Source: a virus. From it: a DNA stretch of 64,000 bases. Location of the stretch: IMG/VR virus record IMGVR_UViG_3300043774_001004, positions 25,842 to 89,841 of that record; one strand, 5' to 3'. Positions 1 through 64,000 of this stretch are shown in pieces. Under the pieces are notes generated by a model. It did no database searches and was not told the origin of the DNA. It saw nothing but the letters and a program-made list of their open reading frames with translations. How positions within the stretch are numbered: the stretch's first letter is position 1; each line of letters begins with the position of its first letter. The translations under genes and the position numbers were made by a program.

Positions 1-15
1 ATTATTCTATTTGAA

Positions 16-22
16 TATATAG
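16..22 (+). promoter_or_regulatory. Candidate TATATA-type promoter upstream of first gene
   Basis: TATATAG lies 20 bases before the ATG at 43. The same TATATA(A/G/C) core recurs 3-25 bases before at least nine other gene starts in this window, usually just after the previous stop codon, and resembles the T4 late-promoter core TATAAATA. Assignment as a phage promoter is inference. Confidence 0.4.
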
Positions 23-42
23 ACTAAATAATAATATGCGAC

Positions 43-591
43 ATGGCGAATAGAAAAGCATTAATGTTTGATGCAGATAGTTATACACCGGCAAATGACG
101 AATTTTTCAAATGGGATTCAGCTACTGAATCTGTTATACCAACTGTAGGTCCTACAATCTTATCAAATCAGATAACACACACTGGAACTGCAGCAGTAAC
201 TGCGGCATCTTATAATGCTGGAATTAACCATTCTTTTACTATTTCAGGCCATGTTGTGGTTTCTGTAACTACACCAGGCACTGGCGCAACAAATTACGCA
301 ATAGGCAGTAGTTGCTCATGGCATATACCCGCTATAATAGTAGTACATAGCACAGGCGGTTCATATAGTGTAACACCTACAACCTGGAATCTATCAGCAT
401 CAGGTGGTATAGTCCCAACATATGACCAAACCTCTGGTAACCTATTTGCGGATGCTAAACTCGGTCTGTCAGCTGCTTCAGGAATTTTTTATCTAACTTA
501 TACACCTGATACAGGTGCTAACAGTACTATAGCAGGCACTATTGTGAAAATAAACACACAATTGTTAGTTTCTGCTATACAGCTCATTTAA
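43..591 (+). CDS. Hypothetical beta-rich protein, possible virion component
   Basis: This 182-residue protein has no family I can name. It is rich in Gly, Thr, Ser and Val with alternating hydrophobic residues, as in all-beta domains of phage decoration, fibre or neck proteins. It has no signal peptide, membrane helix or catalytic motif. It has its own TATATAG box upstream and is followed by the tmRNA gene, so it appears to end a transcription unit. The start ATG fits an A-rich, Shine-Dalgarno-free leader like its neighbours. A structural role is inferred only from composition. Confidence 0.55.
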   Translation: MANRKALMFDADSYTPANDEFFKWDSATESVIPTVGPTILSNQITHTGTAAVTAASYNAGINHSFTISGHVVVSVTTPGTGATNYAIGSSCSWHIPAIIVVHSTGGSYSVTPTTWNLSASGGIVPTYDQTSGNLFADAKLGLSAASGIFYLTYTPDTGANSTIAGTIVKINTQLLVSAIQLI

Positions 592-610
592 ACAATTATC
601 TTATTTTAAG

Positions 611-617
611 TATATAA
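611..617 (+). promoter_or_regulatory. Candidate promoter of tmRNA gene
   Basis: TATATAA ends 7 bases before the predicted 5' end of the tmRNA at 625, which is the spacing expected of a -10 element to a transcription start. The same core precedes many protein genes in the window. Whether the RNA starts here or is trimmed by RNase P cannot be told from sequence. Confidence 0.45.
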
Positions 618-624
618 ATCATAT

Positions 625-1106
625 GTGCCCGACCAGGAATTGATTGGCGGTCGTAGTTCTTTGAGATGCAGGCGGTCTTAGATGGAAAGACCATAATCAC
701 CTATCAAGCCATTAAACGGCAATTCTTATATCACAGCAGAGGGTGACCTCGTACTTGACGGCGTAGCTGTTGAGTTTGCTTCAGAGTTTGCATTAGCAGC
801 CTAAGCACTTGGCGGCAACTGCCAAGCCTTAAACAAAGTTGCACCTCGGGAAAAAGGGTTAAGAGTACCATTTAGAATCACCAGAAACCCTGAGCGAAAG
901 CAACAGTCCACGGAGAAATCCAAGGAGCGCTGTAGTGATTTTGTGAAATTCGGCTTATACCGAAGAGTAGCCTGACTGAGCATTAAGTCTGAAAAGAAAA
1001 AGAAATGCAAAAAAGTTTGTTGATGTCAAACAATCAACTAAGCCTGTGAAAGAGTCCTTAAAATTAACCGAGCAAGACGTGGGTTCGACTCCCACCGGGT
1101 ACACCA
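625..1106 (+). ncRNA. ssrA: Phage-encoded transfer-messenger RNA (tmRNA)
   Basis: tmRNA rescues stalled ribosomes and tags the nascent protein for proteolysis. The 5' end (GTGCCCG, 625-631) pairs over 7 bp, with one G-U, to CGGGTAC at 1096-1102, followed by discriminator A and an encoded CCA (1104-1106). A T-arm, GTGGG-TTCGACT-CCCAC, precedes the acceptor strand. A reduced D-domain-like GGAATTGATTGG follows the 5' strand, and CTTT/GCAGGC near 660-674 can pair with GCCTGT/AAAG near 1042-1054 as helix 2. A hairpin GGTCTT/AAGACC (674-692) precedes an open frame ending in ...EFALAA-stop (stop 802-804), the classic tag terminus. At about 482 nt it is longer than usual (roughly 350-400), and the open tag frame reaches back to 697, so the resume codon is uncertain. 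Confidence 0.92.
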
Positions 1107-1131
1107 AAAGCGATCAAATGATCGCTTTTTT
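1107..1131 (+). terminator. Rho-independent terminator of tmRNA
   Basis: AAAGCGATCA and TGATCGCTTT form a perfect 10-bp stem with a 2-base loop, followed by a T run. It starts directly after the encoded CCA of the tmRNA. Confidence 0.9.
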
Positions 1132-1176
1132 CTTGTCCGGCTACTAAACAATACAGCCTTAAACGTTATAAAAAAC

Positions 1177-1665
1177 ATGAATAAGAGAATCATTTTAGTC
1201 GGTAAAGCTGGATCAGGCAAAGACTTCATGAGAAGGAAGTTAGAATCTAGAAATTTCAAATACGCAACAAGTTATACAACAAGACCTGCAAGAGAAGGTG
1301 AAGTAGAAGGTAAAGACTATTTCTTTATCTCTGAAGAAAAGGCTCAATGGATGATAGAAAATGGTGAGTTCTTTGAGTATGTCCCATTTAATGGTTGGAT
1401 CTATGGTACTACATTAAGTCAATGGAATCAAGAAAATGACGAAAGCGTTTTTATTATGACTCCAACTGGTCTTTCACATGTCGGTCCAGATGACAGAAAA
1501 GAATGCTTTGTAATTTTCGTTGATATCGATAAAGAGGTTAGAAAAGAAAGACTTCTCAACAGAAATATGCCAGGTGATAGCCTTGAACGAAGAATTGAGG
1601 CTGACGAATTGGACTTTGAAGATTTTTCTAATTATGATGTTAGAATTACCAATCCTGATTTCTGA
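1177..1665 (+). CDS. gmk: Guanylate kinase-like dNMP kinase
   Basis: Guanylate kinase transfers phosphate from ATP to GMP or dGMP; in phages such kinases feed dNTP synthesis. The P-loop GKAGSGKD is at residues 9-16. The GMP-binding stretch SYTTRPAREGEVEGKDY (31-47) matches the family signature closely. The protein is 162 residues against roughly 200 for cellular enzymes, with the C-terminal helices shortened. It is the first gene after the tmRNA terminator and opens a nucleotide-metabolism run with a second P-loop kinase and two thymidylate-synthase-fold enzymes. Activity on modified nucleotides is possible but not shown. Confidence 0.88.
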   Translation: MNKRIILVGKAGSGKDFMRRKLESRNFKYATSYTTRPAREGEVEGKDYFFISEEKAQWMIENGEFFEYVPFNGWIYGTTLSQWNQENDESVFIMTPTGLSHVGPDDRKECFVIFVDIDKEVRKERLLNRNMPGDSLERRIEADELDFEDFSNYDVRITNPDF

Positions 1666-1706
1666 AACTAAACAAGTAATCTTAATATAAAAATAAAACA
1701 AATAAA

Positions 1707-2300
1707 ATGGCAAGAAAAGAAAAGATCGAAGCTGCTGAAGTAAATGTTCCGCAGGATGAAACAGTAACACTTAGCATGATTAAAGCAACTGACGCAAAAG
1801 AAATGTCAGATGATGTTTTGAAAGCTGAGCAACAACGCTATAGTGATATGGCAGACAAGTTTGGTCAGTTGACTAAAACTAAAAAGTATGGCATCAAGTT
1901 TGATGATATCAAGGATGCTAAAACGCTTCTTAAGCACTTTGAGAAAAATGTAAAATGGACACATGCTGAAGCTCCACTTTTTGTTGCAGCATATCAAAAG
2001 CTTAAGGATGCAATTACTGAAGGCCTAAGCGAGCAAAATGAATTGTTGATCGATGGTCCATCACTTAATGGCATTTATCAAATCCTTTTGAAAACTGAAG
2101 GTGTTGGTTTCTTTGCAGTTCGTGATTATATGTCACTTCTTACAATGACAGGTGAAGGTATCACCAATGCAATGCGTAACATGATCGAAGATCAAAACAC
2201 ATTGAAGAATATCCATACAAATCTTAGTACACTTGATGATGAAGTTAATGCTCGTCACATGGGTATCGAAGTAGAATCTGTAGAAGAAACACAAAAATAG
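1707..2300 (+). CDS. Hypothetical helical protein
   Basis: This is a 197-residue, mostly charged and helical soluble protein with no motif I recognise. The N-terminal 30 residues are acidic and probably disordered, the middle is a helical domain, and the C-terminus ends in an acidic tail. It sits between two nucleotide kinases and starts behind an A-rich leader (ATAAAACAAATAAA). No signal peptide or membrane helix is visible. Position in the nucleotide-metabolism run is the only functional hint. Confidence 0.6.
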   Translation: MARKEKIEAAEVNVPQDETVTLSMIKATDAKEMSDDVLKAEQQRYSDMADKFGQLTKTKKYGIKFDDIKDAKTLLKHFEKNVKWTHAEAPLFVAAYQKLKDAITEGLSEQNELLIDGPSLNGIYQILLKTEGVGFFAVRDYMSLLTMTGEGITNAMRNMIEDQNTLKNIHTNLSTLDDEVNARHMGIEVESVEETQK

Positions 2301-2308
2301 TAATCTAG

Positions 2309-2812
2309 ATGATATTCTTTATTGAAGGCTTGTCAGCCACAGGTAAAACAACTTTAATCAATAAGTATCTAGAAAAATACCCCAATAACGGCGCCATCCG
2401 ATTCAAAGGATCTGGCGCCGTTAACATTGGGATGCAATCGAGATGGCAAGAATATAATTTCTGGATGCATAACATTATTGAAAGAATGGACCAGCTTAAT
2501 GACTACAAAGTCCCATTTCTTTGGGATCGTGGCATTACTGATATCATTTATAGTGAAGATGAGAATTATGCAACAGAACTTTTAAGAGTTGTCAAATCAC
2601 ATATCCGTAAAGCTGTTATCTATATTGATGCTCCACCTTCAACATTAAACAGAAGAATGACTAAAGAAGGTAGTGATATGTCCGAACATGGTCGTAAATA
2701 TGAGCATGTAATTAAAAGTTTTGACATATTAAGAATTACTCTTTCAGGTGATTGTTTGATTACAGAAGAACATGTAGATATGCTTCATGAATATATTATG
2801 TCGAAGATATGA
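2309..2812 (+). CDS. P-loop deoxynucleoside/thymidylate kinase-like protein
   Basis: A probable deoxynucleoside or deoxynucleotide kinase of the thymidylate-kinase-like P-loop group. The Walker A is GLSATGKTT (residues 7-15); a WDRG motif near 72 corresponds to the DRS/DRG base of the substrate site; and YIDAPPSTLNRR in the C-terminal half matches the LID-proximal strand. At 167 residues it is compact. It overlaps the next gene by 4 bases (ATGA). Its 5' third contains a strong GC-rich inverted repeat (2381-2431). The exact substrate cannot be fixed from sequence; an hmdCMP/dTMP kinase role like T4 gp1 would fit the hydroxymethylase-like neighbours. Confidence 0.75.
   Translation: MIFFIEGLSATGKTTLINKYLEKYPNNGAIRFKGSGAVNIGMQSRWQEYNFWMHNIIERMDQLNDYKVPFLWDRGITDIIYSEDENYATELLRVVKSHIRKAVIYIDAPPSTLNRRMTKEGSDMSEHGRKYEHVIKSFDILRITLSGDCLITEEHVDMLHEYIMSKI
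2381..2431 (+). repeat. Long GC-rich inverted repeat inside the kinase gene
   Basis: CCCAAT plus AACGGCGCCA (2381-2396) pairs with TGGCGCCGTT (2413-2422) and ATTGGG (2426-2431), giving 16 bp interrupted only by a 3-base bulge. TCC/GGA can extend it inward. It is unusually GC-rich for this genome and lies wholly inside a coding region. Confidence 0.8.
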
Positions 2813-4026
2813 GTTTAAAGAAAGACTATAAAGAAATAATTAACAGAATCAATTCACTCAGAAGAATTGAATCATCAGGCGATCTAAATAAAAAGATTAA
2901 GAGAGTCGCAGTTATTCTTACTGGTTCACGTTCTGGTTCTAGTTTAATGAAAGCTGTAGTCTCAAAAAGTAATGATGTTGCATATCTTTCAGGTGAAGAA
3001 GAGCCATTTTTTATCTTAACAGGTAACGGCTTTCCATGGTCTAGTGACAGCGATGGCTTTAACACTATTAAGAATAAGCAAAAGCTTTTAGATAATCTAT
3101 TCGATGATCTAGGTATAAATGATAAGGTATTCAATCTCACGAAGACCCTACATGACTGGCGTAATCGTATACTGTTGCAATTTCCAGATGTCGATTCTGA
3201 TGTGATTGATTATCAGTTACCTAAGTATGTGTCTAAGTTTTATACAGAAGGCACAGACTATACTGAAGCAACACAAAAGATGTTGTTTACTACTTTCAAA
3301 GAAAGGGCAGGACTGTATGATATCTGTGACGGCAGCTATGATTTTATGCTTCAGAAATTCAAAATTGAAGAACCTCCTTTTGTAATCCCACCACAGCGTA
3401 GAAAATTTACAGAATCCGACATTGAAGACAAAGTCCTTGTATTCAAGACACCTCAAGACTGTTACAGAATAGGTATCTTTGAAGAGCTTTTTCCAAATGC
3501 GGATATCAAGTACATACATTTAACAAGAGGCTTTGCCCAAACAATCAATGGGCTTATGGATGGCTGGTTATCAGATACTGGCTTTTTTGCCCATGATGTT
3601 TCTATCATCAATGAGAAATTAAACATTGAAGGCTACTCTGATGTTAAACCTTATGGTAGCAAATGGTGGAAGTTTGACCTGCCTCCAAATTGGAAAGATT
3701 ATAAAGATGCCCCACTTCATGAGGTATGTTTAAATCAATGGCATTCTGCACATACGCATATCTTAAATTCAGGTAAGCAGGTATTGCATATTAGATTTGA
3801 GGATTTCTTAACTGATCCAAACACAACAGCAAATAAGATTACAGATTATCTTGGCATCAATCCTATCAAGATCGATCATATACCTGTAGTAATGGCAACA
3901 GAAAAGCCTGAACAGTTCAGATGGATGAAAAGAAGTGCGCTAATAAATGATCTTTCACAGAGAAAAGAGGTAAAAGAACTAATGGATGCGTTAAAATATA
4001 AAATGGAACCAGAGTTATGGGTGTAA
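2809..4026 (+). CDS. Sulfotransferase family protein
   Basis: A PAPS-dependent sulfotransferase-fold protein of 405 residues. The 5'-phosphosulfate loop is TGSRSGSSLM (38-47). The 3'-phosphate region is IKYIHLTRGFAQTINGL in the middle of the protein, and a late LHIRFEDFLTDP segment matches the RYEDL-type motif of the family. It is longer than typical bacterial members, with an insertion between the two PAPS motifs. It overlaps the previous gene by 4 bases and the next by 10. Two smaller sulfotransferases and an APS kinase elsewhere in the window suggest a sulfation pathway, though this copy sits among nucleotide genes. The acceptor is unknown. Confidence 0.8.
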   Translation: MSLKKDYKEIINRINSLRRIESSGDLNKKIKRVAVILTGSRSGSSLMKAVVSKSNDVAYLSGEEEPFFILTGNGFPWSSDSDGFNTIKNKQKLLDNLFDDLGINDKVFNLTKTLHDWRNRILLQFPDVDSDVIDYQLPKYVSKFYTEGTDYTEATQKMLFTTFKERAGLYDICDGSYDFMLQKFKIEEPPFVIPPQRRKFTESDIEDKVLVFKTPQDCYRIGIFEELFPNADIKYIHLTRGFAQTINGLMDGWLSDTGFFAHDVSIINEKLNIEGYSDVKPYGSKWWKFDLPPNWKDYKDAPLHEVCLNQWHSAHTHILNSGKQVLHIRFEDFLTDPNTTANKITDYLGINPIKIDHIPVVMATEKPEQFRWMKRSALINDLSQRKEVKELMDALKYKMEPELWV

Positions 4027-4997
4027 AAGAAACTAAAAATAAAAGATCTAAGAAAACAAAGGAACAAGAGTCTATTGATAAAGGCGTTGAGCTTTTACAT
4101 GATGTTCCTACTCAACCTCAGCCTGAAACTGAGGAAGAGCCAAATTATTTTAAATACGGATATACCAACGAGTACGATACACTCGTTGCAGCTATGATTC
4201 ATATTCCAAGAAGGAATGAGATTGAGTATTTCGATCCTAAAAAGGCCATGTACAAAAGCATTCCGAATTATGAAAAGCTTTTAGAAGAGGTTGATCAGTA
4301 CAGAACTCTTTTAATGAATCTGGGTATTCAGGTTTACGATGATGTGTATTTCCATGATACAGATTATAACCCATATCCTAACCAGATCTTTATGCGAGAT
4401 CTGGCAGTTATCACGCCAAATGCAATCATCTTAGCCAATCCTAAATACGATATTAGAAAAGGTGAAGAGAGAAACCTATTGGCAACAATGAGAAAATGGG
4501 GTTACTTTGGTCGTGTAATTGAACTTTCAAAAAATACGACAATGGAAGGTGCCGACTTTTTCTGGATATCTGAAAGTGAAGTCCTGGTATCAGTTGGTAA
4601 TAGAACTAGTGAAGATTTTGTAACAACATTTAAGTTCTTTTATCCAAATCTTAAAGTAACAGTTGTTGAAGCTGCTGCTGAAGGTATTCCTCAACATATC
4701 CTAGGTGGCGCACATATTGTTGATAAAGATACAATCATTCAACGCAAATCGATTGTAAAGCATGACCTTGGCTTCAAGAATACAATTTTACTTGAAGAAA
4801 CAGATGAGGTTGTTAATGGCTACGCAATGAATATCCTGACAGTAGGTCCAATGGAAATCATTATGCCATCTGGCAATCCGGAAACCAAGGCAATTTATGA
4901 ATCACATGGTATTAAAGTCCATGAAAGTCCAGCAAAGGAAATCGGTAAAATGGGAGGAGCCTTTGCCTGTATGACACTTCCAATGAAAAGAGGATAA
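4017..4997 (+). CDS. Arginine deiminase/amidinotransferase superfamily enzyme
   Basis: A guanidino-group-modifying enzyme of the pentein fold. Residues expected of the catalytic set are present: E177 in EGAD, H227 in PQHILGGAHIVD, and C318 in GGAFACMTLPM near the C-terminus; MRD (126-128) resembles the substrate-binding arginine/aspartate pair. The first ~45 residues are a charged, probably disordered extension. It could hydrolyse arginine to citrulline (deiminase), act on a methylated or other guanidino substrate, or transfer an amidino group; sequence alone does not decide. It overlaps the sulfotransferase gene and is followed after 2 bases by a hydroxymethylase-like gene. ArgG and ArgH at 47-50 kb could recycle citrulline to arginine. 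Confidence 0.78.
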   Translation: MGVKETKNKRSKKTKEQESIDKGVELLHDVPTQPQPETEEEPNYFKYGYTNEYDTLVAAMIHIPRRNEIEYFDPKKAMYKSIPNYEKLLEEVDQYRTLLMNLGIQVYDDVYFHDTDYNPYPNQIFMRDLAVITPNAIILANPKYDIRKGEERNLLATMRKWGYFGRVIELSKNTTMEGADFFWISESEVLVSVGNRTSEDFVTTFKFFYPNLKVTVVEAAAEGIPQHILGGAHIVDKDTIIQRKSIVKHDLGFKNTILLEETDEVVNGYAMNILTVGPMEIIMPSGNPETKAIYESHGIKVHESPAKEIGKMGGAFACMTLPMKRG

Positions 4998-4999
4998 TT

Positions 5000-5908
5000 A
5001 TGAAAATGAGTTTAAAGTACAATGAAGTTGAAAGTGCTGCAGCAGCATATCAATGGTTTTGTAAATTGATAAATGAAGAAGGTGATTATGTAACCAGCAG
5101 AGGTGAACAGACCAAAGAGGTTTTGAATGCTGGCGTTCTGATCAAGAATATCAGAGATCGTGTTATACCAATCTCTAACTTCAATGAACGTTTCATACTT
5201 CAAGAAACATACGATATCTTAAATGAAAATCAACCCAGGGTTATGCACTCTAAAGAGATGCTAGAAAAAACCATGGGTAATAGCAATAATATCATGTTCT
5301 TTGGTAATGAGATGCGTCAGGCTTTTAGCAGATGGTCGCTTCTTCGTATCAAAACTCTTTTTGAAAAAGATAAGTTCACAAGAAAGGCAATACTAGATTT
5401 AGGTAATAGAAGACCGATTGTGCATGCTCCATGTATGATTTACGCACATTTCATTATCAGAGACAATGCACTACACATGTTGGCTGAAACTAGGGGCACA
5501 GAAGTCTCCATGGGTTTTGTCAATGACATATATTTTTATACGATTATTCAAGAGCTGATGTACAATTGGCTTCTAGAAACCTATCCAGATCTTGAACTTG
5601 GAACTTTCTTATACAAAACTACATCACTTCATTATTTTACAAACAAGGATGGTGGCCCACTTTGGTCACAAGAGTTTATAGAATCTGATAGATCTGGTTA
5701 TATCATAACAGATTTGAAATATTGTGATTATATAGCCGAGATGGGAGTTTTATACCATTATGTCGATGCCTATATGAAAGCAGGTGAAAGAGAAGATGTC
5801 GATGCGGGTATAATTACAACATACAGAGACTTAAAGAATCCCGATTTTAATAATTTTAAGCAAGCTTTTTTCTATAATTGGGCAAAAATACTAACAACAG
5901 ATGAGTGA
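5000..5908 (+). CDS. Thymidylate synthase-fold protein (hydroxymethylase-like), copy 1
   Basis: A divergent thymidylate synthase/pyrimidine hydroxymethylase family member, 302 residues. The nucleophile is C145 in APCMIYAHF; R165 follows 20 residues later, exactly the family spacing; and the residue 11 after that Arg is D176 (FVNDIYFY), where thymidylate synthase has Asn. In T4 dCMP hydroxymethylase this Asn is Asp and confers cytosine preference, so dCMP is the more likely substrate than dUMP. The surrounding sequence is far from canonical (PCH became PCM), so it may have a new role. It overlaps the APH-like kinase gene by 8 bases and has a better-conserved paralogue at 6718. Confidence 0.78.
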   Translation: MKMSLKYNEVESAAAAYQWFCKLINEEGDYVTSRGEQTKEVLNAGVLIKNIRDRVIPISNFNERFILQETYDILNENQPRVMHSKEMLEKTMGNSNNIMFFGNEMRQAFSRWSLLRIKTLFEKDKFTRKAILDLGNRRPIVHAPCMIYAHFIIRDNALHMLAETRGTEVSMGFVNDIYFYTIIQELMYNWLLETYPDLELGTFLYKTTSLHYFTNKDGGPLWSQEFIESDRSGYIITDLKYCDYIAEMGVLYHYVDAYMKAGEREDVDAGIITTYRDLKNPDFNNFKQAFFYNWAKILTTDE

Positions 5909-6737
5909 TAAAGGCGGCAATACCAGTGCTTACAAAATTTACCATCAAGGTAAAATGAAATACTTTATCAAATCATTTCAGACAAATGGTTTTGATATCA
6001 GTAGCTTTACTTTTCAAAATTATCTCTACAATAATTTCAAATCAGATCTGAAGATCTGTAAGCCTATTAAGATAGTTTCTGAAAAGTCAAATGAGGTTCA
6101 AATCTATTATGAATATGTCAAGCCTATTGATTGGGAATTGACTGCAGACCGTGTTTCTTTCCTCGGTAAATCATTAGCAGAATTGCATAACTTCTGTTAC
6201 TTAAAGAAAAATGAAATTTCATTACCTGATAAAGTTGCAGTTGTTGCAATGGGTAAATGGCAAGATGTTGAAGATTCATTTGATAAAGAACTTGCAGTCA
6301 GTATCAGAAAGGCAATCTATGATAACTTAAAGCCTTATGATAGAGATCAGATACGCATTCCTCTTCATCGTGACTTTAAGTTACATAACATTATGTTTGA
6401 CGGTGAAAATCTTAATCTGATTGATTTTGATTTTGCAGCTATTGATAATATCGGCATAGAAATAATGTCGTTTATCATAGATTTTTACTATGAAACCAGG
6501 GATCAAAGTTTAGTATCTGATTTTATCAAAGCCTATAAACAAGAATCAAATCTTGACATAAATTGGACATCGGTACTAAATGACTATCTAGTCTATATGT
6601 GCGTTAATACATTTCCTTTCTATATGAGAGGTAGAATTGGAGAACATAACTTCAAGAACCTGCTTACTGAAAGAAATGGCAAACTAAATTTTACATACAT
6701 CAATAAAGATTTCTTATATGAGAGTTTACAGAGGTGA
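5901..6737 (+). CDS. APH-like small-molecule kinase
   Basis: A protein-kinase-like fold enzyme of the aminoglycoside phosphotransferase/choline kinase group, 278 residues. The catalytic loop is LHRDFKLHNIMFD, with H156, D158 and N163, and the metal-binding segment is LIDFDFA with D175 and D177. Such enzymes phosphorylate a hydroxyl on a small substrate using ATP. It is sandwiched, with overlaps on both sides (8 and 20 bases), between two thymidylate-synthase-fold genes, so all three are probably translated together. The inference is that it phosphorylates a hydroxymethyl pyrimidine or another intermediate of DNA-base modification; an antibiotic-resistance role is unlikely here. Confidence 0.75.
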   Translation: MSDKGGNTSAYKIYHQGKMKYFIKSFQTNGFDISSFTFQNYLYNNFKSDLKICKPIKIVSEKSNEVQIYYEYVKPIDWELTADRVSFLGKSLAELHNFCYLKKNEISLPDKVAVVAMGKWQDVEDSFDKELAVSIRKAIYDNLKPYDRDQIRIPLHRDFKLHNIMFDGENLNLIDFDFAAIDNIGIEIMSFIIDFYYETRDQSLVSDFIKAYKQESNLDINWTSVLNDYLVYMCVNTFPFYMRGRIGEHNFKNLLTERNGKLNFTYINKDFLYESLQR

Positions 6738-7590
6738 AACATTTGCAGAAGTTTATAGAAAATCACTTTGGGATCTAATTAACGATCCTGAGCATTCAGT
6801 GTCGCCACGTGGCATGAAAATCAATGAAGTGGTAAACGCAGTTCATGTCGTTGAAGATCCATCTTCTTGTCTTTACTATAATGAAAGACGTAGCAGCCAA
6901 TTGAAATATATTGCAGCAGAAACAGTTTATTACTTTGCTGGTCGTAGAGATCTTGGTTTTATCAAGAAGTTTGCCTCTTTCTGGGAACAGATTGCCAATA
7001 TTGACGCAACTGTCAATTCAGCTTATGGTAATCTAATCTTTACTGAGGTGAATAAGGCAGGTGTTACACAATGGGATTGGGCGTTTCAGTCTCTAGTTAA
7101 AGATAAAGATACTAGACAGGCTATTCTCCTGTTTAATAAGCCAGACTATCAATACTTTGGTAACAAAGACGTGATCTGTACCCTTAATGGTATCTTCAAC
7201 ATCAGAGATAATAAATTGAATTTCACAATTCAGATGCGTTCAAATGATGCCATTCTTGGAACTCCAACTGATTTTGCATTCTTCTGTTTATTACAAATGC
7301 AGATGCTAAAGCTTCTGAAAGAGAAAGCGTATCCTGAATTAGAACTGGGTACATTTACCCATATTGCAAATTCATATCACGTCTATGAAAGGCACTTTGG
7401 TCTAATACAAGACATGCTGTCTGGTTATTTTGAGCCATCTTCATTCGAGCCAATCAACGAAAACTTTATCAATTATGAAGGTAAACCTACTGCAGAATTT
7501 GAAAAGTTAACACATGCTGTTGAATATGGTACATCATACGAAACAGAAGATAAATTATTTAATTGGATATATGAAAAAGCAAGAATCTAA
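6718..7590 (+). CDS. Thymidylate synthase-family dCMP hydroxymethylase candidate, copy 2
   Basis: A well-conserved thymidylate synthase-fold enzyme of 290 residues. C154 is the nucleophile (VICTLNGIF), R174 starts the phosphate/substrate motif RSNDAILGTPTDFAFF, and D185 occupies the base-recognition position that is Asn in thymidylate synthase and Asp in T4 dCMP hydroxymethylase. The likely reaction is dCMP plus methylene-tetrahydrofolate giving 5-hydroxymethyl-dCMP. A late HIANSYHVYERH corresponds to the HxYxxH dUMP-binding segment. The gene begins inside the kinase gene and ends inside the phosphoesterase-like gene. A plain thymidylate synthase remains possible but the Asp argues against it. 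Confidence 0.85.
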   Translation: MRVYRGETFAEVYRKSLWDLINDPEHSVSPRGMKINEVVNAVHVVEDPSSCLYYNERRSSQLKYIAAETVYYFAGRRDLGFIKKFASFWEQIANIDATVNSAYGNLIFTEVNKAGVTQWDWAFQSLVKDKDTRQAILLFNKPDYQYFGNKDVICTLNGIFNIRDNKLNFTIQMRSNDAILGTPTDFAFFCLLQMQMLKLLKEKAYPELELGTFTHIANSYHVYERHFGLIQDMLSGYFEPSSFEPINENFINYEGKPTAEFEKLTHAVEYGTSYETEDKLFNWIYEKARI

Positions 7591-8089
7591 GTTCTTTGTT
7601 ACCAGTGATACTTTTTTCGGAAGGGTCAATAAAGCCGCTGAAAGGGGCTTTGCAACCGTTGAGGAAATGGATGAGGCCCTTGTCGAAAACTGGAACGCAA
7701 AAGTCGGCAAGGACGATGTTGTCGTACATCTGGGTAATTTTGCATGGACGCCAAATCATGTTGAGGAAATACTAGAAAGACTAAATGGCACCATAATCTT
7801 CTTGCTCGGCGACAGAGATCAGGCTCTCGCAAAAGTTGCTGAAGTTAACGAAGATATAAAATTACAGCAAGAGCAAATCCTAACACATGATAATGTCATA
7901 CTGTCTCACTGGCCACTTGAAATATGGCCAGGCAAAGATAAAGACTTCTATCACTTTCATGGCCACGCTGAACCTGGATTAAGAACAGATATCAAATTGA
8001 TGAAAAGGGTTAACGCATGCTGTGACCATTGGTCTTTAGCGCCGATAGAAATAAAAGACACTATTGATCTTCTAAGTGATTTTATGTAA
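7571..8089 (+). CDS. Calcineurin-like phosphoesterase with degenerate metal site
   Basis: The fold signature of small metallophosphoesterases is visible: SD at 12-13, HLGNFAW (53-59), LLGDRDQ (79-84), LSHWP (111-115) and HFHGH (128-132). Several canonical ligands are changed: DxH is D13-T-F15, the GD motif is GN56, GNHD is GDRD, and the final GHxH is GHAE. This suggests loss or alteration of dinuclear metal chemistry. I place the start at ATG 7571 (20-base overlap with the previous gene); an upstream ATG at 7514 would overlap by 77 bases. It lies at the end of the base-modification-like run. An intact family member occurs at 52316. Confidence 0.72.
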   Translation: MKKQESKFFVTSDTFFGRVNKAAERGFATVEEMDEALVENWNAKVGKDDVVVHLGNFAWTPNHVEEILERLNGTIIFLLGDRDQALAKVAEVNEDIKLQQEQILTHDNVILSHWPLEIWPGKDKDFYHFHGHAEPGLRTDIKLMKRVNACCDHWSLAPIEIKDTIDLLSDFM

Positions 8090-8129
8090 AGTTTTCAGCA
8101 AAAGACTATATGTTTATGTTTTTTGTTGT

Positions 8130-8138
8130 TATATTTAC
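8130..8138 (+). promoter_or_regulatory. Candidate host-type promoter (TATATTTAC) for sigma gene
   Basis: TATATTTAC resembles the Bacteroidota -7 element TAnnTTTG and sits 16 bases before the sigma-factor ATG at 8155, with T-rich sequence upstream. The identical nonamer occurs at 43243 and 52304, each time just before a gene start. It may be an early promoter read by host polymerase. Confidence 0.5.
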
Positions 8139-8154
8139 ACTATACATAAAATAT

Positions 8155-8790
8155 ATGACAGAAACTACAAAAAATCTGATGCTTGACTTTCAAGCAACTA
8201 AAACCCACTCATCATTTACTAAACTTTATAAGAAGCTTGCGCCAAGCCTTAAAAACTACATCAGAGGTATTGTAAAAGACCAAGATGTAACTGAAGATCT
8301 TCTGGCTAATACGTTTGCCAAAATCTATACCAAGATCGACCAATATGACCCACAATGGCAAGCTTCTACTTGGTCATATACTATCGCCCATCGTGAATGC
8401 CTACGTTGGATTAAAAAAGAAAGAAATACCCGAGTTTCGCTTTCATACTTTAATGAAAACGGCTCAGATGTAGTTTCAGATGATGATGTTGTATCAATCA
8501 GCAACAGCAATAATAGTAAAATTGAAGTTGAAAATTACAAAACTGAAGATCAATGGCTTGATGAAGATCGTCAGTTAAACGAACAGTTTGATTTTGCAAT
8601 TGAGTCAATACAAAATCTGAAACCAATGTATCGTGAAATCCTGACAGACAACCTGATCAAAGGCATGAAGTATCGTGAAATTGCCGATAAACATAAATTA
8701 CCTTTGCAGACTATTAAAAACCGCATTCGCCGTGCCAAGCAACTGGTAGCTGAAAGCTTAACAGGTGAATTTGGTGAAATCGATATATAA
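8155..8790 (+). CDS. RNA polymerase sigma factor, ECF-like
   Basis: A phage sigma-70-family factor with regions 2 and 4 only, 211 residues. Region 2 is seen in the N-terminal third (LLANTFAKIYTKID, then WQASTWSYTIAHRECLRWIK), and region 4 near the C-terminus is an HTH (MKYREIADKHKLPLQTIKNRIRRAKQLV). An acidic, serine- and asparagine-rich linker joins them. The longer frame from 8110 begins with a hydrophobic stretch that overlaps the promoter-like TATATTTAC, so ATG 8155 is preferred. It probably redirects host polymerase to phage promoters, by analogy with T4 gp55; the TATATA boxes in this window are candidate targets. Confidence 0.85.
   Translation: MTETTKNLMLDFQATKTHSSFTKLYKKLAPSLKNYIRGIVKDQDVTEDLLANTFAKIYTKIDQYDPQWQASTWSYTIAHRECLRWIKKERNTRVSLSYFNENGSDVVSDDDVVSISNSNNSKIEVENYKTEDQWLDEDRQLNEQFDFAIESIQNLKPMYREILTDNLIKGMKYREIADKHKLPLQTIKNRIRRAKQLVAESLTGEFGEIDI
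8784..8790 (+). promoter_or_regulatory. Candidate TATATA-type promoter
   Basis: TATATAA overlaps the end of the sigma gene and lies 19 bases before the next ATG. It matches the recurrent motif found before the tmRNA and several leader-tagged genes. Confidence 0.4.
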
Positions 8791-8809
8791 AATGTAAAAA
8801 ATCAAACCC

Positions 8810-9172
8810 ATGAAAAACTTTGGAGAATTTGTAAACGAGTCAAAAAAGAATCATAAGGCCAAATCAGTGAACGAGGCTAAGAAAGCTGATATCGAAAACA
8901 GCGTTGCCGATCTTTATGCTTTTGCAGGACCGAAGACTAAGTATGATGAAAGAATGGTTGAAAGATATGGCCAAGAAGTAGTTGATAAAGCTATAGAAAT
9001 GGCTCCAGCAATTATTGCATACCAGAAGAAGATAAAGGAAATGACCAAAGAGGTTAGCAAAAGCCCAGAGGGTAAAATGTTAATGAAAGTAATTTCTAAT
9101 GCTAAAGGGTATGGAGGTGAGCACTACACCGGCGTTACAGTCGGCGAATTATTTAATGTTTACTCAAGATAA
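8810..9172 (+). CDS. Leader-tagged virion-type protein
   Basis: This 120-residue protein starts MKNFGEFVNES, then carries a second similar site in KSVNEAKK (residues 18-25). The pattern of an aromatic-rich leader ending in a x-N-E site recurs on about twenty proteins in the window and resembles T4 internal-protein capsid-targeting sequences, which the prohead protease cuts after Glu. The body (about residues 25-120) is a charged helical domain of unknown function with a conserved-looking tail GVTVGELFNVYS. Packaging in the virion is inference. Confidence 0.65.
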   Translation: MKNFGEFVNESKKNHKAKSVNEAKKADIENSVADLYAFAGPKTKYDERMVERYGQEVVDKAIEMAPAIIAYQKKIKEMTKEVSKSPEGKMLMKVISNAKGYGGEHYTGVTVGELFNVYSR

Positions 9173-9191
9173 TAAAAATCAATAAAAGACA

Positions 9192-9509
9192 ATGATTAAG
9201 AAATTTGCAGAAAGAAACAATGTTGTAAATGAGGCTAAAATGCCAACTGTTTCTAAGGAACCCATATTCGAAAACAAAGTCATATCAGAAGAGGATGCTG
9301 CAAAGCAAGCTATACTGGATTCTTTGAAGGAGCTTCAAGATGAGTTTTCAGGTCATGTTGATGACGTTCTTGCCTATCTTGAAAGCACTATAGAGGACTA
9401 TGAAGAATATCTCAGCAAAGAGACATATAAACACGTAGATGACTTATTTACACATATTTCAGAAGCGCAAGTTTCCTTAGTCAAAGCAATTATTTCACTA
9501 AGAAAATAA
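9192..9509 (+). CDS. Leader-tagged acidic helical protein
   Basis: This 105-residue protein starts MIKKFAERNNVVNEAK, a variant of the leader with VVNE as the presumed cleavage site at residues 11-14. The rest is acidic and helical (LKELQDEFSGHVDDVLAYLE and following), possibly coiled coil. No enzyme motif is seen. A strong terminator follows, so it ends the unit that begins at 8810. Confidence 0.6.
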   Translation: MIKKFAERNNVVNEAKMPTVSKEPIFENKVISEEDAAKQAILDSLKELQDEFSGHVDDVLAYLESTIEDYEEYLSKETYKHVDDLFTHISEAQVSLVKAIISLRK

Positions 9510-9518
9510 AACTATATC

Positions 9519-9545
9519 AGGCCGGTTTAATTACCGGCCTTTTTA
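9519..9545 (+). terminator. Rho-independent terminator
   Basis: GGCCGGT (9520-9526) pairs perfectly with ACCGGCC (9533-9539) around a 6-base loop and is followed by TTTTT, just downstream of the stop at 9509. Confidence 0.9.
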
Positions 9546-9588
9546 TGTCTAAACTTTACTAAAGTATAACGTATAAAAAAGAAAGAAC

Positions 9589-10038
9589 ATGTACTTAATA
9601 GATCTTTGGAACGATATTACAATTTGGTATAAGTATGCCAAGGTTACCAAGAGTAATCGAAAAAAGCTCGAAGAGAAAAAACTCAGAGTCGATTGGGCAG
9701 GTAGAATATACACTGTAGTCAATGTACCAGATGAGCTTAAAAATTATCCAAATATCGAGATGTGGGTTATGCAACAACTTGGCCCATATAATGATGTTCT
9801 TTTAGAACTCGGTATAGCAGACTATTCATTTCCTGAAGTTCAAAGAATTGAAGAGCCTGGTGTCGATGCCTATCTTGTTGTTATGTACCCTGAACTTAAT
9901 AGCATAAGCTTCTGGCGTATCATACTTGAGATTGCAAAATGGGCCGGAATTGTGATTGCAATTAAAATAGGTTACAGCATCTGTATAGAAAATAATGTTT
10001 TTACTAATATAGGAAATTTCTTCTCTAAATATGTCTGA
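9589..10038 (+). CDS. Hypothetical membrane-anchored protein
   Basis: This 149-residue protein has a soluble N-terminal part (about 1-105) and one hydrophobic helix near residues 108-133 followed by a short tail. I do not recognise the soluble part; it includes a Trp/Pro-rich segment around 60-80. The gene starts about 43 bases after a terminator, behind GTATAACGTATAAAAAAG, a possible promoter resembling AACGTTATAAAAAAC before the guanylate kinase gene. It overlaps the nuclease gene by 8 bases. Confidence 0.6.
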   Translation: MYLIDLWNDITIWYKYAKVTKSNRKKLEEKKLRVDWAGRIYTVVNVPDELKNYPNIEMWVMQQLGPYNDVLLELGIADYSFPEVQRIEEPGVDAYLVVMYPELNSISFWRIILEIAKWAGIVIAIKIGYSICIENNVFTNIGNFFSKYV

Positions 10039-10795
10039 TTATAATATAAAGCGAGTAAACCTATTAGGTAAAAGATTCTATGATGTCGAAGGTTGTGGTG
10101 TATTTCCAAGTGTAACGACAGTTTTGTCTTCTACTGGAGATAAATCTGGTCTTGAAAGATGGAGAAAGCGTGTCGGTGAAGATGAGGCCAAAAGAATAGG
10201 CGAAGAGGCAACCAGTAGGGGTACAGTGATGCATAAACACCTAGAGCTTTATCTAGGTGAAGATCTGACCAAAGATAAAACTGAACTTCTTGCTCTATCT
10301 AGCGAAAAAGCCAAGACAGACGATGAGATAAATCAGTTTAACGACAAGGCAAAAGATCTCGGTGAAGACCTGTTCATGAAGTTCTATAACCATGATGACT
10401 TTTTTCCTAGAGTACAAGAGACTATATTCCAAGAAAGGTTCTTATGGTTTAATCAAGGCGAATTTGGATATGCAGGAACTGTAGATAATTTTAGTCTCCT
10501 GAAATGTGGCAATAGAAAAGTGATTGACTTTAAAACAGCCAAGAAACCCAAGGATGAAGACTGGATAATGGACTATAAGTTACAGGTTTCGGCATATGCT
10601 ATTGCGATCTGGCAGAGAACTGGTATCAAGCCAGATGGTGGCGAAATCTGGATCGCTAATGAACTGACACCTGATCCTCAGCGTTTTGTTTTAGACTTTG
10701 ATGAAATTAGATTTTTCTTTAGTCTTTTCAAAGACAGATTAAAAAGATTTAACGAAATAAAGAAAAATGCAGAATTGCGCGGGGTCAATATATAA
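10031..10795 (+). CDS. PD-(D/E)XK superfamily nuclease
   Basis: A RecB/Cas4-like restriction-fold nuclease, 254 residues. The motifs are H68 in TVMHKHLELYL, D152 in YAGTVDNFSLL, the core D166-F-K168 in KVIDFKTAKK, and a following helix with Q185 (LQVSAYAIAIW), in the standard order. Such phage proteins act as DNA exonucleases in recombination, replication or host DNA degradation. No iron-sulfur cysteine cluster of the Cas4 type is visible. It follows a membrane protein gene with an 8-base overlap. Confidence 0.85.
   Translation: MSDYNIKRVNLLGKRFYDVEGCGVFPSVTTVLSSTGDKSGLERWRKRVGEDEAKRIGEEATSRGTVMHKHLELYLGEDLTKDKTELLALSSEKAKTDDEINQFNDKAKDLGEDLFMKFYNHDDFFPRVQETIFQERFLWFNQGEFGYAGTVDNFSLLKCGNRKVIDFKTAKKPKDEDWIMDYKLQVSAYAIAIWQRTGIKPDGGEIWIANELTPDPQRFVLDFDEIRFFFSLFKDRLKRFNEIKKNAELRGVNI
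10788..10794 (+). promoter_or_regulatory. Candidate late-type promoter
   Basis: The sequence AATATATAAATAAAA (10786-10800) contains TATATAA and an exact T4 late-promoter core TATAAATA at 10790-10797. It overlaps the nuclease stop codon and lies 21 bases before the leader-tagged gene at 10816. Confidence 0.5.
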
Positions 10796-10815
10796 ATAAA
10801 ATCAATATAGGACAG

Positions 10816-11031
10816 ATGGCAATCAAAAAATTTACACAGTTCATAGCTGAAAAACAAACAGATAAAGAGCTGAAGAAAAAAGCCGAAGAAGATCTGGGTC
10901 AAGTTGTTGATAAGTGCCCAAGATGTGGTGCATCCTTTCATGATTGTATCTGCCCGGAAATTGATTACTATAGTACTGTAAACATATACAGAACGCCTAA
11001 AGGCGAAGTTAAAAACGGAAAAAGCAAATAA
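10816..11031 (+). CDS. Leader-tagged zinc-ribbon protein
   Basis: This 71-residue protein starts MAIKKFTQFIAEK, very like the T4 internal-protein leader MKTYQEFIAEA, with FIAE as the likely cleavage site. A basic helical stretch follows, then CPRCGASFHDCIC, giving two Cys pairs suitable for one zinc ion, then a basic C-terminus. A nucleic-acid-binding virion cargo role is plausible but unproven. Confidence 0.65.
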   Translation: MAIKKFTQFIAEKQTDKELKKKAEEDLGQVVDKCPRCGASFHDCICPEIDYYSTVNIYRTPKGEVKNGKSK

Positions 11032-11033
11032 CA

Positions 11034-11312
11034 ATGATAAACACTCTTAAACAATGGTACTGGGCAATTACACTCGTATTTTGTGCCCTTTTATTTCTAG
11101 GTCAATGTAGCACAAGCAGAAAGATTGCTACACTTAAAAAAGAAAATGATGCACTTCAGGCTAAAGTTGATAGCCTACAGGCACCTTTAACCGAAAAGGA
11201 AACAAAGGATCTGGTACAAAACATCATGTTCGATTTTCTTATTTTTGAAGATGATCTTGATAAATCAAAAACAAGTCTCACTGATATAAAAACTAAAATC
11301 GAAAGAGACTAA
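11034..11312 (+). CDS. Small membrane or lipoprotein with coiled coil, spanin-like
   Basis: This 92-residue protein has an N-terminal hydrophobic helix (about 8-23) ending FLGQCSTSRK, which could be a lipobox with a non-standard -1 residue or simply a membrane anchor. A coiled-coil heptad region follows (KIATLKKENDALQAKVDSL). The gene directly precedes, with a one-base overlap, a larger membrane-anchored coiled-coil protein. Together they resemble a two-part spanin arrangement, but no lysis gene is adjacent, so this is inference. Confidence 0.5.
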   Translation: MINTLKQWYWAITLVFCALLFLGQCSTSRKIATLKKENDALQAKVDSLQAPLTEKETKDLVQNIMFDFLIFEDDLDKSKTSLTDIKTKIERD

Positions 11313-12226
11313 TGTTTACACCCTTGACTATGATACCCTTTGTTGGAAGCTGGATTAAAAACCCATTTAGTAAAAATAACATAACAGGAACACTTGCAAT
11401 AGCTTTAGGCATTTTCATACTTCTGAATATGAAAAGCTGTAAAAAGAATGCCGAGCTAAAAGCTGAAATGGAGTTCCAAAAAAATGTTGCAACCAATAAT
11501 TACGACGCATTAAATGGCGAAGTTAAAACACTTAAGACCAAGAATGGCGAATTAGAGTATTCAAAGACAATACTTTATACAGACATGGAAGGTCTTAAGA
11601 ACCTGAATAGTAACTTATATGAAGAGTTAAAAAAGGAGAAAGGCAAAGTTAAAGTCATAACAGATGTCGAAACTGTAATTGAGTATGTGCCAGTAACTAT
11701 ACCAAATACTGTTACATCTTTTGGCTCAGGTAAATATGGCTTATCATTTACTTCAACCTATAGAGATTCTGGTCTTTACTCTCAAATAGAAGGTATCAGT
11801 AAGTTCAATATTAAAGATAACGTTGTTTCTCCTGATTCTACTTCAATAACTAAGAACTCTCTTAAGATAGATGTAATTTATGGTATGAGAGAGATCGATG
11901 ATAAAATTGAAGTATTTGCCAGAAGTGCATCACCACTGGTAAGTTTCAATGAAATACAGGGCGCTTATATCATGAATAAAGGTAACACTCTTTTACCGGA
12001 TGATAAGCCTGTTTCAAAACCAATTAAGTGGTTGTTAGGACCGCAGATTGGTTATAACTATAACTGGCCTGCTGAAAGGTCTAATGTACAAATACTTGCA
12101 AATCTACAAAGAAGAGCGGGTAAATTTACTCTAGGCTTCCAAACAGGTATAGTAAGAGGCATAGAAAGCCAGCAAACGGATTTGAGATTAGGTCTCAGAT
12201 TCCAATATAATTTATTTCAATGGTAA
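11312..12226 (+). CDS. Membrane-anchored coiled-coil protein with beta C-terminus
   Basis: This 304-residue protein has a transmembrane helix at about 24-40, a periplasmic coiled coil at about 45-110, then a beta-rich domain. Its end (LRLGLRFQYNLFQW) alternates hydrophobics and finishes with an aromatic residue like an outer-membrane beta-signal. This layout would bridge inner and outer membranes, as unimolecular spanins or phage envelope proteins do. It overlaps the next gene by 7 bases. I do not know a named family; outer-membrane insertion is inferred only from the terminal pattern. Confidence 0.55.
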   Translation: MFTPLTMIPFVGSWIKNPFSKNNITGTLAIALGIFILLNMKSCKKNAELKAEMEFQKNVATNNYDALNGEVKTLKTKNGELEYSKTILYTDMEGLKNLNSNLYEELKKEKGKVKVITDVETVIEYVPVTIPNTVTSFGSGKYGLSFTSTYRDSGLYSQIEGISKFNIKDNVVSPDSTSITKNSLKIDVIYGMREIDDKIEVFARSASPLVSFNEIQGAYIMNKGNTLLPDDKPVSKPIKWLLGPQIGYNYNWPAERSNVQILANLQRRAGKFTLGFQTGIVRGIESQQTDLRLGLRFQYNLFQW

Positions 12227-12426
12227 AACTTCTTTCATTCAAAGATTTTGTAGCAGAAGCAACTATAGGTGGTCAAATGTCACCAAACATTAGCTTTGCT
12301 CCAAATCTTGCTTTTGCCCCAATGGCTGAAAATCCTCAGCCAGACCCAGGTGAACAAGATCATTTGAATATGCGAAACAGGATGAAGAAGAAAACCCCAA
12401 AAAAGAAGAAAAATGAAGAAGGATAA
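12220..12426 (+). CDS. Leader-tagged basic small protein
   Basis: This 68-residue protein starts MVKLLSFKDFVAEA with FVAE as presumed cleavage site, followed by a Pro/Asn-rich middle and a highly basic tail (MKKKTPKKKKNEEG). A basic processed peptide inside the capsid would suit DNA condensation. It overlaps its neighbours by 7 and 14 bases. Confidence 0.6.
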   Translation: MVKLLSFKDFVAEATIGGQMSPNISFAPNLAFAPMAENPQPDPGEQDHLNMRNRMKKKTPKKKKNEEG

Positions 12427-13099
12427 CGTAATAAAATACGGTATAATATCAGTATTTATCAGTCTATATCTGATCGTGTCGACGATCTCTATGATACACT
12501 CGATCGATTTCTTCGGTCTGTCTAATAGTAAAAGTATGGCATTAGCATTGGCTACTGCTTTTGAAATTGGACAAGTTGCTGCACTCTGTGGTATACTTAT
12601 TTTAGATAAAACAAACAGATTTGTAATCTGGTCACTTTTCTTGCTGTTGACGTCAATGCAGATCATGAGTAATGTTTATTTCTCATATAAATATCTGGGT
12701 GACTATTCAACATGGGCTGAACTGTTTGGCCTAGGCGAAGAAGAGCCTATATTCCAAAAGAGAATGTTGGCAATTATTTCAGGCGGTATATTACCAATAG
12801 TTGCTCTAGGTTTTATCAAATCTCTTGTTGATTATTTAAGACCTGCAGGTGAAGAGGAAGTAAAAGTAGATGCAGAGCCAAGAGAAGACAAAGTAGTTAC
12901 AATTACTGAAACTGAAGAAGAGCCTGAGATCCTAAGTGACAAATTTGATTCGACTATAAATATATCAGATGAGCTTGCTCCTGTTAAAGACGAGACTGTG
13001 AAAGAAGTCATGACTAGGAAAGTTGAAATGCCTAGAACACCTGGCCAATATAGAGATCCTATAACAGGCGGTGGAGCTATAAAAAACAAGGGAAAATAA
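12413..13099 (+). CDS. Polytopic membrane protein with acidic cytoplasmic tail
   Basis: This 228-residue protein has four predicted membrane helices (about 8-30, 42-63, 68-90 and 117-140). A hydrophilic, acidic tail of about 85 residues follows (runs of E/D, then a basic Pro/Gly end). No transporter or enzyme motif is recognisable. It lies between a leader-tagged gene and virion-type genes. It could modify the host membrane during infection; function unknown. Confidence 0.6.
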   Translation: MKKDNVIKYGIISVFISLYLIVSTISMIHSIDFFGLSNSKSMALALATAFEIGQVAALCGILILDKTNRFVIWSLFLLLTSMQIMSNVYFSYKYLGDYSTWAELFGLGEEEPIFQKRMLAIISGGILPIVALGFIKSLVDYLRPAGEEEVKVDAEPREDKVVTITETEEEPEILSDKFDSTINISDELAPVKDETVKEVMTRKVEMPRTPGQYRDPITGGGAIKNKGK

Positions 13100-13108
13100 T
13101 AAGAATGA

Positions 13109-13618
13109 ATGGCAATATGTAATGCTATTTCAGAATGTGGTTCAATATATGCTTCAGTTGAATGTTTAGCTGCAGTAGTACAGGGTGAGAGCTACCACTA
13201 TGAAATTCAACTCACTAATGCTGACGGTACCCCGTTAGATTTAACACTTTACGATGCTATCGTAATGAAATTATATGGTGAAGCCGTAGACATTACTTAT
13301 GAGAGTCTTTATTATGGTTACTGGGGATGGCCATTTCCTTTGAATAGCGAAATTCAGAATGAGCTTTATGTCTTACAAACAACTGAAGTGCCTTCAGGCA
13401 CTACTGTGCCGATTATAGTTAATGAAGGCATGATAGCATTTGATCTAGACTATGAGCTGACCAGATATTTCAATACTGGTAAATTATACGCAGAAATTAA
13501 ACTTAAACAACAAAATTCAGGCACTGGAGGATTCCTTGAGCAGCCTGTTTATACAACAATAACTTGCTTAAAAATAGGAAATGTGAAAGGTTCTAAAACC
13601 AGAGATTTCTTCTTCTAA
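13109..13618 (+). CDS. Probable virion protein upstream of fibre
   Basis: This 169-residue protein contains a beta-sandwich-like segment (about 24-60: YHYEIQLTNADGTPLDLTL) resembling N-terminal domains of phage baseplate or fibre-attachment proteins, in which a polymer-like strand carries short loops. It is immediately upstream of the giant fibre gene (15 bases). It may dock the fibre to the particle. No catalytic motif is seen; the assignment rests on fold impression and position. Confidence 0.5.
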   Translation: MAICNAISECGSIYASVECLAAVVQGESYHYEIQLTNADGTPLDLTLYDAIVMKLYGEAVDITYESLYYGYWGWPFPLNSEIQNELYVLQTTEVPSGTTVPIIVNEGMIAFDLDYELTRYFNTGKLYAEIKLKQQNSGTGGFLEQPVYTTITCLKIGNVKGSKTRDFFF

Positions 13619-13633
13619 ACAAAGAGACTAGGA

Positions 13634-16600
13634 ATGCCGATACCTTTAAATGAGCCACCACAGAGGATAACGAATGAACCGCCTACAGGGGTCATTAAGT
13701 TAACCAGAGAGCTTCAATTACTGAAGCCTGTGCTCACGTCTGATGGTGTCTTTACTGATAGAATTACTCTTAACAATACATTTCTTGTTCTTGACTGGAA
13801 TAACTGGCCTGAACTTGAATACGACGTCGTCGATGATCTTTATCAAATTAGAATAGGGGCATCAGGCACTAGTGGTACTGGTGGAATAGGAGCAGCTATC
13901 ACAATTTTAGACGAGGGTAATCCTGTTACAACTAATGTCAGCTCAATCAATTTTGTAGGTGATATAATTACAGCACAGTCCCTAGATCCTCTCGATCCAA
14001 CTGCAGTTACTGTAACTGTTACTACTCCTGCCCAAACCGAATTTTATTCATGTTCACCATGGCAGATTTTAAGTACAAACAATACTCCGGCACTTCTTTC
14101 TACAAATAACGGCCGTGCAAATCTTAACGATAATACACCGCAATTTGTCAACACTCTATATTTACATGTAGATGACTTTAACGGTACAGATCAGGCTACA
14201 TGGATAGATTCATGGCAGGACAGTGGAGCATATGGCTATATTAGTTTAACTGGTATTACAACTGGCGCATACCTAAATGGTTATGTCACTGGTACTTTCC
14301 CAGGCACTAACACAAGAGAGATATACATAAATGTACTTTCTTATAGTTCAACTGATTTTATAAATGGTGAAAAACTAGTTGTTTGTTTTACACAAAACGG
14401 TGCAAATGGTACATCTGGTTCAAGTGGTACATCAGGAACTAGCGGAGCAACATACGGCACCAGTGGCTCATCTGGTACTAGAGGCACTAGTGGTACCAGC
14501 GGTAAAGGTACATCTGGCTCATCAGGTTCATCTGGCTCATCGGGTTCAAGTGGTACTATAGGTACTTCAGGTACGTCTGGTACTACATTTGGATCTAGTG
14601 GTTTAGACGGTACAGCAGGTACAAGCGGTACTACTGGTATAGATGGTTCAAGCGGTACATCTGGTCAAAATGGTACCAGCGGATCATCCGGATCCTCAGG
14701 TTCATCAGGAACCAGCGGTGTTACAGGTTCATCAGGAACCAGCGGTGTTACAGGTTCATCAGGAACCAGCGGTGTTAATGGAACAAGTGGTATAGACGGT
14801 TCTAGTGGAACCAGTGGAGCTAATGGCACTAGAGGTACAAGTGGTACAAGTGGCAATACAGGTTCTAGTGGAACTAGTGGAGCTAATGGCACTAGAGGTA
14901 CAAGCGGTTTATCAGGAACGAGCGGTAATGATGGTTTAAATGGTTTACCGGGTACTTCAGGAACAAGTGGTTCAAGTGGCACTAGAGGGACATCTGGATT
15001 ATCAGGTTCAAATGGAACCAGTGGTGTAACAGGTTCGTCAGGAACAAGTGGTGTTAATGGTTCTTCAGGAACAAGTGGTGCCAATGGCACAAGTGGTTCA
15101 AGCGGCACTAGAGGAACATCTGGATCTTCAGGTTCATCGGGAACAAGTGGTGTAACAGGTTCATCAGGAACCAGTGGTGCCAATGGCTCATCAGGAACCA
15201 GTGGTGCCAATGGCTCATCAGGAACCAGTGGTGCCAATGGCACTAGAGGCTCATCTGGATCTTCAGGTTCATCAGGAACAAGTGGTAATACAGGTTCATC
15301 AGGAACAAGCGGTAATAATGGCTCAAATGGTACTAGAGGTTCAAGTGGCTCAAGCGGTACTAGTGGTGTAGGTACAAGTGGTACTTCAGGTAATAATGGC
15401 TCAAATGGTACTAGAGGCTCATCTGGCTCAAGTGGTACATCAGGTCCTGCAGGTTCTTCAGGTACAAGCGGTGCTGATGGTAATAATGGCTCAAATGGTA
15501 CTAGAGGTTCAAGTGGCTCAAGCGGTACTAGTGGTGTAGGTACAAGTGGTACTTCAGGTAATAATGGCTCAAATGGTACTAGAGGCTCATCTGGGTCAAG
15601 TGGTACATCAGGTCCTGCAGGTTCAAGCGGTACAAGCGGTGCTGATGGTAATAATGGCTCAAATGGTACTAGAGGTTCAAGTGGCTCAAGCGGTACTTCA
15701 GGTAATGATGGTTTAAATGGTACATCTGGTAGTAGCGGTTCGTCTGGAACTAGAGGTTCTTCAGGTACATCTGGTAGTAGCGGTTCGTCTGGCTCATCTG
15801 GCTCATCTGGCTCATCTGGTTCTTCAGGCACTTCAGGTACTAGAGGTACTTCAGGTACATCTGGACAAGACGGAGCAGCTGCACCGGGTTGCTATGAGTA
15901 TTTCTTAAAACTTAACGGTGCCACTGGAGGAAGCCCTTCAGCTCTGACTCCAGGTGAGGCATATCAAAACGTAGCAGCTGCTGCATCCATTACGGAATTT
16001 GCTATATACGAAATTGATGCTAACTCTCTAGATATTTCTTCTTTTCTAAATACTATAACAGCAGGTTGTACAATTACAGTAACTGGTCAGACAAGTGGAG
16101 CAACTCTTACTGCAACCATTGGTTCAGTAAACATCATATCAGGTACAATATATCGTTTTACAGGTTTAACTGTTATTGCATCTAGTGGTACTTTTATAAC
16201 AGCGAATGTCGGTACAGAATTAGCATGGGTTTGTTTCTCATGTGCCGGTACAAGCGGTAATAGCGGTACTTCAGGTACAAGTGCTGTAGGTACTTCGGGC
16301 ACATCAGGAGCTAATGGTCTTTCTTTAGTTACTACAACGACTGGAGGAGGTGTAGTAGAAGTTAGCCCAGGTTGTTTTCAAAATACGGGTGCTGCAGGTT
16401 TTGGTAACTATGTCTATAGCGACCAGGCCTACACAAATGCATATATTTCAGTTACTATATCAAATACTGGAGTATATGCAACAGGCTTAAGTACTAATCA
16501 AATACCCGTAGTTACATCACCTCCAGTAGCAGGTAATTATGACTATTGGATCTTCTTTGGTGCTGGAGGTACTGGTACAGCTTATGGCCCAGGTGGTGTT

Positions 16601-17959
16601 GTGTTAGCTAATTTTATAACACCTGGTTTCTTTTCAGCCGGTGATATTATAACAATCGTCTGGGATGGCTCACTTGCAACATATTATCAAAATGGTGTTG
16701 TAATAGCTACCACTACATTACCGCCTACAGGAGGAAACCCTCTATACGGTTCAACTGTTTTGAGCTCAACTGGTGACCAAGTATGTGACTTTATATTTGG
16801 ACCAGTCGGACAAGGAGGTACTGGTACATCCGGTACTTCAGGCACAACAGGTCCTACAGGTACATCTGGTACTTCAGGAAACAATGGTACATCTGGTACA
16901 AGTGGAGCTAATGGTACAAGCGGTACTTCAGGTTCAAATGGCACTGCAGGTACTTCAGGTTCTTCATCAATATGCCCATGTATCTGTGCAGAATGGGTTA
17001 TTAAACCTACAACAAATCCTGCAGCCGGTCAAGGAGTTCTAAATCCTACATTAGTTGCTACAGGTATTACAAGCATCAATCTACACAATACTGACGCTAA
17101 TTCTATAAACCAGGCGGCTTGGTTTGCTACATGGACCGGAGGCGGTAATTGGATAATGGTTGGTCAGTCAAGTGGAGCTACTGCAAGTGGCTTTACAACT
17201 AGTGTTAATACATCGCCTGGTGGTTTTACTGGCGTGTCACTCGGTGTTACAGTTGTTAGCGGTTCTGGAACTTTTACAGCAAATGAAACTATAACATTCT
17301 GCTTTGATCCAACAGGAGGTGGAGGAACAGGTACTTCAGGTACATCTGGAACTAGCCCCGGAGGAGGTGGCGGTACATCTGGTACTTCAGGATCATCTGG
17401 AACCAGAGGCACATCAGGTGTAAATGGAGCAACAGGTCCTGCAGGTACATCAGGAACATCAGGTGCCGGAGGAGGAAAAGCTATAACGCCAATAGCAGAA
17501 AGTTCATGTCAAATTACAGACAATAGTACAATTTACGTAGGCGACTCGAAGGCAGGATGGGCAGGCCCCGGCTGGGATGTTCAGCGTACAGGAGGCTTGA
17601 CGATCAGTATTAACAGTGCATGGTGTTTAATTAAAATACCAACAGAATTTACCGGCGGTGTTGATGCGTTTAAACTATGTGCTTCAGGTTATTGTGCTTC
17701 ATGTGACGATTCTGACAATATCGGCGCAGCCGTATGGATTGTAAGTTGTGCAGATCTTGAAGGTGCTACAACTGATATTGATCTTGTACTCTGGGACAAT
17801 TTTAGTACTAAGTATTATAGAAACGGAACTTTTTGTCTTACCGGATCAGATAAAGCCCCTAAGACAATTCCAGCATGTGATATGCTTCTTATAGGTTTTT
17901 ATTCTACTGGTGGTACATCCGATACCGTTAATATAACCTGGCGATTAGACGAGGTATAA
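13634..17959 (+). CDS. Giant collagen-like fibre protein
   Basis: This 1441-residue protein is dominated by Gly-X-Y triplets (about residues 256-747, with short runs later) such as GTS, GSS, GAN, GTR and GNN. Proline is almost absent and Thr/Ser/Asn fill X and Y, unlike animal collagen but like other phage and spore collagen-like fibres. Globular parts interrupt it. Three related beta domains (about 142-250, 752-869 and 1120-1225) share a D-x-N-x(4)-W-x(3)-W theme and end in a CF pair. A lectin/SPRY-like domain lies at about 900-1058, and a cysteine-containing head at 1283-1441. Trimeric tail or head fibre with receptor-binding head is likely. The Thr/Ser triplets are potential O-glycosylation sites, and the gene is followed by about 24 kb of glycan genes. 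Confidence 0.88.
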   Translation: MPIPLNEPPQRITNEPPTGVIKLTRELQLLKPVLTSDGVFTDRITLNNTFLVLDWNNWPELEYDVVDDLYQIRIGASGTSGTGGIGAAITILDEGNPVTTNVSSINFVGDIITAQSLDPLDPTAVTVTVTTPAQTEFYSCSPWQILSTNNTPALLSTNNGRANLNDNTPQFVNTLYLHVDDFNGTDQATWIDSWQDSGAYGYISLTGITTGAYLNGYVTGTFPGTNTREIYINVLSYSSTDFINGEKLVVCFTQNGANGTSGSSGTSGTSGATYGTSGSSGTRGTSGTSGKGTSGSSGSSGSSGSSGTIGTSGTSGTTFGSSGLDGTAGTSGTTGIDGSSGTSGQNGTSGSSGSSGSSGTSGVTGSSGTSGVTGSSGTSGVNGTSGIDGSSGTSGANGTRGTSGTSGNTGSSGTSGANGTRGTSGLSGTSGNDGLNGLPGTSGTSGSSGTRGTSGLSGSNGTSGVTGSSGTSGVNGSSGTSGANGTSGSSGTRGTSGSSGSSGTSGVTGSSGTSGANGSSGTSGANGSSGTSGANGTRGSSGSSGSSGTSGNTGSSGTSGNNGSNGTRGSSGSSGTSGVGTSGTSGNNGSNGTRGSSGSSGTSGPAGSSGTSGADGNNGSNGTRGSSGSSGTSGVGTSGTSGNNGSNGTRGSSGSSGTSGPAGSSGTSGADGNNGSNGTRGSSGSSGTSGNDGLNGTSGSSGSSGTRGSSGTSGSSGSSGSSGSSGSSGSSGTSGTRGTSGTSGQDGAAAPGCYEYFLKLNGATGGSPSALTPGEAYQNVAAAASITEFAIYEIDANSLDISSFLNTITAGCTITVTGQTSGATLTATIGSVNIISGTIYRFTGLTVIASSGTFITANVGTELAWVCFSCAGTSGNSGTSGTSAVGTSGTSGANGLSLVTTTTGGGVVEVSPGCFQNTGAAGFGNYVYSDQAYTNAYISVTISNTGVYATGLSTNQIPVVTSPPVAGNYDYWIFFGAGGTGTAYGPGGVVLANFITPGFFSAGDIITIVWDGSLATYYQNGVVIATTTLPPTGGNPLYGSTVLSSTGDQVCDFIFGPVGQGGTGTSGTSGTTGPTGTSGTSGNNGTSGTSGANGTSGTSGSNGTAGTSGSSSICPCICAEWVIKPTTNPAAGQGVLNPTLVATGITSINLHNTDANSINQAAWFATWTGGGNWIMVGQSSGATASGFTTSVNTSPGGFTGVSLGVTVVSGSGTFTANETITFCFDPTGGGGTGTSGTSGTSPGGGGGTSGTSGSSGTRGTSGVNGATGPAGTSGTSGAGGGKAITPIAESSCQITDNSTIYVGDSKAGWAGPGWDVQRTGGLTISINSAWCLIKIPTEFTGGVDAFKLCASGYCASCDDSDNIGAAVWIVSCADLEGATTDIDLVLWDNFSTKYYRNGTFCLTGSDKAPKTIPACDMLLIGFYSTGGTSDTVNITWRLDEV
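14699..14776 (+). repeat. 27-base tandem repeat in fibre gene
   Basis: Three near-identical copies of a 27-base unit (GGTTCATCAGGAACCAGCGG plus TGTTACA) encode GSSGTSGVT triplets. A related 27-base unit with GCCAAT is repeated three times near 15157-15240. Confidence 0.8.
15311..15699 (+). repeat. 168-base tandem duplication in collagen-like region
   Basis: A 168-base unit (56 codons, starting GGTAATAATGGCTCAAATGG) occurs at 15311-15478 and again at 15479-15646 almost without change, and a third copy starts at 15647 and diverges after about 53 bases. It encodes GNN GSN GTR and following triplets, including a GVG break in the Gly-X-Y register. Confidence 0.85.
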
Positions 17960-17996
17960 ACAATTTAATAGTCAGTTGTATAATTACTAAAAAGTA

Positions 17997-19661
17997 ATGC
18001 AGAGACTTTTAGTAATAACCCCACATCTTTCTACCGGCGGTTTACCACAATTTCTTTATAAAAAACTTACTGTACTCAAGGATCGATTTGAGATACATGT
18101 AGTAGAATGGGATGATATTACAGGTGGTGTCTTGGTCGTACAAAGAAACCTGATTAAGAATCTAGTTGGCCAAAATTTCTATACACTTGGCGCTAATAAA
18201 AATCAAATTCTAGAAATCATACAACGGGTTAAACCCAATGTCATTCACTTTGAAGAATTTCCAGAAACTTTTATAGACACTAAACTCGCCCAACGTATAT
18301 TTTCTGATAAAGGATATTACATTACCGAAACTACACATGGTACTGGCTTTAAAAAAGAGGATAAACTTTTCAAGGCTGATAAAACCATGTTTGTTTCTGA
18401 TATCAATTATACGCAATACGACTCTGTTACAAACAGGTCTGAGGTTATCAAACACCCAATAGTCAAGAACAGAGAGTCTATTTTATTAGAATTAGGTTTA
18501 GATCCAGATTATTTTCATGTCTTAAATGTCGGCCTATTTACACCTGGTAAAAATCAGGCTGAGATCATTGGATATGCAAGAAGGCTAAAGGATAAAAAAA
18601 TACAATTCCATTTTGTTGGCAATCAGGCTGGTAATTTTGAAAGTTACTGGAAGCCAATAATGGATAGTCTTCCAGATAATTGTAGAGTATGGGGTGAGAG
18701 AAATGATGTCTACAGATTCTACAGCGCCATGGACCTGTTTCTGTTTACCTCTATGCTTGAGAATAGACCCCTTTCTGTGTTAGAAGCCTTAGCCTATAAT
18801 ATGCCAGTGCTGATGTACAATCTCGATAACTACGGCACCGAATTTTCAAATATCGAAGGTATAAGATTTCTGACAACATTTGAAGAAAATCTAAAAATGA
18901 TTTATCCAGATATAGAAGAAAAGGTCGAAGAACCTTTCTATACACCCTTTGTTGAAATACAAGAAACTGTAGTAGATTTGCCAGAAGGAATACCATGCAT
19001 ACCATGTAAAAATAAGGTTACAGCAATGCATATCTTGACTGATATTGACACTCCTCGTGAAATTAGATCAATGCAGTCTTTGACAAAACTAAAAGATAGA
19101 AAAATCAACTATATTCCTGTAGTCAGTAAAAGATATACTGAATTACCACCTGCTGAAACATGTCAATATCCAGAAAGGATTAGCATGGAACCTGGAGGTA
19201 AACTTACACCAGGTCACTATGGTTGTTATCTAGGTCACAGAAAGGCATTTGAAATGGGTCTAGAAACAAATAGTGACTTTTTACTTATATTTGAATGTGA
19301 TGCCGTGATAGATGTGCCAATGGCCGAGTTTATGAAAAAGCTTAACTATGCCTGCACTGTATTACAAGAAACTGATCTTTTCTGGTTTTCATTTGGTTTC
19401 CATAACAATACAAACATTATAGAAAAGAATGAAAATTATTGGATAGTTGATGGCTTCTTTGGAGCACATGCCTATCTGATACCTAAAAAATCATTCGCCG
19501 AATTTAAAGAAATGTATGAAAAGAGCAAATGGAATGTAGCAGACCTATTATTTGTAGAAAAACTAAGTCACAAGAAAGCCGGTATATTTGAAAAGCCTTT
19601 AACATTACAGGCTGCAGGTTATTCTATACTTGATAAAATTGAAACCAATGACAGACACTAG
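17997..19661 (+). CDS. Bifunctional glycosyltransferase, GT4-like plus GT25-like
   Basis: This 554-residue fusion protein has an N-terminal GT-B half (about 1-330) that starts LLVITPHLSTGGLPQFLY and includes GLFTPGKNQAEIIGYA and a SMLENRPLSVLEALA motif, typical of GT4 nucleotide-sugar binding. The C-terminal part (about 340-554) resembles GT25: PGHYGCYLGHRKAFE, then LLIFECDAVID in place of the usual EDD, then a late GAHAYLIPK. Two sugars might be added in sequence. It is the first gene after the fibre and opens the glycan locus, overlapping the next gene by 14 bases. Confidence 0.82.
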   Translation: MQRLLVITPHLSTGGLPQFLYKKLTVLKDRFEIHVVEWDDITGGVLVVQRNLIKNLVGQNFYTLGANKNQILEIIQRVKPNVIHFEEFPETFIDTKLAQRIFSDKGYYITETTHGTGFKKEDKLFKADKTMFVSDINYTQYDSVTNRSEVIKHPIVKNRESILLELGLDPDYFHVLNVGLFTPGKNQAEIIGYARRLKDKKIQFHFVGNQAGNFESYWKPIMDSLPDNCRVWGERNDVYRFYSAMDLFLFTSMLENRPLSVLEALAYNMPVLMYNLDNYGTEFSNIEGIRFLTTFEENLKMIYPDIEEKVEEPFYTPFVEIQETVVDLPEGIPCIPCKNKVTAMHILTDIDTPREIRSMQSLTKLKDRKINYIPVVSKRYTELPPAETCQYPERISMEPGGKLTPGHYGCYLGHRKAFEMGLETNSDFLLIFECDAVIDVPMAEFMKKLNYACTVLQETDLFWFSFGFHNNTNIIEKNENYWIVDGFFGAHAYLIPKKSFAEFKEMYEKSKWNVADLLFVEKLSHKKAGIFEKPLTLQAAGYSILDKIETNDRH

Positions 19662-21207
19662 AAAAGGATTCATAATTACCTATTTTAAGACATCAGACCA
19701 GGGTGAGCAATTGCTTAAAGATCTTGTAGACACGATGAGTCGTGAAAACTATTATCTGGTTTTGGCTTCACATTCACCTGTGCCAGTTGAAATTTATTCA
19801 AAGTGTGATTACTATATTTACCAGGAATTAAATGTTGTAGATAATAGAAAATACTCACATGGCGTTGCAGAAAGCAACCTGATAGAACTTGCGCTTCTCC
19901 ATCTAGCATATAAAGAAATTGAATGGACTTATAAAGTATGTTATGATATTCAAGTCAATGATGTAACCCATTTTGAAAATTGGATAAAGGATGGCTACAA
20001 TTTTGTAACATGTAATTGGGGTGAATACTACGTTTGCACTAATTCATTTTATGGTAGCGTTGATTGGCTTTTATCAAACATAACATTCTACAAAAAAGTG
20101 AATGAAATGTTTTCAGACAGCAATGTACTTGAATTATGTTGGCAAAAATCAATAGAAAACAACGGTCTTAAGGGTGAAGTTTACACATGGTCAAACAAGA
20201 CTGAGTTTTTTGGGCCTAATAAGATTGACATTCTTTATTATGACTATGACAGATTTCAGTTTTGGTATAGTGAAGATGAGCGAAGGTTTTATATACAAAA
20301 TAATGGGTCTAACATCAGCTGTGAAGTTAAAATTTTTGAGTATTACACTGATCTATGCATTTACGGAAACAGATTTAATTTATCTACAAATGATTCCCAC
20401 TGGGTAATTCCACCAATGTCTGAATTTGTAAATAATTGCAAAAATGGTTTTTATGCTGAATTTTACATTGACGGTAATGTCATTAGAAAAAACATAAACA
20501 TTAGAAATTTTGAAGAAAAACATCCTCTTTCAAAAACATTTAAAGTCTTAAAAAAGGGTGAAAAAAGATTCGCAGAGTATGTTGCATTCAATGAATATCT
20601 CCAGTACAGACACTTAAATATAGATCTAGATAAAATTAAAAACTATGTAGATATTGGTGCTAATTATGGTTTTGCTAGTTTACCTTTCACGGAAAGAAAG
20701 TCTAAGATATACATGGTCGATGCGGATAAGGGTAATATAGATCTATTAAATGAGACATATGGTAATCGACATAATATAAAAATAATCTATAAAGCGATTT
20801 GTGATGTAGACGGTTCTGTAGATTTTTATAATGATGTACATAACAGCCTTGTTTCTAGTATAGATCCAATCGGACACGGTGGAGATAGTGTTAGAAATAA
20901 AGTCACTGTTCCTTCAATGACGATCAATACATTTATGGATAAGTATTTAGAAGAAGATGAGGTTGATTTAATGAAAATTGATATAGAAGGTGCAGAATAT
21001 AGTTTATTCAGGGCTGCAACTGAAGCAAATCTTAAAAGAGTAAAAAGTTTTTTGATTGAGTTTCACGGTAATGATAATTTTCAAATAATGGAAATTATAC
21101 AAAAATTGGCTAAATGTGATTTTAATTATAGAATCGATAATAGCTGGGGAAAAAATGACGAGTATATGGTTGAAAATAAAGCAGGTATAATTTATGCATG
21201 GAGATAA
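19648..21207 (+). CDS. Two-domain protein: unknown glyco-domain plus FkbM methyltransferase
   Basis: The N-terminal half belongs to a family seen three times here (also 23470 and 24562), with a strand of the form ILxSHxPxPxxIYxKxDYxIY and an NYDY/YDIQ acidic motif, probably a GT-A-like fold. The C-terminal half is an FkbM-type methyltransferase: YVDIGANYGFASLPF, MVDADKGNIDLL, then VDLMKIDIEGAE. FkbM enzymes O-methylate sugars. ATG 19648 is preferred over the TTG at 19630. A joint role in adding and methylating a sugar is inferred. Confidence 0.78.
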   Translation: MTDTRKGFIITYFKTSDQGEQLLKDLVDTMSRENYYLVLASHSPVPVEIYSKCDYYIYQELNVVDNRKYSHGVAESNLIELALLHLAYKEIEWTYKVCYDIQVNDVTHFENWIKDGYNFVTCNWGEYYVCTNSFYGSVDWLLSNITFYKKVNEMFSDSNVLELCWQKSIENNGLKGEVYTWSNKTEFFGPNKIDILYYDYDRFQFWYSEDERRFYIQNNGSNISCEVKIFEYYTDLCIYGNRFNLSTNDSHWVIPPMSEFVNNCKNGFYAEFYIDGNVIRKNINIRNFEEKHPLSKTFKVLKKGEKRFAEYVAFNEYLQYRHLNIDLDKIKNYVDIGANYGFASLPFTERKSKIYMVDADKGNIDLLNETYGNRHNIKIIYKAICDVDGSVDFYNDVHNSLVSSIDPIGHGGDSVRNKVTVPSMTINTFMDKYLEEDEVDLMKIDIEGAEYSLFRAATEANLKRVKSFLIEFHGNDNFQIMEIIQKLAKCDFNYRIDNSWGKNDEYMVENKAGIIYAWR

Positions 21208-23467
21208 AGTAAAATCTAGACTAATTGGTGGTTTCATCGAAGTCGAAAACATTACAGGTCAGTTATTAAACAACTGTGTTGTTTCTTTGAGAAATATATT
21301 TTCAGGTAATCTTATTTTCGAAAAAACGACTCTTCGTCCGGGTGAAATAAAGAAGTTTCCGATAATAGGGCCTTCAACATTTAGAAGCCAATGGGAGGAT
21401 GAAGCGCTTAACCTTAGGGTTTATAGCAACCATAGTCTTGTGCACAAGAAAATGTTTAAAGACAAAACTAAATGCTTTGTTGTTATATCAAATGATAAAT
21501 TTGAAAAGATTGCTGAGCAGTTAATAATCGGTTTAACAAGATATTCAAACATTGATATTTTACATTATACCATAGGTTATAAGTCTAGCTTAAATTATAG
21601 ATATCTCCAAAATATTGAATTTGATCTAAAGGGCGATATTAACGATCAGCAGTATATGCAATTTTCAAAGCCTCCGGTGTTTTTAGATGTCTTAAACAGG
21701 GGTTACAAAGCTGCTGTTTTTATAGATGCTGATGTGCAAGTTAGAAGCAATGTCGAAGATCTTTTCGGTTATATCAATCAGATAGAAGACGGTCCTGTAT
21801 TCCATAAATCACCCCATGAGTTTACAGTTGTCCATAATATGTACATACCAGGCCCATTACTTTCGGGTTTAATGGATCTCGGTATAGAAAAACAGTTAGC
21901 GCCACAGGGTATTACAAATGTCGTTATATTTAATCAAACACATAGAGACCTATTTGAGGAATGGAATACACTTTGTTTTTCAAAAGAAATTGAAGAAATC
22001 AGAAAAACGGAGTTTTTACATGATGAGCTCCTGATAAATTGTTTAATGTGGAAGAAGGGAGTTAAACCAAAACTTTTCTTTCTGACAACAAATGTCAATA
22101 CAATAAAAGACATTGAATTTTTCTACCATCATACTAAGAATTATTCCCCGCAGACAGATCTGAATGAATACGACCTTGGCTTTTTTGCACAATCTTTTAT
22201 CAACTATGAATCGGAAACTATATGTGGATTCCATTGTGTTAAAGATCCTGAAGTTGCAAAAAAAATAAATGATCTAATATACAAAAATGAAATAGGCCTT
22301 AGTTTCAAAGATGAGATTACTAACTTCTATGAAAACTTAGAAGTTTCTGATACTAGATTCTTTGAAGAGAAAAAGCCCATAATGATTAACCACTATATAA
22401 ATGGCCCTTATCTGGAAATAAAGGGTAGTGGCGATAGAAATTTCAATGTCAAGTTTCTCGACGGTAAATTAAATACTATTTATGAAAGTAGAATAGGTTG
22501 CAATATGTGGTCTAGACCGTCGGCGAGATATTATGATGAATACACTACACAGGTTTTCGAAAACGGTGAACTTGTATATGATGAAAAAATAAATCTTAAA
22601 GGTAAAAGGGTCTATATCAGTTTAGACTCAAGTTCTTTAGGCGACACATTTGCATGGTTTCCATATGCTGAAGAGTTTAGAAAAAAACATGGATGCCATG
22701 TAGTAGTTTCAACTTTCATGAATGACTTGTTTAAAGATCAATATCCAGATCTAGAATTTGTAGCACCTGGTACTAATGTCCAAGGCATTTATGCAATGTA
22801 TAACATCGGCTGGTACTATGATGATAAAGATCAGCCAGATCTCTCCAGGAATAAAGTTGACTTTAAAGCTATACCTTTACAGATGACGGCCACTGAAATA
22901 CTTGGTCTAGAATATAAAGAGGTTAAGCCACTTATCAAAGTTCCTAAAGTTGAAAAGAAGAAGAAGGTAGGTCTAGGTATACATTCAACGGCACAGGCAA
23001 AATACTGGAATAATCCAACTGGCTGGCAAGAGGTTACAGATTATTTAATAGCAAATGGTTATGAAGTTGTCATATATTCAAAAGAAGGTGACGACTACAT
23101 GGGTAATAAATTTCCTAAAGGTGCCACTAAGTTTCCAAATGGCCCAATTGAAAATGTAATTGAGGATATGGCCTCTTGTGAATTTTTTATAGGCATTGGA
23201 TCAGGGTTAAGTTGGTTAGCATGGGCAGTTGGTCTCCCAATGTTTTTGATTTCAGGATTTAGTGAAGAGTATTCTGAGCCTACAGAAAACGTGGTTAGAA
23301 TCATCAATAAAGACGTATGCCATGGATGCTTTAACAAGCACAGGCTTGATCCTGGCGACTGGAACTGGTGTCCGTTACACAAGGGTACCGAAAGACAATT
23401 TGAATGTACTAAAAGCATTACAGGACAGACCGTTATCGGTAAAATAAAAGAAGTACTAAGCAAATAA
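21194..23467 (+). CDS. Fusion of GT8-like domain and bacterial heptosyltransferase (TibC/BAHT-like)
   Basis: This 757-residue protein has a middle GT-A segment with AVFIDADVQVRSN (DAD metal motif). A C-terminal GT-B domain (about 470-757) follows: SSLGDTFAWFPYAEEFRKKH, then GIHSTAQAKYWNNP, then GIGSGLSWLAWAVGLP. Four cysteines (709, 712, 726, 738; CHGC...WCP...FEC) match the iron-binding motif of autotransporter O-heptosyltransferases, which glycosylate Ser/Thr of repetitive surface proteins. Finding this just downstream of a Ser/Thr-rich repetitive fibre is suggestive. The first 90 residues are an extra small beta domain. It overlaps the gene before by 14 bases. Confidence 0.82.
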   Translation: MHGDKVKSRLIGGFIEVENITGQLLNNCVVSLRNIFSGNLIFEKTTLRPGEIKKFPIIGPSTFRSQWEDEALNLRVYSNHSLVHKKMFKDKTKCFVVISNDKFEKIAEQLIIGLTRYSNIDILHYTIGYKSSLNYRYLQNIEFDLKGDINDQQYMQFSKPPVFLDVLNRGYKAAVFIDADVQVRSNVEDLFGYINQIEDGPVFHKSPHEFTVVHNMYIPGPLLSGLMDLGIEKQLAPQGITNVVIFNQTHRDLFEEWNTLCFSKEIEEIRKTEFLHDELLINCLMWKKGVKPKLFFLTTNVNTIKDIEFFYHHTKNYSPQTDLNEYDLGFFAQSFINYESETICGFHCVKDPEVAKKINDLIYKNEIGLSFKDEITNFYENLEVSDTRFFEEKKPIMINHYINGPYLEIKGSGDRNFNVKFLDGKLNTIYESRIGCNMWSRPSARYYDEYTTQVFENGELVYDEKINLKGKRVYISLDSSSLGDTFAWFPYAEEFRKKHGCHVVVSTFMNDLFKDQYPDLEFVAPGTNVQGIYAMYNIGWYYDDKDQPDLSRNKVDFKAIPLQMTATEILGLEYKEVKPLIKVPKVEKKKKVGLGIHSTAQAKYWNNPTGWQEVTDYLIANGYEVVIYSKEGDDYMGNKFPKGATKFPNGPIENVIEDMASCEFFIGIGSGLSWLAWAVGLPMFLISGFSEEYSEPTENVVRIINKDVCHGCFNKHRLDPGDWNWCPLHKGTERQFECTKSITGQTVIGKIKEVLSK

Positions 23468-23469
23468 GT

Positions 23470-24528
23470 ATGGAATCAAACGAGGTTATAATTATTCTAG
23501 CACATTGCGATAACAGCAATAAACTTGAAATACTTGAGGAATGTATCGAATTGTGTAAAAAACAAAATAGGAAAATTATAATTTCAACAAATTATAAATT
23601 ACCTGAAAGGATATATGAAAAAGTAGATTACATCGTATATGAAAAGGAAAACAGGTTAATTTACCATTATGAAAATATACCAAGTGGGTATAGTTTTTTT
23701 ATAAATTTCCCAACATACTGGCATATTCAAAGGGTTGAGTATGATATCGGTTATGCTGCTTTACAATTGATAAAAAACGGTTTAAGCCTTTCAGTGCAAA
23801 AAGGATTTGTTAAATCACATTTTGTAAATTATGACTATCTAATACGCGAAGAAAACTTTTTTGAAAAATATGCAGCACTGTTAGGCTTAGAATATGATGC
23901 TATTTCATATTATTTTTGCCATGATTTTTTCTTTAACACTGGCATGTTTTCAGTCATTAACAAAACATTTTCTGAGACTTTAAAATCAGTTAATAATGTT
24001 TATGAGTATAGCAAATTACACAATGATGCCATATCATATAATGGTAACAACGGCGTTCTTGAAGGTATGCTGGATTATCTTTTTTATAAAAATAATTTAA
24101 AGTATCTAAAAGTAAAAGAAGAAAAGCTGGACGCAGAAATCAACGATTTCAATAAATTGTGTATCTTTTCAAGAAACAATTTTATAGAAAATACAGATAT
24201 TGAAGTTTATAAATCAACCGATGGTTTAGACTATTATCTTACGTTTATAAATCCCGGAAACGATAAATCTGACATAATAGAAATAAAATCAGAAGATGAA
24301 ATTATATCAATTAAATTCAATGAAATAATAGAGTATGTCAATGGTATAACAGGAATGCCCTTGTTTGTATTAAAGTTATCTGATAGTCTAGCCGGTAAAA
24401 ACATTATAGTCAATGTACCGACTAGGGGTTCTAAACTTATTAAGAGCAACTATAGTATAGCATCATGTGAAATACGCGACAAAAGAATTATATTTACAGA
24501 TGATGTCTTAATACAAAAATCGAATTAA
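23470..24528 (+). CDS. Glycosyltransferase-like protein of unassigned family
   Basis: The N-terminal domain (about 1-215) is a paralogue of the first half of the next gene and of the gene at 19648: IIILAHCDNSNKLEIL, IIISTNYKLPERIYEKVDYI, HFVNYDYLI, then FFNTGMFSV. The NYDY acidic motif and an overall GT-A impression suggest sugar transfer. The C-terminal 130 residues are beta-rich and unknown. No membrane helix or signal peptide is seen. Function is assigned by neighbourhood and paralogy only. Confidence 0.6.
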   Translation: MESNEVIIILAHCDNSNKLEILEECIELCKKQNRKIIISTNYKLPERIYEKVDYIVYEKENRLIYHYENIPSGYSFFINFPTYWHIQRVEYDIGYAALQLIKNGLSLSVQKGFVKSHFVNYDYLIREENFFEKYAALLGLEYDAISYYFCHDFFFNTGMFSVINKTFSETLKSVNNVYEYSKLHNDAISYNGNNGVLEGMLDYLFYKNNLKYLKVKEEKLDAEINDFNKLCIFSRNNFIENTDIEVYKSTDGLDYYLTFINPGNDKSDIIEIKSEDEIISIKFNEIIEYVNGITGMPLFVLKLSDSLAGKNIIVNVPTRGSKLIKSNYSIASCEIRDKRIIFTDDVLIQKSN

Positions 24529-24561
24529 ACAAAACTGATTATAACCTTACAAATCAAGATT

Positions 24562-26262
24562 ATGGACAATAGAAATAAAGAAATTGTAATTATACTTTCA
24601 CATTGCGATAATCAACGTAAAGTTGATAAGTTAAAAAAATGTGTGAATGTAATAAAAGAACAGGGTTACCCAATTATTATTTCCAGTCATATTAAGGTTC
24701 CTGATGACTTTTTTCCTGAGGTTGATTATGTTGTCTGTGATTCAGATAATCCGGTTATAAACAACATGGATAGTAATGAGATACCGTCCGGTGCACCTAA
24801 TATATGGTTTAAAGATGATTCATATTACCAGGTATCATACGTGAGATATAATTATTCATACGCAGTAATGAAGCTCATGAAATCTTCTGCAGGTGTTGCT
24901 TATGCAAACGGGTATGAAAAAATACATTTCATCAATTATGACTACGTTATTAACGATCCTGGCATACTAAAAAAGCATTTAATTTTATTAGAAAAACATG
25001 ACATAGTCGGTTATAATGAAAGTTATGAAGATCAAACTTACTTTAGTACAGGTATCTTCTCTGTAAATGCGCAGCCTTTTGTGTCAGCTTCAAATTCTAT
25101 AAATTCAAAGTCTGATTTTCTTTCATATGGGCAACCTATTTTAGAAAAATTTATACACGAGTATTATCATAAAAAGGCAGGTTTAAGCATAGAAAACTCT
25201 ATGCATATAGACACTATAAAAAATTCATGTGAAATAAACACCGAGGCGACATTTAATGGTATTATAGACGGTTTTAACGGTATCTTTTATTTGTTTTTTG
25301 CAAAAGACGAAGTCAAAAATAGTTACTATATTTCAACATGGGTAAATTCTGATTCATCAAAGCAGATTTTTTTGACAATTGATAATAAAAAAATTACAGT
25401 AGATACCTTACCATTTAATCAAAAAACAATAATAGACGTTACTGAAATTATAAAAAGTGGTAAAGTTATCAATGTTAGCGTTCCTGAATATCAATTCACA
25501 GATCAGTATCACCTCTTATATGAAACATCATACTGTGAAATACTCAACAATAATATAGTCAAAAGCATTGACAGTTTTGATTCCGTATTATTAAATGACG
25601 CCAATATTAAACCAAGAGCTTTTTCTGAAATTTCTAATAGCTTTGGTAGTGATAAATCATGGTATCATAAATATGACAAGGTATATCCTGACTTTCTAGA
25701 AAGATTTAGAAATGAAAGCTTTAATTTATTCGAAATAGGAATAGAAGCAGGCGGATCGTTCAAGTTATGGCAAGAATATTTTCCATATGCAAGAATATAT
25801 GGAATGGACATAGGCGTTGCCTTTAAAAATGAAAGAGGTGAAGTTTTTATCGGGGATCAAAGTAAAAAGGAAGACCTTGAAAGAATTGCTAATACTATAA
25901 AAGATAAGTGTAAAGTTATTATAGATGATGGTAGCCACGTAGCTGAGCATCAGCTTAAAACCTTTTACTATTTTTTCGAAAATCTATTAGACTATGGTGG
26001 AGTTTACATTATAGAAGACATAGAATGTAGTTATTGGAAGCCTGAGGTACATGTTTATGGTTATGAGAGCGGCCACTTCAATATAATCGACTATTTCACA
26101 AAATTAAACCATACCGTAAACAGTCACTATAGTTTACATGTAAATAATCTAAATATAAAATCTATAACATTTGCTTCTAATTGTATTATAGTAACAAAGA
26201 AAACAGAACATGATATAATAGAGGATAGTCAAAGATTTTATAGATTTGGAAATTTACTATGA
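24562..26262 (+). CDS. Fusion of GT-like domain and SAM-dependent methyltransferase
   Basis: The N-terminal ~350 residues match the preceding gene (IILSHCDNQRKVDKL, HFINYDYVI, YFSTGIFSV). The C-terminal ~200 residues are a class I methyltransferase of the macrolide/sugar O-methyltransferase type: LFEIGIEAGGSFKLWQEYF, IYGMDIG, CKVIIDDGSHVAEHQ, GGVYIIEDIE. The His and acidic residues in IIDDGSH and EDIE fit a metal-dependent sugar O-methyltransferase. The next reading frame begins 4 bases before its stop if its upstream ATG is used. Confidence 0.75.
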   Translation: MDNRNKEIVIILSHCDNQRKVDKLKKCVNVIKEQGYPIIISSHIKVPDDFFPEVDYVVCDSDNPVINNMDSNEIPSGAPNIWFKDDSYYQVSYVRYNYSYAVMKLMKSSAGVAYANGYEKIHFINYDYVINDPGILKKHLILLEKHDIVGYNESYEDQTYFSTGIFSVNAQPFVSASNSINSKSDFLSYGQPILEKFIHEYYHKKAGLSIENSMHIDTIKNSCEINTEATFNGIIDGFNGIFYLFFAKDEVKNSYYISTWVNSDSSKQIFLTIDNKKITVDTLPFNQKTIIDVTEIIKSGKVINVSVPEYQFTDQYHLLYETSYCEILNNNIVKSIDSFDSVLLNDANIKPRAFSEISNSFGSDKSWYHKYDKVYPDFLERFRNESFNLFEIGIEAGGSFKLWQEYFPYARIYGMDIGVAFKNERGEVFIGDQSKKEDLERIANTIKDKCKVIIDDGSHVAEHQLKTFYYFFENLLDYGGVYIIEDIECSYWKPEVHVYGYESGHFNIIDYFTKLNHTVNSHYSLHVNNLNIKSITFASNCIIVTKKTEHDIIEDSQRFYRFGNLL

Positions 26263-26324
26263 AAATAAACTACTATAATAAACAAATCTATTACAAACAA
26301 TATAAATCAAAAATAATAAAGATT

Positions 26325-26510
26325 ATGACACAAGATCAAGCACTTTCAGTTTTAGTACAAGCAGCCAGAGTAGCTCAGGCAAAAGGAGCATTCACTCTAG
26401 AGGATGCTAAAGTAGTTGCAGAAGCAGTTGCGGTATTTACACCAGCTCAAAAAGAAGAGTCTGAAGTTACACCAACAGTTGACGCTGTAACAGAAGAAAG
26501 CGGTAACTAA
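26325..26510 (+). CDS. Small conserved-type phage protein
   Basis: This 61-residue acidic protein starts MTQDQALSVLVQAARVAQAK with an alanine-rich amphipathic helix pair and a disordered acidic tail. Similar short proteins starting TQDQAL occur in other phages as I recall, without known function. A longer frame from 26259 begins with a lysine/tyrosine-rich stretch unlike a protein start, so ATG 26325 with leader AATAATAAAGATT is preferred. Confidence 0.65.
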   Translation: MTQDQALSVLVQAARVAQAKGAFTLEDAKVVAEAVAVFTPAQKEESEVTPTVDAVTEESGN

Positions 26511-26519
26511 TCGCTTTCT

Positions 26520-27158
26520 ATGCGAATTGCCATCGCACCACCTAAATCTGGCCTACAAGATTACATAGACTGGTTATCGTTACACTTTTCTATTAGCGTT
26601 TTAGAGCCAGATGAGGACCTTACTAATTATCAAGGTCTAGTCCTTACAGGCGGTGCAGATATTGGTAAAAACCCAGAGCGCGACAGGATAGAAAAGATCT
26701 ATCTTGATCGCGCTCTCTTTTTGGGTATACCTGTTTTAGGTGTATGCAGAGGTCTTCAATTAGTCAATCTACATTTAGGCGGTACCCTATTAGATGATAT
26801 AGAAGAGACTGTATGTAACCACGGCTTAGACAGAGAGCTTCTTTCAAGAGATGGCATGAAAATATCTCAAATGCCATCTAGTTTCCATGACGTCTTTTTT
26901 GAAAACACGGTCATTAAAGTTAACTCAAGGCATCATCAGGCTATAGATATACTAGCGGACAGCTTAATATCACATGGCGTAGCCACTGATGGAATAATAG
27001 AGATGGCAGGCAACGATCAGTTTGTACTTGTCCAATGGCATCCAGAAAGACCTGAAGTTAGAGACATGATATGCTCTACCATGGTCATAGAAAAATTTAA
27101 AGATTTGATAAATGAAAAAGCAAGTCAAGATCAAGCCAAGCATAGTCAAGCCAGATAG
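26520..27158 (+). CDS. Class I glutamine amidotransferase-like (peptidase C26) protein
   Basis: A gamma-glutamyl hydrolase/PuuD-like triad enzyme of 212 residues. VLTGGADI (41-48) forms the oxyanion region, C76 is the nucleophile in LGVCRGLQLVN, and H174 and E176 in VQWHPE complete the triad; SRHHQ near 137 also fits the C26 family. Such enzymes cleave gamma-glutamyl amides or supply ammonia to a partner. In a glycan locus it might release amine for amino-sugar formation, but no synthetase partner is adjacent. A GC-rich hairpin lies inside the gene. Confidence 0.85.
   Translation: MRIAIAPPKSGLQDYIDWLSLHFSISVLEPDEDLTNYQGLVLTGGADIGKNPERDRIEKIYLDRALFLGIPVLGVCRGLQLVNLHLGGTLLDDIEETVCNHGLDRELLSRDGMKISQMPSSFHDVFFENTVIKVNSRHHQAIDILADSLISHGVATDGIIEMAGNDQFVLVQWHPERPEVRDMICSTMVIEKFKDLINEKASQDQAKHSQAR
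26671..26726 (+). repeat. Intragenic GC-rich hairpin followed by T run
   Basis: AGAGCGCGA (26675-26683) pairs with TCGCGCTCT (26708-26716), and inner GATAGA/TCTATC stacks on it. CTTTTT follows, and outer ACCC/GGGT could also pair. It is inside the amidotransferase coding region. Confidence 0.7.
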
Positions 27159-28677
27159 AGTTCCTGCTCAGATGCCAACTGTCAGAAGGGGCTCAGGCGG
27201 CCCAGATGACAATGGCGGATCACATATGGATGCAAGGCAAAGGGCAATGGCTGAAATAGCCAGACAGAATTACAACAAGGTAATGGGCAGAAGAACCGGT
27301 AAAGACTATAGCGGTTACGTGGGAGATCCTCTTACTAAAAATATGTCACAGATCGGCGATGCTAAAAGGTCAGATACTGTATTTATTATAGGAGGAGGCC
27401 CATCCCTTATAGGTTTTGATTTTAATTCACTTACAGGTCGTGATACAATAGTTGTAAATAAAGCTGTAGAGTATGTGCCAAATCCTACATACTTTATAAC
27501 AATGGACTATTCTTATCTTTCAAAATCAGAACACTGGATAGCCAATTATTCTAAAAGAGGTATCAGTACTGTGTTTGTTGCCAATATGACAGGCAATCTA
27601 GCAAAAAAGGAAGAAATATATGTAGACACTAAGTTTAATATACGTTATACTAAACTGGGTGAGTTTAACTATGTTATAGAGTCTAAATATAGAATACATC
27701 CGAAAACAGGATTTGGTAAAACTTTAGGAGATTTTGCACATGGTGACAACAGCGGATTCTGCGCTGTACAGTTGGCTATTTTACTAGGGTATGAAAAAAT
27801 ATATTTGCTAGGTTTTGACATGAAGGCGGAAAGAAATACTAAAACGCATTTTCATGACGGTTATAAGGGCTCTAGTAGCATAAGAGGCAACATTGCAGGC
27901 TATGCAGAAAATATGAAAAACGCTTTAAGGTTAGTAAATGAACCAGAAAGGATCATCAGCTGCTCTCAGAGCAGTTCATTAAACCAGTACATCAAATTTA
28001 AAAATTATGATGACATAAAGACGCAGTATTTTATACAAGAAGATAACATACAAGAAGATATGGAACAAAACAATATTAAGGGATTATCGAATCTAGTGAT
28101 TGTTGGTTATTACACCGTAAATACACCCTATCAAAATGAGGCGGTTAAGCTAATCAATTCATGTAAGAGGCTCGGCTTAAACCATGATATTATTGGAGTT
28201 GATAATCTAGGTAGCTGGCAATCAAACACTAGATATAAAGCAAAATTTATGGGTGATATGCTCTTAAAGCATCCCGATAAAAGGCTTTTATATGTAGACT
28301 GTGACGCAGTAATACACAGGTTACCTGATCTATTTAAGAGTTATTCAGCAGACATCGCAGTTAGATTCCAGGACTTCAAATGGAGAAAGAATGAATGTCT
28401 TAGTGGAACAATCTACATGGAAAACAATCTTAAGACCAGAAAGCTTTGTGAAATATGGGGTAAGATTAACAAGAGTGAAGGCCCACAGGCTAAAACATTT
28501 GAACAATGGAATTTAGGTGCTGCAATTGAACAAATGGCTAAATCAGACGGTCTGGTCTGTAAGAACTTACCACCTGAATATACATTTATTTTTGACTCAA
28601 TGAGAAAAATGTACCCAAATGCGGTTCCAGTAATTGAGCATTTTCAAGCAAGTAGAAAATATAAACATAAAGTATGA
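27112..28677 (+). CDS. DUF115-like domain fused to GT-A-like glycosyltransferase
   Basis: The first ~60 residues are a basic, disordered lead-in. Residues ~85-300 resemble DUF115/MptE-like proteins: VFIIGGGPSLIGFDFNSL, then FITMDYSYL, then NSGFCAVQLAILLGYEKIYLLGFDM. Such domains occur in motility and glycan proteins. The last ~180 residues are GT-A-like: LVIVGYYTVNTPYQNEAVKL, then RLLYVDCDAVIHRLP with a DCD metal motif, then WNLGAAIEQM. The gene begins 47 bases inside the previous one. A sugar-transfer role is likely; substrates are unknown. Confidence 0.72.
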   Translation: MKKQVKIKPSIVKPDRVPAQMPTVRRGSGGPDDNGGSHMDARQRAMAEIARQNYNKVMGRRTGKDYSGYVGDPLTKNMSQIGDAKRSDTVFIIGGGPSLIGFDFNSLTGRDTIVVNKAVEYVPNPTYFITMDYSYLSKSEHWIANYSKRGISTVFVANMTGNLAKKEEIYVDTKFNIRYTKLGEFNYVIESKYRIHPKTGFGKTLGDFAHGDNSGFCAVQLAILLGYEKIYLLGFDMKAERNTKTHFHDGYKGSSSIRGNIAGYAENMKNALRLVNEPERIISCSQSSSLNQYIKFKNYDDIKTQYFIQEDNIQEDMEQNNIKGLSNLVIVGYYTVNTPYQNEAVKLINSCKRLGLNHDIIGVDNLGSWQSNTRYKAKFMGDMLLKHPDKRLLYVDCDAVIHRLPDLFKSYSADIAVRFQDFKWRKNECLSGTIYMENNLKTRKLCEIWGKINKSEGPQAKTFEQWNLGAAIEQMAKSDGLVCKNLPPEYTFIFDSMRKMYPNAVPVIEHFQASRKYKHKV

Positions 28678-29279
28678 TAGTAAGTGAAAAAAATAAATAC
28701 GTGTTTATTTCTGTAATGAAATCAGGCACGCATTCAATGTATGAGTATTTAGTTAAAAATTATGGAGGCAAGCATTTTACAAGAGGTAAAATTCTAAATG
28801 CCGGAGGAAAATATCACACAAATATCATACCTAAAGAAAATCAAGATTATTATAAATTTACTCTAGTTAGAAATCCCTATAGTAGAGCCATATCAATATA
28901 CAATGTCTGTAAAAACATAGAACCATATAAAGAAGACTATGTAAATAAAATAGGACATGATTTCTTGAGCTTTTGTAAATGGCTTTCTAGTAATAATTGT
29001 AAAAAAGATCCAGGTAGAGCAGGTTTTGTTGCAAGACCGCAATCTGAATGGTTGCGCCCATGTGGCAAATTCGACAAAATTTTACATGTGGAAAATGTTG
29101 AAAGTGAACTTAAAGATCTACCTTTTATAGATAAAGATATCCCATTTCCTAATTTATTAGAGAGGACAGATAAAAGTAAATGGAAAGAATTTTATAATCA
29201 ACAGACTGCTGATCTTGTTTATAAATGGGCCCAAAGGGATTTTGAACTGTATGGCTATGATAAAGAATCTTGGAAATAA
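28674..29279 (+). CDS. Sulfotransferase-family protein
   Basis: This 201-residue protein matches the Sulfotransfer_2 group. The PAPS loop is FISVMKSGTHSMYEYL near residues 11-26, and the 3'-phosphate motif is FTLVRNPYSRAISIYN around 62-77. It would transfer sulfate from PAPS to a carbohydrate hydroxyl. It overlaps the previous gene by 4 bases. With a GT25 gene next and another sulfotransferase after that, sulfated glycan assembly is the likely setting. Confidence 0.8.
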   Translation: MIVSEKNKYVFISVMKSGTHSMYEYLVKNYGGKHFTRGKILNAGGKYHTNIIPKENQDYYKFTLVRNPYSRAISIYNVCKNIEPYKEDYVNKIGHDFLSFCKWLSSNNCKKDPGRAGFVARPQSEWLRPCGKFDKILHVENVESELKDLPFIDKDIPFPNLLERTDKSKWKEFYNQQTADLVYKWAQRDFELYGYDKESWK

Positions 29280-29288
29280 AATTTAGAC

Positions 29289-29957
29289 ATGGACATAAAT
29301 AGTTACTTCGACAAAATAGTCTGCATCAATCTAGAAAGAAGACAAGATAGATGGAAGGAGTCAAAAAAAGAATTTGAAAAACACGGTCTAGATGTTTTAA
29401 GAATAGATGCAGTAGACGGGAATCCAATGGGATGGACTAAAGACTCGATGTTTCCTGGTCGCCATGATGGTGCCCTCGGCTGTATTGCTAGCCATGTAAA
29501 TGTGTATAAAATGGCCAAAGAAAACGGCTGGAAAAATGTTTTGATAATCGAAGATGATTGTGAATTTATAGACAACTTAAATGAAAAATTCAAGTCATCT
29601 ATCAAGACATTACCAGAAGATTGGGACATGTTATATTTTGGAGGAACCCATAAAACAAAAAATGGTAAATTTATACCAGAGAATTTCAATCAACACTTTG
29701 TTAAAGCTAAAAGAATACTTACAACCTCGTGTTATGCTGTTAATAATACAATGTACGATATTATTCTAAATAAAGTTTTAGAAAGAGAACCCACATTTGA
29801 GACAACCATTGACGGCTACCTAGCAATATACATGCAACCTATTTGTAAAACTTATGCGTATCATCCTCCTATTGCCTGGCAAAGAGCAAGTCATAGCGAT
29901 GTACAAAACTCATTTAGAGATTATTCACATCTAAGAAAAAATAATATAAGAGACTGA
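29289..29957 (+). CDS. GT25 family glycosyltransferase
   Basis: A family 25 (LPS biosynthesis type) glycosyltransferase of 222 residues. The start VCINLERRQDRW, the GALGCIASHVNVYKMAKENG segment and LIIEDDCEF with the EDD metal motif are diagnostic. GT25 enzymes usually transfer galactose or a similar hexose from a nucleotide sugar. The set GT25, sulfotransferase, methyltransferase is followed later by a second GT25/methyltransferase pair (33792, 34598). Confidence 0.88.
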   Translation: MDINSYFDKIVCINLERRQDRWKESKKEFEKHGLDVLRIDAVDGNPMGWTKDSMFPGRHDGALGCIASHVNVYKMAKENGWKNVLIIEDDCEFIDNLNEKFKSSIKTLPEDWDMLYFGGTHKTKNGKFIPENFNQHFVKAKRILTTSCYAVNNTMYDIILNKVLEREPTFETTIDGYLAIYMQPICKTYAYHPPIAWQRASHSDVQNSFRDYSHLRKNNIRD

Positions 29958-29958
29958 T

Positions 29959-30549
29959 ATGCCTATAAGCCATAAACATAAAATAATTCTTATACATATT
30001 CCTAAAAATGCCGGAACTTCAATCGCTAATTCATTAGAAATGACGGACATGGGACATCATAAACCCCATTATTATAAAAAGAAATATCCAAAAGAATGGG
30101 CATCATACAAGAAAATAGCAATTATTAGAAATACATGGGATAGATTTGTCTCAAGTTATGAATATGCCAGAATGGAGGAAAGTTATTGGCATTCTGTTAC
30201 TGGTAAGGCTAGGTATTCAAAGCATCCTGATCTAGATTTATTAAAAAACATTGAGTTTAATAAATGTGTTATAATGTTTAAAGAACAACCAGAGCTCTTT
30301 AAGCACCAGGGGTGGCACAGCCAGTGTAGTTACATATTTGATGAAAATAACGATCTAATGGTTGACATACTGATAAATTATAAAAATCTTGAAAGCAAGA
30401 TACATGAACTCACAGGAGTAAAGATAAAAAATCAAAACAGCAGTGGCCATAAAGATTATAAATTATACTACGATTCTGATAGTATAGAAGTAATCTCTGA
30501 GGTTTACAAAAGAGATATAAAATTATTAGGTTTTACATATGAAGACTAA
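29959..30549 (+). CDS. Sulfotransferase-family protein
   Basis: A Sulfotransfer_2-type protein of 196 residues. The PAPS loop is ILIHIPKNAGTSIANSL (10-26), and KIAIIRNTWDRFVSSYEYA holds the 3'-phosphate-binding Arg and Ser. It starts one base after the GT25 stop, so the two are probably co-translated, and overlaps the next gene by 11 bases. The acceptor sugar is unknown. Confidence 0.84.
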   Translation: MPISHKHKIILIHIPKNAGTSIANSLEMTDMGHHKPHYYKKKYPKEWASYKKIAIIRNTWDRFVSSYEYARMEESYWHSVTGKARYSKHPDLDLLKNIEFNKCVIMFKEQPELFKHQGWHSQCSYIFDENNDLMVDILINYKNLESKIHELTGVKIKNQNSSGHKDYKLYYDSDSIEVISEVYKRDIKLLGFTYED

Positions 30550-31081
30550 AAAAATGTTGAAGACGAATAACTGGTTTAACTATCAGGATTTCTATGAGAG
30601 TATGGCATCTATTAAAAAATATAAAACATATGTCGAACTAGGTGTATGGAAAGGCCACTCTGTTAGCTATCTAGCATCTAAGCTCAAAGGTCGTAATGTC
30701 AAAATATATGCTGTAGATATTTTCGAAGACTGGGATAAAAATAAAAAGGTATTAGACGAGGTTAAATATGTCACAGAGCTTTATAACGAAAATCTAATAA
30801 ACGAAGGTGTCAGAAATATGATAACAGATATTAGATCTATTTCCTGGGAAGCAGCAGATAATTTTAAAGAAGGTGAAGTTGATTTTGTATTCATCGATGC
30901 AGATCATACATATAATTCCGTCATAAAGGATATCAAAGCGTGGTTGCCTAAAATAAAAAAGGGCGGTATAATAAGCGGTCATGATTATTTTACATCACCT
31001 GGTGTAAAGTCTGCAGTAGATGAATTATTAGGTAAAGTAGAAAGTGATAGAAAACAAAACATCTGGTATAAAAAAGTATAA
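30539..31081 (+). CDS. Class I SAM methyltransferase, copy A
   Basis: A 180-residue methyltransferase (Methyltransf_24-like). Motif I is YVELGVWKGHSVSYLA, motif II AVDIFEDW, and FVFIDADHTYNSVIKDI and GGIISGHDY follow. The IDADH and GHD residues could bind a metal as in sugar or catechol O-methyltransferases. It is a clear paralogue of the gene at 34598, with the same opening NWFNY. It may methylate a sugar hydroxyl during glycan assembly. Confidence 0.82.
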   Translation: MKTKKMLKTNNWFNYQDFYESMASIKKYKTYVELGVWKGHSVSYLASKLKGRNVKIYAVDIFEDWDKNKKVLDEVKYVTELYNENLINEGVRNMITDIRSISWEAADNFKEGEVDFVFIDADHTYNSVIKDIKAWLPKIKKGGIISGHDYFTSPGVKSAVDELLGKVESDRKQNIWYKKV

Positions 31082-31082
31082 C

Positions 31083-31955
31083 ATGGCATATATTACACCA
31101 AAATTAGTAAAATTCGGAGAAAGCAAGAATCTGCGTAGTTCTATAGGTCATGCCATGTATAATTACATAACAGCTTTGATAATAGCCCATAAATTTAATC
31201 TAAATTTTATACATCAACCTTTCACACATGATACAGAAAGGTTTGAAAGGGTGCTAGGATTGTGTAATAAATTTCCAAAAATAAAATCAGTTAAGAATCC
31301 GGAATTTGTAAAAATAGAAAGAGTAGATTTTGGCCATATATCTAAAATACCTGAAAAAGAGTTAAATGCGAAGTTAGAAGGAATAGGTAAAATCGTAAAG
31401 AAGGGTAAACCCAACACGGTTTTTATAATGGGCGATAGTCGACAATTTCCAGGTAATCTTATAAAAGAATCTGAATTTTTAGTAAAATACATTTCTGATG
31501 CATACTGGTCTGTTAACTCTAGAAAAAATAGTTTTTACGATAAGTCTTTTACTAATATCGCCATACACATAAGAAGAGGTGATATAGTAAATGATCCTAC
31601 ACATCCAACATATGGTAGATGGAAAGACAATAGCCATTATCTACAGATAGTAAAAGACATCAATAACGTAATACCTAATGCTAAATTTTACATTTTCTCA
31701 GAGGGCATACCAGAGGATTTCAGCGAGTTTAAAGAATTTAATAACCTTGATTTAGTACTAAATGGTAGTGATATCAATGCTTTCTATAATCTTGCAACAG
31801 CAGACGTACTAGTTACAGGTCAGAGTACATTTTCAACAATTCTTGCGTATATCAATCCAAATAAAGTTATTTATACACCGTGTTTATCTTTTACCATGTT
31901 TGAGAATTATAGTAAGCGTTTTATACACTACGAAAAAATACTTGATGAATTATAA
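31083..31955 (+). CDS. Fucosyltransferase-like protein (GT11/HxRRGD type)
   Basis: A 290-residue protein with the hallmark NIAIHIRRGDIVND, the HxRRGD motif of alpha-1,2- and related fucosyltransferases that binds GDP-fucose. A later NGSDINAFYNLATADVLVTGQSTFS resembles the conserved acceptor/donor region of that fold. ATG 31083 fits better than the upstream ATG at 31044, which would overlap the previous gene. With a GT10 enzyme next and a GDP-mannose dehydratase downstream, GDP-6-deoxyhexose use is a consistent inference. Confidence 0.72.
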   Translation: MAYITPKLVKFGESKNLRSSIGHAMYNYITALIIAHKFNLNFIHQPFTHDTERFERVLGLCNKFPKIKSVKNPEFVKIERVDFGHISKIPEKELNAKLEGIGKIVKKGKPNTVFIMGDSRQFPGNLIKESEFLVKYISDAYWSVNSRKNSFYDKSFTNIAIHIRRGDIVNDPTHPTYGRWKDNSHYLQIVKDINNVIPNAKFYIFSEGIPEDFSEFKEFNNLDLVLNGSDINAFYNLATADVLVTGQSTFSTILAYINPNKVIYTPCLSFTMFENYSKRFIHYEKILDEL

Positions 31956-32805
31956 AATTTATATAACTAGTAATTGGGGTTTAGATCATGAAAAATTCAT
32001 GAATTATCTAAAGAAACAAACACCCGGTAATAAAGGTGTATGGGATAATATTGAATTGACATATAAAATGGAAGACGCTGATTTTATCGTTGTTCAAGAT
32101 GATTCAGACCAAGGGATAATAGATTTTAAGAAAGTTATTTTTTTCGGCCGTGAACCCAAGCATATTAAATATCGATGCTGGGATAAAGAAAAATGTTTTA
32201 AGGTTTTTCATCATGAAAATAGCAACAGTTGGTTACCACAAACATGGTGGATAGGTTTAATTTATGATGACCTAATCAATCTTAAATACATGAAAACTAG
32301 GAATCTGAGTATAATAGATTCTGGTAAAAAGCAAAGAGGTGGTCATATAACGAGATTTAATTTTATCAACAGTCTTATTAAAAAATATCCTAACGAGTTC
32401 GACGTTTTCGGTAAAATCAATGGCTTAATTTTACCAGAAAGAGATAAGAGTAAAGCCCTACTAGATTATAGGTATAGCTTATCAATTGAAAATGGCAGGA
32501 CAGATTATTATTTTTCGGAGAAATTCGTAGATCCTATTTTGTGCTTGACTATGCCTATCTACTATGGGTGTAAGAAAATCGATAAATTTTTTCCTAAAGG
32601 TTCATACTATAACATTGATATTACCAAGAAAGGCGCAGAACAAGAGATCTATGAGCTTATAAATAGTGACTATGCTCAAGAGAACCTAGAGCAATTGCTT
32701 GAAGCTAGGGATCTTGTGCTCAACAAATATAATATATGGCCTACTATTAAAATGGCAATAGAAGATAAACGTAATAATCTATTAGAGTCAGATAAAATAC
32801 TGTAA
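31945..32805 (+). CDS. GT10-like fucosyltransferase
   Basis: A 286-residue GT10-type enzyme. The signature YRYSLSIENGRTDYYFSEKF followed by PILCLTMPIYYGC matches the alpha-1,3/1,4-fucosyltransferase donor site (ENS...DYVTEK...PVVYG). ATG 31945 overlaps the previous gene by 11 bases; upstream starts are less likely. GDP-fucose would be the expected donor; the local Gmd makes its 4-keto precursor, and the epimerase/reductase would have to come from the host or elsewhere in the phage. Confidence 0.82.
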   Translation: MNYKIYITSNWGLDHEKFMNYLKKQTPGNKGVWDNIELTYKMEDADFIVVQDDSDQGIIDFKKVIFFGREPKHIKYRCWDKEKCFKVFHHENSNSWLPQTWWIGLIYDDLINLKYMKTRNLSIIDSGKKQRGGHITRFNFINSLIKKYPNEFDVFGKINGLILPERDKSKALLDYRYSLSIENGRTDYYFSEKFVDPILCLTMPIYYGCKKIDKFFPKGSYYNIDITKKGAEQEIYELINSDYAQENLEQLLEARDLVLNKYNIWPTIKMAIEDKRNNLLESDKIL

Positions 32806-32806
32806 A

Positions 32807-32813
32807 TATATAA
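32807..32813 (+). promoter_or_regulatory. Candidate TATATA-type promoter
   Basis: TATATAA starts two bases after the GT10 stop codon and lies 15 bases before the cupin ATG, in the same position as other copies of the motif. Confidence 0.35.
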
Positions 32814-32828
32814 ACTATAAGATTAAAA

Positions 32829-33239
32829 ATGGAAAAAATATATTCAAAAGTAAACCCTGATCTGTTATTACATATTATTGTTAGAGAAGATGATATTGAA
32901 CCAGGCAGGGTTGATTTAATATCTGATGAGCATTTTATCCAATGCTCTATGTTACAACTTGATAACGGTAAAACATTTAAACCCCATAAACACATCTGGA
33001 AAGAAAGAAACAGAAATGTGATTGCACAAGAAAGCTGGCATGTTATAAAAGGAAAGGTGAAATGTATTTTCTATGATATCGATGATAATGTAATAGCAGA
33101 ACCTATCTTAAATACAGGTGATACTTCTTTTACACTTCTCGGAGGTCATAATTATTTGATACTAGAAGACGGGACAAAGGTTTTAGAATATAAAACAGGT
33201 CCGTACGAGGGCCAGGAAAACGATAAAACATTCATATGA
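32829..33239 (+). CDS. Cupin-like protein
   Basis: A single-domain cupin of 136 residues. FKPHKHIWKERN gives a His-x-His pair, and WHVIKGKVKCIFYD with a later LNTGDTSFTLLGGHNY completes the two cupin motifs, suggesting a bound metal. Similar WbuC-like cupins occur in O-antigen loci with unclear roles, perhaps sugar isomerisation. It overlaps the next gene by 4 bases. Confidence 0.7.
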   Translation: MEKIYSKVNPDLLLHIIVREDDIEPGRVDLISDEHFIQCSMLQLDNGKTFKPHKHIWKERNRNVIAQESWHVIKGKVKCIFYDIDDNVIAEPILNTGDTSFTLLGGHNYLILEDGTKVLEYKTGPYEGQENDKTFI

Positions 33240-33790
33240 TACAAGAAAAAATTAAATTGCATCTAGGCTGCGGTTGGAGAAATTTTGGCAAAGACTGGAT
33301 TCATATAGATGACGGTGATTATTCACACTTAGATATAAAATGTGATGTTTCAAAACTAGATTTACCAGATAACTATGCTGATCTGATATATGCATCACAC
33401 GTTATAGCATATTTTGATAGAACTGAAATTATAGATGTGCTTAAAGAATGGTATAGAGTTTTGAAGCCAGGTGGAACTTTAAGAATTGGCACACCTGATT
33501 TTGAAGCAATGTCTAGATTATATTCCAAGGGCGATATAAAATTAGAACAGATCTTAGGGCCAATGTATGGCAAAATGCCCATGGATAAAATTACAATATA
33601 CCATAAGACTGTTTACGATTTCAATTCACTTTCAGAGCTAGCTTACAATTGTGGCTTTACAGATATTAAAATCTATAAATGGGAAGATACAGAACATTCT
33701 AAACACGATGACCATTCGCAAGCATATATCCCACATATGGATAAAGAAAACGGAACCCTAATTAGTCTTAATGTTGAAATAACAAAGTAG
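33236..33790 (+). CDS. Class I SAM methyltransferase (Methyltransf_11-like)
   Basis: A 184-residue protein with motif I LHLGCGWRNFG, acidic HIDDGD, and the post-motif LPDNYADLIYASHVIAYF and WYRVLKPGGTLRIGTPD, a standard SAM methyltransferase fold. This subgroup is common in O-antigen loci. It is translationally linked to the cupin before it and the GT25 gene after it (1-base gap). The substrate is unknown. Confidence 0.83.
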   Translation: MIQEKIKLHLGCGWRNFGKDWIHIDDGDYSHLDIKCDVSKLDLPDNYADLIYASHVIAYFDRTEIIDVLKEWYRVLKPGGTLRIGTPDFEAMSRLYSKGDIKLEQILGPMYGKMPMDKITIYHKTVYDFNSLSELAYNCGFTDIKIYKWEDTEHSKHDDHSQAYIPHMDKENGTLISLNVEITK

Positions 33791-33791
33791 T

Positions 33792-34583
33792 ATGGATCAG
33801 AATCTAAAAAGATCATTTAATATCTGTTTTGACACTGTCCAAAGAAATACAGATGTTGTGAGAGATTATTACTCAAAGGAAGAATTAACAGACAGGGAAA
33901 AACTCTGGGATAAATTATGTCCAGCATATTACATTATAGGTATAGAAAAAAATAAAAAATTCTTCAATGAAGAGGCAAAGAGATTAGGTTTTTATAATCT
34001 GCTTACACATATAATACCTAAAGAAAAGGCTTTAATCGGCAATATTTTTTCAAGAAATAAAGACATGGGCCGATTTGAGGCTTGGGTAAAAAATGTAGGT
34101 AAAAATCAGGCTAAAGTTTTAGGTTGCCATTTTTCACACGTTATCGCCGCCATGGATATGGTTAAAAACAACTATACACATGCTATGGTTTTTGAAGATG
34201 ATTGTAAATTTAAGTATGAACTTTCGGATTCTTTTCTATGTAAATTCTCAGACTATATAAATGAAAATATAGAGAAGATGCCATATCTAAACCTGGGAGC
34301 ACCACATACTGAAAGCATAGATATTGAAGACTTTAAAATAGTTCAAAGACATTCTCCTTTTACACAATCATATATCATAAATTTAGAGACAGCAAAGAAA
34401 TTAGTAGATAGTGTAAATCTAAAAATAGAAAAACCAGAATCAATAACAGGACTCTACAATAAGGAACAATTCTACAGAGGAGGAGCCGATGATTTTTTCA
34501 TGGGTTATATTAAGTCATATGTTTTTAATCCTGCTATGACATATCAACAGTTCATAGGAACAAATATACAAAGAAACACATAA
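33792..34583 (+). CDS. GT25-like glycosyltransferase
   Basis: A 263-residue GT25-type enzyme: YYIIGIEKNKKFFNEEAKRL at the start, LGCHFSHVIAAMDMV, then AMVFEDDCKF with the EDD motif, then a late GGADDFFMGYI. The first 40 residues are an extra helical segment. It is one of three GT25-type domains in the locus (17997 C-terminus, 29289, this one). Confidence 0.82.
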   Translation: MDQNLKRSFNICFDTVQRNTDVVRDYYSKEELTDREKLWDKLCPAYYIIGIEKNKKFFNEEAKRLGFYNLLTHIIPKEKALIGNIFSRNKDMGRFEAWVKNVGKNQAKVLGCHFSHVIAAMDMVKNNYTHAMVFEDDCKFKYELSDSFLCKFSDYINENIEKMPYLNLGAPHTESIDIEDFKIVQRHSPFTQSYIINLETAKKLVDSVNLKIEKPESITGLYNKEQFYRGGADDFFMGYIKSYVFNPAMTYQQFIGTNIQRNT

Positions 34584-34597
34584 ATAATTAAATAAAA

Positions 34598-35155
34598 ATG
34601 AAAATTAACAATTTTTTAGACACTGACAACTGGTTTAACTATTCTGGCTTTTATGATTTTGTATCTAAGCAAAATTTTGAAAAGCTAGTAGAAGTAGGCG
34701 TTTGGAAAGGTCATTCAATATCTTATCTTGCCGATAAAAATAGAAATAGTAAAATATGGGCTGTAGATTTGTTTGAAGAAACAGACGATGTTTATTATCA
34801 AAAACCTCATCTAAAGGATCAATTACCTCACATATATGAAATTTATAATGCTAATCTTATAAATAAAAATGTTAGAGATATTGTACAGGATATAAAGGGT
34901 GATTCTTTCGAATCTGCTAAACATTTTGAAGACAATTCTATAGATTTTGTTTTCATAGATGCTAGCCATGAATACGACAGGGTAAAAAAGGACATAGCAG
35001 CCTGGTATGATAAGGTAAAAGAAGGTGGTATGATCTCTGGTCATGACTATGGTTCATTTCCAGGTGTGAAAAAAGCTGTAGATGAGTTAGTAAATGACAA
35101 AAAATTAAAATTAAATACTGCGCCAGGTTGCGTATGGTATTGCTATAAAAAATAA
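34598..35155 (+). CDS. Class I SAM methyltransferase, copy B
   Basis: A 185-residue paralogue of the protein at 30539: DNWFNY opening, LVEVGVWKGHSISYLA, AVDLFEET, FVFIDASHEYDRVKKDI and GGMISGHDY are at equivalent positions. Duplication followed by divergence is apparent. Probable sugar O-methyltransferase by context. Confidence 0.82.
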   Translation: MKINNFLDTDNWFNYSGFYDFVSKQNFEKLVEVGVWKGHSISYLADKNRNSKIWAVDLFEETDDVYYQKPHLKDQLPHIYEIYNANLINKNVRDIVQDIKGDSFESAKHFEDNSIDFVFIDASHEYDRVKKDIAAWYDKVKEGGMISGHDYGSFPGVKKAVDELVNDKKLKLNTAPGCVWYCYKK

Positions 35156-35161
35156 ATTACT

Positions 35162-35731
35162 ATGTTTGACATTTTAGAAAACGGGATCTTCAATAGCGGA
35201 GATCAAAATAAAATAAAGCACTATAATGATCAGGGTGTAATGAGATCATTAAAAGATGTTCTTAAGTCAGAAAATATAAAAACCGTATGTGACTTAGGTT
35301 GTGGCAATGCCTTTTACGTTAAAAATCTAATAGACATAGGTTATCAATGTGAAGCATATGATGGAAACCCATTTACCCCAAAGCTAACAAATGGCATAGG
35401 TAAAGTTTTAGATATATCTGTACCTGTAGATTTACAAAAGAAATTCGACTGTGTCATAAGTTTAGAAGTAGGTGAACACATACCTAAAAAATCAGAAAGC
35501 ATTTTTCTAGATAATCTAGTGTCACATTCATTGAAGTATGTAATTTTAAGCTGGGCTATACCAGGGCAAGGTGGCGATGCCCATGTAAATGAGCAAAACA
35601 ATGATTACGTTATTTCAAAAATGTCTGAAATTGGTTTTTCTATTATGGAAGACCACACTTTAAAAATGAGACAAAGTGCTGATAAATGGTATTTCAAAAA
35701 TACAATAATGGTTTTTAAGAAAAATGATTGA
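35162..35731 (+). CDS. SAM-dependent methyltransferase
   Basis: A 189-residue methyltransferase with motif I VCDLGCGNAFYVKNLI, CEAYDGNPF as the acidic second strand, and CVISLEVGEHIPKK as the catalytic strand region. It contains a WAIPGQGGDAHVNEQ segment near the acceptor site. It overlaps the aminotransferase-like gene by 8 bases. The substrate is unknown, probably in the glycan pathway. Confidence 0.8.
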   Translation: MFDILENGIFNSGDQNKIKHYNDQGVMRSLKDVLKSENIKTVCDLGCGNAFYVKNLIDIGYQCEAYDGNPFTPKLTNGIGKVLDISVPVDLQKKFDCVISLEVGEHIPKKSESIFLDNLVSHSLKYVILSWAIPGQGGDAHVNEQNNDYVISKMSEIGFSIMEDHTLKMRQSADKWYFKNTIMVFKKND

Positions 35732-36326
35732 TTTTAGCACAATAGAAGAGTTTGAAAAAAAGGTCTCTGGCTTTTTTGGCTCGCCATATGGCATAGCAGT
35801 TGATAGTTGTACACATGGGATAGAACTGTGTTTGAGATATACAGATACTAAAAAGATAAATGTACCCAAAAACACTTACCTGTCTGTTCCGTTTTTAGCT
35901 GAAAAATTAAATATAGAAAGAATATGGAGGGATGAAAACTGGGAAGATTATTATACTTTAAATTATGATAACCCTAGAATTATTGATGCTGCAGTTCTTT
36001 GGAGAAGAAACTCATATATTCCGGACACATTCATGTGTTTAAGCTTTCAGTACCAGAAGCATTTATCATTAGGTAGAGGTGGAATGATTTTAACTGATAA
36101 TGCCGAAGCTGCTGTACAGTTAAAGAAAATGTCATATGATGGGCGATTACCAAATATACCATGGAGGGATCAAAACATTGAAACAATAGGATATCATTAT
36201 TACATGACGCCTGAGACGGCTAAATTGGGTTTAGAAAAATTACCTAACGCAATTATTTCAGAGCCAAAGAAATGGACCGTAAATGACTGGCCTGATTTGA
36301 CAAAAATGGATGTATTTCAAAAATAA
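35724..36326 (+). CDS. Short DegT/DnrJ/EryC1 aminotransferase-like protein
   Basis: A PLP-dependent sugar aminotransferase-fold protein of only 200 residues, where the family is usually about 360-400. The segment CLSFQYQKHLSLGRGGMIL keeps the PLP lysine, and DSCTHGIELCLRY matches the N-terminal substrate-loop region. The C-terminal domain is essentially missing, and the two segments are closer than usual. It may be a streamlined enzyme or need a partner. Its neighbours include a methyltransferase and Gmd, whose 4-keto product is a typical aminotransferase substrate. Confidence 0.72.
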   Translation: MIDFSTIEEFEKKVSGFFGSPYGIAVDSCTHGIELCLRYTDTKKINVPKNTYLSVPFLAEKLNIERIWRDENWEDYYTLNYDNPRIIDAAVLWRRNSYIPDTFMCLSFQYQKHLSLGRGGMILTDNAEAAVQLKKMSYDGRLPNIPWRDQNIETIGYHYYMTPETAKLGLEKLPNAIISEPKKWTVNDWPDLTKMDVFQK

Positions 36327-36334
36327 AATAAAAC

Positions 36335-37327
36335 ATGAAAAAAGCATTTATAACAGGCGTTGCAGGCCAGGATGGATCTTATCTTTCTGAATACTTACTT
36401 GAATTAGGTTATGAAGTGCATGGGATGGTCAGAAGATCCTCTACAGTCGAGAACCAATCTGCTAGGTTATTAGGAGTTGAAACAAATCCTAATTTCCATA
36501 CCCATTATGGCGATCTCCTGGATCAAACTTCAATTGAAAAATTATTAACTGAAATTAAACCGGATGAGATTTATAACTTAGCAGCACAGAGCCATGTTAG
36601 AATCAGTTTTGATATTCCGCAGTTTACTATACAAAGTAATGCTATCGGCGTAATAAATTTACTAGAAGCTTATAAAAGAATTGTGCCAAATGCAAAGTTT
36701 TATCAAGCAAGTTCAAGTGAAATGTTCGGTCTTTCTGTAGATGAAGACAATTTTCAAAGGGAAAGCACTCTGATGAATCCTGTTTCACCATACGGATGCA
36801 GTAAAGTATTCGGTTATAATATAGTTAGACATTATAGAAGAGCATATGGCTTACATGCTACCAATGGCATACTTTTTAATCATGAATCTCCTAGGAGAGG
36901 TTCTAATTTTGTGACTAATAAGGTTGTAAAAGCAGCATGTTCTATAAAATTAGGTCTTGAAGATAAATTAGAAATGGGCAATATGGATTCTTATCGCGAC
37001 TGGGGTCATTCTAAGGATTATGTTAAAGCTATGCATGCAATTACTAATCATGCTGAGGCTGATGATTTTGTTGTATCTACTATGGAGACACACAGTGTGC
37101 GAGAAATGTGTGATGTCGTTTTTAGTTATTTAGGTCTAGACTACAGGGACTATGTAACACAGAATCCTAAGTATTTAAGACCCGAAGAATTACCATATCT
37201 AAAAGGCGATTCAAGTAAAGCCAGAGAAATACTTGGATGGAAACCAACTTACACATTTGAGTCAATGTTACATGAAATGTGTGACCACTGGTTAGACGTA
37301 TTACAGGGAATAAAATCAACAAGATAA
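36335..37327 (+). CDS. gmd: GDP-mannose 4,6-dehydratase
   Basis: An extended short-chain dehydrogenase of 330 residues. The NADP motif GVAGQDGSYLSEYLLELGY (8-26) and MVRRSST are Gmd hallmarks. The catalytic set includes SSSEMFG and SPYGCSKVF (YxxxK), and LFNHESPRRG is the Gmd-specific segment. It converts GDP-mannose to GDP-4-keto-6-deoxymannose, precursor of GDP-fucose, GDP-rhamnose or GDP-perosamine. Two fucosyltransferase-like genes lie upstream. No epimerase/reductase is in the window. Confidence 0.95.
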   Translation: MKKAFITGVAGQDGSYLSEYLLELGYEVHGMVRRSSTVENQSARLLGVETNPNFHTHYGDLLDQTSIEKLLTEIKPDEIYNLAAQSHVRISFDIPQFTIQSNAIGVINLLEAYKRIVPNAKFYQASSSEMFGLSVDEDNFQRESTLMNPVSPYGCSKVFGYNIVRHYRRAYGLHATNGILFNHESPRRGSNFVTNKVVKAACSIKLGLEDKLEMGNMDSYRDWGHSKDYVKAMHAITNHAEADDFVVSTMETHSVREMCDVVFSYLGLDYRDYVTQNPKYLRPEELPYLKGDSSKAREILGWKPTYTFESMLHEMCDHWLDVLQGIKSTR

Positions 37328-37328
37328 A

Positions 37329-37928
37329 ATGGATTACAATGTTTTTTCTATACTTAAAGCCGAGTCTGATGCTATACTTAATATACCATTAGATAATCCC
37401 TATGAGGAGGCAATTGATCTTATACAAAATAGAGTTCACTTCAATAATGGTAAACTCATTTGTTCAGGCATGGGTAAAGCTGGGCAGATTGCCCTAAACA
37501 TGGCCACTACTTTTAGTTCAACTGGAACCTGTGCAGTATATCTCCATCCAAGTGAAGCACAACATGGTGACCTAGGTATACTTAGAGATAATGATGTACT
37601 TCTCTTAATTTCAAATTCAGGTAAGACCAGAGAAATTGTTGAGCTTATTACTCTGGCCAAAAATTTACATCCAAAAATTCCTATTATTTGTATTACAAAA
37701 GATCCAGATAGCCCATTGGCTAAAGGTTCTAATCTTGTTTTACATACTGGGTTTACAAAGGAGATCTGTCCATTGGGTCTTACGCCAACTGTATCTACTA
37801 CAGTTATGACCGTCATTGGTGATATACTTGTTACACTTATGATGGAACGTATACAATTCACAAAAGAAGATTATGCACTCAGACACCACTCAGGGTATCT
37901 TAATTTAAAGGCAAGAGGTCTAGTATAA
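37329..37928 (+). CDS. kdsD: Arabinose-5-phosphate isomerase (KdsD-like)
   Basis: An SIS-domain isomerase of 199 residues interconverting ribulose-5-phosphate and arabinose-5-phosphate, the first step to Kdo. CSGMGKAGQIALNMATTFSS, HPSEAQHGDLG, LLISNSGKTREIVEL and CPLGLTPTVSTT are the KdsD signature series. The C-terminal CBS pair of E. coli KdsD is absent, as in shorter family members. It starts one base after gmd; kdsA and kdsB follow beyond a homing endonuclease insertion. Confidence 0.92.
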   Translation: MDYNVFSILKAESDAILNIPLDNPYEEAIDLIQNRVHFNNGKLICSGMGKAGQIALNMATTFSSTGTCAVYLHPSEAQHGDLGILRDNDVLLLISNSGKTREIVELITLAKNLHPKIPIICITKDPDSPLAKGSNLVLHTGFTKEICPLGLTPTVSTTVMTVIGDILVTLMMERIQFTKEDYALRHHSGYLNLKARGLV

Positions 37929-37955
37929 AGGCACCAATCTAGTTAAAGCACGAGA

Positions 37956-37962
37956 TATATAA
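37956..37962 (+). promoter_or_regulatory. Candidate promoter of homing endonuclease gene
   Basis: TATATAA followed by an A-rich leader lies 14 bases before the GTG start at 37977. It would give the inserted gene its own transcript. Confidence 0.35.
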
Positions 37963-37976
37963 AAATAAAAATTACC

Positions 37977-38651
37977 GTGTTTTCAATCTATTATTTAACA
38001 ACGGATGGCGAAGGTATTAAGTATATCGGATTAACTAAAAGAGAATTGTCGATAAGATTAAATGCACACATCAGTAAAGCTTTCAGAAGAAAAAAGCTAA
38101 ATAGAGCCCAGTCTTGGATAAAATCGAGGATTAAAATCGGCAAAAATATCCAAATAGTTAAAATAGAATCAGATATTAAAACAATTGAAGAGGCAAATGA
38201 ACGTGAAAAATATTGGATAAAGCACTATAAAAACACTGGAAATGATTTACTAAATAGCACAGAAGGTGGCGATTCAATAAAATCTTATTGGGACGGGCGT
38301 AAACAAACAAGAGAACATTCTGAAAAAATACGCGAAGCATTAACCGGTCGAAAACTGTCTGATAAGCATAAAGAAACAATGCGAAAAAACAGAATCGAAA
38401 AGATGGTAGGAAATAAAGAAGTTTTGTGTTTTAACCAACAAGGCGTTTTTTATAAAAAATTCAAATCATGCGGTAGAGCAGCTTCTGAATTAAAGATAGG
38501 AAGATCTTCTGTAATTAAATGTGCAAATGGCAATAAAAGGAGTTCTGGTGGTTACTTATTTAGATACATGTCTGAATTTGAAACTATTCCTGAGTTTATT
38601 GAAGTTCCAAAAAGAAATAATACACAACATATTGAAAGAGGAGAATCCTGA
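37977..38651 (+). CDS. GIY-YIG homing endonuclease
   Basis: A free-standing GIY-YIG nuclease of 224 residues with GTG start. The first strand pair is IYYL...KYIGLTKRELSIR with a catalytic Arg, and EREKYWIKHYKN supplies the metal-binding Glu region. The middle TREHSEKIREALTGRKLSDK is a NUMOD3-type DNA-binding repeat, and ASELKIGRSSVIKCANG near the end is a NUMOD1-like helix-turn-helix. It lies between kdsD and the DUF5522-like/kdsA pair, as an insertion would, and its end overlaps the next gene. No intron boundary is evident. Confidence 0.88.
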   Translation: MFSIYYLTTDGEGIKYIGLTKRELSIRLNAHISKAFRRKKLNRAQSWIKSRIKIGKNIQIVKIESDIKTIEEANEREKYWIKHYKNTGNDLLNSTEGGDSIKSYWDGRKQTREHSEKIREALTGRKLSDKHKETMRKNRIEKMVGNKEVLCFNQQGVFYKKFKSCGRAASELKIGRSSVIKCANGNKRSSGGYLFRYMSEFETIPEFIEVPKRNNTQHIERGES

Positions 38652-38784
38652 TTTTTACATAGAGAATGGCAAGTATATTATGACAGAATCTCTACATCTG
38701 AAAAGAGGTTTCTGCTGTGGAAACAAATGCAGACACTGTCCATATATCCCACTATACCAAAGGGGTAATACTAAAACAAAATGA
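38632..38784 (+). CDS. DUF5522-like small cysteine protein
   Basis: This is a 50-residue protein read from an in-frame TTG at 38632 (an ATG exists at 38680, but it would cut the conserved domain). NPDFYIENGKYIMTESLHLK followed by RGFCCGNKCRHCPY matches a short Bacteroidota family of unknown function (DUF5522) whose CCGN-CRHCPY cluster probably binds metal. The first codons overlap the homing endonuclease gene by 20 bases, so the original start may have been displaced by that insertion. It overlaps kdsA by 4 bases. Confidence 0.65.
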   Translation: MKEENPDFYIENGKYIMTESLHLKRGFCCGNKCRHCPYIPLYQRGNTKTK

Positions 38785-39554
38785 GCAAATTAAAACTTAT
38801 TGCTGGACCTTGTGTAGTCGAGGATAAAACACTTACTTACGACATAGCAGAGTATCTAAAAAATCTTGCAACAGAATTAGATATAGAGCTTATATTTAAA
38901 GCTTCATATAAAAAAGCAAACAGGACATCACTTGGCAGCTTTACTGGAATTAACGAAAGAGCTGCATTAAAAATCTTAGATGATGTTCGCAGATTCTATG
39001 AAATTCCTGTACTTACAGATGTACATGAAACCAGAGATTGTAGAATGGCTTCAGACCATGTTGATGTCTTACAGATACCTGCATTTTTGTGCCGACAGAC
39101 AGATTTATTATTGGCAGCAGGTAATACAGGTCTAACCGTAAATATCAAGAAAGGTCAATTCATGTCACCTGAGTCTATGAAATACGCTCAGGATAAAGTT
39201 AAATCTACTGGCAACAACAATGTTTGGGTTACAGAGCGAGGAACTACATTTGGCTATGAAAATCTAATAGTCGACATGACCAGTATTCCGAAAATGAGAA
39301 TTTTCAATGATAATGTGATTATGGATTGTACACATTCCGTTCAAAAGCCAAATCAACATGGCATTACAGGAGGTGATCCAAAAATGATTGAAACCATGGC
39401 CTTATCAGCTATAGCAGCTGGTGCCACTGGCCTCTTCATTGAAGTACACCCTGAACCCCAAAAGTCTAAAAGTGATGCAGGTTCTATTCTCCAGATAGAT
39501 AAACTTCATTCGATACTTGAAAAGTGTCTTAAAATTAGAAAAGCGTTATTATGA
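38781..39554 (+). CDS. kdsA: Kdo-8-phosphate synthase
   Basis: A 257-residue enzyme condensing arabinose-5-phosphate and phosphoenolpyruvate to Kdo-8-phosphate. LIAGPCVVED, FKASYKKANRTSLGSFTG, LTDVHE, LQIPAFLCRQTDLL, VNIKKGQFMSP and LFIEVHPEP are all family motifs. The Cys in GPCVVE, where E. coli has Asn, marks the metal-dependent class. It overlaps kdsB by 4 bases. A dedicated KdsC phosphatase is not evident, though HAD proteins are encoded nearby. Confidence 0.95.
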   Translation: MSKLKLIAGPCVVEDKTLTYDIAEYLKNLATELDIELIFKASYKKANRTSLGSFTGINERAALKILDDVRRFYEIPVLTDVHETRDCRMASDHVDVLQIPAFLCRQTDLLLAAGNTGLTVNIKKGQFMSPESMKYAQDKVKSTGNNNVWVTERGTTFGYENLIVDMTSIPKMRIFNDNVIMDCTHSVQKPNQHGITGGDPKMIETMALSAIAAGATGLFIEVHPEPQKSKSDAGSILQIDKLHSILEKCLKIRKALL

Positions 39555-40318
39555 AAATAGTCTGTGTTATACCAGCAAGATGGTCTTCTAGCCGACTTCC
39601 TGGTAAACCACTAGAAAAGATTGATGGTTTACCAATGATTGAATGGGTTTACAACGCAGTTTGGACCTCAATTGAAGAAAACCACCAATTAGTTGTTGCA
39701 ACCGATGACCATAGAATTTTTGACTATTGTAAAAGCAGAGGCATGAATGTAGTCATGACCTCCAGTGAACATTCAACAGGCACTGAACGTGTGATTGAGG
39801 TTTCTCAAATGCCAGAATATAAAAATGCAGATATCTATATCAATGTACAGGGCGATGAGCCTCTTTTAAAGTCTTCAGATATCAAAGGTATTATGATCGG
39901 CCTAGAAAACTGGGAAAAAATACACGGTCAAAATATAGTCGGCACTCTTTTGGCCAATCTATATAGAGAAGAGGCAATGGATAGAAACTGTGTCAAAGCA
40001 GTAGTCAAGCGAAATAATTCGCAAATCATTATGTTTACCAGGAGTGGCTTATATGATTATGATGCACAGGATGCTGATATTTTTAGAAGACACGTTGGTA
40101 TTTATGCATTTACAAAGAAAAGTCTTAAAAACATTTCTCGACTTAAGAATAAAACTAAAAACGAGAATGCTGAAAGCCTAGAGCAAATTAGATGGATGGA
40201 TCATGGCATCAAGCTTATTGGATCATATACAAATTCACATCTCATTTCAGTAGACACTGCAGCAGATCTTAAAAAAGTTAGAGAATATGTTAAAAAACAA
40301 AATCAAACAACTTCGTGA
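39551..40318 (+). CDS. kdsB: CMP-Kdo synthetase (3-deoxy-manno-octulosonate cytidylyltransferase)
   Basis: A 255-residue cytidylyltransferase that activates Kdo with CTP. PARWSSSRLPGKPL (residues 8-21) binds CTP, TDDHRIFDYC and TSSEHSTGTER match KdsB, YINVQGDEPLL carries the catalytic Asp region, and RRHVGIYAFTKKSL and SVDTAADL complete it. Together with kdsD and kdsA it makes CMP-Kdo available to a Kdo-type transferase, not recognised in this window. The next gene begins 32 bases before its stop. Confidence 0.94.
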   Translation: MKIVCVIPARWSSSRLPGKPLEKIDGLPMIEWVYNAVWTSIEENHQLVVATDDHRIFDYCKSRGMNVVMTSSEHSTGTERVIEVSQMPEYKNADIYINVQGDEPLLKSSDIKGIMIGLENWEKIHGQNIVGTLLANLYREEAMDRNCVKAVVKRNNSQIIMFTRSGLYDYDAQDADIFRRHVGIYAFTKKSLKNISRLKNKTKNENAESLEQIRWMDHGIKLIGSYTNSHLISVDTAADLKKVREYVKKQNQTTS

Positions 40319-40766
40319 GTTTAAACCGACTCTAGATAAGTTAAGACACGTTTTAAAGTCATTCAGTTACAGGGTCTATTCAACCTGTATCACAATTACA
40401 ATTGCGTATCTAGTTTCAGACGACCTTGAAAGGGCCATGTCAATCGGCGCAGTTGACTTCAGTGTTAAATTATTCACATACTATATCCATGAAAGGATTT
40501 GGTTTTATATCCCATTTGGTTTACAAAGACCTCGTAAAATACATTCAGAAATTTCTTGGGAACCTGACCCTGAATCTTGGACTCAGGTAGCTTTTATACA
40601 AAGTGAAAATGGCAAAATGAGAAAACGTGCTAAGATCTTAACAGATGGTCATGGCGATTACAGAGCCGTTTTATCTTCATACAATTCTGATACAAAGGCT
40701 CGCCATAACGATATAATAAGTGGTACTAAAGAAACTATTGAAAATAAATTAAACATCAAATTATAA
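40287..40766 (+). CDS. DUF2061 membrane protein
   Basis: A 159-residue protein with two short membrane helices in the first 75 residues. [20 protein letters not shown] and [18 protein letters not shown] are the DUF2061 signature. DUF2061 genes neighbour or fuse to APS kinase genes in many bacteria, and here it overlaps the cysC stop/start by one base. The C-terminal half is soluble and unfamiliar. A link with sulfate activation or transport is inferred from this recurrent association. Confidence 0.78.
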
Positions 40767-41719
40767 TGGCAGAAAATCTACATTGGCACGAACATACAGT
40801 GAGTCGTGAAGCAAAAGAAAAAACATTTAAACAAGAAGGTAAAGTCTTGTGGTTTACAGGTCTTTCAGGTTCTGGTAAATCAACTCTAGCAAATGCAACT
40901 GAACATAGTTTACATCAACTGGGTTATAAAACCATGGTTCTCGATGGTGACAACATCAGAATGGGACTTTGTAAAGATCTAGGCTTTTCAGATGCTGATC
41001 GTCAAGAAAACATTCGACGTATCGCCGAAGTTGCAAAACTGTTTGCTCAATCAGGAACTATTGTCTTGACTGCATTTATTTCACCATTTAGATCTGATAG
41101 AGATGCAGCCAGAGAAATCATCGGTGATGACTTCATTGAGATATTTGTAGATACGCCACTTGACGTGTGTGAACAAAGAGATCCTAAAGGTCTTTATAAA
41201 AAGGCAAGAGCCGGTCAGATTAAAGGCTTTACAGGTATTGACTCTCCATATGAAGCACCTCTAAAACCTGAGCTTAAAATTGATACAACCTTAAATGATA
41301 TCGATACATTGGCTGGAGGTATTGCAGCATATTACACAGTAAGGTTTGCAAATAAAGAGGTCAATAATCTCGATAAGCGTAAGACGGTTGCAATTGATTT
41401 TGACGGTGTAATTCATAAGTACTCACAGGGTTTCAAAGGTCTAGATAATGCCTATGACGAACCAATGGAAGGCACGTTCCAAGCACTTACTAAACTTAAG
41501 AGTCTTGGTTTCCAATTAAAGATCATGTCCAGTCGACCAGCACCTGTAATTGAGGAATGGTTAGAAAGATATGGCATGAGTGAACTTATCAGTGAAGTTT
41601 CTAATCATAAGTTTCCTGCAACCATATACATTGATGACAGAGGCTTTAAATTTGAGTCATGGGATCAAGTTGATGAGATTATCGAAATCATGAGTGAACA
41701 ATTAGAATTATCAAAATAA
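40766..41719 (+). CDS. cysC: APS kinase fused to HAD-like domain
   Basis: Residues 1-200 are adenylylsulfate kinase: Walker [14 protein letters not shown] (30-42), [32 protein letters not shown] and [12 protein letters not shown] are diagnostic. It makes PAPS, the donor for the three sulfotransferases in the window. Residues ~205-317 add a HAD-like domain with [21 protein letters not shown] and YIDDRGFKF. That fold is seen in phage phosphatases; a possible role is removal of 3'-phosphoadenosine phosphate or Kdo-8-phosphate, neither shown. APS itself must come from the host. Confidence 0.92.
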
Positions 41720-41720
41720 T

Positions 41721-42287
41721 ATGAATGAAGACTTATGGTGCTGTTACAGTGATCTACCATCGCCATCAGCATACATTCAAAGTAATACAAATAATATGAG
41801 TAAAGAATTAAAAGACCTAGGTAACGGTTGGTCAGTTACAAATCATGGTGGTCAGCCAATGGGCCTGACAGATAAGCAATACGCAATTTTTATTGGTCGA
41901 TTTCAGCCACTACATAATGGTCATATCGCCCTATTCCGCCAAAAACTTGACTCAGGCGTTCCACTTTTAATCATGGTCAGAGATCTTCAACCAGATGAGC
42001 GTAATCCATTTACAACTGAACAGACTGTGAAAATGTTAAAGAAGGTTTTCAAAGGTCAAGACGTGAAAGTCATGATTATTCCAGACATTGAAAGCGTGAA
42101 CTGGGGTCGAGGTGTTGGATATGAATTAAATGAATTTGTACCACCAGCAGATCTTGGCGCAGTATCTGCAACGGCAATCAGAAACGGGATTAAAGAAGGT
42201 AATAGTGATTGGAAGAAAATGGTCGATCCAATTATCCACAAAGACGTCATTAAATATCTAAAGGAAAATAATTTGATTGTTGCCTAA
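41721..42287 (+). CDS. Nucleotidyltransferase of the HxGH superfamily
   Basis: A 188-residue protein with FIGRFQPLHNGHIALF (the HxGH motif) and SATAIRNGIKEG (the ISSTxIR-type loop). These place it among cytidylyl/adenylyltransferases such as NMN adenylyltransferase. The first ~50 residues are an extension and an internal ATG at 41796 is an alternative start. It follows cysC by one base and overlaps the next gene by one. It may make NAD or activate another phosphorylated metabolite; the family is too diverse to choose. Confidence 0.78.
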   Translation: MNEDLWCCYSDLPSPSAYIQSNTNNMSKELKDLGNGWSVTNHGGQPMGLTDKQYAIFIGRFQPLHNGHIALFRQKLDSGVPLLIMVRDLQPDERNPFTTEQTVKMLKKVFKGQDVKVMIIPDIESVNWGRGVGYELNEFVPPADLGAVSATAIRNGIKEGNSDWKKMVDPIIHKDVIKYLKENNLIVA

Positions 42288-42532
42288 TGGAAAATCTATA
42301 CGGATATGGTTTTTGGTATAACCATTTTGAATCTACCTGGTATGCTATACCTAGAGAAAAATGGACCAATTTCTTTTCAGGAATATACGGAGATAAAAGT
42401 GAATTAGAAGGTGTCTTGAAGTCATCTAATATAGATGATTTGATACAACTGATTAACAACCCTGATATTGAAAAGATTAAAAGTTCCGAAGATTATGGAA
42501 ATGCGCTAACTAGCGGTTTCATGGGAGAGTGA
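42287..42532 (+). CDS. Hypothetical protein
   Basis: This 81-residue soluble acidic protein is rich in aromatic residues in its first 35 positions (YGYGFWYNHFESTWYAIP). It is joined to the previous gene by a one-base overlap. I recognise no motif. It ends the long co-directional glycan unit, and a TATATA box follows. Confidence 0.55.
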   Translation: MENLYGYGFWYNHFESTWYAIPREKWTNFFSGIYGDKSELEGVLKSSNIDDLIQLINNPDIEKIKSSEDYGNALTSGFMGE

Positions 42533-42538
42533 CCTAAA

Positions 42539-42545
42539 TATATAC
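42539..42545 (+). promoter_or_regulatory. Candidate TATATA-type promoter
   Basis: TATATAC lies just after the stop at 42532 and 19 bases before the ATG at 42565, in the recurrent arrangement. Confidence 0.35.
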
Positions 42546-42564
42546 CCAAAATAAGCTAGCTCAA

Positions 42565-42999
42565 ATGGCTTATGAGGTTATAGATAAAGTCAAAAATGGT
42601 AAATTAAACCTCATCCTATTTAAGGACTATTATATTCGTGTTAAATTTGATAGAAGCGTTCTTGGTCTTAAAAAACCGGGAACGCTTCTTTCTTTTTACT
42701 CACCTTTAGGTGAAAAGCTTGAATTTTATTGGCAATCAGAAGGCGACACCATTAAGGTGTTTGATAACAAGGGGCTCAGGACCTTCAATATGGTTCCTCA
42801 TACAGCATATCTTATAATAATATCACGTAGAAAGGGCAAGTACTATGTAACATTTAGAGGTGTTGCCAAAAATCACTTCAAAAAAGTTTTCATAGGTAAG
42901 AGTAGCTTACTTATGAGATTTGTAAAAGGTCCTACCATTGGCGAAGTGGGCCAAAAAATCTATTACAGCCATGAAAAACTCAACAATCGTATCAGCTGA
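42565..42999 (+). CDS. Hypothetical beta-rich basic protein
   Basis: This 144-residue basic protein with alternating hydrophobic strands is of no known family. It has a C-terminal KVFIGKSSLLMRFVKG segment. Its coding sequence contains a terminator-like hairpin near 42652-42694. It overlaps the next gene by 29 bases. Confidence 0.55.
   Translation: MAYEVIDKVKNGKLNLILFKDYYIRVKFDRSVLGLKKPGTLLSFYSPLGEKLEFYWQSEGDTIKVFDNKGLRTFNMVPHTAYLIIISRRKGKYYVTFRGVAKNHFKKVFIGKSSLLMRFVKGPTIGEVGQKIYYSHEKLNNRIS
42652..42694 (+). terminator. Intragenic terminator-like hairpin
   Basis: AGAAGCGTTC (42652-42661) is a perfect inverted match of GAACGCTTCT (42680-42689), and TTCTTTTT follows. The 18-base loop is long for a classic terminator and the element is inside an open reading frame about 90 bases after its start, so premature termination or attenuation is possible but unproven. 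Confidence 0.4.
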
Positions 43000-43207
43000 C
43001 GTTCAAATCGGTGACCATCCGGGTTTTGCAGTTATAGAAATTCTAGATAATGGTACCAAAATTTTTATCGAAAGGTACTATCCAACAATATCTGATATTG
43101 AGGTCTTAGTAGCAATCTCGGAAAACAGAGAAGAGGTTATCAAGATCTACAACGACTGGGGTGACTATTACGATTCTATCCCTAAAATGGAACGGTCCAT
43201 AAAATAA
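42971..43207 (+). CDS. Hypothetical small acidic protein
   Basis: This 78-residue protein starts at ATG 42971, preferred over an in-frame TTG at 42938. Strands such as FAVIEILDNGTKIFIERYY suggest a small beta-alpha fold. No function can be assigned. It is the last gene before the UvsE promoter. Confidence 0.5.
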   Translation: MKNSTIVSADVQIGDHPGFAVIEILDNGTKIFIERYYPTISDIEVLVAISENREEVIKIYNDWGDYYDSIPKMERSIK

Positions 43208-43242
43208 TCTGCAACTTACTTTTATTTTAGACTAAATGGTTG

Positions 43243-43251
43243 TATATTTAC
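43243..43251 (+). promoter_or_regulatory. Candidate promoter (TATATTTAC) of uvsE
   Basis: TATATTTAC ends 3 bases before the ATG at 43255. If it is a -7 element, transcription would start at or just after the ATG, giving a leaderless or near-leaderless message. Confidence 0.5.
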
Positions 43252-43254
43252 CAC

Positions 43255-44196
43255 ATGGAAAAATACAATCGTTATGGTTATGCTTGCATCAATGAAACAC
43301 TTGGCTGCAAAGGTATATCAGCTAATCGACGCATGATAAAAAAGACCTTTGATGCAAAGGGTCTAGACTATGTCAGCGAGCTGGTAATTGAAAATCTAAA
43401 AGACTTAAACAAGATATTGGCCTGGAATGCAGACCATGGTATCACCTTGTATCGCATCACCAGTGACCTATTTCCCTGGATGAGTGAATATGAAATCACT
43501 GAACTACCAAGGCAAAATGAAATCAGACAACTTCTTATTGACTGCGGTTCTACTGCTAATCTCACAGGTCAGCGTCTAACTATGCATCCTGGCCCATTTA
43601 ATGTGCTTGGTTCTCCAGAAGAATCTGCAGTTAAGAAAACTGTCAAAGAACTTAATCAACATGCTCAAATTCTAGATCTAATGGGTCTGGAGTCCAGTTA
43701 TTACTATCCAGTAAACATTCATGTCGGCGGTACATATAATTCAAAAGAAGATACAATGGATCGCTTTTGTACAAATTTCCAAAGACTCAGTGAATCTGCA
43801 AAAAGGCGACTGGTTGTTGAAAACGATGATCGTGGATCTATGTACAATGTCAAAGACCTTTACGACGGTCTATATCAAATCATTGGTATTCCAATTACAT
43901 TCGACTTCCATCACCACAGATTTAACACAGGCGGCTTAACAGAAGAAGAGGCCCTGAAACTGGCTTCAGAAACCTGGCCAGTAAAGCAACTGGTCCATTA
44001 TTCAAGTTGTAAGAAAACATTTGAAGACCCATCATCTAAACCACAGGCACATGCCGACTGGGTTTACGAAAAGGTAAAAACATATGGTCTGCGGTTAGAC
44101 ATCGAGCTCGAGGCAAAAGCAAAGGAACTTGCAGTCCTTGATTATTTCCGCCGAGAAAATTGTAAAATGCTACTTAAAGAATACATAGAACTATGA
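43255..44196 (+). CDS. uvsE: UV damage endonuclease (UvsE/UVDE)
   Basis: A TIM-barrel nuclease of 313 residues that nicks DNA 5' of UV photoproducts. YGYACINETLGCKG opens the barrel; YRITSDLFPW, RLTMHPGPFNVLGS, VNIHVGGTYNSKED, LVVENDDRGSMY, ITFDFHHHRFN and AHADWVY carry the metal-binding His, Glu and Asp residues in family order. The ATG at 43255 is preferred over the upstream TTG at 43240. It lets the phage repair sunlight damage independently of host photolyase or excision repair. It overlaps the next gene by 4 bases. Confidence 0.94.
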   Translation: MEKYNRYGYACINETLGCKGISANRRMIKKTFDAKGLDYVSELVIENLKDLNKILAWNADHGITLYRITSDLFPWMSEYEITELPRQNEIRQLLIDCGSTANLTGQRLTMHPGPFNVLGSPEESAVKKTVKELNQHAQILDLMGLESSYYYPVNIHVGGTYNSKEDTMDRFCTNFQRLSESAKRRLVVENDDRGSMYNVKDLYDGLYQIIGIPITFDFHHHRFNTGGLTEEEALKLASETWPVKQLVHYSSCKKTFEDPSSKPQAHADWVYEKVKTYGLRLDIELEAKAKELAVLDYFRRENCKMLLKEYIEL

Positions 44197-44498
44197 TAGA
44201 GGAATTACCTGAATTTGAAATACAGAGTGCTGAAGAATTAAAAGAGTTTTTCGATACACATCGACTTCAGATATCTACACTTACGTTTGATGCTATCAAA
44301 AGAGCTCTTGACGAAGATCTGACCTATATGCCAGTTATGAAAGTTAGAGTTCATGATTTACCACTTGCAGTAATTACTGTAAGACGTGAAAATTTTGACG
44401 ACTCTTTAAATAAATGCCTTAAGAATTTCCAGGAGGCTGAACTGTACGAAAAATGCGCCGAGATTATTCAATTACTAAAAGATGAGAGGATATCGTAA
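44193..44498 (+). CDS. Hypothetical protein
   Basis: A 101-residue acidic protein with a helical start and a central VMKVRVHDLPLAVITVRRE beta segment. I recognise no family. It is coupled by overlap to uvsE (4 bases) and to the coiled-coil gene after it (1 base). Confidence 0.55.
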   Translation: MIEELPEFEIQSAEELKEFFDTHRLQISTLTFDAIKRALDEDLTYMPVMKVRVHDLPLAVITVRRENFDDSLNKCLKNFQEAELYEKCAEIIQLLKDERIS

Positions 44499-44857
44499 TG
44501 AATTGGTTGAATAAATACAAAAAAGAAAGCGGCGTGAAAAAATCAACACTGGATCAATTAAGGAAGTTTTTTGGTGGAGATATTGAGTTTAGAATATCCA
44601 GTAAGATCAGACAGGAGATCGGCGAGCTTTTTAAAGAGGCTCAATCTATCCATATCCCTGAAAGAGATCAAGACCTTGAAATAGCCAAGGCTGAACTTGA
44701 AAGGCAATTGGACATTGCTAAAAGCGACCTCAGAAAAGCCAGAAAGTCTTTTAAACGAGGTGAAATGACCAGAGATGTTCTCTTTGAATATGAGTACAGG
44801 TTATTTGAAATCAGAAACCAATTAGACGAAATCAATACTAAACTAAGAGGACTATGA
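44498..44857 (+). CDS. Hypothetical coiled-coil protein
   Basis: A 119-residue highly charged protein with a predicted coiled coil over about residues 55-118 (repeated L/I spacing with E/K/R). The opening MNWLNKYKKESG loosely resembles the leader family but lacks a clear x-N-E site. Its stop overlaps the zincin gene start by 4 bases. Confidence 0.55.
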   Translation: MNWLNKYKKESGVKKSTLDQLRKFFGGDIEFRISSKIRQEIGELFKEAQSIHIPERDQDLEIAKAELERQLDIAKSDLRKARKSFKRGEMTRDVLFEYEYRLFEIRNQLDEINTKLRGL

Positions 44858-45300
44858 CTATTAGAAAATGTGAATTTAAGAATGACTGGATGGTAATGAT
44901 GGTCGACGAATCAGACCTGTCATATCCCACGTTTAAAAATTTATTTGAACATATGGGTCTTGCATTTGCAGATCTTGAAAATAAATTTATTGTTCTTGAT
45001 GGCAAAGAGATTAAAAATCAAAATTTGTCCAAAGATCATATTTCTGCAATAGAAGCCCATGAAATCGGTCATTTTATATCAGACCATGTCGGAGTGATAA
45101 ATAAATCATTAGAAAGGCTTGAGAAAGAAGCCGATTGGGCAGGACATCAAATCTTACTTAAATATAAAAAGACAAAGGCTGCTAAACTATTAGCAGAACG
45201 TTTTAAAGACAAGTATGAGGCTGAAATAACCGAGTACGATGTAAGCGGAACTGAAAGATATAAAATACAGAATTTCCTAAATGAAGTTAAAAACATTTGA
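44854..45300 (+). CDS. Putative zinc metallopeptidase (HEIGH zincin)
   Basis: A 148-residue protein with the zinc motif H69-E-I-G-H73 in AIEAHEIGHFISDH and a downstream E92-A-D94 in LEKEADWAGHQIL, the gluzincin arrangement (HExxH plus ExxxD). It resembles small ImmA/IrrE-like or M48-like peptidases. There is no signal peptide, so it acts in the cytoplasm or in the particle. The neighbours are leader-tagged enzymes; cleavage of host regulators or of virion proteins is conceivable. It overlaps the next gene by 20 bases. Confidence 0.75.
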   Translation: MTIRKCEFKNDWMVMMVDESDLSYPTFKNLFEHMGLAFADLENKFIVLDGKEIKNQNLSKDHISAIEAHEIGHFISDHVGVINKSLERLEKEADWAGHQILLKYKKTKAAKLLAERFKDKYEAEITEYDVSGTERYKIQNFLNEVKNI

Positions 45301-46228
45301 GCAATTTGTTCTTGAAAACATGCAAGAACAAAACGATTTTAAAAAAATATACATTGCCCTAGACGATGATGATCTTCAGGGTGATGACTTTACATATAAG
45401 AAGTTTTGTAGTTCTAATTTTTTCACACCACTGACCAAGTCAACAACTGACCTTGATCCAAACATGCCGATTTTGAATTACTCAAATGATACAATCAATC
45501 ATTTCTGGGAAAAAATCAAAAAGGACAACGTCTACAACCTACCTAAATACTCAGAAGAGGTTAGCAAGAAAGAAAGATTTCATCAAATAGTGGGTCAACA
45601 TGAGAATGTGCCACTTTCTGTATTCACAAAAAATCATGCCCTACAATATCTTAAGTTTCCTGTAATTGCAAAGCCAAGTGATAACCATAGTGGACTAGGT
45701 ATTCAGGTCTTTAAAAAGGCTGAAGAACTTCAGGACAGTGGTGAAGACTTTGCAGTGTACTCAGAATTTGTAGATAAGAAAGAAGAGCATAGATTTATGA
45801 TCTTTAATGGTCAGCTTATAGCCTGGATGGAAAGAAAGCCTCTTAACCAAAAGGCAAAAACTGGAGATGGTGATAAGGATGGTGAAATGGATTTTGCCTA
45901 TGAATATAAAATGGATGAGCAACTACCAACTGAATATGAAGAGGTGGTTAAGAAGTTTATAGTTCTATTTCCAGATCTACCCTATATGACACTAGATGTG
46001 ATGAAAGGCGTAGATGATAAAGTTTATATAATTGAAATCAATTCTAAGGCAGGTATGCCATTTGATATTACAATAAAGCTTTATAAAAACATCTTTGAAG
46101 ATTTCTATGGAAGAAAGATTGATCCAGAATCAGATAAAAATCTAGAGATGATGGCTACTGAGCTTAAGCAAAAGACGCTTGAAAAAGAAAAAGGTAAATT
46201 TACAATAAAAGATGCTTCTAAGGTATAG
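45281..46228 (+). CDS. Leader-tagged ATP-grasp ligase
   Basis: A 315-residue protein that starts MKLKTFEQFVLENM, the virion-type leader with FVLE as site. The body is an ATP-grasp fold like RimK: FPVIAKPSDNHSGLGIQVF for nucleotide binding, EHRFMIFNGQLIAW in the middle, and YMTLDVMKG followed by VYIIEINSKAGMP for the metal-binding Glu/Asn. ATP-grasp ligases join a carboxylate to an amine or thiol. The substrate is unknown. The leader implies that the enzyme may be packaged and delivered with DNA. It overlaps both neighbours. Confidence 0.82.
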   Translation: MKLKTFEQFVLENMQEQNDFKKIYIALDDDDLQGDDFTYKKFCSSNFFTPLTKSTTDLDPNMPILNYSNDTINHFWEKIKKDNVYNLPKYSEEVSKKERFHQIVGQHENVPLSVFTKNHALQYLKFPVIAKPSDNHSGLGIQVFKKAEELQDSGEDFAVYSEFVDKKEEHRFMIFNGQLIAWMERKPLNQKAKTGDGDKDGEMDFAYEYKMDEQLPTEYEEVVKKFIVLFPDLPYMTLDVMKGVDDKVYIIEINSKAGMPFDITIKLYKNIFEDFYGRKIDPESDKNLEMMATELKQKTLEKEKGKFTIKDASKV

Positions 46229-46796
46229 TCAATTCATATCAGAAAAATGGTCAGGTGATAGCATCACGATTTTTGATGTCGATGATACACTGGTTTTAAC
46301 AAGTGCTAAAATCAAAGTACATGACCCATTTACGGGTAAAAATTATGAGATGACACCCAAAGAGTATAATGAATATGAAAGGGATCCTGATCATATTCTA
46401 GATTTTAGTGACTTTACAAATCCAGATGTCCTAAAGGCAGGAAGGATAATTGACTGGGTTATGAATGTTCTTAAAAAGACAATGGCAGTTGAAAGAGCCG
46501 TTGGTATCATTACAGCACGTGATAGTAAAGAATTGATATTAGACTTTTTGAACCATCATGATGTAAGAATCAATCCAGATTTTATTTTTGCGGTTAACAG
46601 CCCTGGTGAAGGGTACGAGGGTAGTAATGCCGAAAGAAAACAACAGGCATTTGAAAAGCTCATCGATATGGGATTCAGGAATTTCAAATTCTTCGACGAT
46701 GATGCAGAAAACTTACGTTTAGCCAAGGAACTTGAGAAGAAGTACGACATAAAAATGTTGACAAGACAAGTTCGTAAACAGTTTCCTAATGATTAA
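46212..46796 (+). CDS. Leader-tagged HAD phosphatase
   Basis: A 194-residue protein starting MLLRYSQFISEKW (leader with FISE), then ITIFDVDDTLVLTS, the HAD nucleophile motif DxD, VGIITARDS for motif II, and FKFFDDDAENL for the acidic motif IV. It resembles the phosphatase half of phage polynucleotide kinases or related HAD enzymes; no P-loop kinase domain is present. It overlaps its neighbours by 17 and 8 bases. Confidence 0.8.
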   Translation: MLLRYSQFISEKWSGDSITIFDVDDTLVLTSAKIKVHDPFTGKNYEMTPKEYNEYERDPDHILDFSDFTNPDVLKAGRIIDWVMNVLKKTMAVERAVGIITARDSKELILDFLNHHDVRINPDFIFAVNSPGEGYEGSNAERKQQAFEKLIDMGFRNFKFFDDDAENLRLAKELEKKYDIKMLTRQVRKQFPND

Positions 46797-47370
46797 AAAT
46801 TTCGGTCAGTTTCTTAATGAAAACGACGTCGATGCCAGAATTTTCTGTGACATGGATGGGGTTTTATGCGATTTCGATAAAGCTTTTAAATCTTCAAACG
46901 ATGACGGGTTAAGCTTTGAGGAATACGATAAAGTAAATGGTAAAGGCTCAGGATGGGCTATTATCTCAAAACAGGGTGAAGGCTACTGGTCTAATCTAGA
47001 ATGGATGTCAGATGGCAAAGAACTCTGGGACTATCTAAATACTATTTCAGCACCTACTATTCTATCTTCACCCAGTCGTGAATATAGTAGCATCAAGGGT
47101 AAAATGAAATGGATCAATGCCAATCTGGGTATTTCACAAGATACACCAACTACAAAAAGCAAAGATTGGGACAAATCTACCAGAATTATTCTCAGTTCAC
47201 ATAAACATTTATATGTTTTGCCAGACCCAAATGTTAAGTCAATCCTGATCGATGATACACAATCTAAGATCGATAAATGGACAGAGGCTGGTGGCATAGG
47301 TATTTTACATACCAATACAGTTGATACAATTTCAAAGCTTCAGGATATAATCAAACAATATGGAATATAA
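46789..47370 (+). CDS. Leader-tagged HAD 5'-nucleotidase-like protein
   Basis: A 193-residue protein starting MIKNFGQFLNENDVDARIF, where FLNE is a textbook leader site, followed at once by FCDMDGVLCDFDKAF, the DxDG nucleophile of the NT5C-type HAD family. ILSSPSREYSSI is motif II, and SILIDDTQSKIDKW is motif IV. It may dephosphorylate nucleotides. Removal of the leader would leave the catalytic domain starting only a few residues before the nucleophile strand. The argG gene begins 11 bases before its stop. Confidence 0.82.
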   Translation: MIKNFGQFLNENDVDARIFCDMDGVLCDFDKAFKSSNDDGLSFEEYDKVNGKGSGWAIISKQGEGYWSNLEWMSDGKELWDYLNTISAPTILSSPSREYSSIKGKMKWINANLGISQDTPTTKSKDWDKSTRIILSSHKHLYVLPDPNVKSILIDDTQSKIDKWTEAGGIGILHTNTVDTISKLQDIIKQYGI

Positions 47371-48607
47371 AAAGATCGCATCATACGAAGCCCAAGAGGG
47401 TAGCTTCGATAAGGTTCTTCTACTTTATTCAGGAGGGCTGGACACATCCGTTATGTTAAAATGGATTCAGGATAAGTATAACGCTGAGGTTTATGCCCTT
47501 TGTGTTGATATTGGTCAACGTGAAGATTTTGAACCAATTGTCGATAAGGCAATTAAACTAGGAGCTAAAAAATGTGAAGTAGCCAGAGTCGAAAACAAGT
47601 ATGCAATGCTTCAATTAAATGAGGCAATCATGTTTAATGCCGACTATGAAGATGGCTACCACCTGTTCTGTCCTCTTGGTCGAATTGCTATTGCATATAC
47701 TGCAGTTGAATATGCCAGAAAATGGGGTATCAATGTGGTTGCTCATGGAGCAACTGGAAAAGGAAATGACCAGATTCGTTTTGATAACTACATTACTACA
47801 CTGGCTCCTGATATTAAAATCTTGGCTCCAGTTAGAGAATGGGCAATGGGACGTGAAGAAGAGATTGCTTATGCACAAGAACATAACATACCTGTTACAG
47901 CCAGTCTAGAGAAGATTTATAGTTATGATGAAAATCTTTGGGGTTGCTCAGCTGAAGGCGGTGAAATTGAAGATTTTAAGAAAGTGCCACAACTGGATAG
48001 AATTTTGAAATTCACTAAGCTACCTGAAGACTCTATCGACGAGGTAGAATATATTGATATTACGTTCAGTTCAGGTATGCCAATGCTTATAAGTGGCGGA
48101 GAAGATGGTGAAGTAATCATGGATGGTACAACAGCCAGTATAATTAAGAAAGCAAATCACCTGGGCAGAAAGCATGGTATTGGAATTACACATCTTGTTG
48201 AGGACAGGGTAATTGGTCTTAAAGTAAGAGGTGTATATGAGGAACCTGGTGCTGAAATCTTAGTTAAAGCCCATAAAGCACTTGAGAAAACAGTTTGTAC
48301 TAGAGAAGAGATACTTTTCAAAGAACAGGTTGATCGTCAATGGTCACAGTTGGTTTATGAAGGTCGATATTATCATCCCCTAATGGATTCACTGAGAGGC
48401 TTTACACGTGAAATGAATAGTAAAGTTGAAGGTGTTGTTACAATGCGACTATACAAAGGTCGATGTGAAGCTGTAGCCATTACTTCTAAATTTTCTCTAA
48501 ATAATGAGAACTCATCATTTATGAAAGACAACTTTAATCAAAACGCAAGTGCTGGCTTTATTGAGCACTTCGGATATACACAAAGAATCGCATATAATTT
48601 AAAATGA
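47360..48607 (+). CDS. argG: Argininosuccinate synthase
   Basis: A full-length enzyme of 415 residues that condenses citrulline and aspartate using ATP. LLLYSGGLDTSVMLKW is the PP-motif of N-type ATP pyrophosphatases, and AHGATGKGNDQIRFD and LEKIYSYDENLWG are family hallmarks. It overlaps the leader-tagged HAD gene by 11 bases and argH by 4 (ATGA), so it belongs to the same phage unit and is not a chance host fragment. Arginine biosynthesis genes are rare in phages. The citrulline could come from the deiminase-like enzyme at 4017. Confidence 0.95.
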   Translation: MEYKKIASYEAQEGSFDKVLLLYSGGLDTSVMLKWIQDKYNAEVYALCVDIGQREDFEPIVDKAIKLGAKKCEVARVENKYAMLQLNEAIMFNADYEDGYHLFCPLGRIAIAYTAVEYARKWGINVVAHGATGKGNDQIRFDNYITTLAPDIKILAPVREWAMGREEEIAYAQEHNIPVTASLEKIYSYDENLWGCSAEGGEIEDFKKVPQLDRILKFTKLPEDSIDEVEYIDITFSSGMPMLISGGEDGEVIMDGTTASIIKKANHLGRKHGIGITHLVEDRVIGLKVRGVYEEPGAEILVKAHKALEKTVCTREEILFKEQVDRQWSQLVYEGRYYHPLMDSLRGFTREMNSKVEGVVTMRLYKGRCEAVAITSKFSLNNENSSFMKDNFNQNASAGFIEHFGYTQRIAYNLK

Positions 48608-49842
48608 GTAAAATCTGGCAAAAAAACAACCAGTTAGATAGAGATGCAGAAATCTTCTGTAGCTTTACCACTGGCAATGATTATCAATTAGACGATGTTT
48701 ATTTTCTAAAACATGACATCGATGCCAGCATTGTTTGGGTTCAGGCCCTGTTGCAGTGTGGTATTTACAATAATGAAGAGGCAGCCAAAGTAATTGATGA
48801 ACTTCTCCGTATACAAATAGATCATGAACAGGGTGACTTTCATGTTCGACAAAGTGATGAAGACTGTCATACTGCAATTGAAAAAAGGCTTATCGAGATG
48901 ACCGGGGAGCTTGGTAAGAAGATTCATACAGGTCGAAGCAGGAATGATCAGTCATTGACCATGATCAGACTATTCATGAAAGACACACTTACTGAAATCA
49001 TAGGTGACGCAAGTACATTGAATTTGGAAATAAGTGAAAGATTTAATGAATGGTTTGATCAGGTCTTCATCGGCTATTCACATACACAACAGGCAATGCC
49101 TATTACCGTAGGTCACTACTTCATGGCATTTAAAGAATCTCTCCTAGACGATATTTCAAATATCATTTCAACTCATAATCATATCAATCTTTGCCCATTG
49201 GGTACAGGAGCCGGTTTTGGTACACCTCTAGATATAAACAGAGATTTTATTGCAGCAGCACTGGGTTTCAGAGAGGTACAAAACAATAGTCTGTACTGCC
49301 AAAATAGTAGAGGCAAGTTCGAGTTATTATACATACAGTCTCTGATGCAGGTCATGCTTACACTACAGCGACTGGCGTCAGATATGGTGTTATACACTTC
49401 TAGAGAGTATAGCCTGTTTAAGATGTCTGATAGTCTTTCACAAGGTAGCAGTATGATGCCACAGAAAAAGAACCCAGATGTCTTTGAAATAATCAGGGCA
49501 AAAGCCGCAGATGTTATGGCGCTTGAGGAACGGGTTAAGTTTATCATTAAGGGTTTGCCAAGTGGGTATAACAGAGATCTACAAGAAATAAAAGCCTGCA
49601 TTGTTGATGCCTATAATATCACTAAAAACTGTATCTATGTTACAAAGCTGGCTATCAAACATATTGAGCCAAATCCAGAAATGATAGAAAAGAGACTGGA
49701 AAAAGATATAGTGGCCACAGATTATGTCATCAGTAAATGTATGAATGAGCCAGATCTTAATTTCAGAGACTTATACAATGAAATCATGAATGGTGAAATT
49801 AACATGTCAGTTTCAGATGCTGTAAAGCTTAGAATAGGCTAA
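48604..49842 (+). CDS. argH: Argininosuccinate lyase
   Basis: A 412-residue member of the fumarase/aspartase superfamily that splits argininosuccinate to arginine and fumarate. DEDCHTAIEKRLIE, IHTGRSRNDQSLTMIRLF and the signature GSSMMPQKKNPD with the flexible catalytic serine loop are intact. It is slightly shorter than typical enzymes (about 450), mainly at the C-terminus. It is co-translated with argG and followed by a TATATA box. Confidence 0.95.
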   Translation: MSKIWQKNNQLDRDAEIFCSFTTGNDYQLDDVYFLKHDIDASIVWVQALLQCGIYNNEEAAKVIDELLRIQIDHEQGDFHVRQSDEDCHTAIEKRLIEMTGELGKKIHTGRSRNDQSLTMIRLFMKDTLTEIIGDASTLNLEISERFNEWFDQVFIGYSHTQQAMPITVGHYFMAFKESLLDDISNIISTHNHINLCPLGTGAGFGTPLDINRDFIAAALGFREVQNNSLYCQNSRGKFELLYIQSLMQVMLTLQRLASDMVLYTSREYSLFKMSDSLSQGSSMMPQKKNPDVFEIIRAKAADVMALEERVKFIIKGLPSGYNRDLQEIKACIVDAYNITKNCIYVTKLAIKHIEPNPEMIEKRLEKDIVATDYVISKCMNEPDLNFRDLYNEIMNGEINMSVSDAVKLRIG

Positions 49843-49843
49843 A

Positions 49844-49850
49844 TATATAG
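49844..49850 (+). promoter_or_regulatory. Candidate TATATA-type promoter
   Basis: TATATAG follows the argH stop and lies 20 bases before the first of four leader-tagged small genes. Confidence 0.4.
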
Positions 49851-49870
49851 ATATACAAATAAGCAAGAAA

Positions 49871-50146
49871 ATGGGCAATACAAAACACTTTAAGACATTT
49901 GAAAGTTTCTTAAATGAAACCAAATCTGTAAATGAAAATGAAAAATTAGATCTTGATAAGAATGGAATCTATATTCTAGATGGAGGTTTAAACAAGAGTG
50001 GAGAATGGGATGAAAAAAGTTTGAAAAAAGCAAAGGTTCTATATTACACAATGGACTTTAAAGATCCTAAATTAAAAAACTTCCAAGAAGATGGAATGGT
50101 GAAGGTTGATATTAGCGATGATGGTATTGATGTGGTAGAGTATTAA
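49871..50146 (+). CDS. Leader-tagged small protein
   Basis: A 91-residue protein starting MGNTKHFKTFESFLNETKSVNE, with two sites (FLNE and SVNE) in tandem. The body is acidic, with short beta segments (GIYILDGGL, VLYYTMDF). The leader DNA is nearly identical over 54 bases to that of the next gene while the bodies differ. Function unknown; virion cargo inferred. Confidence 0.65.
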   Translation: MGNTKHFKTFESFLNETKSVNENEKLDLDKNGIYILDGGLNKSGEWDEKSLKKAKVLYYTMDFKDPKLKNFQEDGMVKVDISDDGIDVVEY

Positions 50147-50235
50147 CAATTAAATAAAAAATCTATAAAATGAAAAACCAGAAACATTTTAAGACATTTG
50201 AAAGTTTCTTAAATGAAACCAAATCTGTAAATGAA
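49883..50235 (+). repeat. 54-base direct repeat encoding leaders (49883-49936 and 50182-50235)
   Basis: The two copies differ at one base. Each encodes KHFKTFESFLNETKSVNE, and sequence identity stops abruptly where the leader ends. This points to recombination or gene conversion of the leader module. Confidence 0.85.
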
Positions 50236-50424
50236 GGAGCAATAACAAAAGCTATTAGACCTAGCCTGGAAGGTGAAGTTAAAGTAGCCGTTGAAGCTTT
50301 GGAAAATCTGTTAAAATCGACAGGCGCAATCATAGATTATAAACATGCAGATGAACTAGCAGATTGTATTATCGATATCATCGATGCTGCAAAGGCCGAG
50401 GAAAGAGCTGAATACAAAGACTAA
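50170..50424 (+). CDS. Leader-tagged small helical protein
   Basis: An 84-residue protein starting MKNQKHFKTFESFLNETKSV, again with FLNE and SVNE sites. The remaining ~60 residues form helices (VKVAVEALENLLKSTGAIID and following) with no recognisable function. It is part of the four-gene tagged run behind argH. Confidence 0.62.
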   Translation: MKNQKHFKTFESFLNETKSVNEGAITKAIRPSLEGEVKVAVEALENLLKSTGAIIDYKHADELADCIIDIIDAAKAEERAEYKD

Positions 50425-50450
50425 CTTCTACAAATAAAACAATCAAAGGA

Positions 50451-50804
50451 ATGAAATACTTTAAACTATTCGAACAATTTGCACAGAATTTAAAGTCTGT
50501 AAATGAGGCTAAAATCGAGTACTCGTTAAAAGACCTTATGTCAGATGCCCCGAGTAAAGAGTATTCTAAAATGTGTGATTTTATTGCGAGCACTATAGGT
50601 GAAGATCCTAAAAATATCGCAGTAATTACTAGTGAAGACGACAACTTCGGTGATTATGAAGAGAAATTTAGAAATAGCAAGTTTACACCTATGAATAACC
50701 CGTCTGCAGAAACTTCGACTTTCTATAGTAAAGATTCCAATGTGGTTATGAGCAATGACGGAAGCGCTGTTTCATATTTCGTATCTGCAAAAGACATGGT
50801 GTAA
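50451..50804 (+). CDS. Leader-tagged small protein
   Basis: A 117-residue protein starting MKYFKLFEQFAQNLKSVNEA. The first site of its neighbours (FLNE) is eroded to FAQN but KSVNE is kept. The body is acidic and unfamiliar (YSLKDLMSDAPSKEYSKM). It overlaps the next small gene by one base. Confidence 0.6.
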   Translation: MKYFKLFEQFAQNLKSVNEAKIEYSLKDLMSDAPSKEYSKMCDFIASTIGEDPKNIAVITSEDDNFGDYEEKFRNSKFTPMNNPSAETSTFYSKDSNVVMSNDGSAVSYFVSAKDMV

Positions 50805-50956
50805 TGAAGCAACTGGTTAATAAATATAATGAATTTATTGATAAGCTGAAAGAACCCCAAGAAGAGTTTCTAAAAAAGAAACAGGTTGACAATACAGCAA
50901 TGCATATGGGAGGTAAAGGCCTTGGTAATTTCATAAAACATTATTCAGAAAGATAA
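50804..50956 (+). CDS. Short leader-like protein
   Basis: A 50-residue protein, MKQLVNKYNEFIDKLK at the start, whose LVxKYNxF pattern recalls the ferritin-like protein's leader at 55025 (LVGKYNQF). It ends in a glycine-rich, basic tail (MGGKGLGNFIKHYSER). It starts at the stop codon of the previous gene (TAATG) and is followed by a terminator. Too short for the usual gene size limit but well placed. Confidence 0.5.
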   Translation: MKQLVNKYNEFIDKLKEPQEEFLKKKQVDNTAMHMGGKGLGNFIKHYSER

Positions 50957-50958
50957 CA

Positions 50959-50982
50959 AAAAGCGACTACGGTCGCTTTTTT
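50959..50982 (+). terminator. Rho-independent terminator
   Basis: AAAGCGAC (50960-50967) pairs with GTCGCTTT (50972-50979), with a 4-base loop and six Ts. It ends the arginine/leader-tagged unit. Confidence 0.9.
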
Positions 50983-51025
50983 AGTGTCTCGGCTAAACAA
51001 ACACTGTTATTTAGCTATAATCTAT

Positions 51026-51760
51026 ATGCTAAATGATTATTTCAACAGACTTATTGTTTTCGATATCGAAACTGCAAGTGAGTGCGAAACACTCGATCAC
51101 TTAATGGACGAGAAAGGCCCACATAAAGTGGAGCTTTGGAGAAAGCGCTGTACTTGGCTCAGAAACAGATATCCTGAGAACGCAAATCTTACAGATGACC
51201 AGCTTTATGTAGAAAAGGCGGCATTACAACCAGAATTTTCTAAAATTATCTGCATCAGTATTGCTCAGATTAAAGGCGATGGTGAATCCATTGTAATTAA
51301 GAGTTATGCAGGCCATGATGAAAAGGAAATCTTGACCGATTTTGTAAAATTGAATGCAAATATACTCGGTAAAATTCCTGGTGCCACATACTGCGGCCAT
51401 AATATAAAAAGATTTGATGTGCCCTTTATTGCAAAACGATTAGCAATCAACGGTATTCAGATTCCTACTAACTTCCAGATCTTCAAAATGAAAAGCTGGG
51501 AAATACCATTTATGGACACTGGTGACATCTGGTCTTTTGGAGCTTGGCAAGAGGGCTTCTCTTCTCTAGATCTTATTTGTGAATGCCTTGGTGTCCCAAC
51601 ACCTAAAAATAAAATGGAAGGCAAGGATGTAGGACCTGCATATTTTTCAGGTAAGCTGGATGAGATTAAAACATATTGCGAAAAGGACGTAGAGGCAACA
51701 TGTCGTGTTATTTTGAAGCTCAGTCATATTGATAAAAACCCATTTGTGGAAAGAAAGTGA
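51026..51760 (+). CDS. DEDD-family 3'-5' exonuclease (PolB-exonuclease-like)
   Basis: A 244-residue RNase H-fold exonuclease. The Exo I motif is LIVFDIETASE, Exo II lies in TYCGHNIKRFDVPFIAKRL, and Exo III in IKTYCEKDVEATCRV has the Tyr of DEDDy enzymes. The closest group is the predicted exonuclease related to DNA polymerase B proofreading domains. It may proofread or trim DNA ends. ATG 51026 is preferred over 50984, which lies in the terminator tail. Its stop overlaps the IF-3 start (GTGA). Confidence 0.86.
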   Translation: MLNDYFNRLIVFDIETASECETLDHLMDEKGPHKVELWRKRCTWLRNRYPENANLTDDQLYVEKAALQPEFSKIICISIAQIKGDGESIVIKSYAGHDEKEILTDFVKLNANILGKIPGATYCGHNIKRFDVPFIAKRLAINGIQIPTNFQIFKMKSWEIPFMDTGDIWSFGAWQEGFSSLDLICECLGVPTPKNKMEGKDVGPAYFSGKLDEIKTYCEKDVEATCRVILKLSHIDKNPFVERK

Positions 51761-52278
51761 AAAAGCAAAAATTTACAGTAAACAACCGTACAAACTACCA
51801 GATTACTGCTAAAGAGGTTCGAGTTACCGGCGAAGGTATCGAAAGTAGAATCTTAAGTACGAAAGAAGCAATTACAATCGCAGAAGATATGGGCTTAGAC
51901 CTTATCGAAATTGCGGCCAATGCGAATCCGCCTGTTTGTAAAATACAGGAATTTAGTAAGTTCGTGTATGAAAAGAAACTACAGGATAAGCAAAATAAAA
52001 AGAACAGAACTGAATTAAAGGAGGTTCAGCTATCTCCGGTTATTTCAGACCATGATCTCAAGACAAAGGCTAAAGCAGCCTGTGGCTTCTTAGATAAAGG
52101 TGATAAGGTTAAAGTGTGTATGCTTTTCAGAGGTCGCCAGAATGCCCACAGGGAATTTGGAAGTACTATTATGCTTAAGTTTATGGACTTAACAGAGGAA
52201 TTTGGTACAATAGAAAGTGAGCCAAAATTCGAAGGCAATAAAATGATTGCCATGTTCAAGCCGAAAAAAAAGCAATAA
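51757..52278 (+). CDS. infC: Translation initiation factor IF-3
   Basis: A complete IF-3 of 173 residues with GTG start. The N-domain (about 1-75) has VNNRTNYQITAKEVRV, LSTKEAITIAEDMGLDLIEI and NPPVCKI; the C-domain (about 83-173) has KEVQLSPVISDHDLKTKAKA, KGDKVKVCMLFRGRQNAH and a basic tail. IF-3 binds the 30S subunit and controls start-codon selection. A phage copy could bias initiation to phage messages, which here lack Shine-Dalgarno sequences and use several TTG/GTG starts. It is followed by a hairpin terminator. Confidence 0.95.
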   Translation: MKKQKFTVNNRTNYQITAKEVRVTGEGIESRILSTKEAITIAEDMGLDLIEIAANANPPVCKIQEFSKFVYEKKLQDKQNKKNRTELKEVQLSPVISDHDLKTKAKAACGFLDKGDKVKVCMLFRGRQNAHREFGSTIMLKFMDLTEEFGTIESEPKFEGNKMIAMFKPKKKQ

Positions 52279-52302
52279 ACTTTTCTATCTGAAAGGTTTA
52301 TT
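52274..52302 (+). terminator. Hairpin terminator after infC
   Basis: AATAAACTTTTC (52274-52285) pairs with GAAAGGTTTATT (52291-52302) over 12 bp, one a G-U, with a 5-base loop and T-rich flank. It overlaps the infC stop and directly abuts the TATATTTAC promoter of the next gene. Confidence 0.65.
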
Positions 52303-52303
52303 T

Positions 52304-52312
52304 TATATTTAC
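52304..52312 (+). promoter_or_regulatory. Candidate promoter (TATATTTAC)
   Basis: The nonamer is identical to those at 8130 and 43243 and ends 3 bases before the phosphoesterase ATG at 52316. Confidence 0.5.
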
Positions 52313-52315
52313 ACT

Positions 52316-52993
52316 ATGAGAATAACACTAATATCAGATACACACAACAAACACAAGCAGGTCACACATGCCCTGCCTGGTGGTGATGTACTTATTCATG
52401 CTGGTGATATCTCATCTATGGGGTACGAGCATGAAATCAGAGAGTTTTGCAAATGGTTTAATGGTCTAGATAATTACAAGACCAAGATCTTTATTGCAGG
52501 TAACCATGATTGGGGCTTTCAAGATAGTCCAAGCAGGATTAAAGAAATCTTAGACTTCTACACAAACATCACGTATTTACAAGACAGTGGCGTTGAAATC
52601 GATGGCGCTAAAATATGGGGTAGCCCATGGCAACCACGTTTTTACAACTGGGCTTTTAATGCAGATCGTGGTGAAGATATTATGAAGCACTGGAATAAAA
52701 TACCAGAAGACACAGATATCTTAATTACACATGGTCCAGCATTCGGATATCGAGATGTTGTAACTGGTAGAACTGACAGATTGGGTTGTGATGACCTGAG
52801 AATGCGAATCGAGGAAATTAAACCTAAATTCCATGTATGTGGTCACATTCATACCGGCTATGGATATGCCTGGAATGAAAACACGTATTTCTTTAATGCA
52901 TCAGTACTTGATGAAAGCTACAAATATGCACATAAGCCAATTACGTTCGACTGGAATAAAGATACCAATCAAATAGATTTTATAGATGAGTAA
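52316..52993 (+). CDS. Calcineurin-like metallophosphoesterase
   Basis: A 225-residue enzyme with an intact dinuclear metal site: D8-x-H10 in LISDTHNKH, LIHAGDISS, AGNHDWGF (61-68), LITHGPAFGY and HVCGHIHTGYG. It would hydrolyse a phosphomonoester or diester. This subgroup (small bacterial and phage MPEs) has few defined substrates. ATG 52316 is chosen because upstream in-frame sequence runs through the terminator and promoter. Confidence 0.9.
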   Translation: MRITLISDTHNKHKQVTHALPGGDVLIHAGDISSMGYEHEIREFCKWFNGLDNYKTKIFIAGNHDWGFQDSPSRIKEILDFYTNITYLQDSGVEIDGAKIWGSPWQPRFYNWAFNADRGEDIMKHWNKIPEDTDILITHGPAFGYRDVVTGRTDRLGCDDLRMRIEEIKPKFHVCGHIHTGYGYAWNENTYFFNASVLDESYKYAHKPITFDWNKDTNQIDFIDE

Positions 52994-53279
52994 AGATAAC
53001 GCAGATAAGAAATATGTAGCAGTAGTGTTGCCTCCGATTTTTGACCTGGATGAATTTATGAAATTCATCGGCTTTAAACTAAAGGGGACACACAGTTATG
53101 TAAAGAATGATAAGAAAATTATCCTGTCAGATGGTTTCTTTTGCTGTATGCAGGTTGAAGATGATATAGAAACTGGCACACAGATAGAAATTATTAAGTG
53201 CCAGCTTTCTTTTATTCCAGACATCTGGATGATGAATATGTTATTGATGGAAATTGATTTCATCGACGAATTGTTCTAA
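52986..53279 (+). CDS. Hypothetical protein
   Basis: A 97-residue acidic protein overlapping the phosphoesterase gene by 8 bases. It has VVLPPIFDLDEFMKFIGFKL near the start and an aromatic/methionine-rich end. I recognise no family. No membrane segment or signal peptide. Confidence 0.55.
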   Translation: MSKDNADKKYVAVVLPPIFDLDEFMKFIGFKLKGTHSYVKNDKKIILSDGFFCCMQVEDDIETGTQIEIIKCQLSFIPDIWMMNMLLMEIDFIDELF

Positions 53280-53290
53280 AATCACTTATT

Positions 53291-54052
53291 ATGAAAAAAC
53301 TAATTGAAAAACTACAAACTAAAATTATCCTGTGGTCTCCAAAAACCACTAGACAAAAAAAGGTCAAGAACCTGTTGATGAAGATTGCAGATCATATACT
53401 CTATCCAGAGTTTCGTGATCCTAAATTTACAAGACGTGTTAAAGCTGTGTTTTATACACCGCTGATTGCAACAGTATGCTTCTTTGCATTTTTGAAAATG
53501 TCCGCTAATACTAAAGTGATGGCCACAGCTTATGATATTTTAGGTATAGAGCCAGATGTGCTAATTTTTAATACAGATTCAGATTATGAATTGCTTAGAG
53601 GCATTGTACTTGAAGAAAGTGGAATTGATATTCCAGAACATGTGCCATATGCTCACTTGAAGTTAATGTATGACCAGTGCCAGGAAAAAGATGTGCCAGT
53701 TGCAATATTCTTCAGGCTTGTTTACTTTGAAAGTAGATTTGACTCTACTGCAACTTCGCATGCTGGCGCCAAGGGTTATTGTCAAATCATGCCAGCAACA
53801 TTCAAAATGTGGTATGATAAAATGAAACTAAAGGGCGGTAAAAATGTAGAAAACAATATAAAAATATCTACGCAGTTAATTTCTGATCTTGAAAGAAATT
53901 TCGTAAAATATGATGAACGTAAAAAATGGGAACTGGTTCTTTCTTCATATAATGCAGGAATAGGACGTGTTATAGATGCAGGTTACAATGTTCCTAACAT
54001 TTCAGAAACCAAAAAATATGTCCGCAACATATTAAGTGACGTAGAACTATGA
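53291..54052 (+). CDS. Membrane-anchored lytic transglycosylase (SLT fold)
   Basis: A 253-residue protein with a basic N-terminus, one membrane helix at about residues 58-76, and a C-terminal goose-type/SLT lysozyme domain. The catalytic Glu is in FRLVYFESRFDSTATSHAGA, followed by KGYCQIMPATF and LSSYNAGIGRVI, the standard ES...GxxQIMP...YNxG order. It cleaves peptidoglycan, probably during DNA entry or as an auxiliary lysis enzyme, since it is anchored. It overlaps the AAA gene by 4 bases. Confidence 0.87.
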   Translation: MKKLIEKLQTKIILWSPKTTRQKKVKNLLMKIADHILYPEFRDPKFTRRVKAVFYTPLIATVCFFAFLKMSANTKVMATAYDILGIEPDVLIFNTDSDYELLRGIVLEESGIDIPEHVPYAHLKLMYDQCQEKDVPVAIFFRLVYFESRFDSTATSHAGAKGYCQIMPATFKMWYDKMKLKGGKNVENNIKISTQLISDLERNFVKYDERKKWELVLSSYNAGIGRVIDAGYNVPNISETKKYVRNILSDVEL

Positions 54053-54996
54053 GAATATCATTAGAACGCAGAATACTAGATTTAGATCCACCTTCTTTAC
54101 AAGAAAACGATATGTCAGAAAAATCAAACAATTTTACACAATGGTCTATACTCCCGAATGGGGTATTTGCACCGGCCCAAGATACGGTCAAAAGATTGAA
54201 TGCAGGTTTATATGAGATTAAATTTGACAATTCAATGGGCACTTATACAATGGTATATCAAAAACTCAATGCAGATGAGCTTTTCTTTTTACCTTCACCA
54301 GAAATTGAAGAAGTCATTGATGATATCAAAAAATTCTGGAAAAAAATAGAAACCTTCAAGTCATATAAGTTTGCCCATAAAAGAGGTATTCTCCTATACG
54401 GTGAACCAGGCTGTGGCAAATCTAGTATCATTCAGCTTTGTATGAAACACATTGTTGAAGACATGGATGGTATCGTTATCAATATCAAAGACGAAGATGA
54501 TGTTGATAACTATCTCTCATTTATCCATAACTTTAGAAAGGTAGAACCTACTAGACCCCTGATTATAATCATGGAAGATCTTGACTCAATTGTAGGTGAA
54601 GATCGCTATTCTACATCTAGAGTATTGAATGTGCTTGATGGCATTAAGCAAATCGAGAATGTTGTATACATTGCAACTACCAATTACCCAGAAAAGCTAG
54701 AAGAACGTATTACAGACCGTCCTAGTCGATTTGATCGTCGTTATGAAGTGCAATTGCCAGATGCTGAAATGCGTTTGGCCTATTTCAAGCACAAGGTACC
54801 GGCTAAAGATCTAAAGAAACTGGACATCGATCAATGGGTTAAAGACTCTGATAAGATGTCGATTGCCCATTTACGTGAGCTTGTTATTTCAACCATGGTT
54901 CTTGGTAATACATATGAAGAAACCATTGAGAGACTTAAAAACTTAAAAACTAAACCTAAGAATAAGAAGTCTTCCTCTTTAGGTTTTGGACGTTGA
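54049..54996 (+). CDS. AAA family ATPase
   Basis: A 315-residue AAA protein with Walker A GEPGCGKS (118-125), Walker B LIIIMEDLD (171-179), sensor-1 Asn in IATTNYPEKL, and RPSRFDRR (224-231) with the arginine finger of classical AAA (Bcs1/protease-like) proteins. The N-terminal ~100 residues are specific to this protein. Such ATPases remodel or unfold protein complexes. The partner is unknown. It starts at the stop codon of the transglycosylase gene; an internal ATG at 54112 is an alternative. Confidence 0.86.
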   Translation: MRISLERRILDLDPPSLQENDMSEKSNNFTQWSILPNGVFAPAQDTVKRLNAGLYEIKFDNSMGTYTMVYQKLNADELFFLPSPEIEEVIDDIKKFWKKIETFKSYKFAHKRGILLYGEPGCGKSSIIQLCMKHIVEDMDGIVINIKDEDDVDNYLSFIHNFRKVEPTRPLIIIMEDLDSIVGEDRYSTSRVLNVLDGIKQIENVVYIATTNYPEKLEERITDRPSRFDRRYEVQLPDAEMRLAYFKHKVPAKDLKKLDIDQWVKDSDKMSIAHLRELVISTMVLGNTYEETIERLKNLKTKPKNKKSSSLGFGR

Positions 54997-55024
54997 TAAA
55001 TACTAAAAGAAACAGATAATTAAA

Positions 55025-55603
55025 ATGAGTAATCTAGTAGGAAAATACAATCAGTTTGGTAAGAATCCAAACCCTGTAAACGAAGCTGCAGTAACTGTAG
55101 GTGGTAAATTAGTAACACCAAAAACGTTACCAGCAAGTGTAGTTAAGACTATCAACGAAAGAATCGGTGATGAATACGCTGCGCATTATTTCTATAGAAA
55201 TGCAGCCAACTGGTGCAAAGACAAAAATTATAAAAAGGCAGCTGCTTTCTTTGAGGTTGAAGCTAACACTGAATTAGAGCATGCTAAAGGTCTTCAAGAT
55301 TATGTGACACAATGGAATGAACTTCCTGCTATCCCTCCTGCACCAACTGAGGTTAAATTTGAAAGCCTTGTTGATATTGTTAATGGGGCATATGAAATGG
55401 AATATAATCTTTTCCAGAATTATTCAGATTTTCAAACTGATCTATTAACCGTACACCCTGCTACATTTAACTTTATACAAGGGTACTTAAATGGTCAAAA
55501 CGAGTCAGTGGCTGAGTATTGTGATTTAATCAATGCCCTAGAGCTTGTAGATATCGACAATAGACTTGATATTCTTTATTTCGAAAATCAATATTTCGGT
55601 TAA
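55025..55603 (+). CDS. Leader-tagged ferritin-like protein
   Basis: A 192-residue protein starting MSNLVGKYNQFGKNPNPVNE, a leader variant with site PVNE, followed by a four-helix ferritin-like domain. INERIGDEYAAHYFYRNAAN supplies the first metal Glu, FFEVEANTELEHAKGLQDYV gives the ExxE/ExxH ligands of helix B, and EYNLFQNYSDF and a terminal helix complete it. It could oxidise and store iron like ferritin. If the leader is a capsid-targeting signal, iron or an oxidation-protective enzyme would be carried in the particle. It overlaps the next gene by one base. Confidence 0.8.
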   Translation: MSNLVGKYNQFGKNPNPVNEAAVTVGGKLVTPKTLPASVVKTINERIGDEYAAHYFYRNAANWCKDKNYKKAAAFFEVEANTELEHAKGLQDYVTQWNELPAIPPAPTEVKFESLVDIVNGAYEMEYNLFQNYSDFQTDLLTVHPATFNFIQGYLNGQNESVAEYCDLINALELVDIDNRLDILYFENQYFG

Positions 55604-56124
55604 TGAAATTAAAATCTTTCAAAGAGTTTAAAGTATCAGAAAACTTCCAATATCACTTGGACAACGGAATCGGCATATCTGATTCCGTTTTCCGTTTGGG
55701 TAGTGATGCATTTAAGAAACTATTTGAGGAGGCTAAAAAATACTGGGATGAGGATAATGTTATCTTAAATGATAAAGATGCCTGGATAGTTCAAAACCTG
55801 GAAGTTGGTAAAAAGGCCATCTATGATGGTCGTGAAGTTGAGTTAGATACACCATCAAGAGGTGGAGACCAGAAATTTGTTGTCTATCACAACAGTGGCC
55901 GTAAAGACAAAGACGGTAACATTGTAGCCAAAAAGATTGAATGGGGTGATAGCAGTGGTTTAAGCATCAAGAATGACGATCCTGCAGCCGCAGCTTCTTT
56001 TTGGGCGAGACAAAAATGTGATACAAAGGCGAAAATGGACCCACTTACTAAAGGCTTTTGGGCCTGTTATGGACCATCACTTTTCAATAAGCAGTTAGGT
56101 TTAGCATCAGACGAACCTTGGTAA
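55603..56124 (+). CDS. Leader-tagged hypothetical protein
   Basis: A 173-residue protein starting MKLKSFKEFKVSENF, with VSE as probable site. It contains SDSVFRLGSDAFKKLFEEAK and a C-terminal DPAAAASFWARQKCDTKAKM with DPLTKGFWACYGPSLF, which looks like a defined small domain, but I cannot name it. It is joined to the ferritin-like gene by a one-base overlap. Confidence 0.6.
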   Translation: MKLKSFKEFKVSENFQYHLDNGIGISDSVFRLGSDAFKKLFEEAKKYWDEDNVILNDKDAWIVQNLEVGKKAIYDGREVELDTPSRGGDQKFVVYHNSGRKDKDGNIVAKKIEWGDSSGLSIKNDDPAAAASFWARQKCDTKAKMDPLTKGFWACYGPSLFNKQLGLASDEPW

Positions 56125-56127
56125 AAA

Positions 56128-56134
56128 TATATAG
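56128..56134 (+). promoter_or_regulatory. Candidate TATATA-type promoter
   Basis: TATATAG ends only 3 bases before the ATG at 56138, closer than in other copies, so any transcript from it would be leaderless or start inside the gene. Confidence 0.25.
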
Positions 56135-56137
56135 AAT

Positions 56138-56380
56138 ATGAAACACATTAAAACATTCGAAAACTTCTTAACTGAATCCCTTAACGAAGACTTACCTGAT
56201 GGAATTATTCGTGTATTTAAGACTAAAGACATGAAAGACTATATAAAAGACGTTCCTGTAGATAACATCAAAGAAAGAGGAAAAGACATAAAAGTGAAGA
56301 ACTATATTGTTAACACCGTAGTTCTTAAAGATGGCACTAAAGGATGGATATGGTCAGAGAACGAAAATTTTGAAGATTAA
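56138..56380 (+). CDS. Leader-tagged small protein
   Basis: An 80-residue protein starting MKHIKTFENFLTESLNEDL with two sites (FLTE, SLNE). The body is a small basic/acidic beta domain ending in KGWIWSENENFED. It is the first of three adjacent genes whose leaders (MKHIKTFENFL, MKHLQTFENFL, MKHIKTYEAFL) are nearly the same while the bodies are unrelated. Confidence 0.62.
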   Translation: MKHIKTFENFLTESLNEDLPDGIIRVFKTKDMKDYIKDVPVDNIKERGKDIKVKNYIVNTVVLKDGTKGWIWSENENFED

Positions 56381-56383
56381 AAA

Positions 56384-56815
56384 ATGAAACACTTACAAAC
56401 ATTCGAAAACTTCCTGAATGAAGCTATGAGAGATTCATCGAAGGAATATAATGATATGAGATATGAAATCTGGTATCAAGCCCCTAAGGGTTACTTTGCA
56501 AAAGGTATCGGTGAAATGAAAGGTAAAATCGAGACGTCCTATTTTGAAACTTCAGAAGAGGCCGAAGAACATGCAGAAGCTGAAATCGATGGATATTTAG
56601 GTGAGTCTTTATCAGAAAAGACCAGTGCCAATGAAGCATATAGCTACACTCTTAAAGGCGGAGCAATACGTGGAAGTGGAGATACTTGGCCTGATATCGA
56701 AATAGAAGAAACTTCAGATACTATCACCATTTCTCAGAAGATAGGTTCAAAAACAAATAAAGTGCTTTTTAGCAAAAAACAGTTTAGAGAAATGAAAAAC
56801 TCTGACATAAACTAA
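56384..56815 (+). CDS. Leader-tagged hypothetical protein
   Basis: A 143-residue protein starting MKHLQTFENFLNEAMRD (site FLNE). A first small domain (about 23-70) is followed by SEKTSANEAYSYTLKG, which contains another NE site, and then a second beta-rich part. It starts 3 bases after the previous stop. Function unknown. Confidence 0.62.
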   Translation: MKHLQTFENFLNEAMRDSSKEYNDMRYEIWYQAPKGYFAKGIGEMKGKIETSYFETSEEAEEHAEAEIDGYLGESLSEKTSANEAYSYTLKGGAIRGSGDTWPDIEIEETSDTITISQKIGSKTNKVLFSKKQFREMKNSDIN

Positions 56816-56824
56816 AATAAAAAA

Positions 56825-57826
56825 ATGAAACACATTAAAACATACGAAGCCTTTCTAAATGAGGGTAAAGAACTTGAATTAGGTGTAAAATACGTATACA
56901 CTAAAACCGATGAAGTGGGCTATATCAGTACTGGTGGCTCAGATAACCCAAAACACTGGGAATTTTTAGTGAGCATTCAAGGTAGAGGTAAAAATAGTGG
57001 AAAACTCGGAGTTGAATCATATCCTTATGAAGACGTTAAAAAGTATCTCAAGCCTGCAAAAGATCAAAAGGGCGGAGGATTTGAAGACTACTTAAACAAA
57101 GGTGGTCGAGTATGGGATAATGAAAATCAGGAACCAGGTTCTGAAGTAAGCGAAAAGAAGCAGGAACTAGGATTATATGTTATAGGTAGAACATCCCGTG
57201 ATAACACTAAGATTGGTGAGTGGTTAAAGAACTCTGACTTCCATGCTGAATGGAACGCCAGAGAAGGCTATTGGTTATTTCCAGCTGACGATGAAAGTGA
57301 ATATGATGAGTTAGAAAGAGAACTTGATATGCAATTTGCTAATCATGGCATTGATGCCCGATTTGAAGGTATTTTCGAGTCATCTGTAAACGAGTCAATG
57401 GAAACTATCGTTGATGACCCAACTGCACCTGGTGTATTTGCTCGTATAAAGAAGAATAAGCAAGAGTATCGAGATATAATTAAAAATGAATTGAATAAGA
57501 AATTTGATATGGAAGATTCAGGTATGTTATTCCCACATCAGTATAAAGAAGGTGTTGACTATTACACATTTTCAATGGATGATGGTATGGGAGAAACAAC
57601 TGCTAGAATCATTTTCCCAAATAGCGAAAAGGACAAGGAGAAAGAAAAATTTGCAAAAAAGGTTGCAGACCATATCAGTAAATTCGTAGAGAAAGATTCA
57701 AAGATAAAGAAAATTGAAAACGGTCCATCATATACAGGAGATATTGCTAATGCATTTGCCGATCCACAAAACGGTAACTGGACAATAACCTGGAGACCTA
57801 AATTCTTTGTAAGAAAGCAAAACTAA
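56825..57826 (+). CDS. Leader-tagged multidomain hypothetical protein
   Basis: A 333-residue protein starting MKHIKTYEAFLNEGK (site FLNE). An internal FESSVNESMET at about residue 188 is a second site that would split it into two parts. The first part holds GLYVIGRTSRDNTKIGEWLK and a SH3-like start; the second (about 200-333) is an alpha/beta domain (KKVADHISKFVEKDSKIKKI). No family recognised. If both sites are cut, the gene is a two-cargo precursor. Confidence 0.62.
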   Translation: MKHIKTYEAFLNEGKELELGVKYVYTKTDEVGYISTGGSDNPKHWEFLVSIQGRGKNSGKLGVESYPYEDVKKYLKPAKDQKGGGFEDYLNKGGRVWDNENQEPGSEVSEKKQELGLYVIGRTSRDNTKIGEWLKNSDFHAEWNAREGYWLFPADDESEYDELERELDMQFANHGIDARFEGIFESSVNESMETIVDDPTAPGVFARIKKNKQEYRDIIKNELNKKFDMEDSGMLFPHQYKEGVDYYTFSMDDGMGETTARIIFPNSEKDKEKEKFAKKVADHISKFVEKDSKIKKIENGPSYTGDIANAFADPQNGNWTITWRPKFFVRKQN

Positions 57827-57840
57827 AATAACAATTAACA

Positions 57841-58014
57841 ATGACAAAGTTAACACAAGAACAAGCACTAGGTATTGCGAGACACGCTCTTTCAGCTATC
57901 GGAGCAATTCTATTATTTAAAGGTAAAGTAGATGTTTCAACCTGGGATATAATCACAGGTAGCTTAATAAGCGTAACTGCCATTATCTGGTCAGTAACTT
58001 CTAAAAATAAGTAA
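57841..58014 (+). CDS. Two-helix membrane protein, candidate holin
   Basis: A 57-residue protein with two hydrophobic segments (about 11-27 and 36-53), a short turn (KGKVDVST) and a charged tail KNK. This is the size and topology of a class II or pinholin-type holin. It begins a region with a histidine kinase trio and an M15 endolysin. There is no biochemical proof; other small membrane roles are possible. Confidence 0.6.
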   Translation: MTKLTQEQALGIARHALSAIGAILLFKGKVDVSTWDIITGSLISVTAIIWSVTSKNK

Positions 58015-58022
58015 AACCTAAA

Positions 58023-58148
58023 ATGGGTAGAGCTAAGAAAGAGACGAAACCTAAAGGAAACAGGGCTAATAAACTTAAGAACATGAAAAGGATTCAGGCT
58101 AATGAAGCCATTCTTAAGCAATTAACACAGGAAATGAACAAGCAATAA
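58023..58148 (+). CDS. Small basic protein
   Basis: A 41-residue, very basic protein (MGRAKKETKPKGNRANKLKN at the start) with a short helix after it. It lies between the holin-like and cupin-like genes, behind an AAACCTAAA leader. A nucleic-acid-binding or structural peptide is possible. The call rests on position and a clean start and stop. Confidence 0.45.
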   Translation: MGRAKKETKPKGNRANKLKNMKRIQANEAILKQLTQEMNKQ

Positions 58149-58157
58149 CATGAAATA

Positions 58158-58427
58158 ATGTTTCCATTTCAAGAAGAAAAAGTTGCTGAAAAAACTTTTA
58201 TCAGAATTTTCCCAGAAGATACCCCTGAGCTGTCACTAAAGTGGCATTGGGATGAGGAAGATAGAATTATAGAGCCAGTTGGACCAACCAACTGGCTTTT
58301 TCAGTTTGATAACCAGTTGCCGACAGGGATAAATAACCAGATCTTTATCCCCAAGGGAGTCATCCATAGAATTATTAAAGGAAATGGTGAACTTAAAATA
58401 AAGGTTATAAAAATCAACACTGTGTAA
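58158..58427 (+). CDS. Small cupin-like protein
   Basis: An 89-residue protein with LKWHWDEEDRIIEPVG and FIPKGVIHRIIKGNGELKIK, the two half-motifs of a short cupin barrel: a His/Glu cluster and a P-x-G-x-x-H. It may bind a metal. Its stop abuts the TTG start of the histidine kinase gene (one-base gap). Function unknown. Confidence 0.6.
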   Translation: MFPFQEEKVAEKTFIRIFPEDTPELSLKWHWDEEDRIIEPVGPTNWLFQFDNQLPTGINNQIFIPKGVIHRIIKGNGELKIKVIKINTV

Positions 58428-58428
58428 A

Positions 58429-59688
58429 TTGAAATTAAAACTAAACCTAATAGCTTTTATGATGGTTGTTTTCTTTGCTCTGAAAACTTCCGTGTTATTA
58501 GATATCTTACCCTCTTCCCCGATCACAAGAGGCTCTGAATACATTCTATTTTTATTAACATCTTATTTCCTGTTTTCTTTCATAAATCATTATTTACGTA
58601 ATGAAAAAGAAAACAGAAAGCTGACTGAAAAGATTATACAAAAGGAAAGAGCATTATCAAATAGAATGGATGCAATCAATCGATCAAGTCCTGTAATTGA
58701 ATTTGATAAAGACGGGATAATCTGTTTTGCAAATAATTCATTTTTATATGCAATGGGATATAAACTAGAAGAGATTATAGGAAAGCATCATAGTATTTTT
58801 GTTTTTGACGATGAAAAAAATTCAAAGAAATATGTAAAGTTCTGGGATAAACTAAGATCAGGTGTTTATTTCAGTGGAGATATTGTTAGAAAGAAAAAGG
58901 ATGGCAGTGAGATCTATTTAAGTGCTACATACAATCCAATTATAAACGAAAAGGGAGAAACCTATCGAGTATTAAAAATCGCAAGAGATATAACTGAAAT
59001 TATTGAAAAGTCAAGGGAAATTGAAAAACAAAACACTTATCTCGAGCACGCTGCTAAAATCTTAAGACATGATATGCATAGTGGTATTAACACCTATATC
59101 CCAAGGGGTATTAGTTCACTTGAAAGAAGATTAAAGCCAGAGGTCGTTAAAGAACTTAAGCTTGAAGCACCTCTTAAAATGCTTAAAGAGGGTTTAAAGC
59201 ATACCCAAAAAGTCTACAGAGGGGTATATGAATTTACAAATCTTGTAAAGAAAGACGTTGTCTTAAATAAAGAACTAATGGATCCTAAAAAAGTTCTTAA
59301 AGATTATTTAGAATCTACTTCCTATTCCGGTCAAGTAATTATTGAAGATCTTCCTGAAATTGAAATTAATGAATCTCTTTTCTGTACTGCCATTGATAAT
59401 CTGATCAGAAATGGCCTAAAGTACAATGATAGTGATACTAAATGGGTCAAGCTTTATATGTTAGATGAAAATACTCTGGCTATACAGGACAATGGTAGAG
59501 GTTTAAGCCAAGAAGACTTTGACCATCTTTCAAAACCATACACAAGAAAAGAGGGTCAGAAAGAATCTGGCTCTGGTTTAGGTCTAAATATATGTACAGC
59601 AATTTTACATGAACATGGTTTCGATATTACATGTAAAAAGGCAGGTAAGTGTGGGACAATAATGATGATAAATATAAAAATAAACTGA
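58429..59688 (+). CDS. Membrane sensor histidine kinase with PAS domain
   Basis: A 419-residue kinase with TTG start. Two membrane helices (about 5-24 and 36-54) enclose a loop of about a dozen residues, then a coiled linker, then a PAS domain (about 84-192: SPVIEFDKDGIICFANNSF, YKLEEIIGKH, GEIYLSATYNPI-like strands). A helical hairpin follows with the presumed phospho-acceptor H214 in ILRHDMHSGI, and an HATPase domain with DNLIRNGLKYND (N box), IQDNGRG (G1) and GSGLGLNIC (G2). All catalytic boxes look intact. The response regulator follows after 4 bases. The stimulus is unknown; the tiny periplasmic loop and PAS suggest an internal or membrane signal. Confidence 0.9.
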   Translation: MKLKLNLIAFMMVVFFALKTSVLLDILPSSPITRGSEYILFLLTSYFLFSFINHYLRNEKENRKLTEKIIQKERALSNRMDAINRSSPVIEFDKDGIICFANNSFLYAMGYKLEEIIGKHHSIFVFDDEKNSKKYVKFWDKLRSGVYFSGDIVRKKKDGSEIYLSATYNPIINEKGETYRVLKIARDITEIIEKSREIEKQNTYLEHAAKILRHDMHSGINTYIPRGISSLERRLKPEVVKELKLEAPLKMLKEGLKHTQKVYRGVYEFTNLVKKDVVLNKELMDPKKVLKDYLESTSYSGQVIIEDLPEIEINESLFCTAIDNLIRNGLKYNDSDTKWVKLYMLDENTLAIQDNGRGLSQEDFDHLSKPYTRKEGQKESGSGLGLNICTAILHEHGFDITCKKAGKCGTIMMINIKIN

Positions 59689-59692
59689 AAAA

Positions 59693-60130
59693 ATGATAGA
59701 ATCTATACTATTGGTAGATGATGAGGATCTATTCCACTTAGTATTTGAAGATGCATGTAGTCTACTCGACATTACGTTATCTTTAAGTGCTGTAAACAGT
59801 TCTGATGAAGCAGAAAAGATGTTCAAAAAATGGTTTGAAACTGGTGACACGGATGAAAGACCGAAGTGTGTATTTGTGGACTTAAACATTATAGGTTCTA
59901 GTTTTGATGGTATCGAATTGATAAGAAAAATCAATTTTGAATATGGGAATCACGTAGTGATTGGTATAATTTCATCAAGTAACGAGGCAACAGAACAGGC
60001 AAAAGCAATTCAGGCAGGTGCCCAGTTTTGGATTGTTAAGTCAGACGACATTGAACCTCGCCTAGAGGATTTTAAAAAGGACTATTTAGAGTACGAAAAA
60101 AGAAAAGCTCCCTTTAAAGTCTATAGATAA
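59693..60130 (+). CDS. Response regulator receiver protein
   Basis: A single-domain receiver of 145 residues without a DNA-binding output. The acidic pair D9-D10 is in LLVDDED, the phospho-acceptor is D63 in CVFVDLNI, the conserved Ser is in GIISSSNEA, and K116 is in WIVKSDD. It would take phosphate from the kinase before it and act by protein contact, perhaps with the coiled-coil membrane protein after it. It is spaced 3-4 bases from both neighbours. Confidence 0.9.
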   Translation: MIESILLVDDEDLFHLVFEDACSLLDITLSLSAVNSSDEAEKMFKKWFETGDTDERPKCVFVDLNIIGSSFDGIELIRKINFEYGNHVVIGIISSSNEATEQAKAIQAGAQFWIVKSDDIEPRLEDFKKDYLEYEKRKAPFKVYR

Positions 60131-60133
60131 TCT

Positions 60134-60793
60134 ATGGTAAAGATAGACGACACTACTAAAAAAGCACTGATCCAGTTAGCTGAAGACAGAAGCATATTTC
60201 TTGAAGGTAATATACTTAAGGTTTTAGACGTTTCTGATGATCCTGATTTTGAACATTATATTAAAAATGCATCAGAAAGGGACAAAGAAATTAGACGTAA
60301 ACGTTTAGATATTACAAAGCAGATTCAGAATCAGAACAGAGAGTTAATGGAGACTCAAACTGCAAATGATAGTCTGATGCAAGAGATTAAAGATGCCCTT
60401 AGCCAGGCTGAAGAGTCTAAGGCACAAATGGAGCAACAGAACAGTGAATTGATAGCATCTAAAGAGGAAAACATTCGAATGAATGAAGAACTTAAAGAGG
60501 CCCTAGATGCTGCAGAAGACGCAAAGTTACATGCAGAAACGGATCTGGATCTTTTACAAAAGAAAACACAATTCCAGTTAATTAACCTGATAGTAAAAGT
60601 TGCCCTGATAGTTATAGCAGGTGTCGGTATAACAACCACCGCTCTATACCTGGCCGCAATGTTTACGAATAAAGATACTCAGATCATTGGTTCAACCTGG
60701 AGTAACATGTTTGGTATATTACTTACAAACGCCTTTAGTATCATTGGTACTATTATGGGTGTAAAATATGCATCAGAAAAATCATCTGAATAA
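60134..60793 (+). CDS. Coiled-coil membrane protein, putative output of two-component system
   Basis: A 219-residue protein with a short N-terminal domain (about 1-50), a long coiled coil (about 45-145, dense in E, Q and K), and two membrane helices (about 148-174 and 186-210) near the C-terminus. The N-terminus would face the cytoplasm. It follows the response regulator by 3 bases and precedes the M15 endolysin by one. An effector or adaptor role in membrane signalling or lysis control is inferred from position only. Confidence 0.7.
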   Translation: MVKIDDTTKKALIQLAEDRSIFLEGNILKVLDVSDDPDFEHYIKNASERDKEIRRKRLDITKQIQNQNRELMETQTANDSLMQEIKDALSQAEESKAQMEQQNSELIASKEENIRMNEELKEALDAAEDAKLHAETDLDLLQKKTQFQLINLIVKVALIVIAGVGITTTALYLAAMFTNKDTQIIGSTWSNMFGILLTNAFSIIGTIMGVKYASEKSSE

Positions 60794-60794
60794 T

Positions 60795-61265
60795 ATGAAC
60801 TTATCAGAACATTTAACACTGAATGAGGTTATTAAATCATCAACTGCCATCAGACTAGGCATCGATAATAAACCAACCGAAGAGCACTTAAATAACTTGA
60901 AGCTTTTGGCTGAAAAGGTTTTTGAGCCAATTCGTAATCATTTTGGCAAGCCAATCTATATCTCATCTGGATATAGAAGTGCTGCCTTGAATAATGCAGT
61001 GCCTGGTTCATCAGCCACTTCACAACACTGTTCAGGTGAGGCCTTAGATCTAGATCAAGATGACAGAAACACTGGCATTACAAACAAAATGGTATTTGAC
61101 TATATCAAAAACAATTTAGACTTTGACCAACTTATTTGGGAATATGGCACAGATTCTAATCCTGACTGGGTTCATGTATCTTATGAATCTTCACGTGCTC
61201 AAAGAAAACAAATCTTGAGATGTAAAAGAGTTAATGGTAAGCCTAAATATGAACCTTACAGATAA
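60795..61265 (+). CDS. M15 peptidase endolysin
   Basis: A 156-residue D-Ala-D-Ala or L-Ala-D-Glu type peptidase (Peptidase_M15_3). SSGYRSAALNNAVPG, the zinc motif SQHCSGEALDLD (His and Asp) and DWVHVSYE (second His) are in order. ATG 60795 overlaps nothing and replaces an upstream 60768 start inside the membrane protein gene. No signal peptide is present, so a holin would be needed. It likely degrades host peptidoglycan cross-links at lysis. Confidence 0.88.
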   Translation: MNLSEHLTLNEVIKSSTAIRLGIDNKPTEEHLNNLKLLAEKVFEPIRNHFGKPIYISSGYRSAALNNAVPGSSATSQHCSGEALDLDQDDRNTGITNKMVFDYIKNNLDFDQLIWEYGTDSNPDWVHVSYESSRAQRKQILRCKRVNGKPKYEPYR

Positions 61266-61294
61266 CAATAAATAGACTATAACAAATCTATATT

Positions 61295-61657
61295 ATGGGA
61301 CAAATTAAGAAATTTAACGAATATTTTGAAAGTGGTAAAACCGATCAAAAAGTAGAAGAGGCTAAAAATCAACAAATGATTGACATGACCTATATTATTG
61401 GTCTAGATGTAAATGACACAATGAATAATTTATATTCTAAACTTTCTAAGCAATATACAAAGTCATTTAAAGGTAAAAAGGTAGAATTTATCACAACTCA
61501 AATGGGTGGAGGCCCAAAGTCACAGGGAAAAGGAATTGTAAAAGAGGTAGTTATTGAAGTAGGGCAATCGTCTTCTTCACGTCAGCCTTACACTATTGAA
61601 TTTATTACTGAAGACGGCAAATCTTTCTACGACGTAACACACATTGTTGAATTATAA
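61295..61657 (+). CDS. Leader-tagged hypothetical protein
   Basis: A 120-residue protein starting MGQIKKFNEYFESGKTDQKV (sites FES and KVEEA, weaker than in others). The body contains a helical segment and a beta part, VEFITTQMGGGPKSQGKGIV, ending FITEDGKSFYDVTHIVEL. Function unknown. Confidence 0.58.
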   Translation: MGQIKKFNEYFESGKTDQKVEEAKNQQMIDMTYIIGLDVNDTMNNLYSKLSKQYTKSFKGKKVEFITTQMGGGPKSQGKGIVKEVVIEVGQSSSSRQPYTIEFITEDGKSFYDVTHIVEL

Positions 61658-61707
61658 TGGACGAGATATTCGACGAATATAATTGGCATCCAGACACGAC
61701 ATTATAA
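61657..61707 (+). CDS. Possible 16-residue peptide
   Basis: A short frame (MDEIFDEYNWHPDTTL) that begins at the stop of the previous gene in a TAATG overlap and ends two bases before the terminator stem. Coupled translation is possible, but so short a frame could be chance. Confidence 0.25.
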   Translation: MDEIFDEYNWHPDTTL

Positions 61708-61708
61708 A

Positions 61709-61731
61709 GGCGAGCATTGCTCGCCTTTTTT
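61709..61731 (+). terminator. Terminator between convergent gene blocks
   Basis: GGCGAGC (61709-61715) and GCTCGCC (61719-61725) form a 7-bp stem with a 3-base loop and a run of six Ts on the plus strand. On the minus strand a shorter T run follows, so it may serve both directions. Confidence 0.9.
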
Positions 61732-61732
61732 C

Positions 61733-61864
61733 TTATCTACCTTGACCTCTATAGGCTTTAGGTTTACCTTCTTTAGGACCGAACTTTTTTCTAGCTCTTC
61801 CTTTTTTCTTGCAGCCAAACGTGATCTTCGCGTTTACGGCTTTACTTGATTTGTCTTTTGCCAC
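61733..61864 (-). CDS. Small basic virion-type peptide
   Basis: A 43-residue minus-strand frame from GTG at 61864, following the DUF5824-like gene by 9 bases. It is strongly basic: KAVNAKITFGCKKKGRARKK, then a tail rich in Lys, Arg and Gly ending KPKAYRGQGR. The regular spacing and conserved-looking tail support a real gene; a DNA-binding or head-associated role is inferred. Confidence 0.55.
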   Translation of the reverse strand: MAKDKSSKAVNAKITFGCKKKGRARKKFGPKEGKPKAYRGQGR

Positions 61865-61873
61865 TACATGTTA

Positions 61874-62677
61874 TTATTTTTTGCCTTTGTAATCATCCCA
61901 GAGATCTTGATCGGCCTTTCTAGCTCCTCCTTCACCCGTGATAAATGAATTTACTCTACCCATAGCCCATGCTGCTTGAGGTGTACCAGGTTTATGACCA
62001 GTTCTCCATGCCGCCATGCCACGGTCATGAACCTGTTTTAGTATTTTGTATGGTATGCCAGTCTCATCGGTTTTGTTTTTAAGAGCTGTCTCGATTTTCG
62101 AGTCTTCATTAACAACTGATTCGTCTTTTTTGTCACCATACTTTTTCTTGTACGCTTTTGTAGCAGGACTTTCTTTAGTATCTTGTGGTTCACCTTTGGT
62201 ATCACCACCTTTATAATCTGCCGGCCAATCTTTGTATGCAGAAGGGTCGTCTGAATCTTTTTTAGAGTGCTTGTCAATTTCTTTTTTCATTAACTCACGC
62301 TCTTTCTTAGTATCTGCAGTTAAGTATTCACCTTTAACCTTTTTACCCTTAGCCGTTTCTGCCTCTTTACCTTCGCCTTTGTCTTCGGTTTCCTTTTTCT
62401 CCCAGGCCATATTTGTATGTTCATATTCATGGCTTTCGTCTTTAGGACCACCATATTCTGGGCTTTTTACTTTCTTACCCTCATCATCTCCAGCTTCTCT
62501 GGCGATCATACCCTGTGCAATCAAGCTTGACTTTACGCCGAACGGTATCTCTTTACCCTGTTCATACTCTTTCTTATAATTTAGAAGCGTTTCTCTACTA
62601 TAGGGAGACTTCTTTTCATTTAGCTTAGCATGTTTTAAGGCTTCAGCATATTGTTCAAGCGTAAGGATTGGCTTCAT
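61874..62677 (-). CDS. Leader-tagged charged protein with DUF5824-like C-terminus
   Basis: A 267-residue protein starting MKPILTLEQYAEALKHAKLN with a KLNE site. Next come a helical domain (YSRETLLNYKKEYEQGKEIP), a long Lys/Glu/Asp low-complexity middle, and a second site-like ESVVNEDS near residue 190. The C-terminal domain (ETGIPYKILKQVHDRGMAAW and GTPQAAWAMGRVNSFITG) resembles the phage DUF5824 domain. If both sites are cut, the C-terminal domain is freed. Confidence 0.7.
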   Translation of the reverse strand: MKPILTLEQYAEALKHAKLNEKKSPYSRETLLNYKKEYEQGKEIPFGVKSSLIAQGMIAREAGDDEGKKVKSPEYGGPKDESHEYEHTNMAWEKKETEDKGEGKEAETAKGKKVKGEYLTADTKKERELMKKEIDKHSKKDSDDPSAYKDWPADYKGGDTKGEPQDTKESPATKAYKKKYGDKKDESVVNEDSKIETALKNKTDETGIPYKILKQVHDRGMAAWRTGHKPGTPQAAWAMGRVNSFITGEGGARKADQDLWDDYKGKK

Positions 62678-62682
62678 AGTTT

Positions 62683-63018
62683 TTATTTAATTCCAAGTTC
62701 TTTATGTAGTACTTCCATGAATGGTTCGTAATTATGAGAACCATATTCATCTCTCAGTACCTTGGCTACTGCAGATGCAAAATCGGCATAAGACATCGAG
62801 TCATCTATTTTGACCATTGCCTTATTGATTTCAGTAGATAATTTATCTGACTGTGCTGATTCATTTACATTACCGCATTTATGACAGGTAAAAGGATCAT
62901 CACCAGCATCATCTTTAGCCCATGACCATTTACATTTATCACAAACTATGGTATCACCAACCACACTTTCTTTTTTCAAAGAAGCGTTGTAGTTTTCGGA
63001 TGTTAGGATATATTTCAT
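62683..63018 (-). CDS. Leader-tagged zinc-ribbon protein
   Basis: A 111-residue protein starting MKYILTSENYNASLKKESVV, a degenerate leader. A zinc ribbon follows, CDKCKWSW...FTCHKCG with four Cys, then NVNES, another site-like sequence, then a helical C-terminal domain. It overlaps the GH19 gene by 4 bases on the minus strand. A nucleic-acid-binding cargo is possible. Confidence 0.65.
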   Translation of the reverse strand: MKYILTSENYNASLKKESVVGDTIVCDKCKWSWAKDDAGDDPFTCHKCGNVNESAQSDKLSTEINKAMVKIDDSMSYADFASAVAKVLRDEYGSHNYEPFMEVLHKELGIK

Positions 63019-63854
63019 TTAGTTAAAAGTGCGTAGTATTCTTTAAAGTGTTTGATTCTATCTTCTAGACCGATAGTACCACCATTCACTCTCTTTGTAA
63101 CCTGTGTTACAATATCTTCAGAAAAACCTTTATCGCAGATTGACCAAAGACCGTTTTTATTAAAGAAAAATGCAGCAGAAGCCAAAGGATATTTAGTTGC
63201 TACCAGGTCTGGATTTTCTACAACGTTTTCTTCAACTGTGGCGTCAAATGATTGATAGTTTGACTTACCTGTCAATTGGATATAACCACGGCCTCTAAAT
63301 TTCCAGCCATCACCTGATCCTTCGTTTCCGTTACCCATTCTATCAGCATATACTCTGTTAGCAATCTTTTCAGGTCTTTTAGCATATGAAGGGGCTGATG
63401 CTTCCGTGAAATACTTACGGAAAACTTTTACAAGACCAGTTTCTGAATAGTTAAGATTTTCACTTACGGCTTTAAAGCCACCTGATTCATGACCACATTG
63501 GGCTAAAAAGTGAGCTAATCTTAAGTTAGTTGAAATGTTAAACTTAGCAGCAGTGTCTGGGATTTGAGCTAAAACTGAATCTGGAATATGACCTCTCAGT
63601 TTCTCTAATTTAAGTGCACCGGCTTGAAGTGGTGCACTAGATACTGGTGCACTAGTTACTGGTGTACTAGATTCTGTAAACATTTTAGACCATGTTCCAT
63701 CACCTACTATACCATCTGCTGTTAAACCATTTAAAGTTTGCCAAGCTTTTACTGCTTCGGCTGTTTTAGGACCAAAGCTGCCATCTGCAGTTAGACCTAA
63801 TTTAGACTGGAGTTTCTTAACTTCTTCTCCTGTTGAACCTATTTTTAATATCAT
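63015..63854 (-). CDS. Endolysin: peptidoglycan-binding domain plus GH19 chitinase-like domain
   Basis: A 279-residue protein. Residues 1-60 are a PG_binding_1 repeat (GSTGEEVKKLQSKLGLTADG, then FGPKTAEAVKAWQ), followed by a Ser/Thr/Pro linker and a GH19-like lysozyme domain (about 85-279): LAHFLAQCGHESGGFKAVSE with the catalytic Glu, WKFRGRGYIQLTGKSNY with the second Glu/Gln region, and VTKRVNGG. It cuts glycan strands. It is the third cell-wall enzyme in the window. A TATATAA box lies 25 bases upstream on the minus strand. Confidence 0.9.
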   Translation of the reverse strand: MILKIGSTGEEVKKLQSKLGLTADGSFGPKTAEAVKAWQTLNGLTADGIVGDGTWSKMFTESSTPVTSAPVSSAPLQAGALKLEKLRGHIPDSVLAQIPDTAAKFNISTNLRLAHFLAQCGHESGGFKAVSENLNYSETGLVKVFRKYFTEASAPSYAKRPEKIANRVYADRMGNGNEGSGDGWKFRGRGYIQLTGKSNYQSFDATVEENVVENPDLVATKYPLASAAFFFNKNGLWSICDKGFSEDIVTQVTKRVNGGTIGLEDRIKHFKEYYALLTK

Positions 63855-63879
63855 AATAATGAGTTTTAAGTATTTTGGA

Positions 63880-63886
63880 TTATATA
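63880..63886 (-). promoter_or_regulatory. Candidate TATATA-type promoter (minus strand)
   Basis: TATATAA on the minus strand lies 25 bases before the GH19 ATG and just after the stop of the gene upstream, the same arrangement as on the plus strand. Confidence 0.4.
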
Positions 63887-63890
63887 TTCC

Positions 63891-64000
63891 CTACTCCGCC
63901 CATTTTATGATTTTCTTCCTTATTCTAGGTTTACGACCCTTTTTGATATCACGATTGATTTGGCGCTCTATATGCATTCTGACATTGGCCTTAGCGCCTT
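63891..64000 (-). CDS. Partial gene, basic C-terminus
   Basis: The minus-strand frame is open from the window edge to a TAG at 63893-63891. The visible 35 or so residues are very basic (IERQINRDIKKGRKPRIRKK near the end). The 5' part lies outside the window, so no function can be given; an internal ATG could alternatively start a 28-residue peptide. Confidence 0.4.
   Translation of the reverse strand, partial: GAKANVRMHIERQINRDIKKGRKPRIRKKIIKWAE

Follow-up and report, generated by a model that had tools for sequence, protein, structure and literature searches.

On balance, we consider it probable that the viral DNA analysed here (the window; 64,000 nucleotides, bases 25842–89841 of an 89841-base contig, itself a linear fragment) carries a phage island for making a hypermodified cytosine, with one of its two thymidylate synthase (TS) homologues, TS2, as the hydroxymethylase. 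The other homologue, TS1, is a divergent protein whose gene is found together with those for a kinase, a sulfotransferase and an enzyme that processes arginine, and this association points to an undescribed DNA modification. Judging from the gene content, the final base, derived from 5-hydroxymethyl-dCMP, probably carries an arginine-derived side chain. An earlier note on this DNA had described the two TS genes on either side of an APH-like kinase gene, and the gene boundaries (Table 1) and the kinase assignment are as it reported; the overlaps measure 8 bases (TS1/APH) and 20 bases (APH/TS2). The functional unit is larger than proposed, beginning at position 2309 with genes for a P-loop kinase, a sulfotransferase and an ADI/DDAH-like hydrolase; this wider gene context supports the idea of a pathway toward hypermodified cytosine.

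Table 1. Predicted genes of the window that are discussed in the text, with the evidence for each assignment
Feature	Position	Strand	Length (aa)	Evidence
Guanylate-kinase-like nucleotide kinase	1177..1665	+		Pfam PF00625, 3e-21
P-loop (deoxy)nucleotide kinase-like protein, first cassette gene	2309..2812	+		PHROG thymidylate kinase, 6.7e-7; weak AAA_33/dNK Pfam matches
Putative PAPS-type sulfotransferase (Sulfotransfer_3)	2809..4026	+		Pfam PF13469, 9.3e-10, above cut-off
Arginine deiminase/DDAH-like guanidino hydrolase	4017..4997	+		Pfam ADI, 6.1e-18; best PDB profile match DDAH, 5.4e-16
TS1, divergent TS-fold enzyme	5000..5908	+	302	PHROG, PDB profile, predicted fold, alignment
APH-family small-molecule kinase	5901..6737	+	278	PF01636, E=2.9e-9, 37.5 bits (cut-off 23.2)
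TS2, putative dCMP 5-hydroxymethylase	6718..7590	+	290	PDB profile matches; signature residues E68, S101-A-Y103, D151-x-x-C154, T155, D185
ArgG and ArgH (argininosuccinate synthase and lyase), complete pair	47360..49842	+		NCBIfam equivalogs, above cut-off

The note compared both TS homologues with the T4 dCMP hydroxymethylase (dCH) on the basis of an Asp at the base-selecting site. In a 37-row alignment, this residue (D176 in TS1, D185 in TS2) indeed matches Asp179 of T4 dCH and Asn177 of the Escherichia coli enzyme, and lies 11 positions after the conserved Arg in both proteins (R165 and R174). It is invariant in all seven TS1 proteins and in all TS2 orthologues found, and is thus not a chance substitution. 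The Cys-to-Arg spacing of 20, to which the note also drew attention, is present in TS1 (C145/R165) and TS2 (C154/R174); however, the same spacing in E. coli ThyA (C146/R166) identifies it as a family constant, which indicates membership in the TS fold and adds no further weight. Asp at position 177 together with a changed residue 147 marks TS homologues on cytosine-modified contigs in a metagenome association study (PMC8670742). Position 147 is occupied by Thr in TS2, as in T4 dCH, and by Met or Leu in TS1, so that neither protein has the Asn at 177 and His at 147 of a thymidylate synthase.

TS2 is, with high probability, a dCMP 5-hydroxymethylase, in agreement with the earlier suggestion of a cytosine hydroxymethylase. 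This assignment follows from its residue signature, its PDB matches, its dCMP-favouring residues and the coexistence of its orthologues with ThyA or ThyX. The hydroxymethylase signature derived from the ternary T4 structure comprises Glu60, the motif Ser94-x-Tyr96, Asp145 at the third position ahead of the Cys, and Asp179 (PMC6400193); in the alignment, TS2 has the counterpart of each (Table 1), with the D-x-x-C motif invariant across all its orthologues. TS2 matches the Pfam profile PF00303 (E=7e-15); its best PDB matches are MilA (1e-20) and T4 dCH (3e-19), the best TS reaching only 2e-8. Introduction of the equivalents of Ser175 and Arg133 into MilA shifts its preference from CMP to dCMP (PMC6400193), and TS2 carries both; overall, it shares all catalytic and specificity residues with the T4 gp42 dCMP hydroxymethylase and the MilA CMP hydroxymethylase. 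A canonical ThyA with Asn177 is encoded near the TS2 orthologue in three related records (L015, L019 and L020), and ThyX is found in the same genome in two others (L004 and L022). TS2 accompanied by nucleotide kinases, without the remainder of the gene set, occurs in many other phages, including those of 429–482 kb, and a guanylate-kinase-like gene lies near TS2 irrespective of the presence of that set (L004, L012–L014, L016, L018, L023).

TS1 has no Pfam match over threshold but, judging from profile matches (PHROG 'thymidylate synthase', E=2e-9; PDB profile, E=2e-4) and a structural model, is a member of the TS-fold superfamily. The predicted fold most closely resembles MilA (Z 17.0) and AfhB (Z 16.1), with the best true TS at 13.4 (VIA), and Foldseek likewise retrieves MilA (E 6e-11), with AfhB in fourth rank, although confidence in the model is only moderate (pLDDT 61 and pTM 0.61 overall, with pLDDT below 50 in the active-site loop 136–146). 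R34, E69, R128, C145, R165, D176 and H211 are kept in all seven TS1 proteins, which by alignment thus retain the residues that hold the cytidylate and attack C6. Of the hydroxymethylase signature, the base-site Asp, the Cys and the Glu (D176, C145, E69) are present, but the Asp three residues before the Cys and the Ser-x-Tyr motif are not: all seven members have H142-x-x-C145, with His in place of T4 Asp145, and Phe (F101) in place of Tyr96, the latter match being set by a shared aromatic-Gly step, from which the MAFFT alignment deviates here by two columns. Furthermore, Met or Phe occupies the Ser position of Ser-x-Tyr (M/F99), M87 replaces a Trp, Gly follows the Arg in all seven members where Ser is expected, and an invariant extra Arg-Arg-Pro (137–139) precedes the Cys. 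Given that the T4 mutants Y96F and D145N yield no product (PMC6400193), it is very unlikely that TS1, which has neither residue, acts as a further hydroxymethylase of the T4 kind; the base-site Asp alone does not make it one, as far as can be read from the residues. Compared with T4 gp42 and MilA, it lacks the equivalents of Ser94, Tyr96, Asp145 and Asp171 and falls into a separate clade.

This clade of seven members is fully supported (100/100) and set apart by a stem 3.26 changes per site in length, indicating that TS1 represents an old separate family and not a copy of TS2; a recent duplication of TS2 is ruled out by the tree. The dN/dS ratio between the window and L005 is 0.036, pointing to purifying selection, with dS near saturation. 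No TS1 relatives were found in the genome_contigs collection. The view that TS1 is divergent enough for different chemistry therefore holds, and its reaction might prove to be of a new category altogether.

Searches with profiles of TS1 and of the sulfotransferase recovered the order P-loop kinase, sulfotransferase, ADI/DDAH-like hydrolase, TS1 and APH kinase (hereafter the cassette) in seven phage contigs (the window, L005, L006, L008, L009, L010 and L029), the L009 contig starting within the sulfotransferase gene and L029 having a few genes between ADI and TS1. The five-gene order is kept down to 55% TS1 identity; the relatives' contigs are fragments, and the absence of a gene from a record is weak evidence. 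APH adjoins TS1 in all seven loci and was not found in 12 related phage records without TS1; the P-loop kinase holds the same place in L005, L006, L008, L010 and L029. A D-type hydroxymethylase, that is, one with Asp at the base site, follows the cassette in four of the seven contigs (the window, L005, L006 and L029); the protein from L029 is distant (L036, 1351–2238, minus strand) yet has the SxY, DxxC and Asp residues. In L008–L010, where the cassette has other flanks, no TS2 was seen in fragments of at most 19 kb. A tblastn search of 50,697 phage records gave no match to APH, ADI or the sulfotransferase (window and L030 versions), and we found no description of the cassette in the literature searched.

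The hydrolase retrieves ADI, amidinotransferase and DDAH structures in Foldseek, and its GME-fold catalytic set (D128, E177, H227, C318) is invariant in seven proteins; as in DDAH, the second Asp that ADI has after the His is missing. In the APH kinase, the HxD…N…DxD motif is invariant (H156xD158, N163, D175xD177). Two insertions were seen in related loci. In L005, a 244-aa ORF (7264–7998) lies between ADI and TS1 in an otherwise intact cassette and resembles the window ORF at 37977–38651, which looks GIY-YIG-like by eye. In L029, a nucleoside 2-deoxyribosyltransferase-like gene (9404–9865; PF15891, 2e-34) lies between the sulfotransferase and ADI.

TS1 might instead perform another known cytidylate chemistry, as an AfhB-like flavin dCMP 5-hydroxylase or a dCMP methylase, so that together with TS2 the phage would make two different cytosine modifications. 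AfhB, the dCMP hydroxylase of phage HY126 (PDB 9iqu, 9iqc), combines the TS fold with new chemistry on dCMP and, as the second-best fold match of TS1, illustrates that the fold hosts non-folate reactions; the base-site Asp, Cys and Glu would suit such an enzyme. However, AfhB has an acidic residue three positions before the Cys and an RS pair where TS1 has His and RG, no other cassette gene needs a 5-hydroxyl, and the co-inheritance of TS1 with APH, the sulfotransferase and ADI would be left unexplained. We therefore regard this alternative as unlikely.

The composition of the cassette is illuminated by thymidine hypermodification, in which ADDT, an amino acid:DNA transferase, takes part. In three phage records (L028, L030 and L031), a cassette-type sulfotransferase lies beside ADDT, accompanied by a guanidino partner, which belongs to the arginase family in L030 and is related to ADI in the other two; the L030 genome also encodes two hmU DNA kinases and a TS homologue of the N type, in which the base site is occupied by Asn. 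All ten sulfotransferase loci found in phages contain either TS1-APH or ADDT, and all thus lie in hypermodification settings. The sulfotransferase and hydrolase are associated either with ADDT and an N-type TS homologue (L028 and L030; none was seen in the 23-kb record of L031) or with TS1 and APH, joined by a D-type hydroxymethylase in four of seven loci, none being seen in the other three, which are short fragments. This contrast is clean, although the ten phage loci on which it rests include some fragments. ADDT (PF18724) had no match in any of the TS1 records, that of the window included, and the hmU DNA kinase (PF18723) had none in the window's record, L006, L010 or L029, all of these records being fragmentary. 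Thus, the window and the thymidine islands share the sulfotransferase and its ADI or arginase partner, as well as a common logic of hydroxymethyl base, kinase and coupling enzyme, but the window lacks ADDT and HMUDK_hel and has TS1, APH and a cytosine-type hydroxymethylase instead. TS1 and APH seem to take the place of ADDT. A role for the sulfotransferase as activator in place of the hmU kinase is made less likely by the L030 genome, which has the sulfotransferase along with both kinases.

Homologues of the sulfotransferase are also encoded in bacteria, mostly Burkholderiales (e.g. L064:7995–10042 and L106:4036–10402). In 56 of 60 bacterial loci (L053–L112), a guanidino hydrolase gene lies directly downstream, often with an overlap of a few bases, and belongs to the arginase family in 44 loci and to the ADI family in 12. 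The interchange of unrelated guanidino-acting enzymes beside one sulfotransferase makes it probable that arginine, or a compound derived from it, is processed by this pathway. PAPS-making CysD and CysN/C are encoded close by in L097, L099 and L106, and in some loci the pair is accompanied by CysD/CysNC as well as by a second sulfotransferase and a gene for a radical SAM protein. None of the 60 loci encodes TS1, APH or ADDT, so the pair, of which we found no description in the literature searched, need not act on a base.

These bacterial loci bear on the possibility that the cassette makes not a DNA base but a diffusible nucleoside-like molecule, directed against the host or rival phages. Mildiomycin, a comparable compound, starts from MilA-made hydroxymethyl-CMP and contains an arginine-derived part; MilA heads both the structural matches of TS1 and the PDB sequence matches of TS2, and the chromosomal neighbourhoods just described would suit such a product. 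We nonetheless consider this quite unlikely, given that Ser175 and Arg133 in TS2 favour dCMP over CMP (PMC6400193), that the pair sits with ADDT in three phages and that the cassette is devoid of exporter and peptide-synthetase genes.

It is more doubtful still, indeed very improbable, that TS1 has a weak catalytic or a regulatory role, perhaps as the second subunit of a heterodimer with TS2, and leaves the chemistry to TS2 and the kinase. TS enzymes are dimers in which Arg residues are shared across the interface, several catalytic residues are gone from TS1, and a D-type TS adjoins it in four contigs; yet all seven members retain the nucleophile, the catalytic Glu and the Asp that selects the base, and L008–L010 contain TS1 with no adjacent TS2. 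That both proteins serve ordinary thymidylate metabolism beside unrelated neighbours is hardly credible: ThyA is frequent in phages and many database entries label such genes thymidylate synthase, but the Asp at 177 in both proteins, DxxC and SxY in TS2, the coexistence of ThyA with TS2 orthologues and the long-maintained five-gene order all speak against it.

For the island making a hypermodified cytosine, we propose the following route on the strength of sequence evidence throughout. TS2 would convert dCMP to 5-hydroxymethyl-dCMP with methylene-THF, and the APH kinase would phosphorylate either the hydroxymethyl group or the incoming amine. In TS1, the Arg residues and Asp176 would hold the cytidylate while Cys145 adds to C6; a new nucleophile, probably arginine through its amine or guanidine group, would then be attached by way of the exocyclic methylene, with neither a folate one-carbon unit nor a water quench, and His142 would sit where hydroxymethylases have the water-activating Asp. 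This coupling step, as written, is a tentative suggestion that may well prove wrong, and the retention of the folate-activating Glu69, which would be dispensable in a folate-free mechanism, argues against it. Subsequently, the ADI/DDAH-like enzyme would hydrolyse the guanidino group, the sulfotransferase would tailor or activate the product, and the P-loop and guanylate-kinase-like enzymes would convert the modified dCMP into its diphosphate, ready for incorporation. In this scheme, TS1 and APH, acting on cytosine at the nucleotide level, would be the counterpart of the hmU kinase and ADDT, which act on thymine at the DNA level. With similar reserve, we suggest that TS1 and APH together might form a C–N bond, placing an arginine-derived amine on the 5-methylene of cytidylate, with the sulfotransferase–hydrolase pair trimming or sulfonating the adduct.

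As a variant, the DDAH-like enzyme might cleave arginine that is alkylated at nitrogen, giving an aminomethyl base and citrulline, the latter of which ArgG and ArgH could recycle. The window encodes both enzymes, and recycling of citrulline to arginine is a possible role for them; the variant is speculative, ArgG being confined to this genome and absent from all other records searched, for which reason ArgG/ArgH were dropped as fixed parts of the pathway. CysC was dropped likewise, having been seen only here and in LR756500, the latter without the cassette; in the window, this APS kinase, encoded at 40766, is fused to a HAD-like part.

There are known systems in which a D-type TS homologue initiates cytosine modification and glucose, arabinose or carbamoyl groups are attached at a later stage; amino-acid-type side chains are known for thymine. 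Hypermodification of phage bases shields DNA from nucleases and has been a source of enzymes for sequencing chemistry. Carboxymethylcytosine arises by a separate reported route (PMC12783734). As in the systems that carbamoylate or glucosylate 5-hydroxymethylcytosine (the MetaGPA carbamoyltransferase, the T4 glucosyltransferases and the Xp15 neighbourhood), a D-type TS homologue in the window would supply hydroxymethylcytosine, but the tailoring genes differ, and neither a carbamoyltransferase nor a base glucosyltransferase was identified beside TS2. The cluster suggests an amino-acid-type path for cytosine and a new function for the TS fold; if TS1 does couple C to N, it would define a new class of cytosine hypermodification at the nucleotide level, possibly yielding a sulfonated or aminomethyl base. 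The occurrence of the sulfotransferase–arginine hydrolase pair in phages and on many bacterial chromosomes gives it relevance to both.

Elsewhere in the window, a large glycan region (17997–39554) contains, by eye, many glycosyltransferase-like genes, sulfotransferase-like genes at 28674 and 29959, a GDP-mannose dehydratase-like gene and three KDO-synthesis-like genes. It is preceded by a gene (13634–17959) for a protein of 1441 aa, likely a virion fibre or adhesin, in which Gly-Ser-Thr repeats (GTSG/SSG) form very long stretches. The ORFs upstream of the window have a virion-structural appearance, including, by eye, a likely contractile tail sheath.

Follow-up and report, generated by a model that had tools for sequence, protein, structure and literature searches.

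A CPR-type argininosuccinate synthase and lyase gene pair in a contractile-tailed phage and two further phage contigs

The phage genome described here carries two adjacent genes that are predicted to encode a complete argininosuccinate synthase (ArgG) and a complete argininosuccinate lyase (ArgH), and the pair has been maintained in two or more separate phage lines. Among the sampled genomes, the two proteins are nearest in sequence to an ArgG-ArgH lineage that occurs in members of the Patescibacteria (CPR) as well as in a few Bacteroidota. The best explanation, which we consider probable, is that the phage enzymes raise the supply of arginine from host citrulline and aspartate during infection.

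The window is the whole stretch of DNA that was analysed, 64,000 bases corresponding to bases 25842-89841 of an 89,841-base IMG/VR record (IMGVR_UViG_3300043774_001004). This 89.8-kb record is assigned to a contractile-tailed phage because it has genes for a terminase large subunit, a tail sheath, a tail tube, a clamp loader, an exonuclease and an endolysin. The features discussed below are collected in Table 1.

Table 1. Position in the window and supporting evidence of argG, argH, their upstream neighbours and the genes of the pentein cassette
Feature	Position	Strand	Evidence
argG, predicted argininosuccinate synthase, CPR-type, 415 aa	47360..48607	+	Pfam, NCBIfam equivalog, PDB relatives, ligand residues, tree, dN/dS
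argH, predicted argininosuccinate lyase, 412 aa	48604..49842	+	Pfam, NCBIfam equivalog, PDB relatives, catalytic motifs, tree, dN/dS
HAD-type 5'(3')-deoxyribonucleotidase-like; overlaps argG by 11 bp; 78% in second phage	46789..47370	+	phrog_2643 E 4.8e-20, synteny
HAD-like (polynucleotide kinase-like), same conserved cluster as argG-argH	46212..46796	+	phrog_415 E 6.8e-7, synteny
ATP-grasp-like ligase, same conserved cluster as argG-argH	45281..46228	+	Pfam matches weak, below curated cut-offs; phrog_2599 E 2.4e-9; synteny
Pentein-fold (ADI/DDAH superfamily) enzyme, DDAH-like	4017..4997	+	PF02274, curated models, PDB relatives, motif, cassette conservation
Thymidylate-synthase homologue 1, Cys146 kept, Asp177; pentein cassette	5000..5908	+	phrog_5131, residue check
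Thymidylate-synthase homologue 2, probable dCMP methyl/hydroxymethyltransferase, Asp177, Thr147; pentein cassette	6718..7590	+	PF00303, residue check

ArgG matches PF00764 (HUP, E 6.5e-52) and PF20979 (E 8.8e-58), with nearly full coverage of the profiles, and scores above the NCBIfam equivalog cut-offs of PRK00509 (425.8 against 334 bits) and TIGR00032 (382.4 against 268.2 bits). ArgH matches Lyase_1, of the fumarase superfamily (PF00206, E 5.4e-51), and passes the equivalog cut-off of TIGR00838 (309.4 against 279.5 bits). For both proteins, the alignment with PDB relatives spans most of the length. Comparison with the Thermus enzyme shows that every checked ATP, aspartate and citrulline residue is retained in the phage ArgG except Thr88/Ser89; the equivalents of Arg124, Ser173, Ser182, Glu258 and Tyr270, which hold citrulline, are all present. 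Thr88 and Ser89 are replaced by Cys and Pro in all three phage ArgGs, but this loop also varies in a solved mycobacterial ArgG, which has Ser/Ala there. In ArgH, the catalytic His160 lies in the motif HTQQAMP, Ser282/283 lie in GSSMMPQKKNP (the GSSxMPxKxN loop), and the substrate residues Tyr322, Gln327 and Lys330 are found in GYNRDLQEIK. The roles given to the ArgG ligand residues (UniProt annotation) and to the ArgH residues are those that we take to hold across the two families. The initial annotation, which described both enzymes as intact by motif, is thus borne out, since the equivalog cut-offs are passed and nearly all catalytic and ligand residues are present. By family membership, the two phage proteins would be a functional argininosuccinate synthase and a functional argininosuccinate lyase.

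argH overlaps argG by 4 bp. The same annotation considered the pair to be linked in translation to its phage neighbours, upstream as well as downstream: this holds upstream, where a HAD gene and argG overlap by 11 bp, but the downstream gene starts 28 bp past the end of argH. A motif that resembles the capsid-targeting sequences of T4 ('K.FE.FhxE'-like) is present at the N-terminus of 13 of the 114 proteins of the record, when 0.5 are expected from shuffling (e.g., those encoded at 45281, 46212, 46789, 49871 and 50170). The three genes directly before argG carry this tag, argG and argH do not. ArgG has an N-terminal extension of about 14 residues (YxKxASxEA...), which is common to its CPR relatives; a capsid-targeting function of this extension was ruled out on the grounds that the CPR relatives have it too.

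Motif scans for ArgG and ArgH, which covered 2.9 million viral contigs of IMG/VR, turned up the pair in just two more phage contigs. In the first (IMGVR_UViG_3300032270_001137, 53,567 bp, hereafter the second phage), ArgG and ArgH are 78% and 64% identical to those of the window, and synteny extends over about 28 kb: in both contigs the order is ATP-grasp gene, two HAD genes, argG and argH, followed by a shared set of downstream genes. The initial annotation had raised the question of a chimera at this site. The contig is not chimeric there, as shown by the identical gene order in the second phage, and contamination is likewise ruled out by this synteny and by the occurrence of the pair in another phage line. 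Between the two syntenic phages, dN and dS are 0.15 and 1.55 for ArgG, and 0.29 and 1.61 for ArgH. Both genes are under purifying selection, although the dN/dS ratios are only approximate because dS is near saturation. About 2 kb downstream of argH, the window (51757-52278) encodes a complete translation initiation factor IF-3 with both Pfam domains, which the second phage keeps at 82% identity.

The other contig (IMGVR_UViG_3300017708_002539, hereafter L010) is a fragment of 20,902 bp from an otherwise unrelated phage, whose ArgG and ArgH are 59% and 45% identical to those of the window. The gene order is an Asp177 thymidylate-synthase homologue, argG (with a 4-bp overlap), argH, dUTPase and DNA polymerase B, the last of these assigned by eye; RecA, a DnaB-like helicase, ribonucleotide reductase and GroES-like/GroEL are further neighbours. 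The GroES-like and GroEL (Cpn60) genes of this unrelated phage lie at 13508-15407 of its contig. Another IMG/VR contig with an ArgG of 35% identity was rejected as a further phage case: its ArgG groups with the canonical enzymes, it has no ArgH, and it resembles host DNA at the edge of a prophage. No genuine phage match to the pair was found among 50,697 phage records, in which the ArgG matches are unannotated fragments or records that resemble host DNA.

Maximum-likelihood trees were built from 70 ArgG and 65 ArgH rows. The three phages form one clade in each (support 100/99 in both cases), within a 99/95 group that holds six CPR rows in the ArgG tree, and within a 97/95 group that holds four CPR genomes (G351, G086, G072 and G260) in the ArgH tree; clade membership is counted among the matches listed, and is to be read as "at least", and further members may lie in phyla beyond Patescibacteria and Bacteroidota. 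The Patescibacteria genomes G351, G086 and G072 neighbour the phage clade in both trees, which shows that argG and argH travelled as one unit. The pair must also have resided in phages for a time sufficient for the divergence of phages that are otherwise unrelated. ArgG matches were found in 34 of the 380 Patescibacteria genomes sampled, and about 26 of these are of the phage type (40-56% identity), while 13 of the 396 Bacteroidota genomes sampled have a related type (52-54%), the rest being canonical (about 42% or less); these are the two phyla that were sampled in depth. Phylogeny had been proposed at the outset as a way to find the donor. The nearest sampled relatives are Patescibacteria in both trees, and the transfer between phages and CPR may have taken either direction. 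The ArgG and ArgH trees rule out that the genes were captured recently from the Bacteroidota pathway of the usual type. A plasmid origin is also rejected, the best plasmid ArgG being just 41% identical.

In Bacteroidota and Microgenomates, the relatives adjoin a carbamoyltransferase of the OTC/ATC family, a neighbourhood in keeping with arginine synthesis. An OTC/ATC-family gene, but no ADI-family gene, occurs in the nearest CPR genomes. In one Saccharibacteria genome (L016, 2875-5421), an arginine-dihydrolase/DDAH-like gene comes after the gene for an ArgG that carries a fused MGS-like domain, and an arginine cycle is possible in this member of the CPR.

The likeliest role of the pair is the one that the initial annotation had listed as keeping arginine available. 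The phage would produce its own synthase and lyase during infection; ArgG would convert host citrulline, aspartate and ATP into argininosuccinate, which ArgH would split into arginine and fumarate, and the two final reactions of the arginine pathway would so be raised above the capacity or the control of the host. That citrulline is the substrate, and net arginine supply the benefit, is what we infer from the sequences. Neither an ornithine nor an aspartate carbamoyltransferase was detected in the phage record, which may be incomplete, by a search that recovered 14 of 14 positive controls. The host, or else some other reaction, must therefore supply the citrulline, the host being the probable source. 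The arginine made by the phage could be used for protein synthesis, polyamines or the modification of DNA bases. The polyamines of Bacteroidota are made largely from arginine. In L010, the thymidylate-synthase homologue directly before the pair could point to a more specific role, and draws attention to DNA modification among these uses. Considering that a separate phage line has the pair, and that the nearest relatives are of CPR type, this looks like a real, if rare, phage route to arginine supply.

The window also encodes a protein of the pentein superfamily (PF02274, 65.4 against a cut-off of 22.8 bits), whose C-terminal catalytic cysteine (Cys318) is invariant in the phage proteins compared. 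It had been described as a deiminase-fold enzyme, which is correct for the superfamily and does not extend to arginine deiminase proper. Indeed, it scores below the curated cut-offs of arginine deiminase (arcA; 56.5 vs 489.1 bits for TIGR01078, 56.1 vs 414 for NF002381), of DDAH (52.5 vs 340 and 50.3 vs 450 bits) and of arginine dihydrolase (26 vs 450 bits); its nearest PDB relatives by sequence are DDAH enzymes. It has His227-Ile-Leu, as do all three phage proteins, in place of His-x-Asp, the pair holding the guanidinium that we take to be the mark of arginine deiminases. A canonical arginine deiminase is ruled out by the cut-offs and by the absence of His-x-Asp. Two predictions of the structure (mean pLDDT 35.5 and 44.9) were too poor for a fold search.

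The pentein gene is located about 43 kb from argG-argH, in a cassette (window 1177-7590) that is kept in three related phage records, that of the window and two others. The order is guanylate-kinase-like gene, conserved gene, dTMP-kinase-like gene, sulfotransferase-like gene, pentein enzyme, thymidylate-synthase homologue 1, APH-like kinase and thymidylate-synthase homologue 2. All six thymidylate-synthase homologues of the cassettes have Asp177 with Thr or Met at position 147, and so does the homologue next to argG in L010. Asp177 together with a changed, non-His residue 147 is the mark of the thymidylate-synthase homologues of phages with modified cytosine (PMC8670742). Based on this match, the cassette is probably a cytosine modification pathway of which the pentein enzyme is a part, and the latter probably belongs to a system separate from argG-argH. 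The third contig with a pentein gene (3300028553_000043) is uninformative on ArgG-ArgH because it ends before the syntenic site.

The two systems might nevertheless be connected. It is possible, although rather unlikely, that the pentein enzyme and the two Asp177 homologues build an arginine-derived modified cytosine, the pentein enzyme acting as an amidinotransferase or as another guanidine-handling enzyme, and that ArgG-ArgH regenerate the donor. The gene order of L010, the position of the pentein gene between the sulfotransferase-like gene and thymidylate-synthase homologue 1 in the window and in the two related records, and the published mark of modified-cytosine phages are consistent with this proposal. 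However, 43 kb separate the two loci in the window, the L010 contig, a fragment of 20.9 kb, shows no pentein gene, and the pentein enzyme is assigned at the level of the superfamily, its predicted model being too poor for use. The more precise version, in which arginine from ArgG-ArgH gives a guanidino or arginyl group that the pentein enzyme and the Asp177 homologues place on cytosine, is doubtful; it would define an undescribed class of hypermodified DNA bases, and we know of no arginine-derived DNA base. We give little credence to the citrulline-arginine cycle suggested in the initial annotation, in which the pentein enzyme would convert arginine into citrulline and ammonia and ArgG-ArgH would rebuild arginine, for a net conversion of aspartate into fumarate and ammonia at the cost of ATP. 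The pentein gene and argG-argH do occur in one genome, the metagenome of the second phage (3300032270) also has a contig with a pentein gene, and the Saccharibacteria genome mentioned above associates an ArgG relative with an arginine-dihydrolase/DDAH-like gene. But the pentein enzyme is far from the ADI, DDAH and arginine dihydrolase cut-offs and has His-Ile-Leu, its gene is tied to a distant nucleotide cassette, the record has no carbamoyltransferase, an ADI-family gene is absent from the closest CPR relatives, and such a cycle would be futile and consume ATP. The proposal is therefore unsupported.

The change of Ser89 to Pro in the citrulline pocket makes it conceivable that the phage ArgG uses a related ureido substrate. 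A pair repurposed for a ureido compound other than citrulline is very unlikely, even if the Cys/Pro loop is common to the three phage ArgGs and the gene partners are unusual (an ATP-grasp and two HAD genes in one line, a thymidylate-synthase homologue in the other): the other citrulline-holding residues are retained, the equivalog cut-offs are passed, and the cellular relatives adjoin carbamoyltransferases. That the genes do nothing in the phage, being host-derived passengers or an artefact of assembly, is the least credible of all. The ArgG matches filed as phage in the public collection would fit this explanation, but synteny in an independent contig, the second phage line and purifying selection argue against it, synteny and selection refuting it for practical purposes. 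The base composition also argues against it: the GC contents of argG and argH, each about 1 standard deviation above the mean of the phage's own genes, are near the range of these genes; at third positions, GC is average in argG and high by about 2 standard deviations in argH. Supply of arginine by the pair is the most likely reading.

Other genes of the record deserve mention. SIS-domain isomerase, DAHP-synthase-family (KDO-8-P-synthase-like) and cytidylyltransferase genes at 37329-40318 of the window form a possible phage pathway for KDO or a related acid sugar; the syntenic second phage lacks counterparts of the latter two. A UvdE-type UV damage endonuclease is encoded at 43240-44196. An adenylylsulfate kinase gene (40766-41719) and the sulfotransferase-like gene (2809-4026) are found in one phage, and may serve to sulfate a component of the phage or of its host.

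Many auxiliary metabolic genes are known in phages, but none of the 50,697 records was a convincing case of an annotated phage that carries both ArgG and ArgH complete, and the literature searched, whose coverage was incomplete, did not describe any phage lineage in which ArgG and ArgH form a clade of their own. A study of vent viromes mentions both enzymes solely as steps of microbial aspartate metabolism (PMC5513705). The skin vOTU S27C7391 is a contig called viral with argC, argD, otc, argG, argH and argR, named by KO search (PMC11549919). It resembles the present case in having argG and argH on a contig called viral, but the genes form an arg operon with its own regulator, and the contig may be host DNA carrying a host arg operon, whereas here the pair stands alone amid phage genes and is kept across phages. 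The cyanobacterial ornithine-ammonia cycle, which involves the arginine dihydrolase ArgZ, also brings ArgG and ArgH together with a pentein enzyme in a single genome; the phage pentein protein differs by its low score on the arginine dihydrolase model, and the phage record by the absence of a carbamoyltransferase.

The canonical argG and argH of bacteria, such as those of most Bacteroidota, belong to the same families as the phage pair and have the same catalytic motifs, but they are at best about 42% (ArgG) and 34% (ArgH) identical to it and form a separate, fully supported branch. The CPR enzymes are closer. CPR ArgG (TIGR00032/PRK00509) is up to 56% identical to phage ArgG, shares its N-terminal extension and sits on the same tree branch; many CPR enzymes, however, have a C-terminal extension (MGS-like, PF02142, in the one tested) that the phage ArgGs lack, and the Thr88/Ser89 loop is Cys/Pro in the latter. 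CPR ArgH (TIGR00838) is up to 43% identical to phage ArgH and comes from the same genomes as the nearest ArgG, but the phage ArgH evolves faster, with an identity of just 64% between the two syntenic phages. The pair leads to a claim that can be tested, namely that the supply of arginine is what limits these infections, and its link with cytosine-type thymidylate-synthase genes is a concrete lead on the use of this arginine. The position of the phage clade beside the CPR enzymes documents a gene unit that is shared by tailed phages and the ultra-small CPR lineage.

Follow-up and report, generated by a model that had tools for sequence, protein, structure and literature searches.

In phage T4, the internal head proteins are made with propeptides of 10-19 residues, termed capsid-targeting sequences (CTS) (PMC9026906). 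The CTS of IPIII is 10 residues long, with targeting depending mainly on residues 4 and 7 and processing on residues 8 and 10, and the prohead protease gp21 cleaves after L/I-X-E (PMC9026906). The host receives both the T4 internal proteins and foreign proteins fused to a CTS, beta-galactosidase and GFP among them (PMC9026906). A ferritin-like protein has also been met in a phage particle: gp217 of the Vi01-like phage Sajous1 was identified as a ferritin by Phyre2 and was seen by MS of virions (PMC10892097).

Here we describe a viral ferritin gene whose product carries a CTS-like leader. The stretch of DNA analysed (the window, 64,000 nucleotides) comprises bases 25842-89841 of a virus record of 89,841 bases. 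A T4-type large terminase was detected on the remainder of the record by tblastn against phage terminases, the closest of which included those of the jumbo phages Sphingomonas phage PAU and Tenacibaculum phage PTm1. The hosts of this phage group are probably Bacteroidota. The remainder of the record also carries ORFs that we take, from reading their sequences, to resemble the T4 clamp loader, sheath and tube proteins. Neither gp21 nor gp23 was found on the window contig, which is probably a fragment of a phage genome.

Results

A ferritin with a complete ferroxidase site

The gene at 55025-55603 (plus strand) encodes a protein of 192 aa, in which a sequence-only reading had recognized a four-helix ferritin-like domain. 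This was confirmed by a match to Pfam Ferritin (PF00210, E=2e-18) and by matches to PDB sequences of bacterial non-heme ferritins (best 1.7e-15, query residues 35-190). An AlphaFold2 model built from an input alignment of 57 viral relatives had a mean pLDDT of 91.6, with low confidence at the N-terminus, and contained helices at residues 37-67, 70-96, 115-140, 145-172 and 180-190, corresponding to a four-helix bundle plus helix E. Foldseek and VIA-align grouped the model with non-heme ferritins and human H ferritin (Z ~23, rmsd 1.2-1.4 over ~160 residues).

The ligands were assigned by sequence alignment, not from distances in the model, and are given with their equivalents in human H ferritin (HuHF). 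They comprise E50 on helix A (55172-55174, codon checked; HuHF E27), the bridging ligand E83 and H86 on helix B (55271-55273 and 55280-55282; HuHF E62 and H65), E126 on helix C (55400-55402; HuHF E107) and the second-shell ligand Q158 on helix D (55496-55498; HuHF Q141). The first four residues were identical in 57/57 viral sequences and Q158 was present in 56/57. The earlier reading had placed Glu/His ligands on helices A and B, which holds for E50, E83 and H86, but the predicted site extends to helices C and D. By alignment, the full human-H-type intra-subunit di-iron set (E27/E62/H65/E107/Q141) is thus present, and such a complete ferroxidase site fits a role in Fe(II) oxidation and sequestration. 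Over the core, the window gene and that of its nearest relative (L001) differed by 49 synonymous and six non-synonymous codon changes (dN 0.021, dS 0.837), indicating that the ferritin is under purifying selection.

Two related families were considered and rejected. The position equivalent to Met52 in helix B, which we take to be the heme-ligand position of bacterioferritin, is occupied by L84 and was Leu in 57/57 sequences. Dps proteins have an inter-subunit site and no helix E, whereas here the ligand set is intra-subunit and helix E is present. Structure prediction and ligand comparison, which the sequence-only reading had proposed as checks, therefore favoured ferritin over Dps and bacterioferritin.

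Distribution of the family

Relatives of the ferritin were encoded on at least 167 viral contigs. A scan of prokaryotes with one genome per species (84,980 species) gave a single match, on a MAG contig; the scan used exact degenerate seeds, which more distant cellular ferritins could escape. No match to the window protein or to a second member of the family (L089) was found by tblastn among the 50,697 phage records of INPHARED, which was searched for cultured relatives, whilst BFVD contained a 44% identical fragment, designated Ftn, of an uncultured Caudovirales phage. On these sequence comparisons, the ferritin belongs to a phage-specific family.

The N-terminal leader and its cleavage-type site

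The ferritin domain is preceded by the extension MSNLVGKYNQFGKNPNPVNE|AAV, in which 20 residues (55025-55084, plus strand) stand before a VNE|A site and a further 16 residues, the predicted mature N-tail, stand before helix A. The sequence-only reading had pointed to this NPVNE site before the ferritin domain and had called the leader virion-type. From comparison with 56 relatives and from the T4 CTS rules, the 20 residues are predicted to be a capsid-targeting propeptide, which is disordered in the model. Cleavage after E20 would leave a mature ferritin of 172 aa starting at A21 (55085-55600), the site being predicted from VNE|A together with the gp23 sites of relatives described below. A wrongly assigned start codon was rejected as the origin of the extension, as no in-frame ATG follows 55025 before the first helix begins and the relatives have leaders of similar length.

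The aromatic residues of the window leader are at positions 8 and 11 (Y8, F11), not 4 and 7. The sister leader, MSGIVGRYSFDKKVNE|AAV, retains the cleavage-type site, not the remainder of the leader, and in the sister L001 the aromatics are Y8/F10. Across the family, aromatics exactly at residues 4 and 7 occurred in 12/57 ferritin leaders compared with 0.06 expected (shuffled mean), for example in MKTFQTFKENGITINE|A, MKTFDNFRKKDSVNE|A and MRTFKHFKDKTNE|G. The pattern [VILMT]NE was found in 25/57 leaders (3.9 in shuffled sequences) and [VILMT]NE[AGS] in 12/57 (0.61 +/- 0.77 shuffled; 0/285 core windows), these counts being taken over related, non-independent sequences, on whose tree the NE state needs 11 changes. 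The VNE|A-type site thus exceeds chance across the ferritin family, which bears out the site named by the earlier reading, and the window leader is best described, on the same comparison, as a divergent case of the family pattern.

Leaders of this kind were widespread in the genomes concerned. A fixed motif built from the published T4 CTS rules, [FY]..[FYW][VILM].E, occurred within the N-terminal 20 residues in 14/109 genes on the window contig compared with 6/1195 of the later 20-mers (p 9e-12); the corresponding figures for the other ferritin loci were 101/943 and 21/8490 (p 2e-81). This enrichment at N-termini indicates that CTS-like leaders are in wide use among the ferritin phages. The leaders of the ferritins themselves miss the compact motif but carry its parts. 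The generic pattern [VILM].E[AGS] alone was set aside, as its N-terminal enrichment was weak (13/104 compared with 42/616 internal windows).

Several other leader-bearing genes were seen in the window. Small genes at 8810-9509 and 49871-50804 have VNE sites (SVNE|AK, VVNE|AK and SVNE|GA), and the near-identical leaders at 49871 and 50170 suggest recent copying of a leader. T4-CTS-like leaders also begin the genes at 45281-46228 (MKLKTFEQFVLE), 46212-46796 (MLLRYSQFISE) and 46789-47370 (MIKNFGQFLNE), whose products we take from their sequences to be an ATP-grasp-like protein and two HAD-type phosphatases; these are possible packaged enzymes.

Prohead proteases and gp23 sites in relatives

Proteases of the gp21 type (PF03420) and gp23 (PF07068) were found in several ferritin-bearing relatives. 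In the clade containing the window ferritin, the gp23 prodomain ended with HSLNE|SAG in three phages and with HSINE|NAY in a fourth, in each case at residue 43, and HSINE|NAY at residue 43 was also found in one relative outside the clade. The gp23 prodomains of other ferritin phages ended with IVSE|A, LVTE|N or LVTE|A at residues 59-60. We identified these putative gp23 sites from their resemblance and position. The VNE|A of the ferritin agrees with the resulting patterns [LI]NE|[SN] and V[ST]E|[AN]; having the form hydrophobic-X-E, it is a predicted gp21-type cleavage site.

In four relatives the gp21-type protease (L110, L111, L115 and L116, on the contigs of L059, L038, L046 and L030, respectively) was fused to a scaffold-like C-terminal half with 7-12 copies of a 14-residue Y[LIV]AEN repeat, giving a protease-scaffold polyprotein rich in cleavage-like LAE sites. 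Two BFVD entries named prohead protease (A0A6J7WPK9 and A0A6J7WIS1) contained a ferritin/Dps-like bundle by structure comparison (weak E ~0.1, probability 1.00), which is maybe a second link between ferritin-like domains and the phage head.

Leaderless relatives and a possible intracellular role

The phylogenetic tree placed the window ferritin in a well-supported clade of 22 sequences, nearly all with such leaders. In the second half of the tree, many ferritins were leaderless (L050, L066, L013 and L080) and, in L066 and L094, the ferritin was leaderless although other genes on the same contig bear leaders. Since the leader is missing in many relatives, packaging is not common to the whole family.

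The leaderless relatives bear on an alternative in which the ferritin acts within the infected cell, controlling iron and oxidative stress of the virocell, with a leader that is non-functional or weakly functional. Many of them retain the full ferroxidase site, the ferritin is an accessory gene (see below), and the Dps-like and Mn-catalase enzymes of other phages have been proposed to act in the cell (PMC8008677). We nevertheless consider a purely intracellular ferritin unlikely: aromatics at positions 4 and 7 and [VIL]NE sites are found far more often than expected by chance, the leaders match the cleavage sites in the capsid proteins of the phages themselves, and almost every member of the 22-sequence clade has a leader.

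Neighbouring genes

The ferritin is the first of five leader-bearing genes in a run (55025-57826), and in two relatives (L035 and L049) it lies inside long runs of leader-bearing genes. The next gene in the window (55603-56124, plus strand), whose start codon overlaps the stop codon of the ferritin by a single base, belongs to family c1. This family was present in 25/62 ferritin loci and adjoined the ferritin, on either side, in 14; most members of a second c1 group have a [VIL]-X-E|A site directly before the conserved C-terminal domain. The predicted structure of the c1 neighbour (pLDDT 85) gave no Foldseek match at E<=0.001. In relatives, the C-terminal domain of c1 matches phrog_7595 (unknown function) and is annotated as HVA1 family in some Roseobacter phages.

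The remaining genes of the run, all on the plus strand and each with the CTS motif, are a small gene at 56138-56380 (MKHIKTFENFLTE) and genes at 56384-56815 (MKHLQTFENFLNE|A) and 56825-57826 (MKHIKTYEAFLNE|G). A small cupin-like gene follows at 58158-58427 (plus strand); it belongs to a cluster (c2) found repeatedly near the ferritin in relatives and has a weak Pfam match below the cut-off. In the isolate Flavobacterium phage immuto (NC_055915.1, 101270-102086; L109), the order c3-c1-cupin is the same as in the L050 ferritin locus but without the ferritin, which identifies the ferritin as an accessory gene; the same flanking genes without a ferritin are among the points in favour of the intracellular alternative.

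Elsewhere in the window, ORFs at 58429-60130 are presumably a PAS histidine kinase and a response regulator, and 47360-49842 holds adjacent genes that we read as argininosuccinate synthase and lyase, presumably an unusual phage cargo. The gene at 13634-17959 encodes a protein of 1441 aa that contains long collagen-like repeats (GTSGSSG), and a long artefactual ORF lies antisense to it.

Discussion

Taken together, the leader and the sites that it shares with gp23 suggest that the ferritin of the window lineage is packaged in the head via its leader, by a T4-type CTS route, a reading to which we assign a probability of roughly 0.57. The claim of the sequence-only reading that the leader is of virion type is well supported by comparison, with packaging itself standing as a prediction drawn from it. 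A main weakness of the packaging reading is that leaderless relatives are common. The exact role of such a lineage-specific packaged ferritin is held with clearly less confidence than packaging; it would probably be that of a ferroxidase or iron sink acting at infection. The sequence-only reading had proposed that a packaged ferritin could bring iron into the host or protect DNA from oxidation, and both roles are hypothetical here.

In the course of events that we infer, from cage assembly, packaging and cleavage to ejection and function, a ferroxidase-competent ferritin of the 24-mer type would be made with the 20-residue N-terminal capsid-targeting propeptide, which would bind the scaffolding core of the prohead. 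A gp21-type prohead protease would then cleave behind VNE20, so that the head would contain mature ferritin A21-G192. A 24-mer ferritin cage measures ~12 nm and is too large to pass intact through a tail tube, so that delivery would need disassembly, with subunits passing the tail with the DNA and reassembling in the next host. Delivered CTS fusions such as GFP suggest, by analogy, that subunits could pass in this way (PMC9026906). The most likely role of the delivered ferritin would be to oxidize free Fe(II) and store it, thereby reducing Fenton damage early in infection. The wider proposition, that widespread T4-like environmental phages pack active ferritin via a cleavable propeptide and deliver the ferritin or its iron with the genome, is more tentative, and we rate it at somewhat short of even odds.

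Two alternatives share the packaging step with the preferred reading and differ from it in role only. The size of the cage speaks against ejection of assembled 24-mers and so favours a ferritin that is packaged and then retained, protecting the packaged DNA or binding iron in the capsid. The leader evidence applies equally to such a protein, as do the Dps-like domains in BFVD proteins named prohead protease. We consider retention decidedly unlikely, however, as the internal proteins of T4, and beta-galactosidase and GFP fused to a CTS, do reach the host (PMC9026906). The other alternative is an internal 'Ferrojan horse', in which iron-loaded ferritin is packed and feeds the next host or the iron enzymes of the phage. 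Ferritins store iron, and gp217 of Sajous1 was found in virions (PMC10892097), but the published hypothesis concerns tails and entry, Vi01-like phages infect TonB/FeoB mutants unimpaired (PMC10892097) and only small amounts would be expected per head, making an iron carrier highly improbable.

If the preferred reading of a packaged ferritin is correct, phage particles would be iron-handling objects, each able to carry ferroxidase subunits or stored iron. This would be relevant to the debate over what viruses contribute to iron cycling in aquatic systems (the Ferrojan horse hypothesis) and to the survival of incoming phage DNA under oxidative conditions. The leader yields a simple molecular prediction, a cut after VNE20, and the variable leaders would illustrate the way in which enzymes are enlisted as head cargo by T4-like phages. 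The literature searched, outside which most subscription journals lay, contained no description of a capsid-targeting leader on a phage ferritin; both halves are known (CTS cargo in T4 and ferritin-superfamily enzymes in phages), and the combination appears to be new.

Among known systems, several resemble one part of the proposed arrangement. In Gratiaviridae gut phages, Dps and Mn-catalase are likewise phage-encoded enzymes of the ferritin superfamily, but they belong to other families, are proposed to act inside the cell and have no described packaging leader (PMC8008677). Sajous1 gp217 is likewise ferritin-like and in the phage particle, but has been discussed as tail-associated and not as an internal head protein; tblastn of the phage collection with the window ferritin gave no sequence link to it. 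In P1, an N-terminal signal directs DarB into the head (PMC9024508), the phage and the cargo both being different.

The non-heme ferritins of Vibrio cholerae (3qz3), Escherichia coli (FtnA) and Helicobacter pylori and human H ferritin have the same fold, di-iron site and helix E, but are only ~22-26% identical to the phage ferritin, which differs in having an N-terminal leader. The FtnA site-B/C residues E130, E49 and E126 are replaced in the phage ferritin by S161, T82 and G157, respectively, which makes the predicted phage site closer to that of human H ferritin. IPI-IPIII and Alt of T4, like the window ferritin, have a short aromatic N-terminal propeptide and a hydrophobic-X-Glu site for a gp21-type protease, and T4, like these phages, places diverse cargo behind a common leader. 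The window ferritin differs from the T4 internal proteins in the nature of the cargo, in a distance between the aromatic pair and the cleavage-type site that is greater by several residues, and in that its packaging is predicted from comparison.
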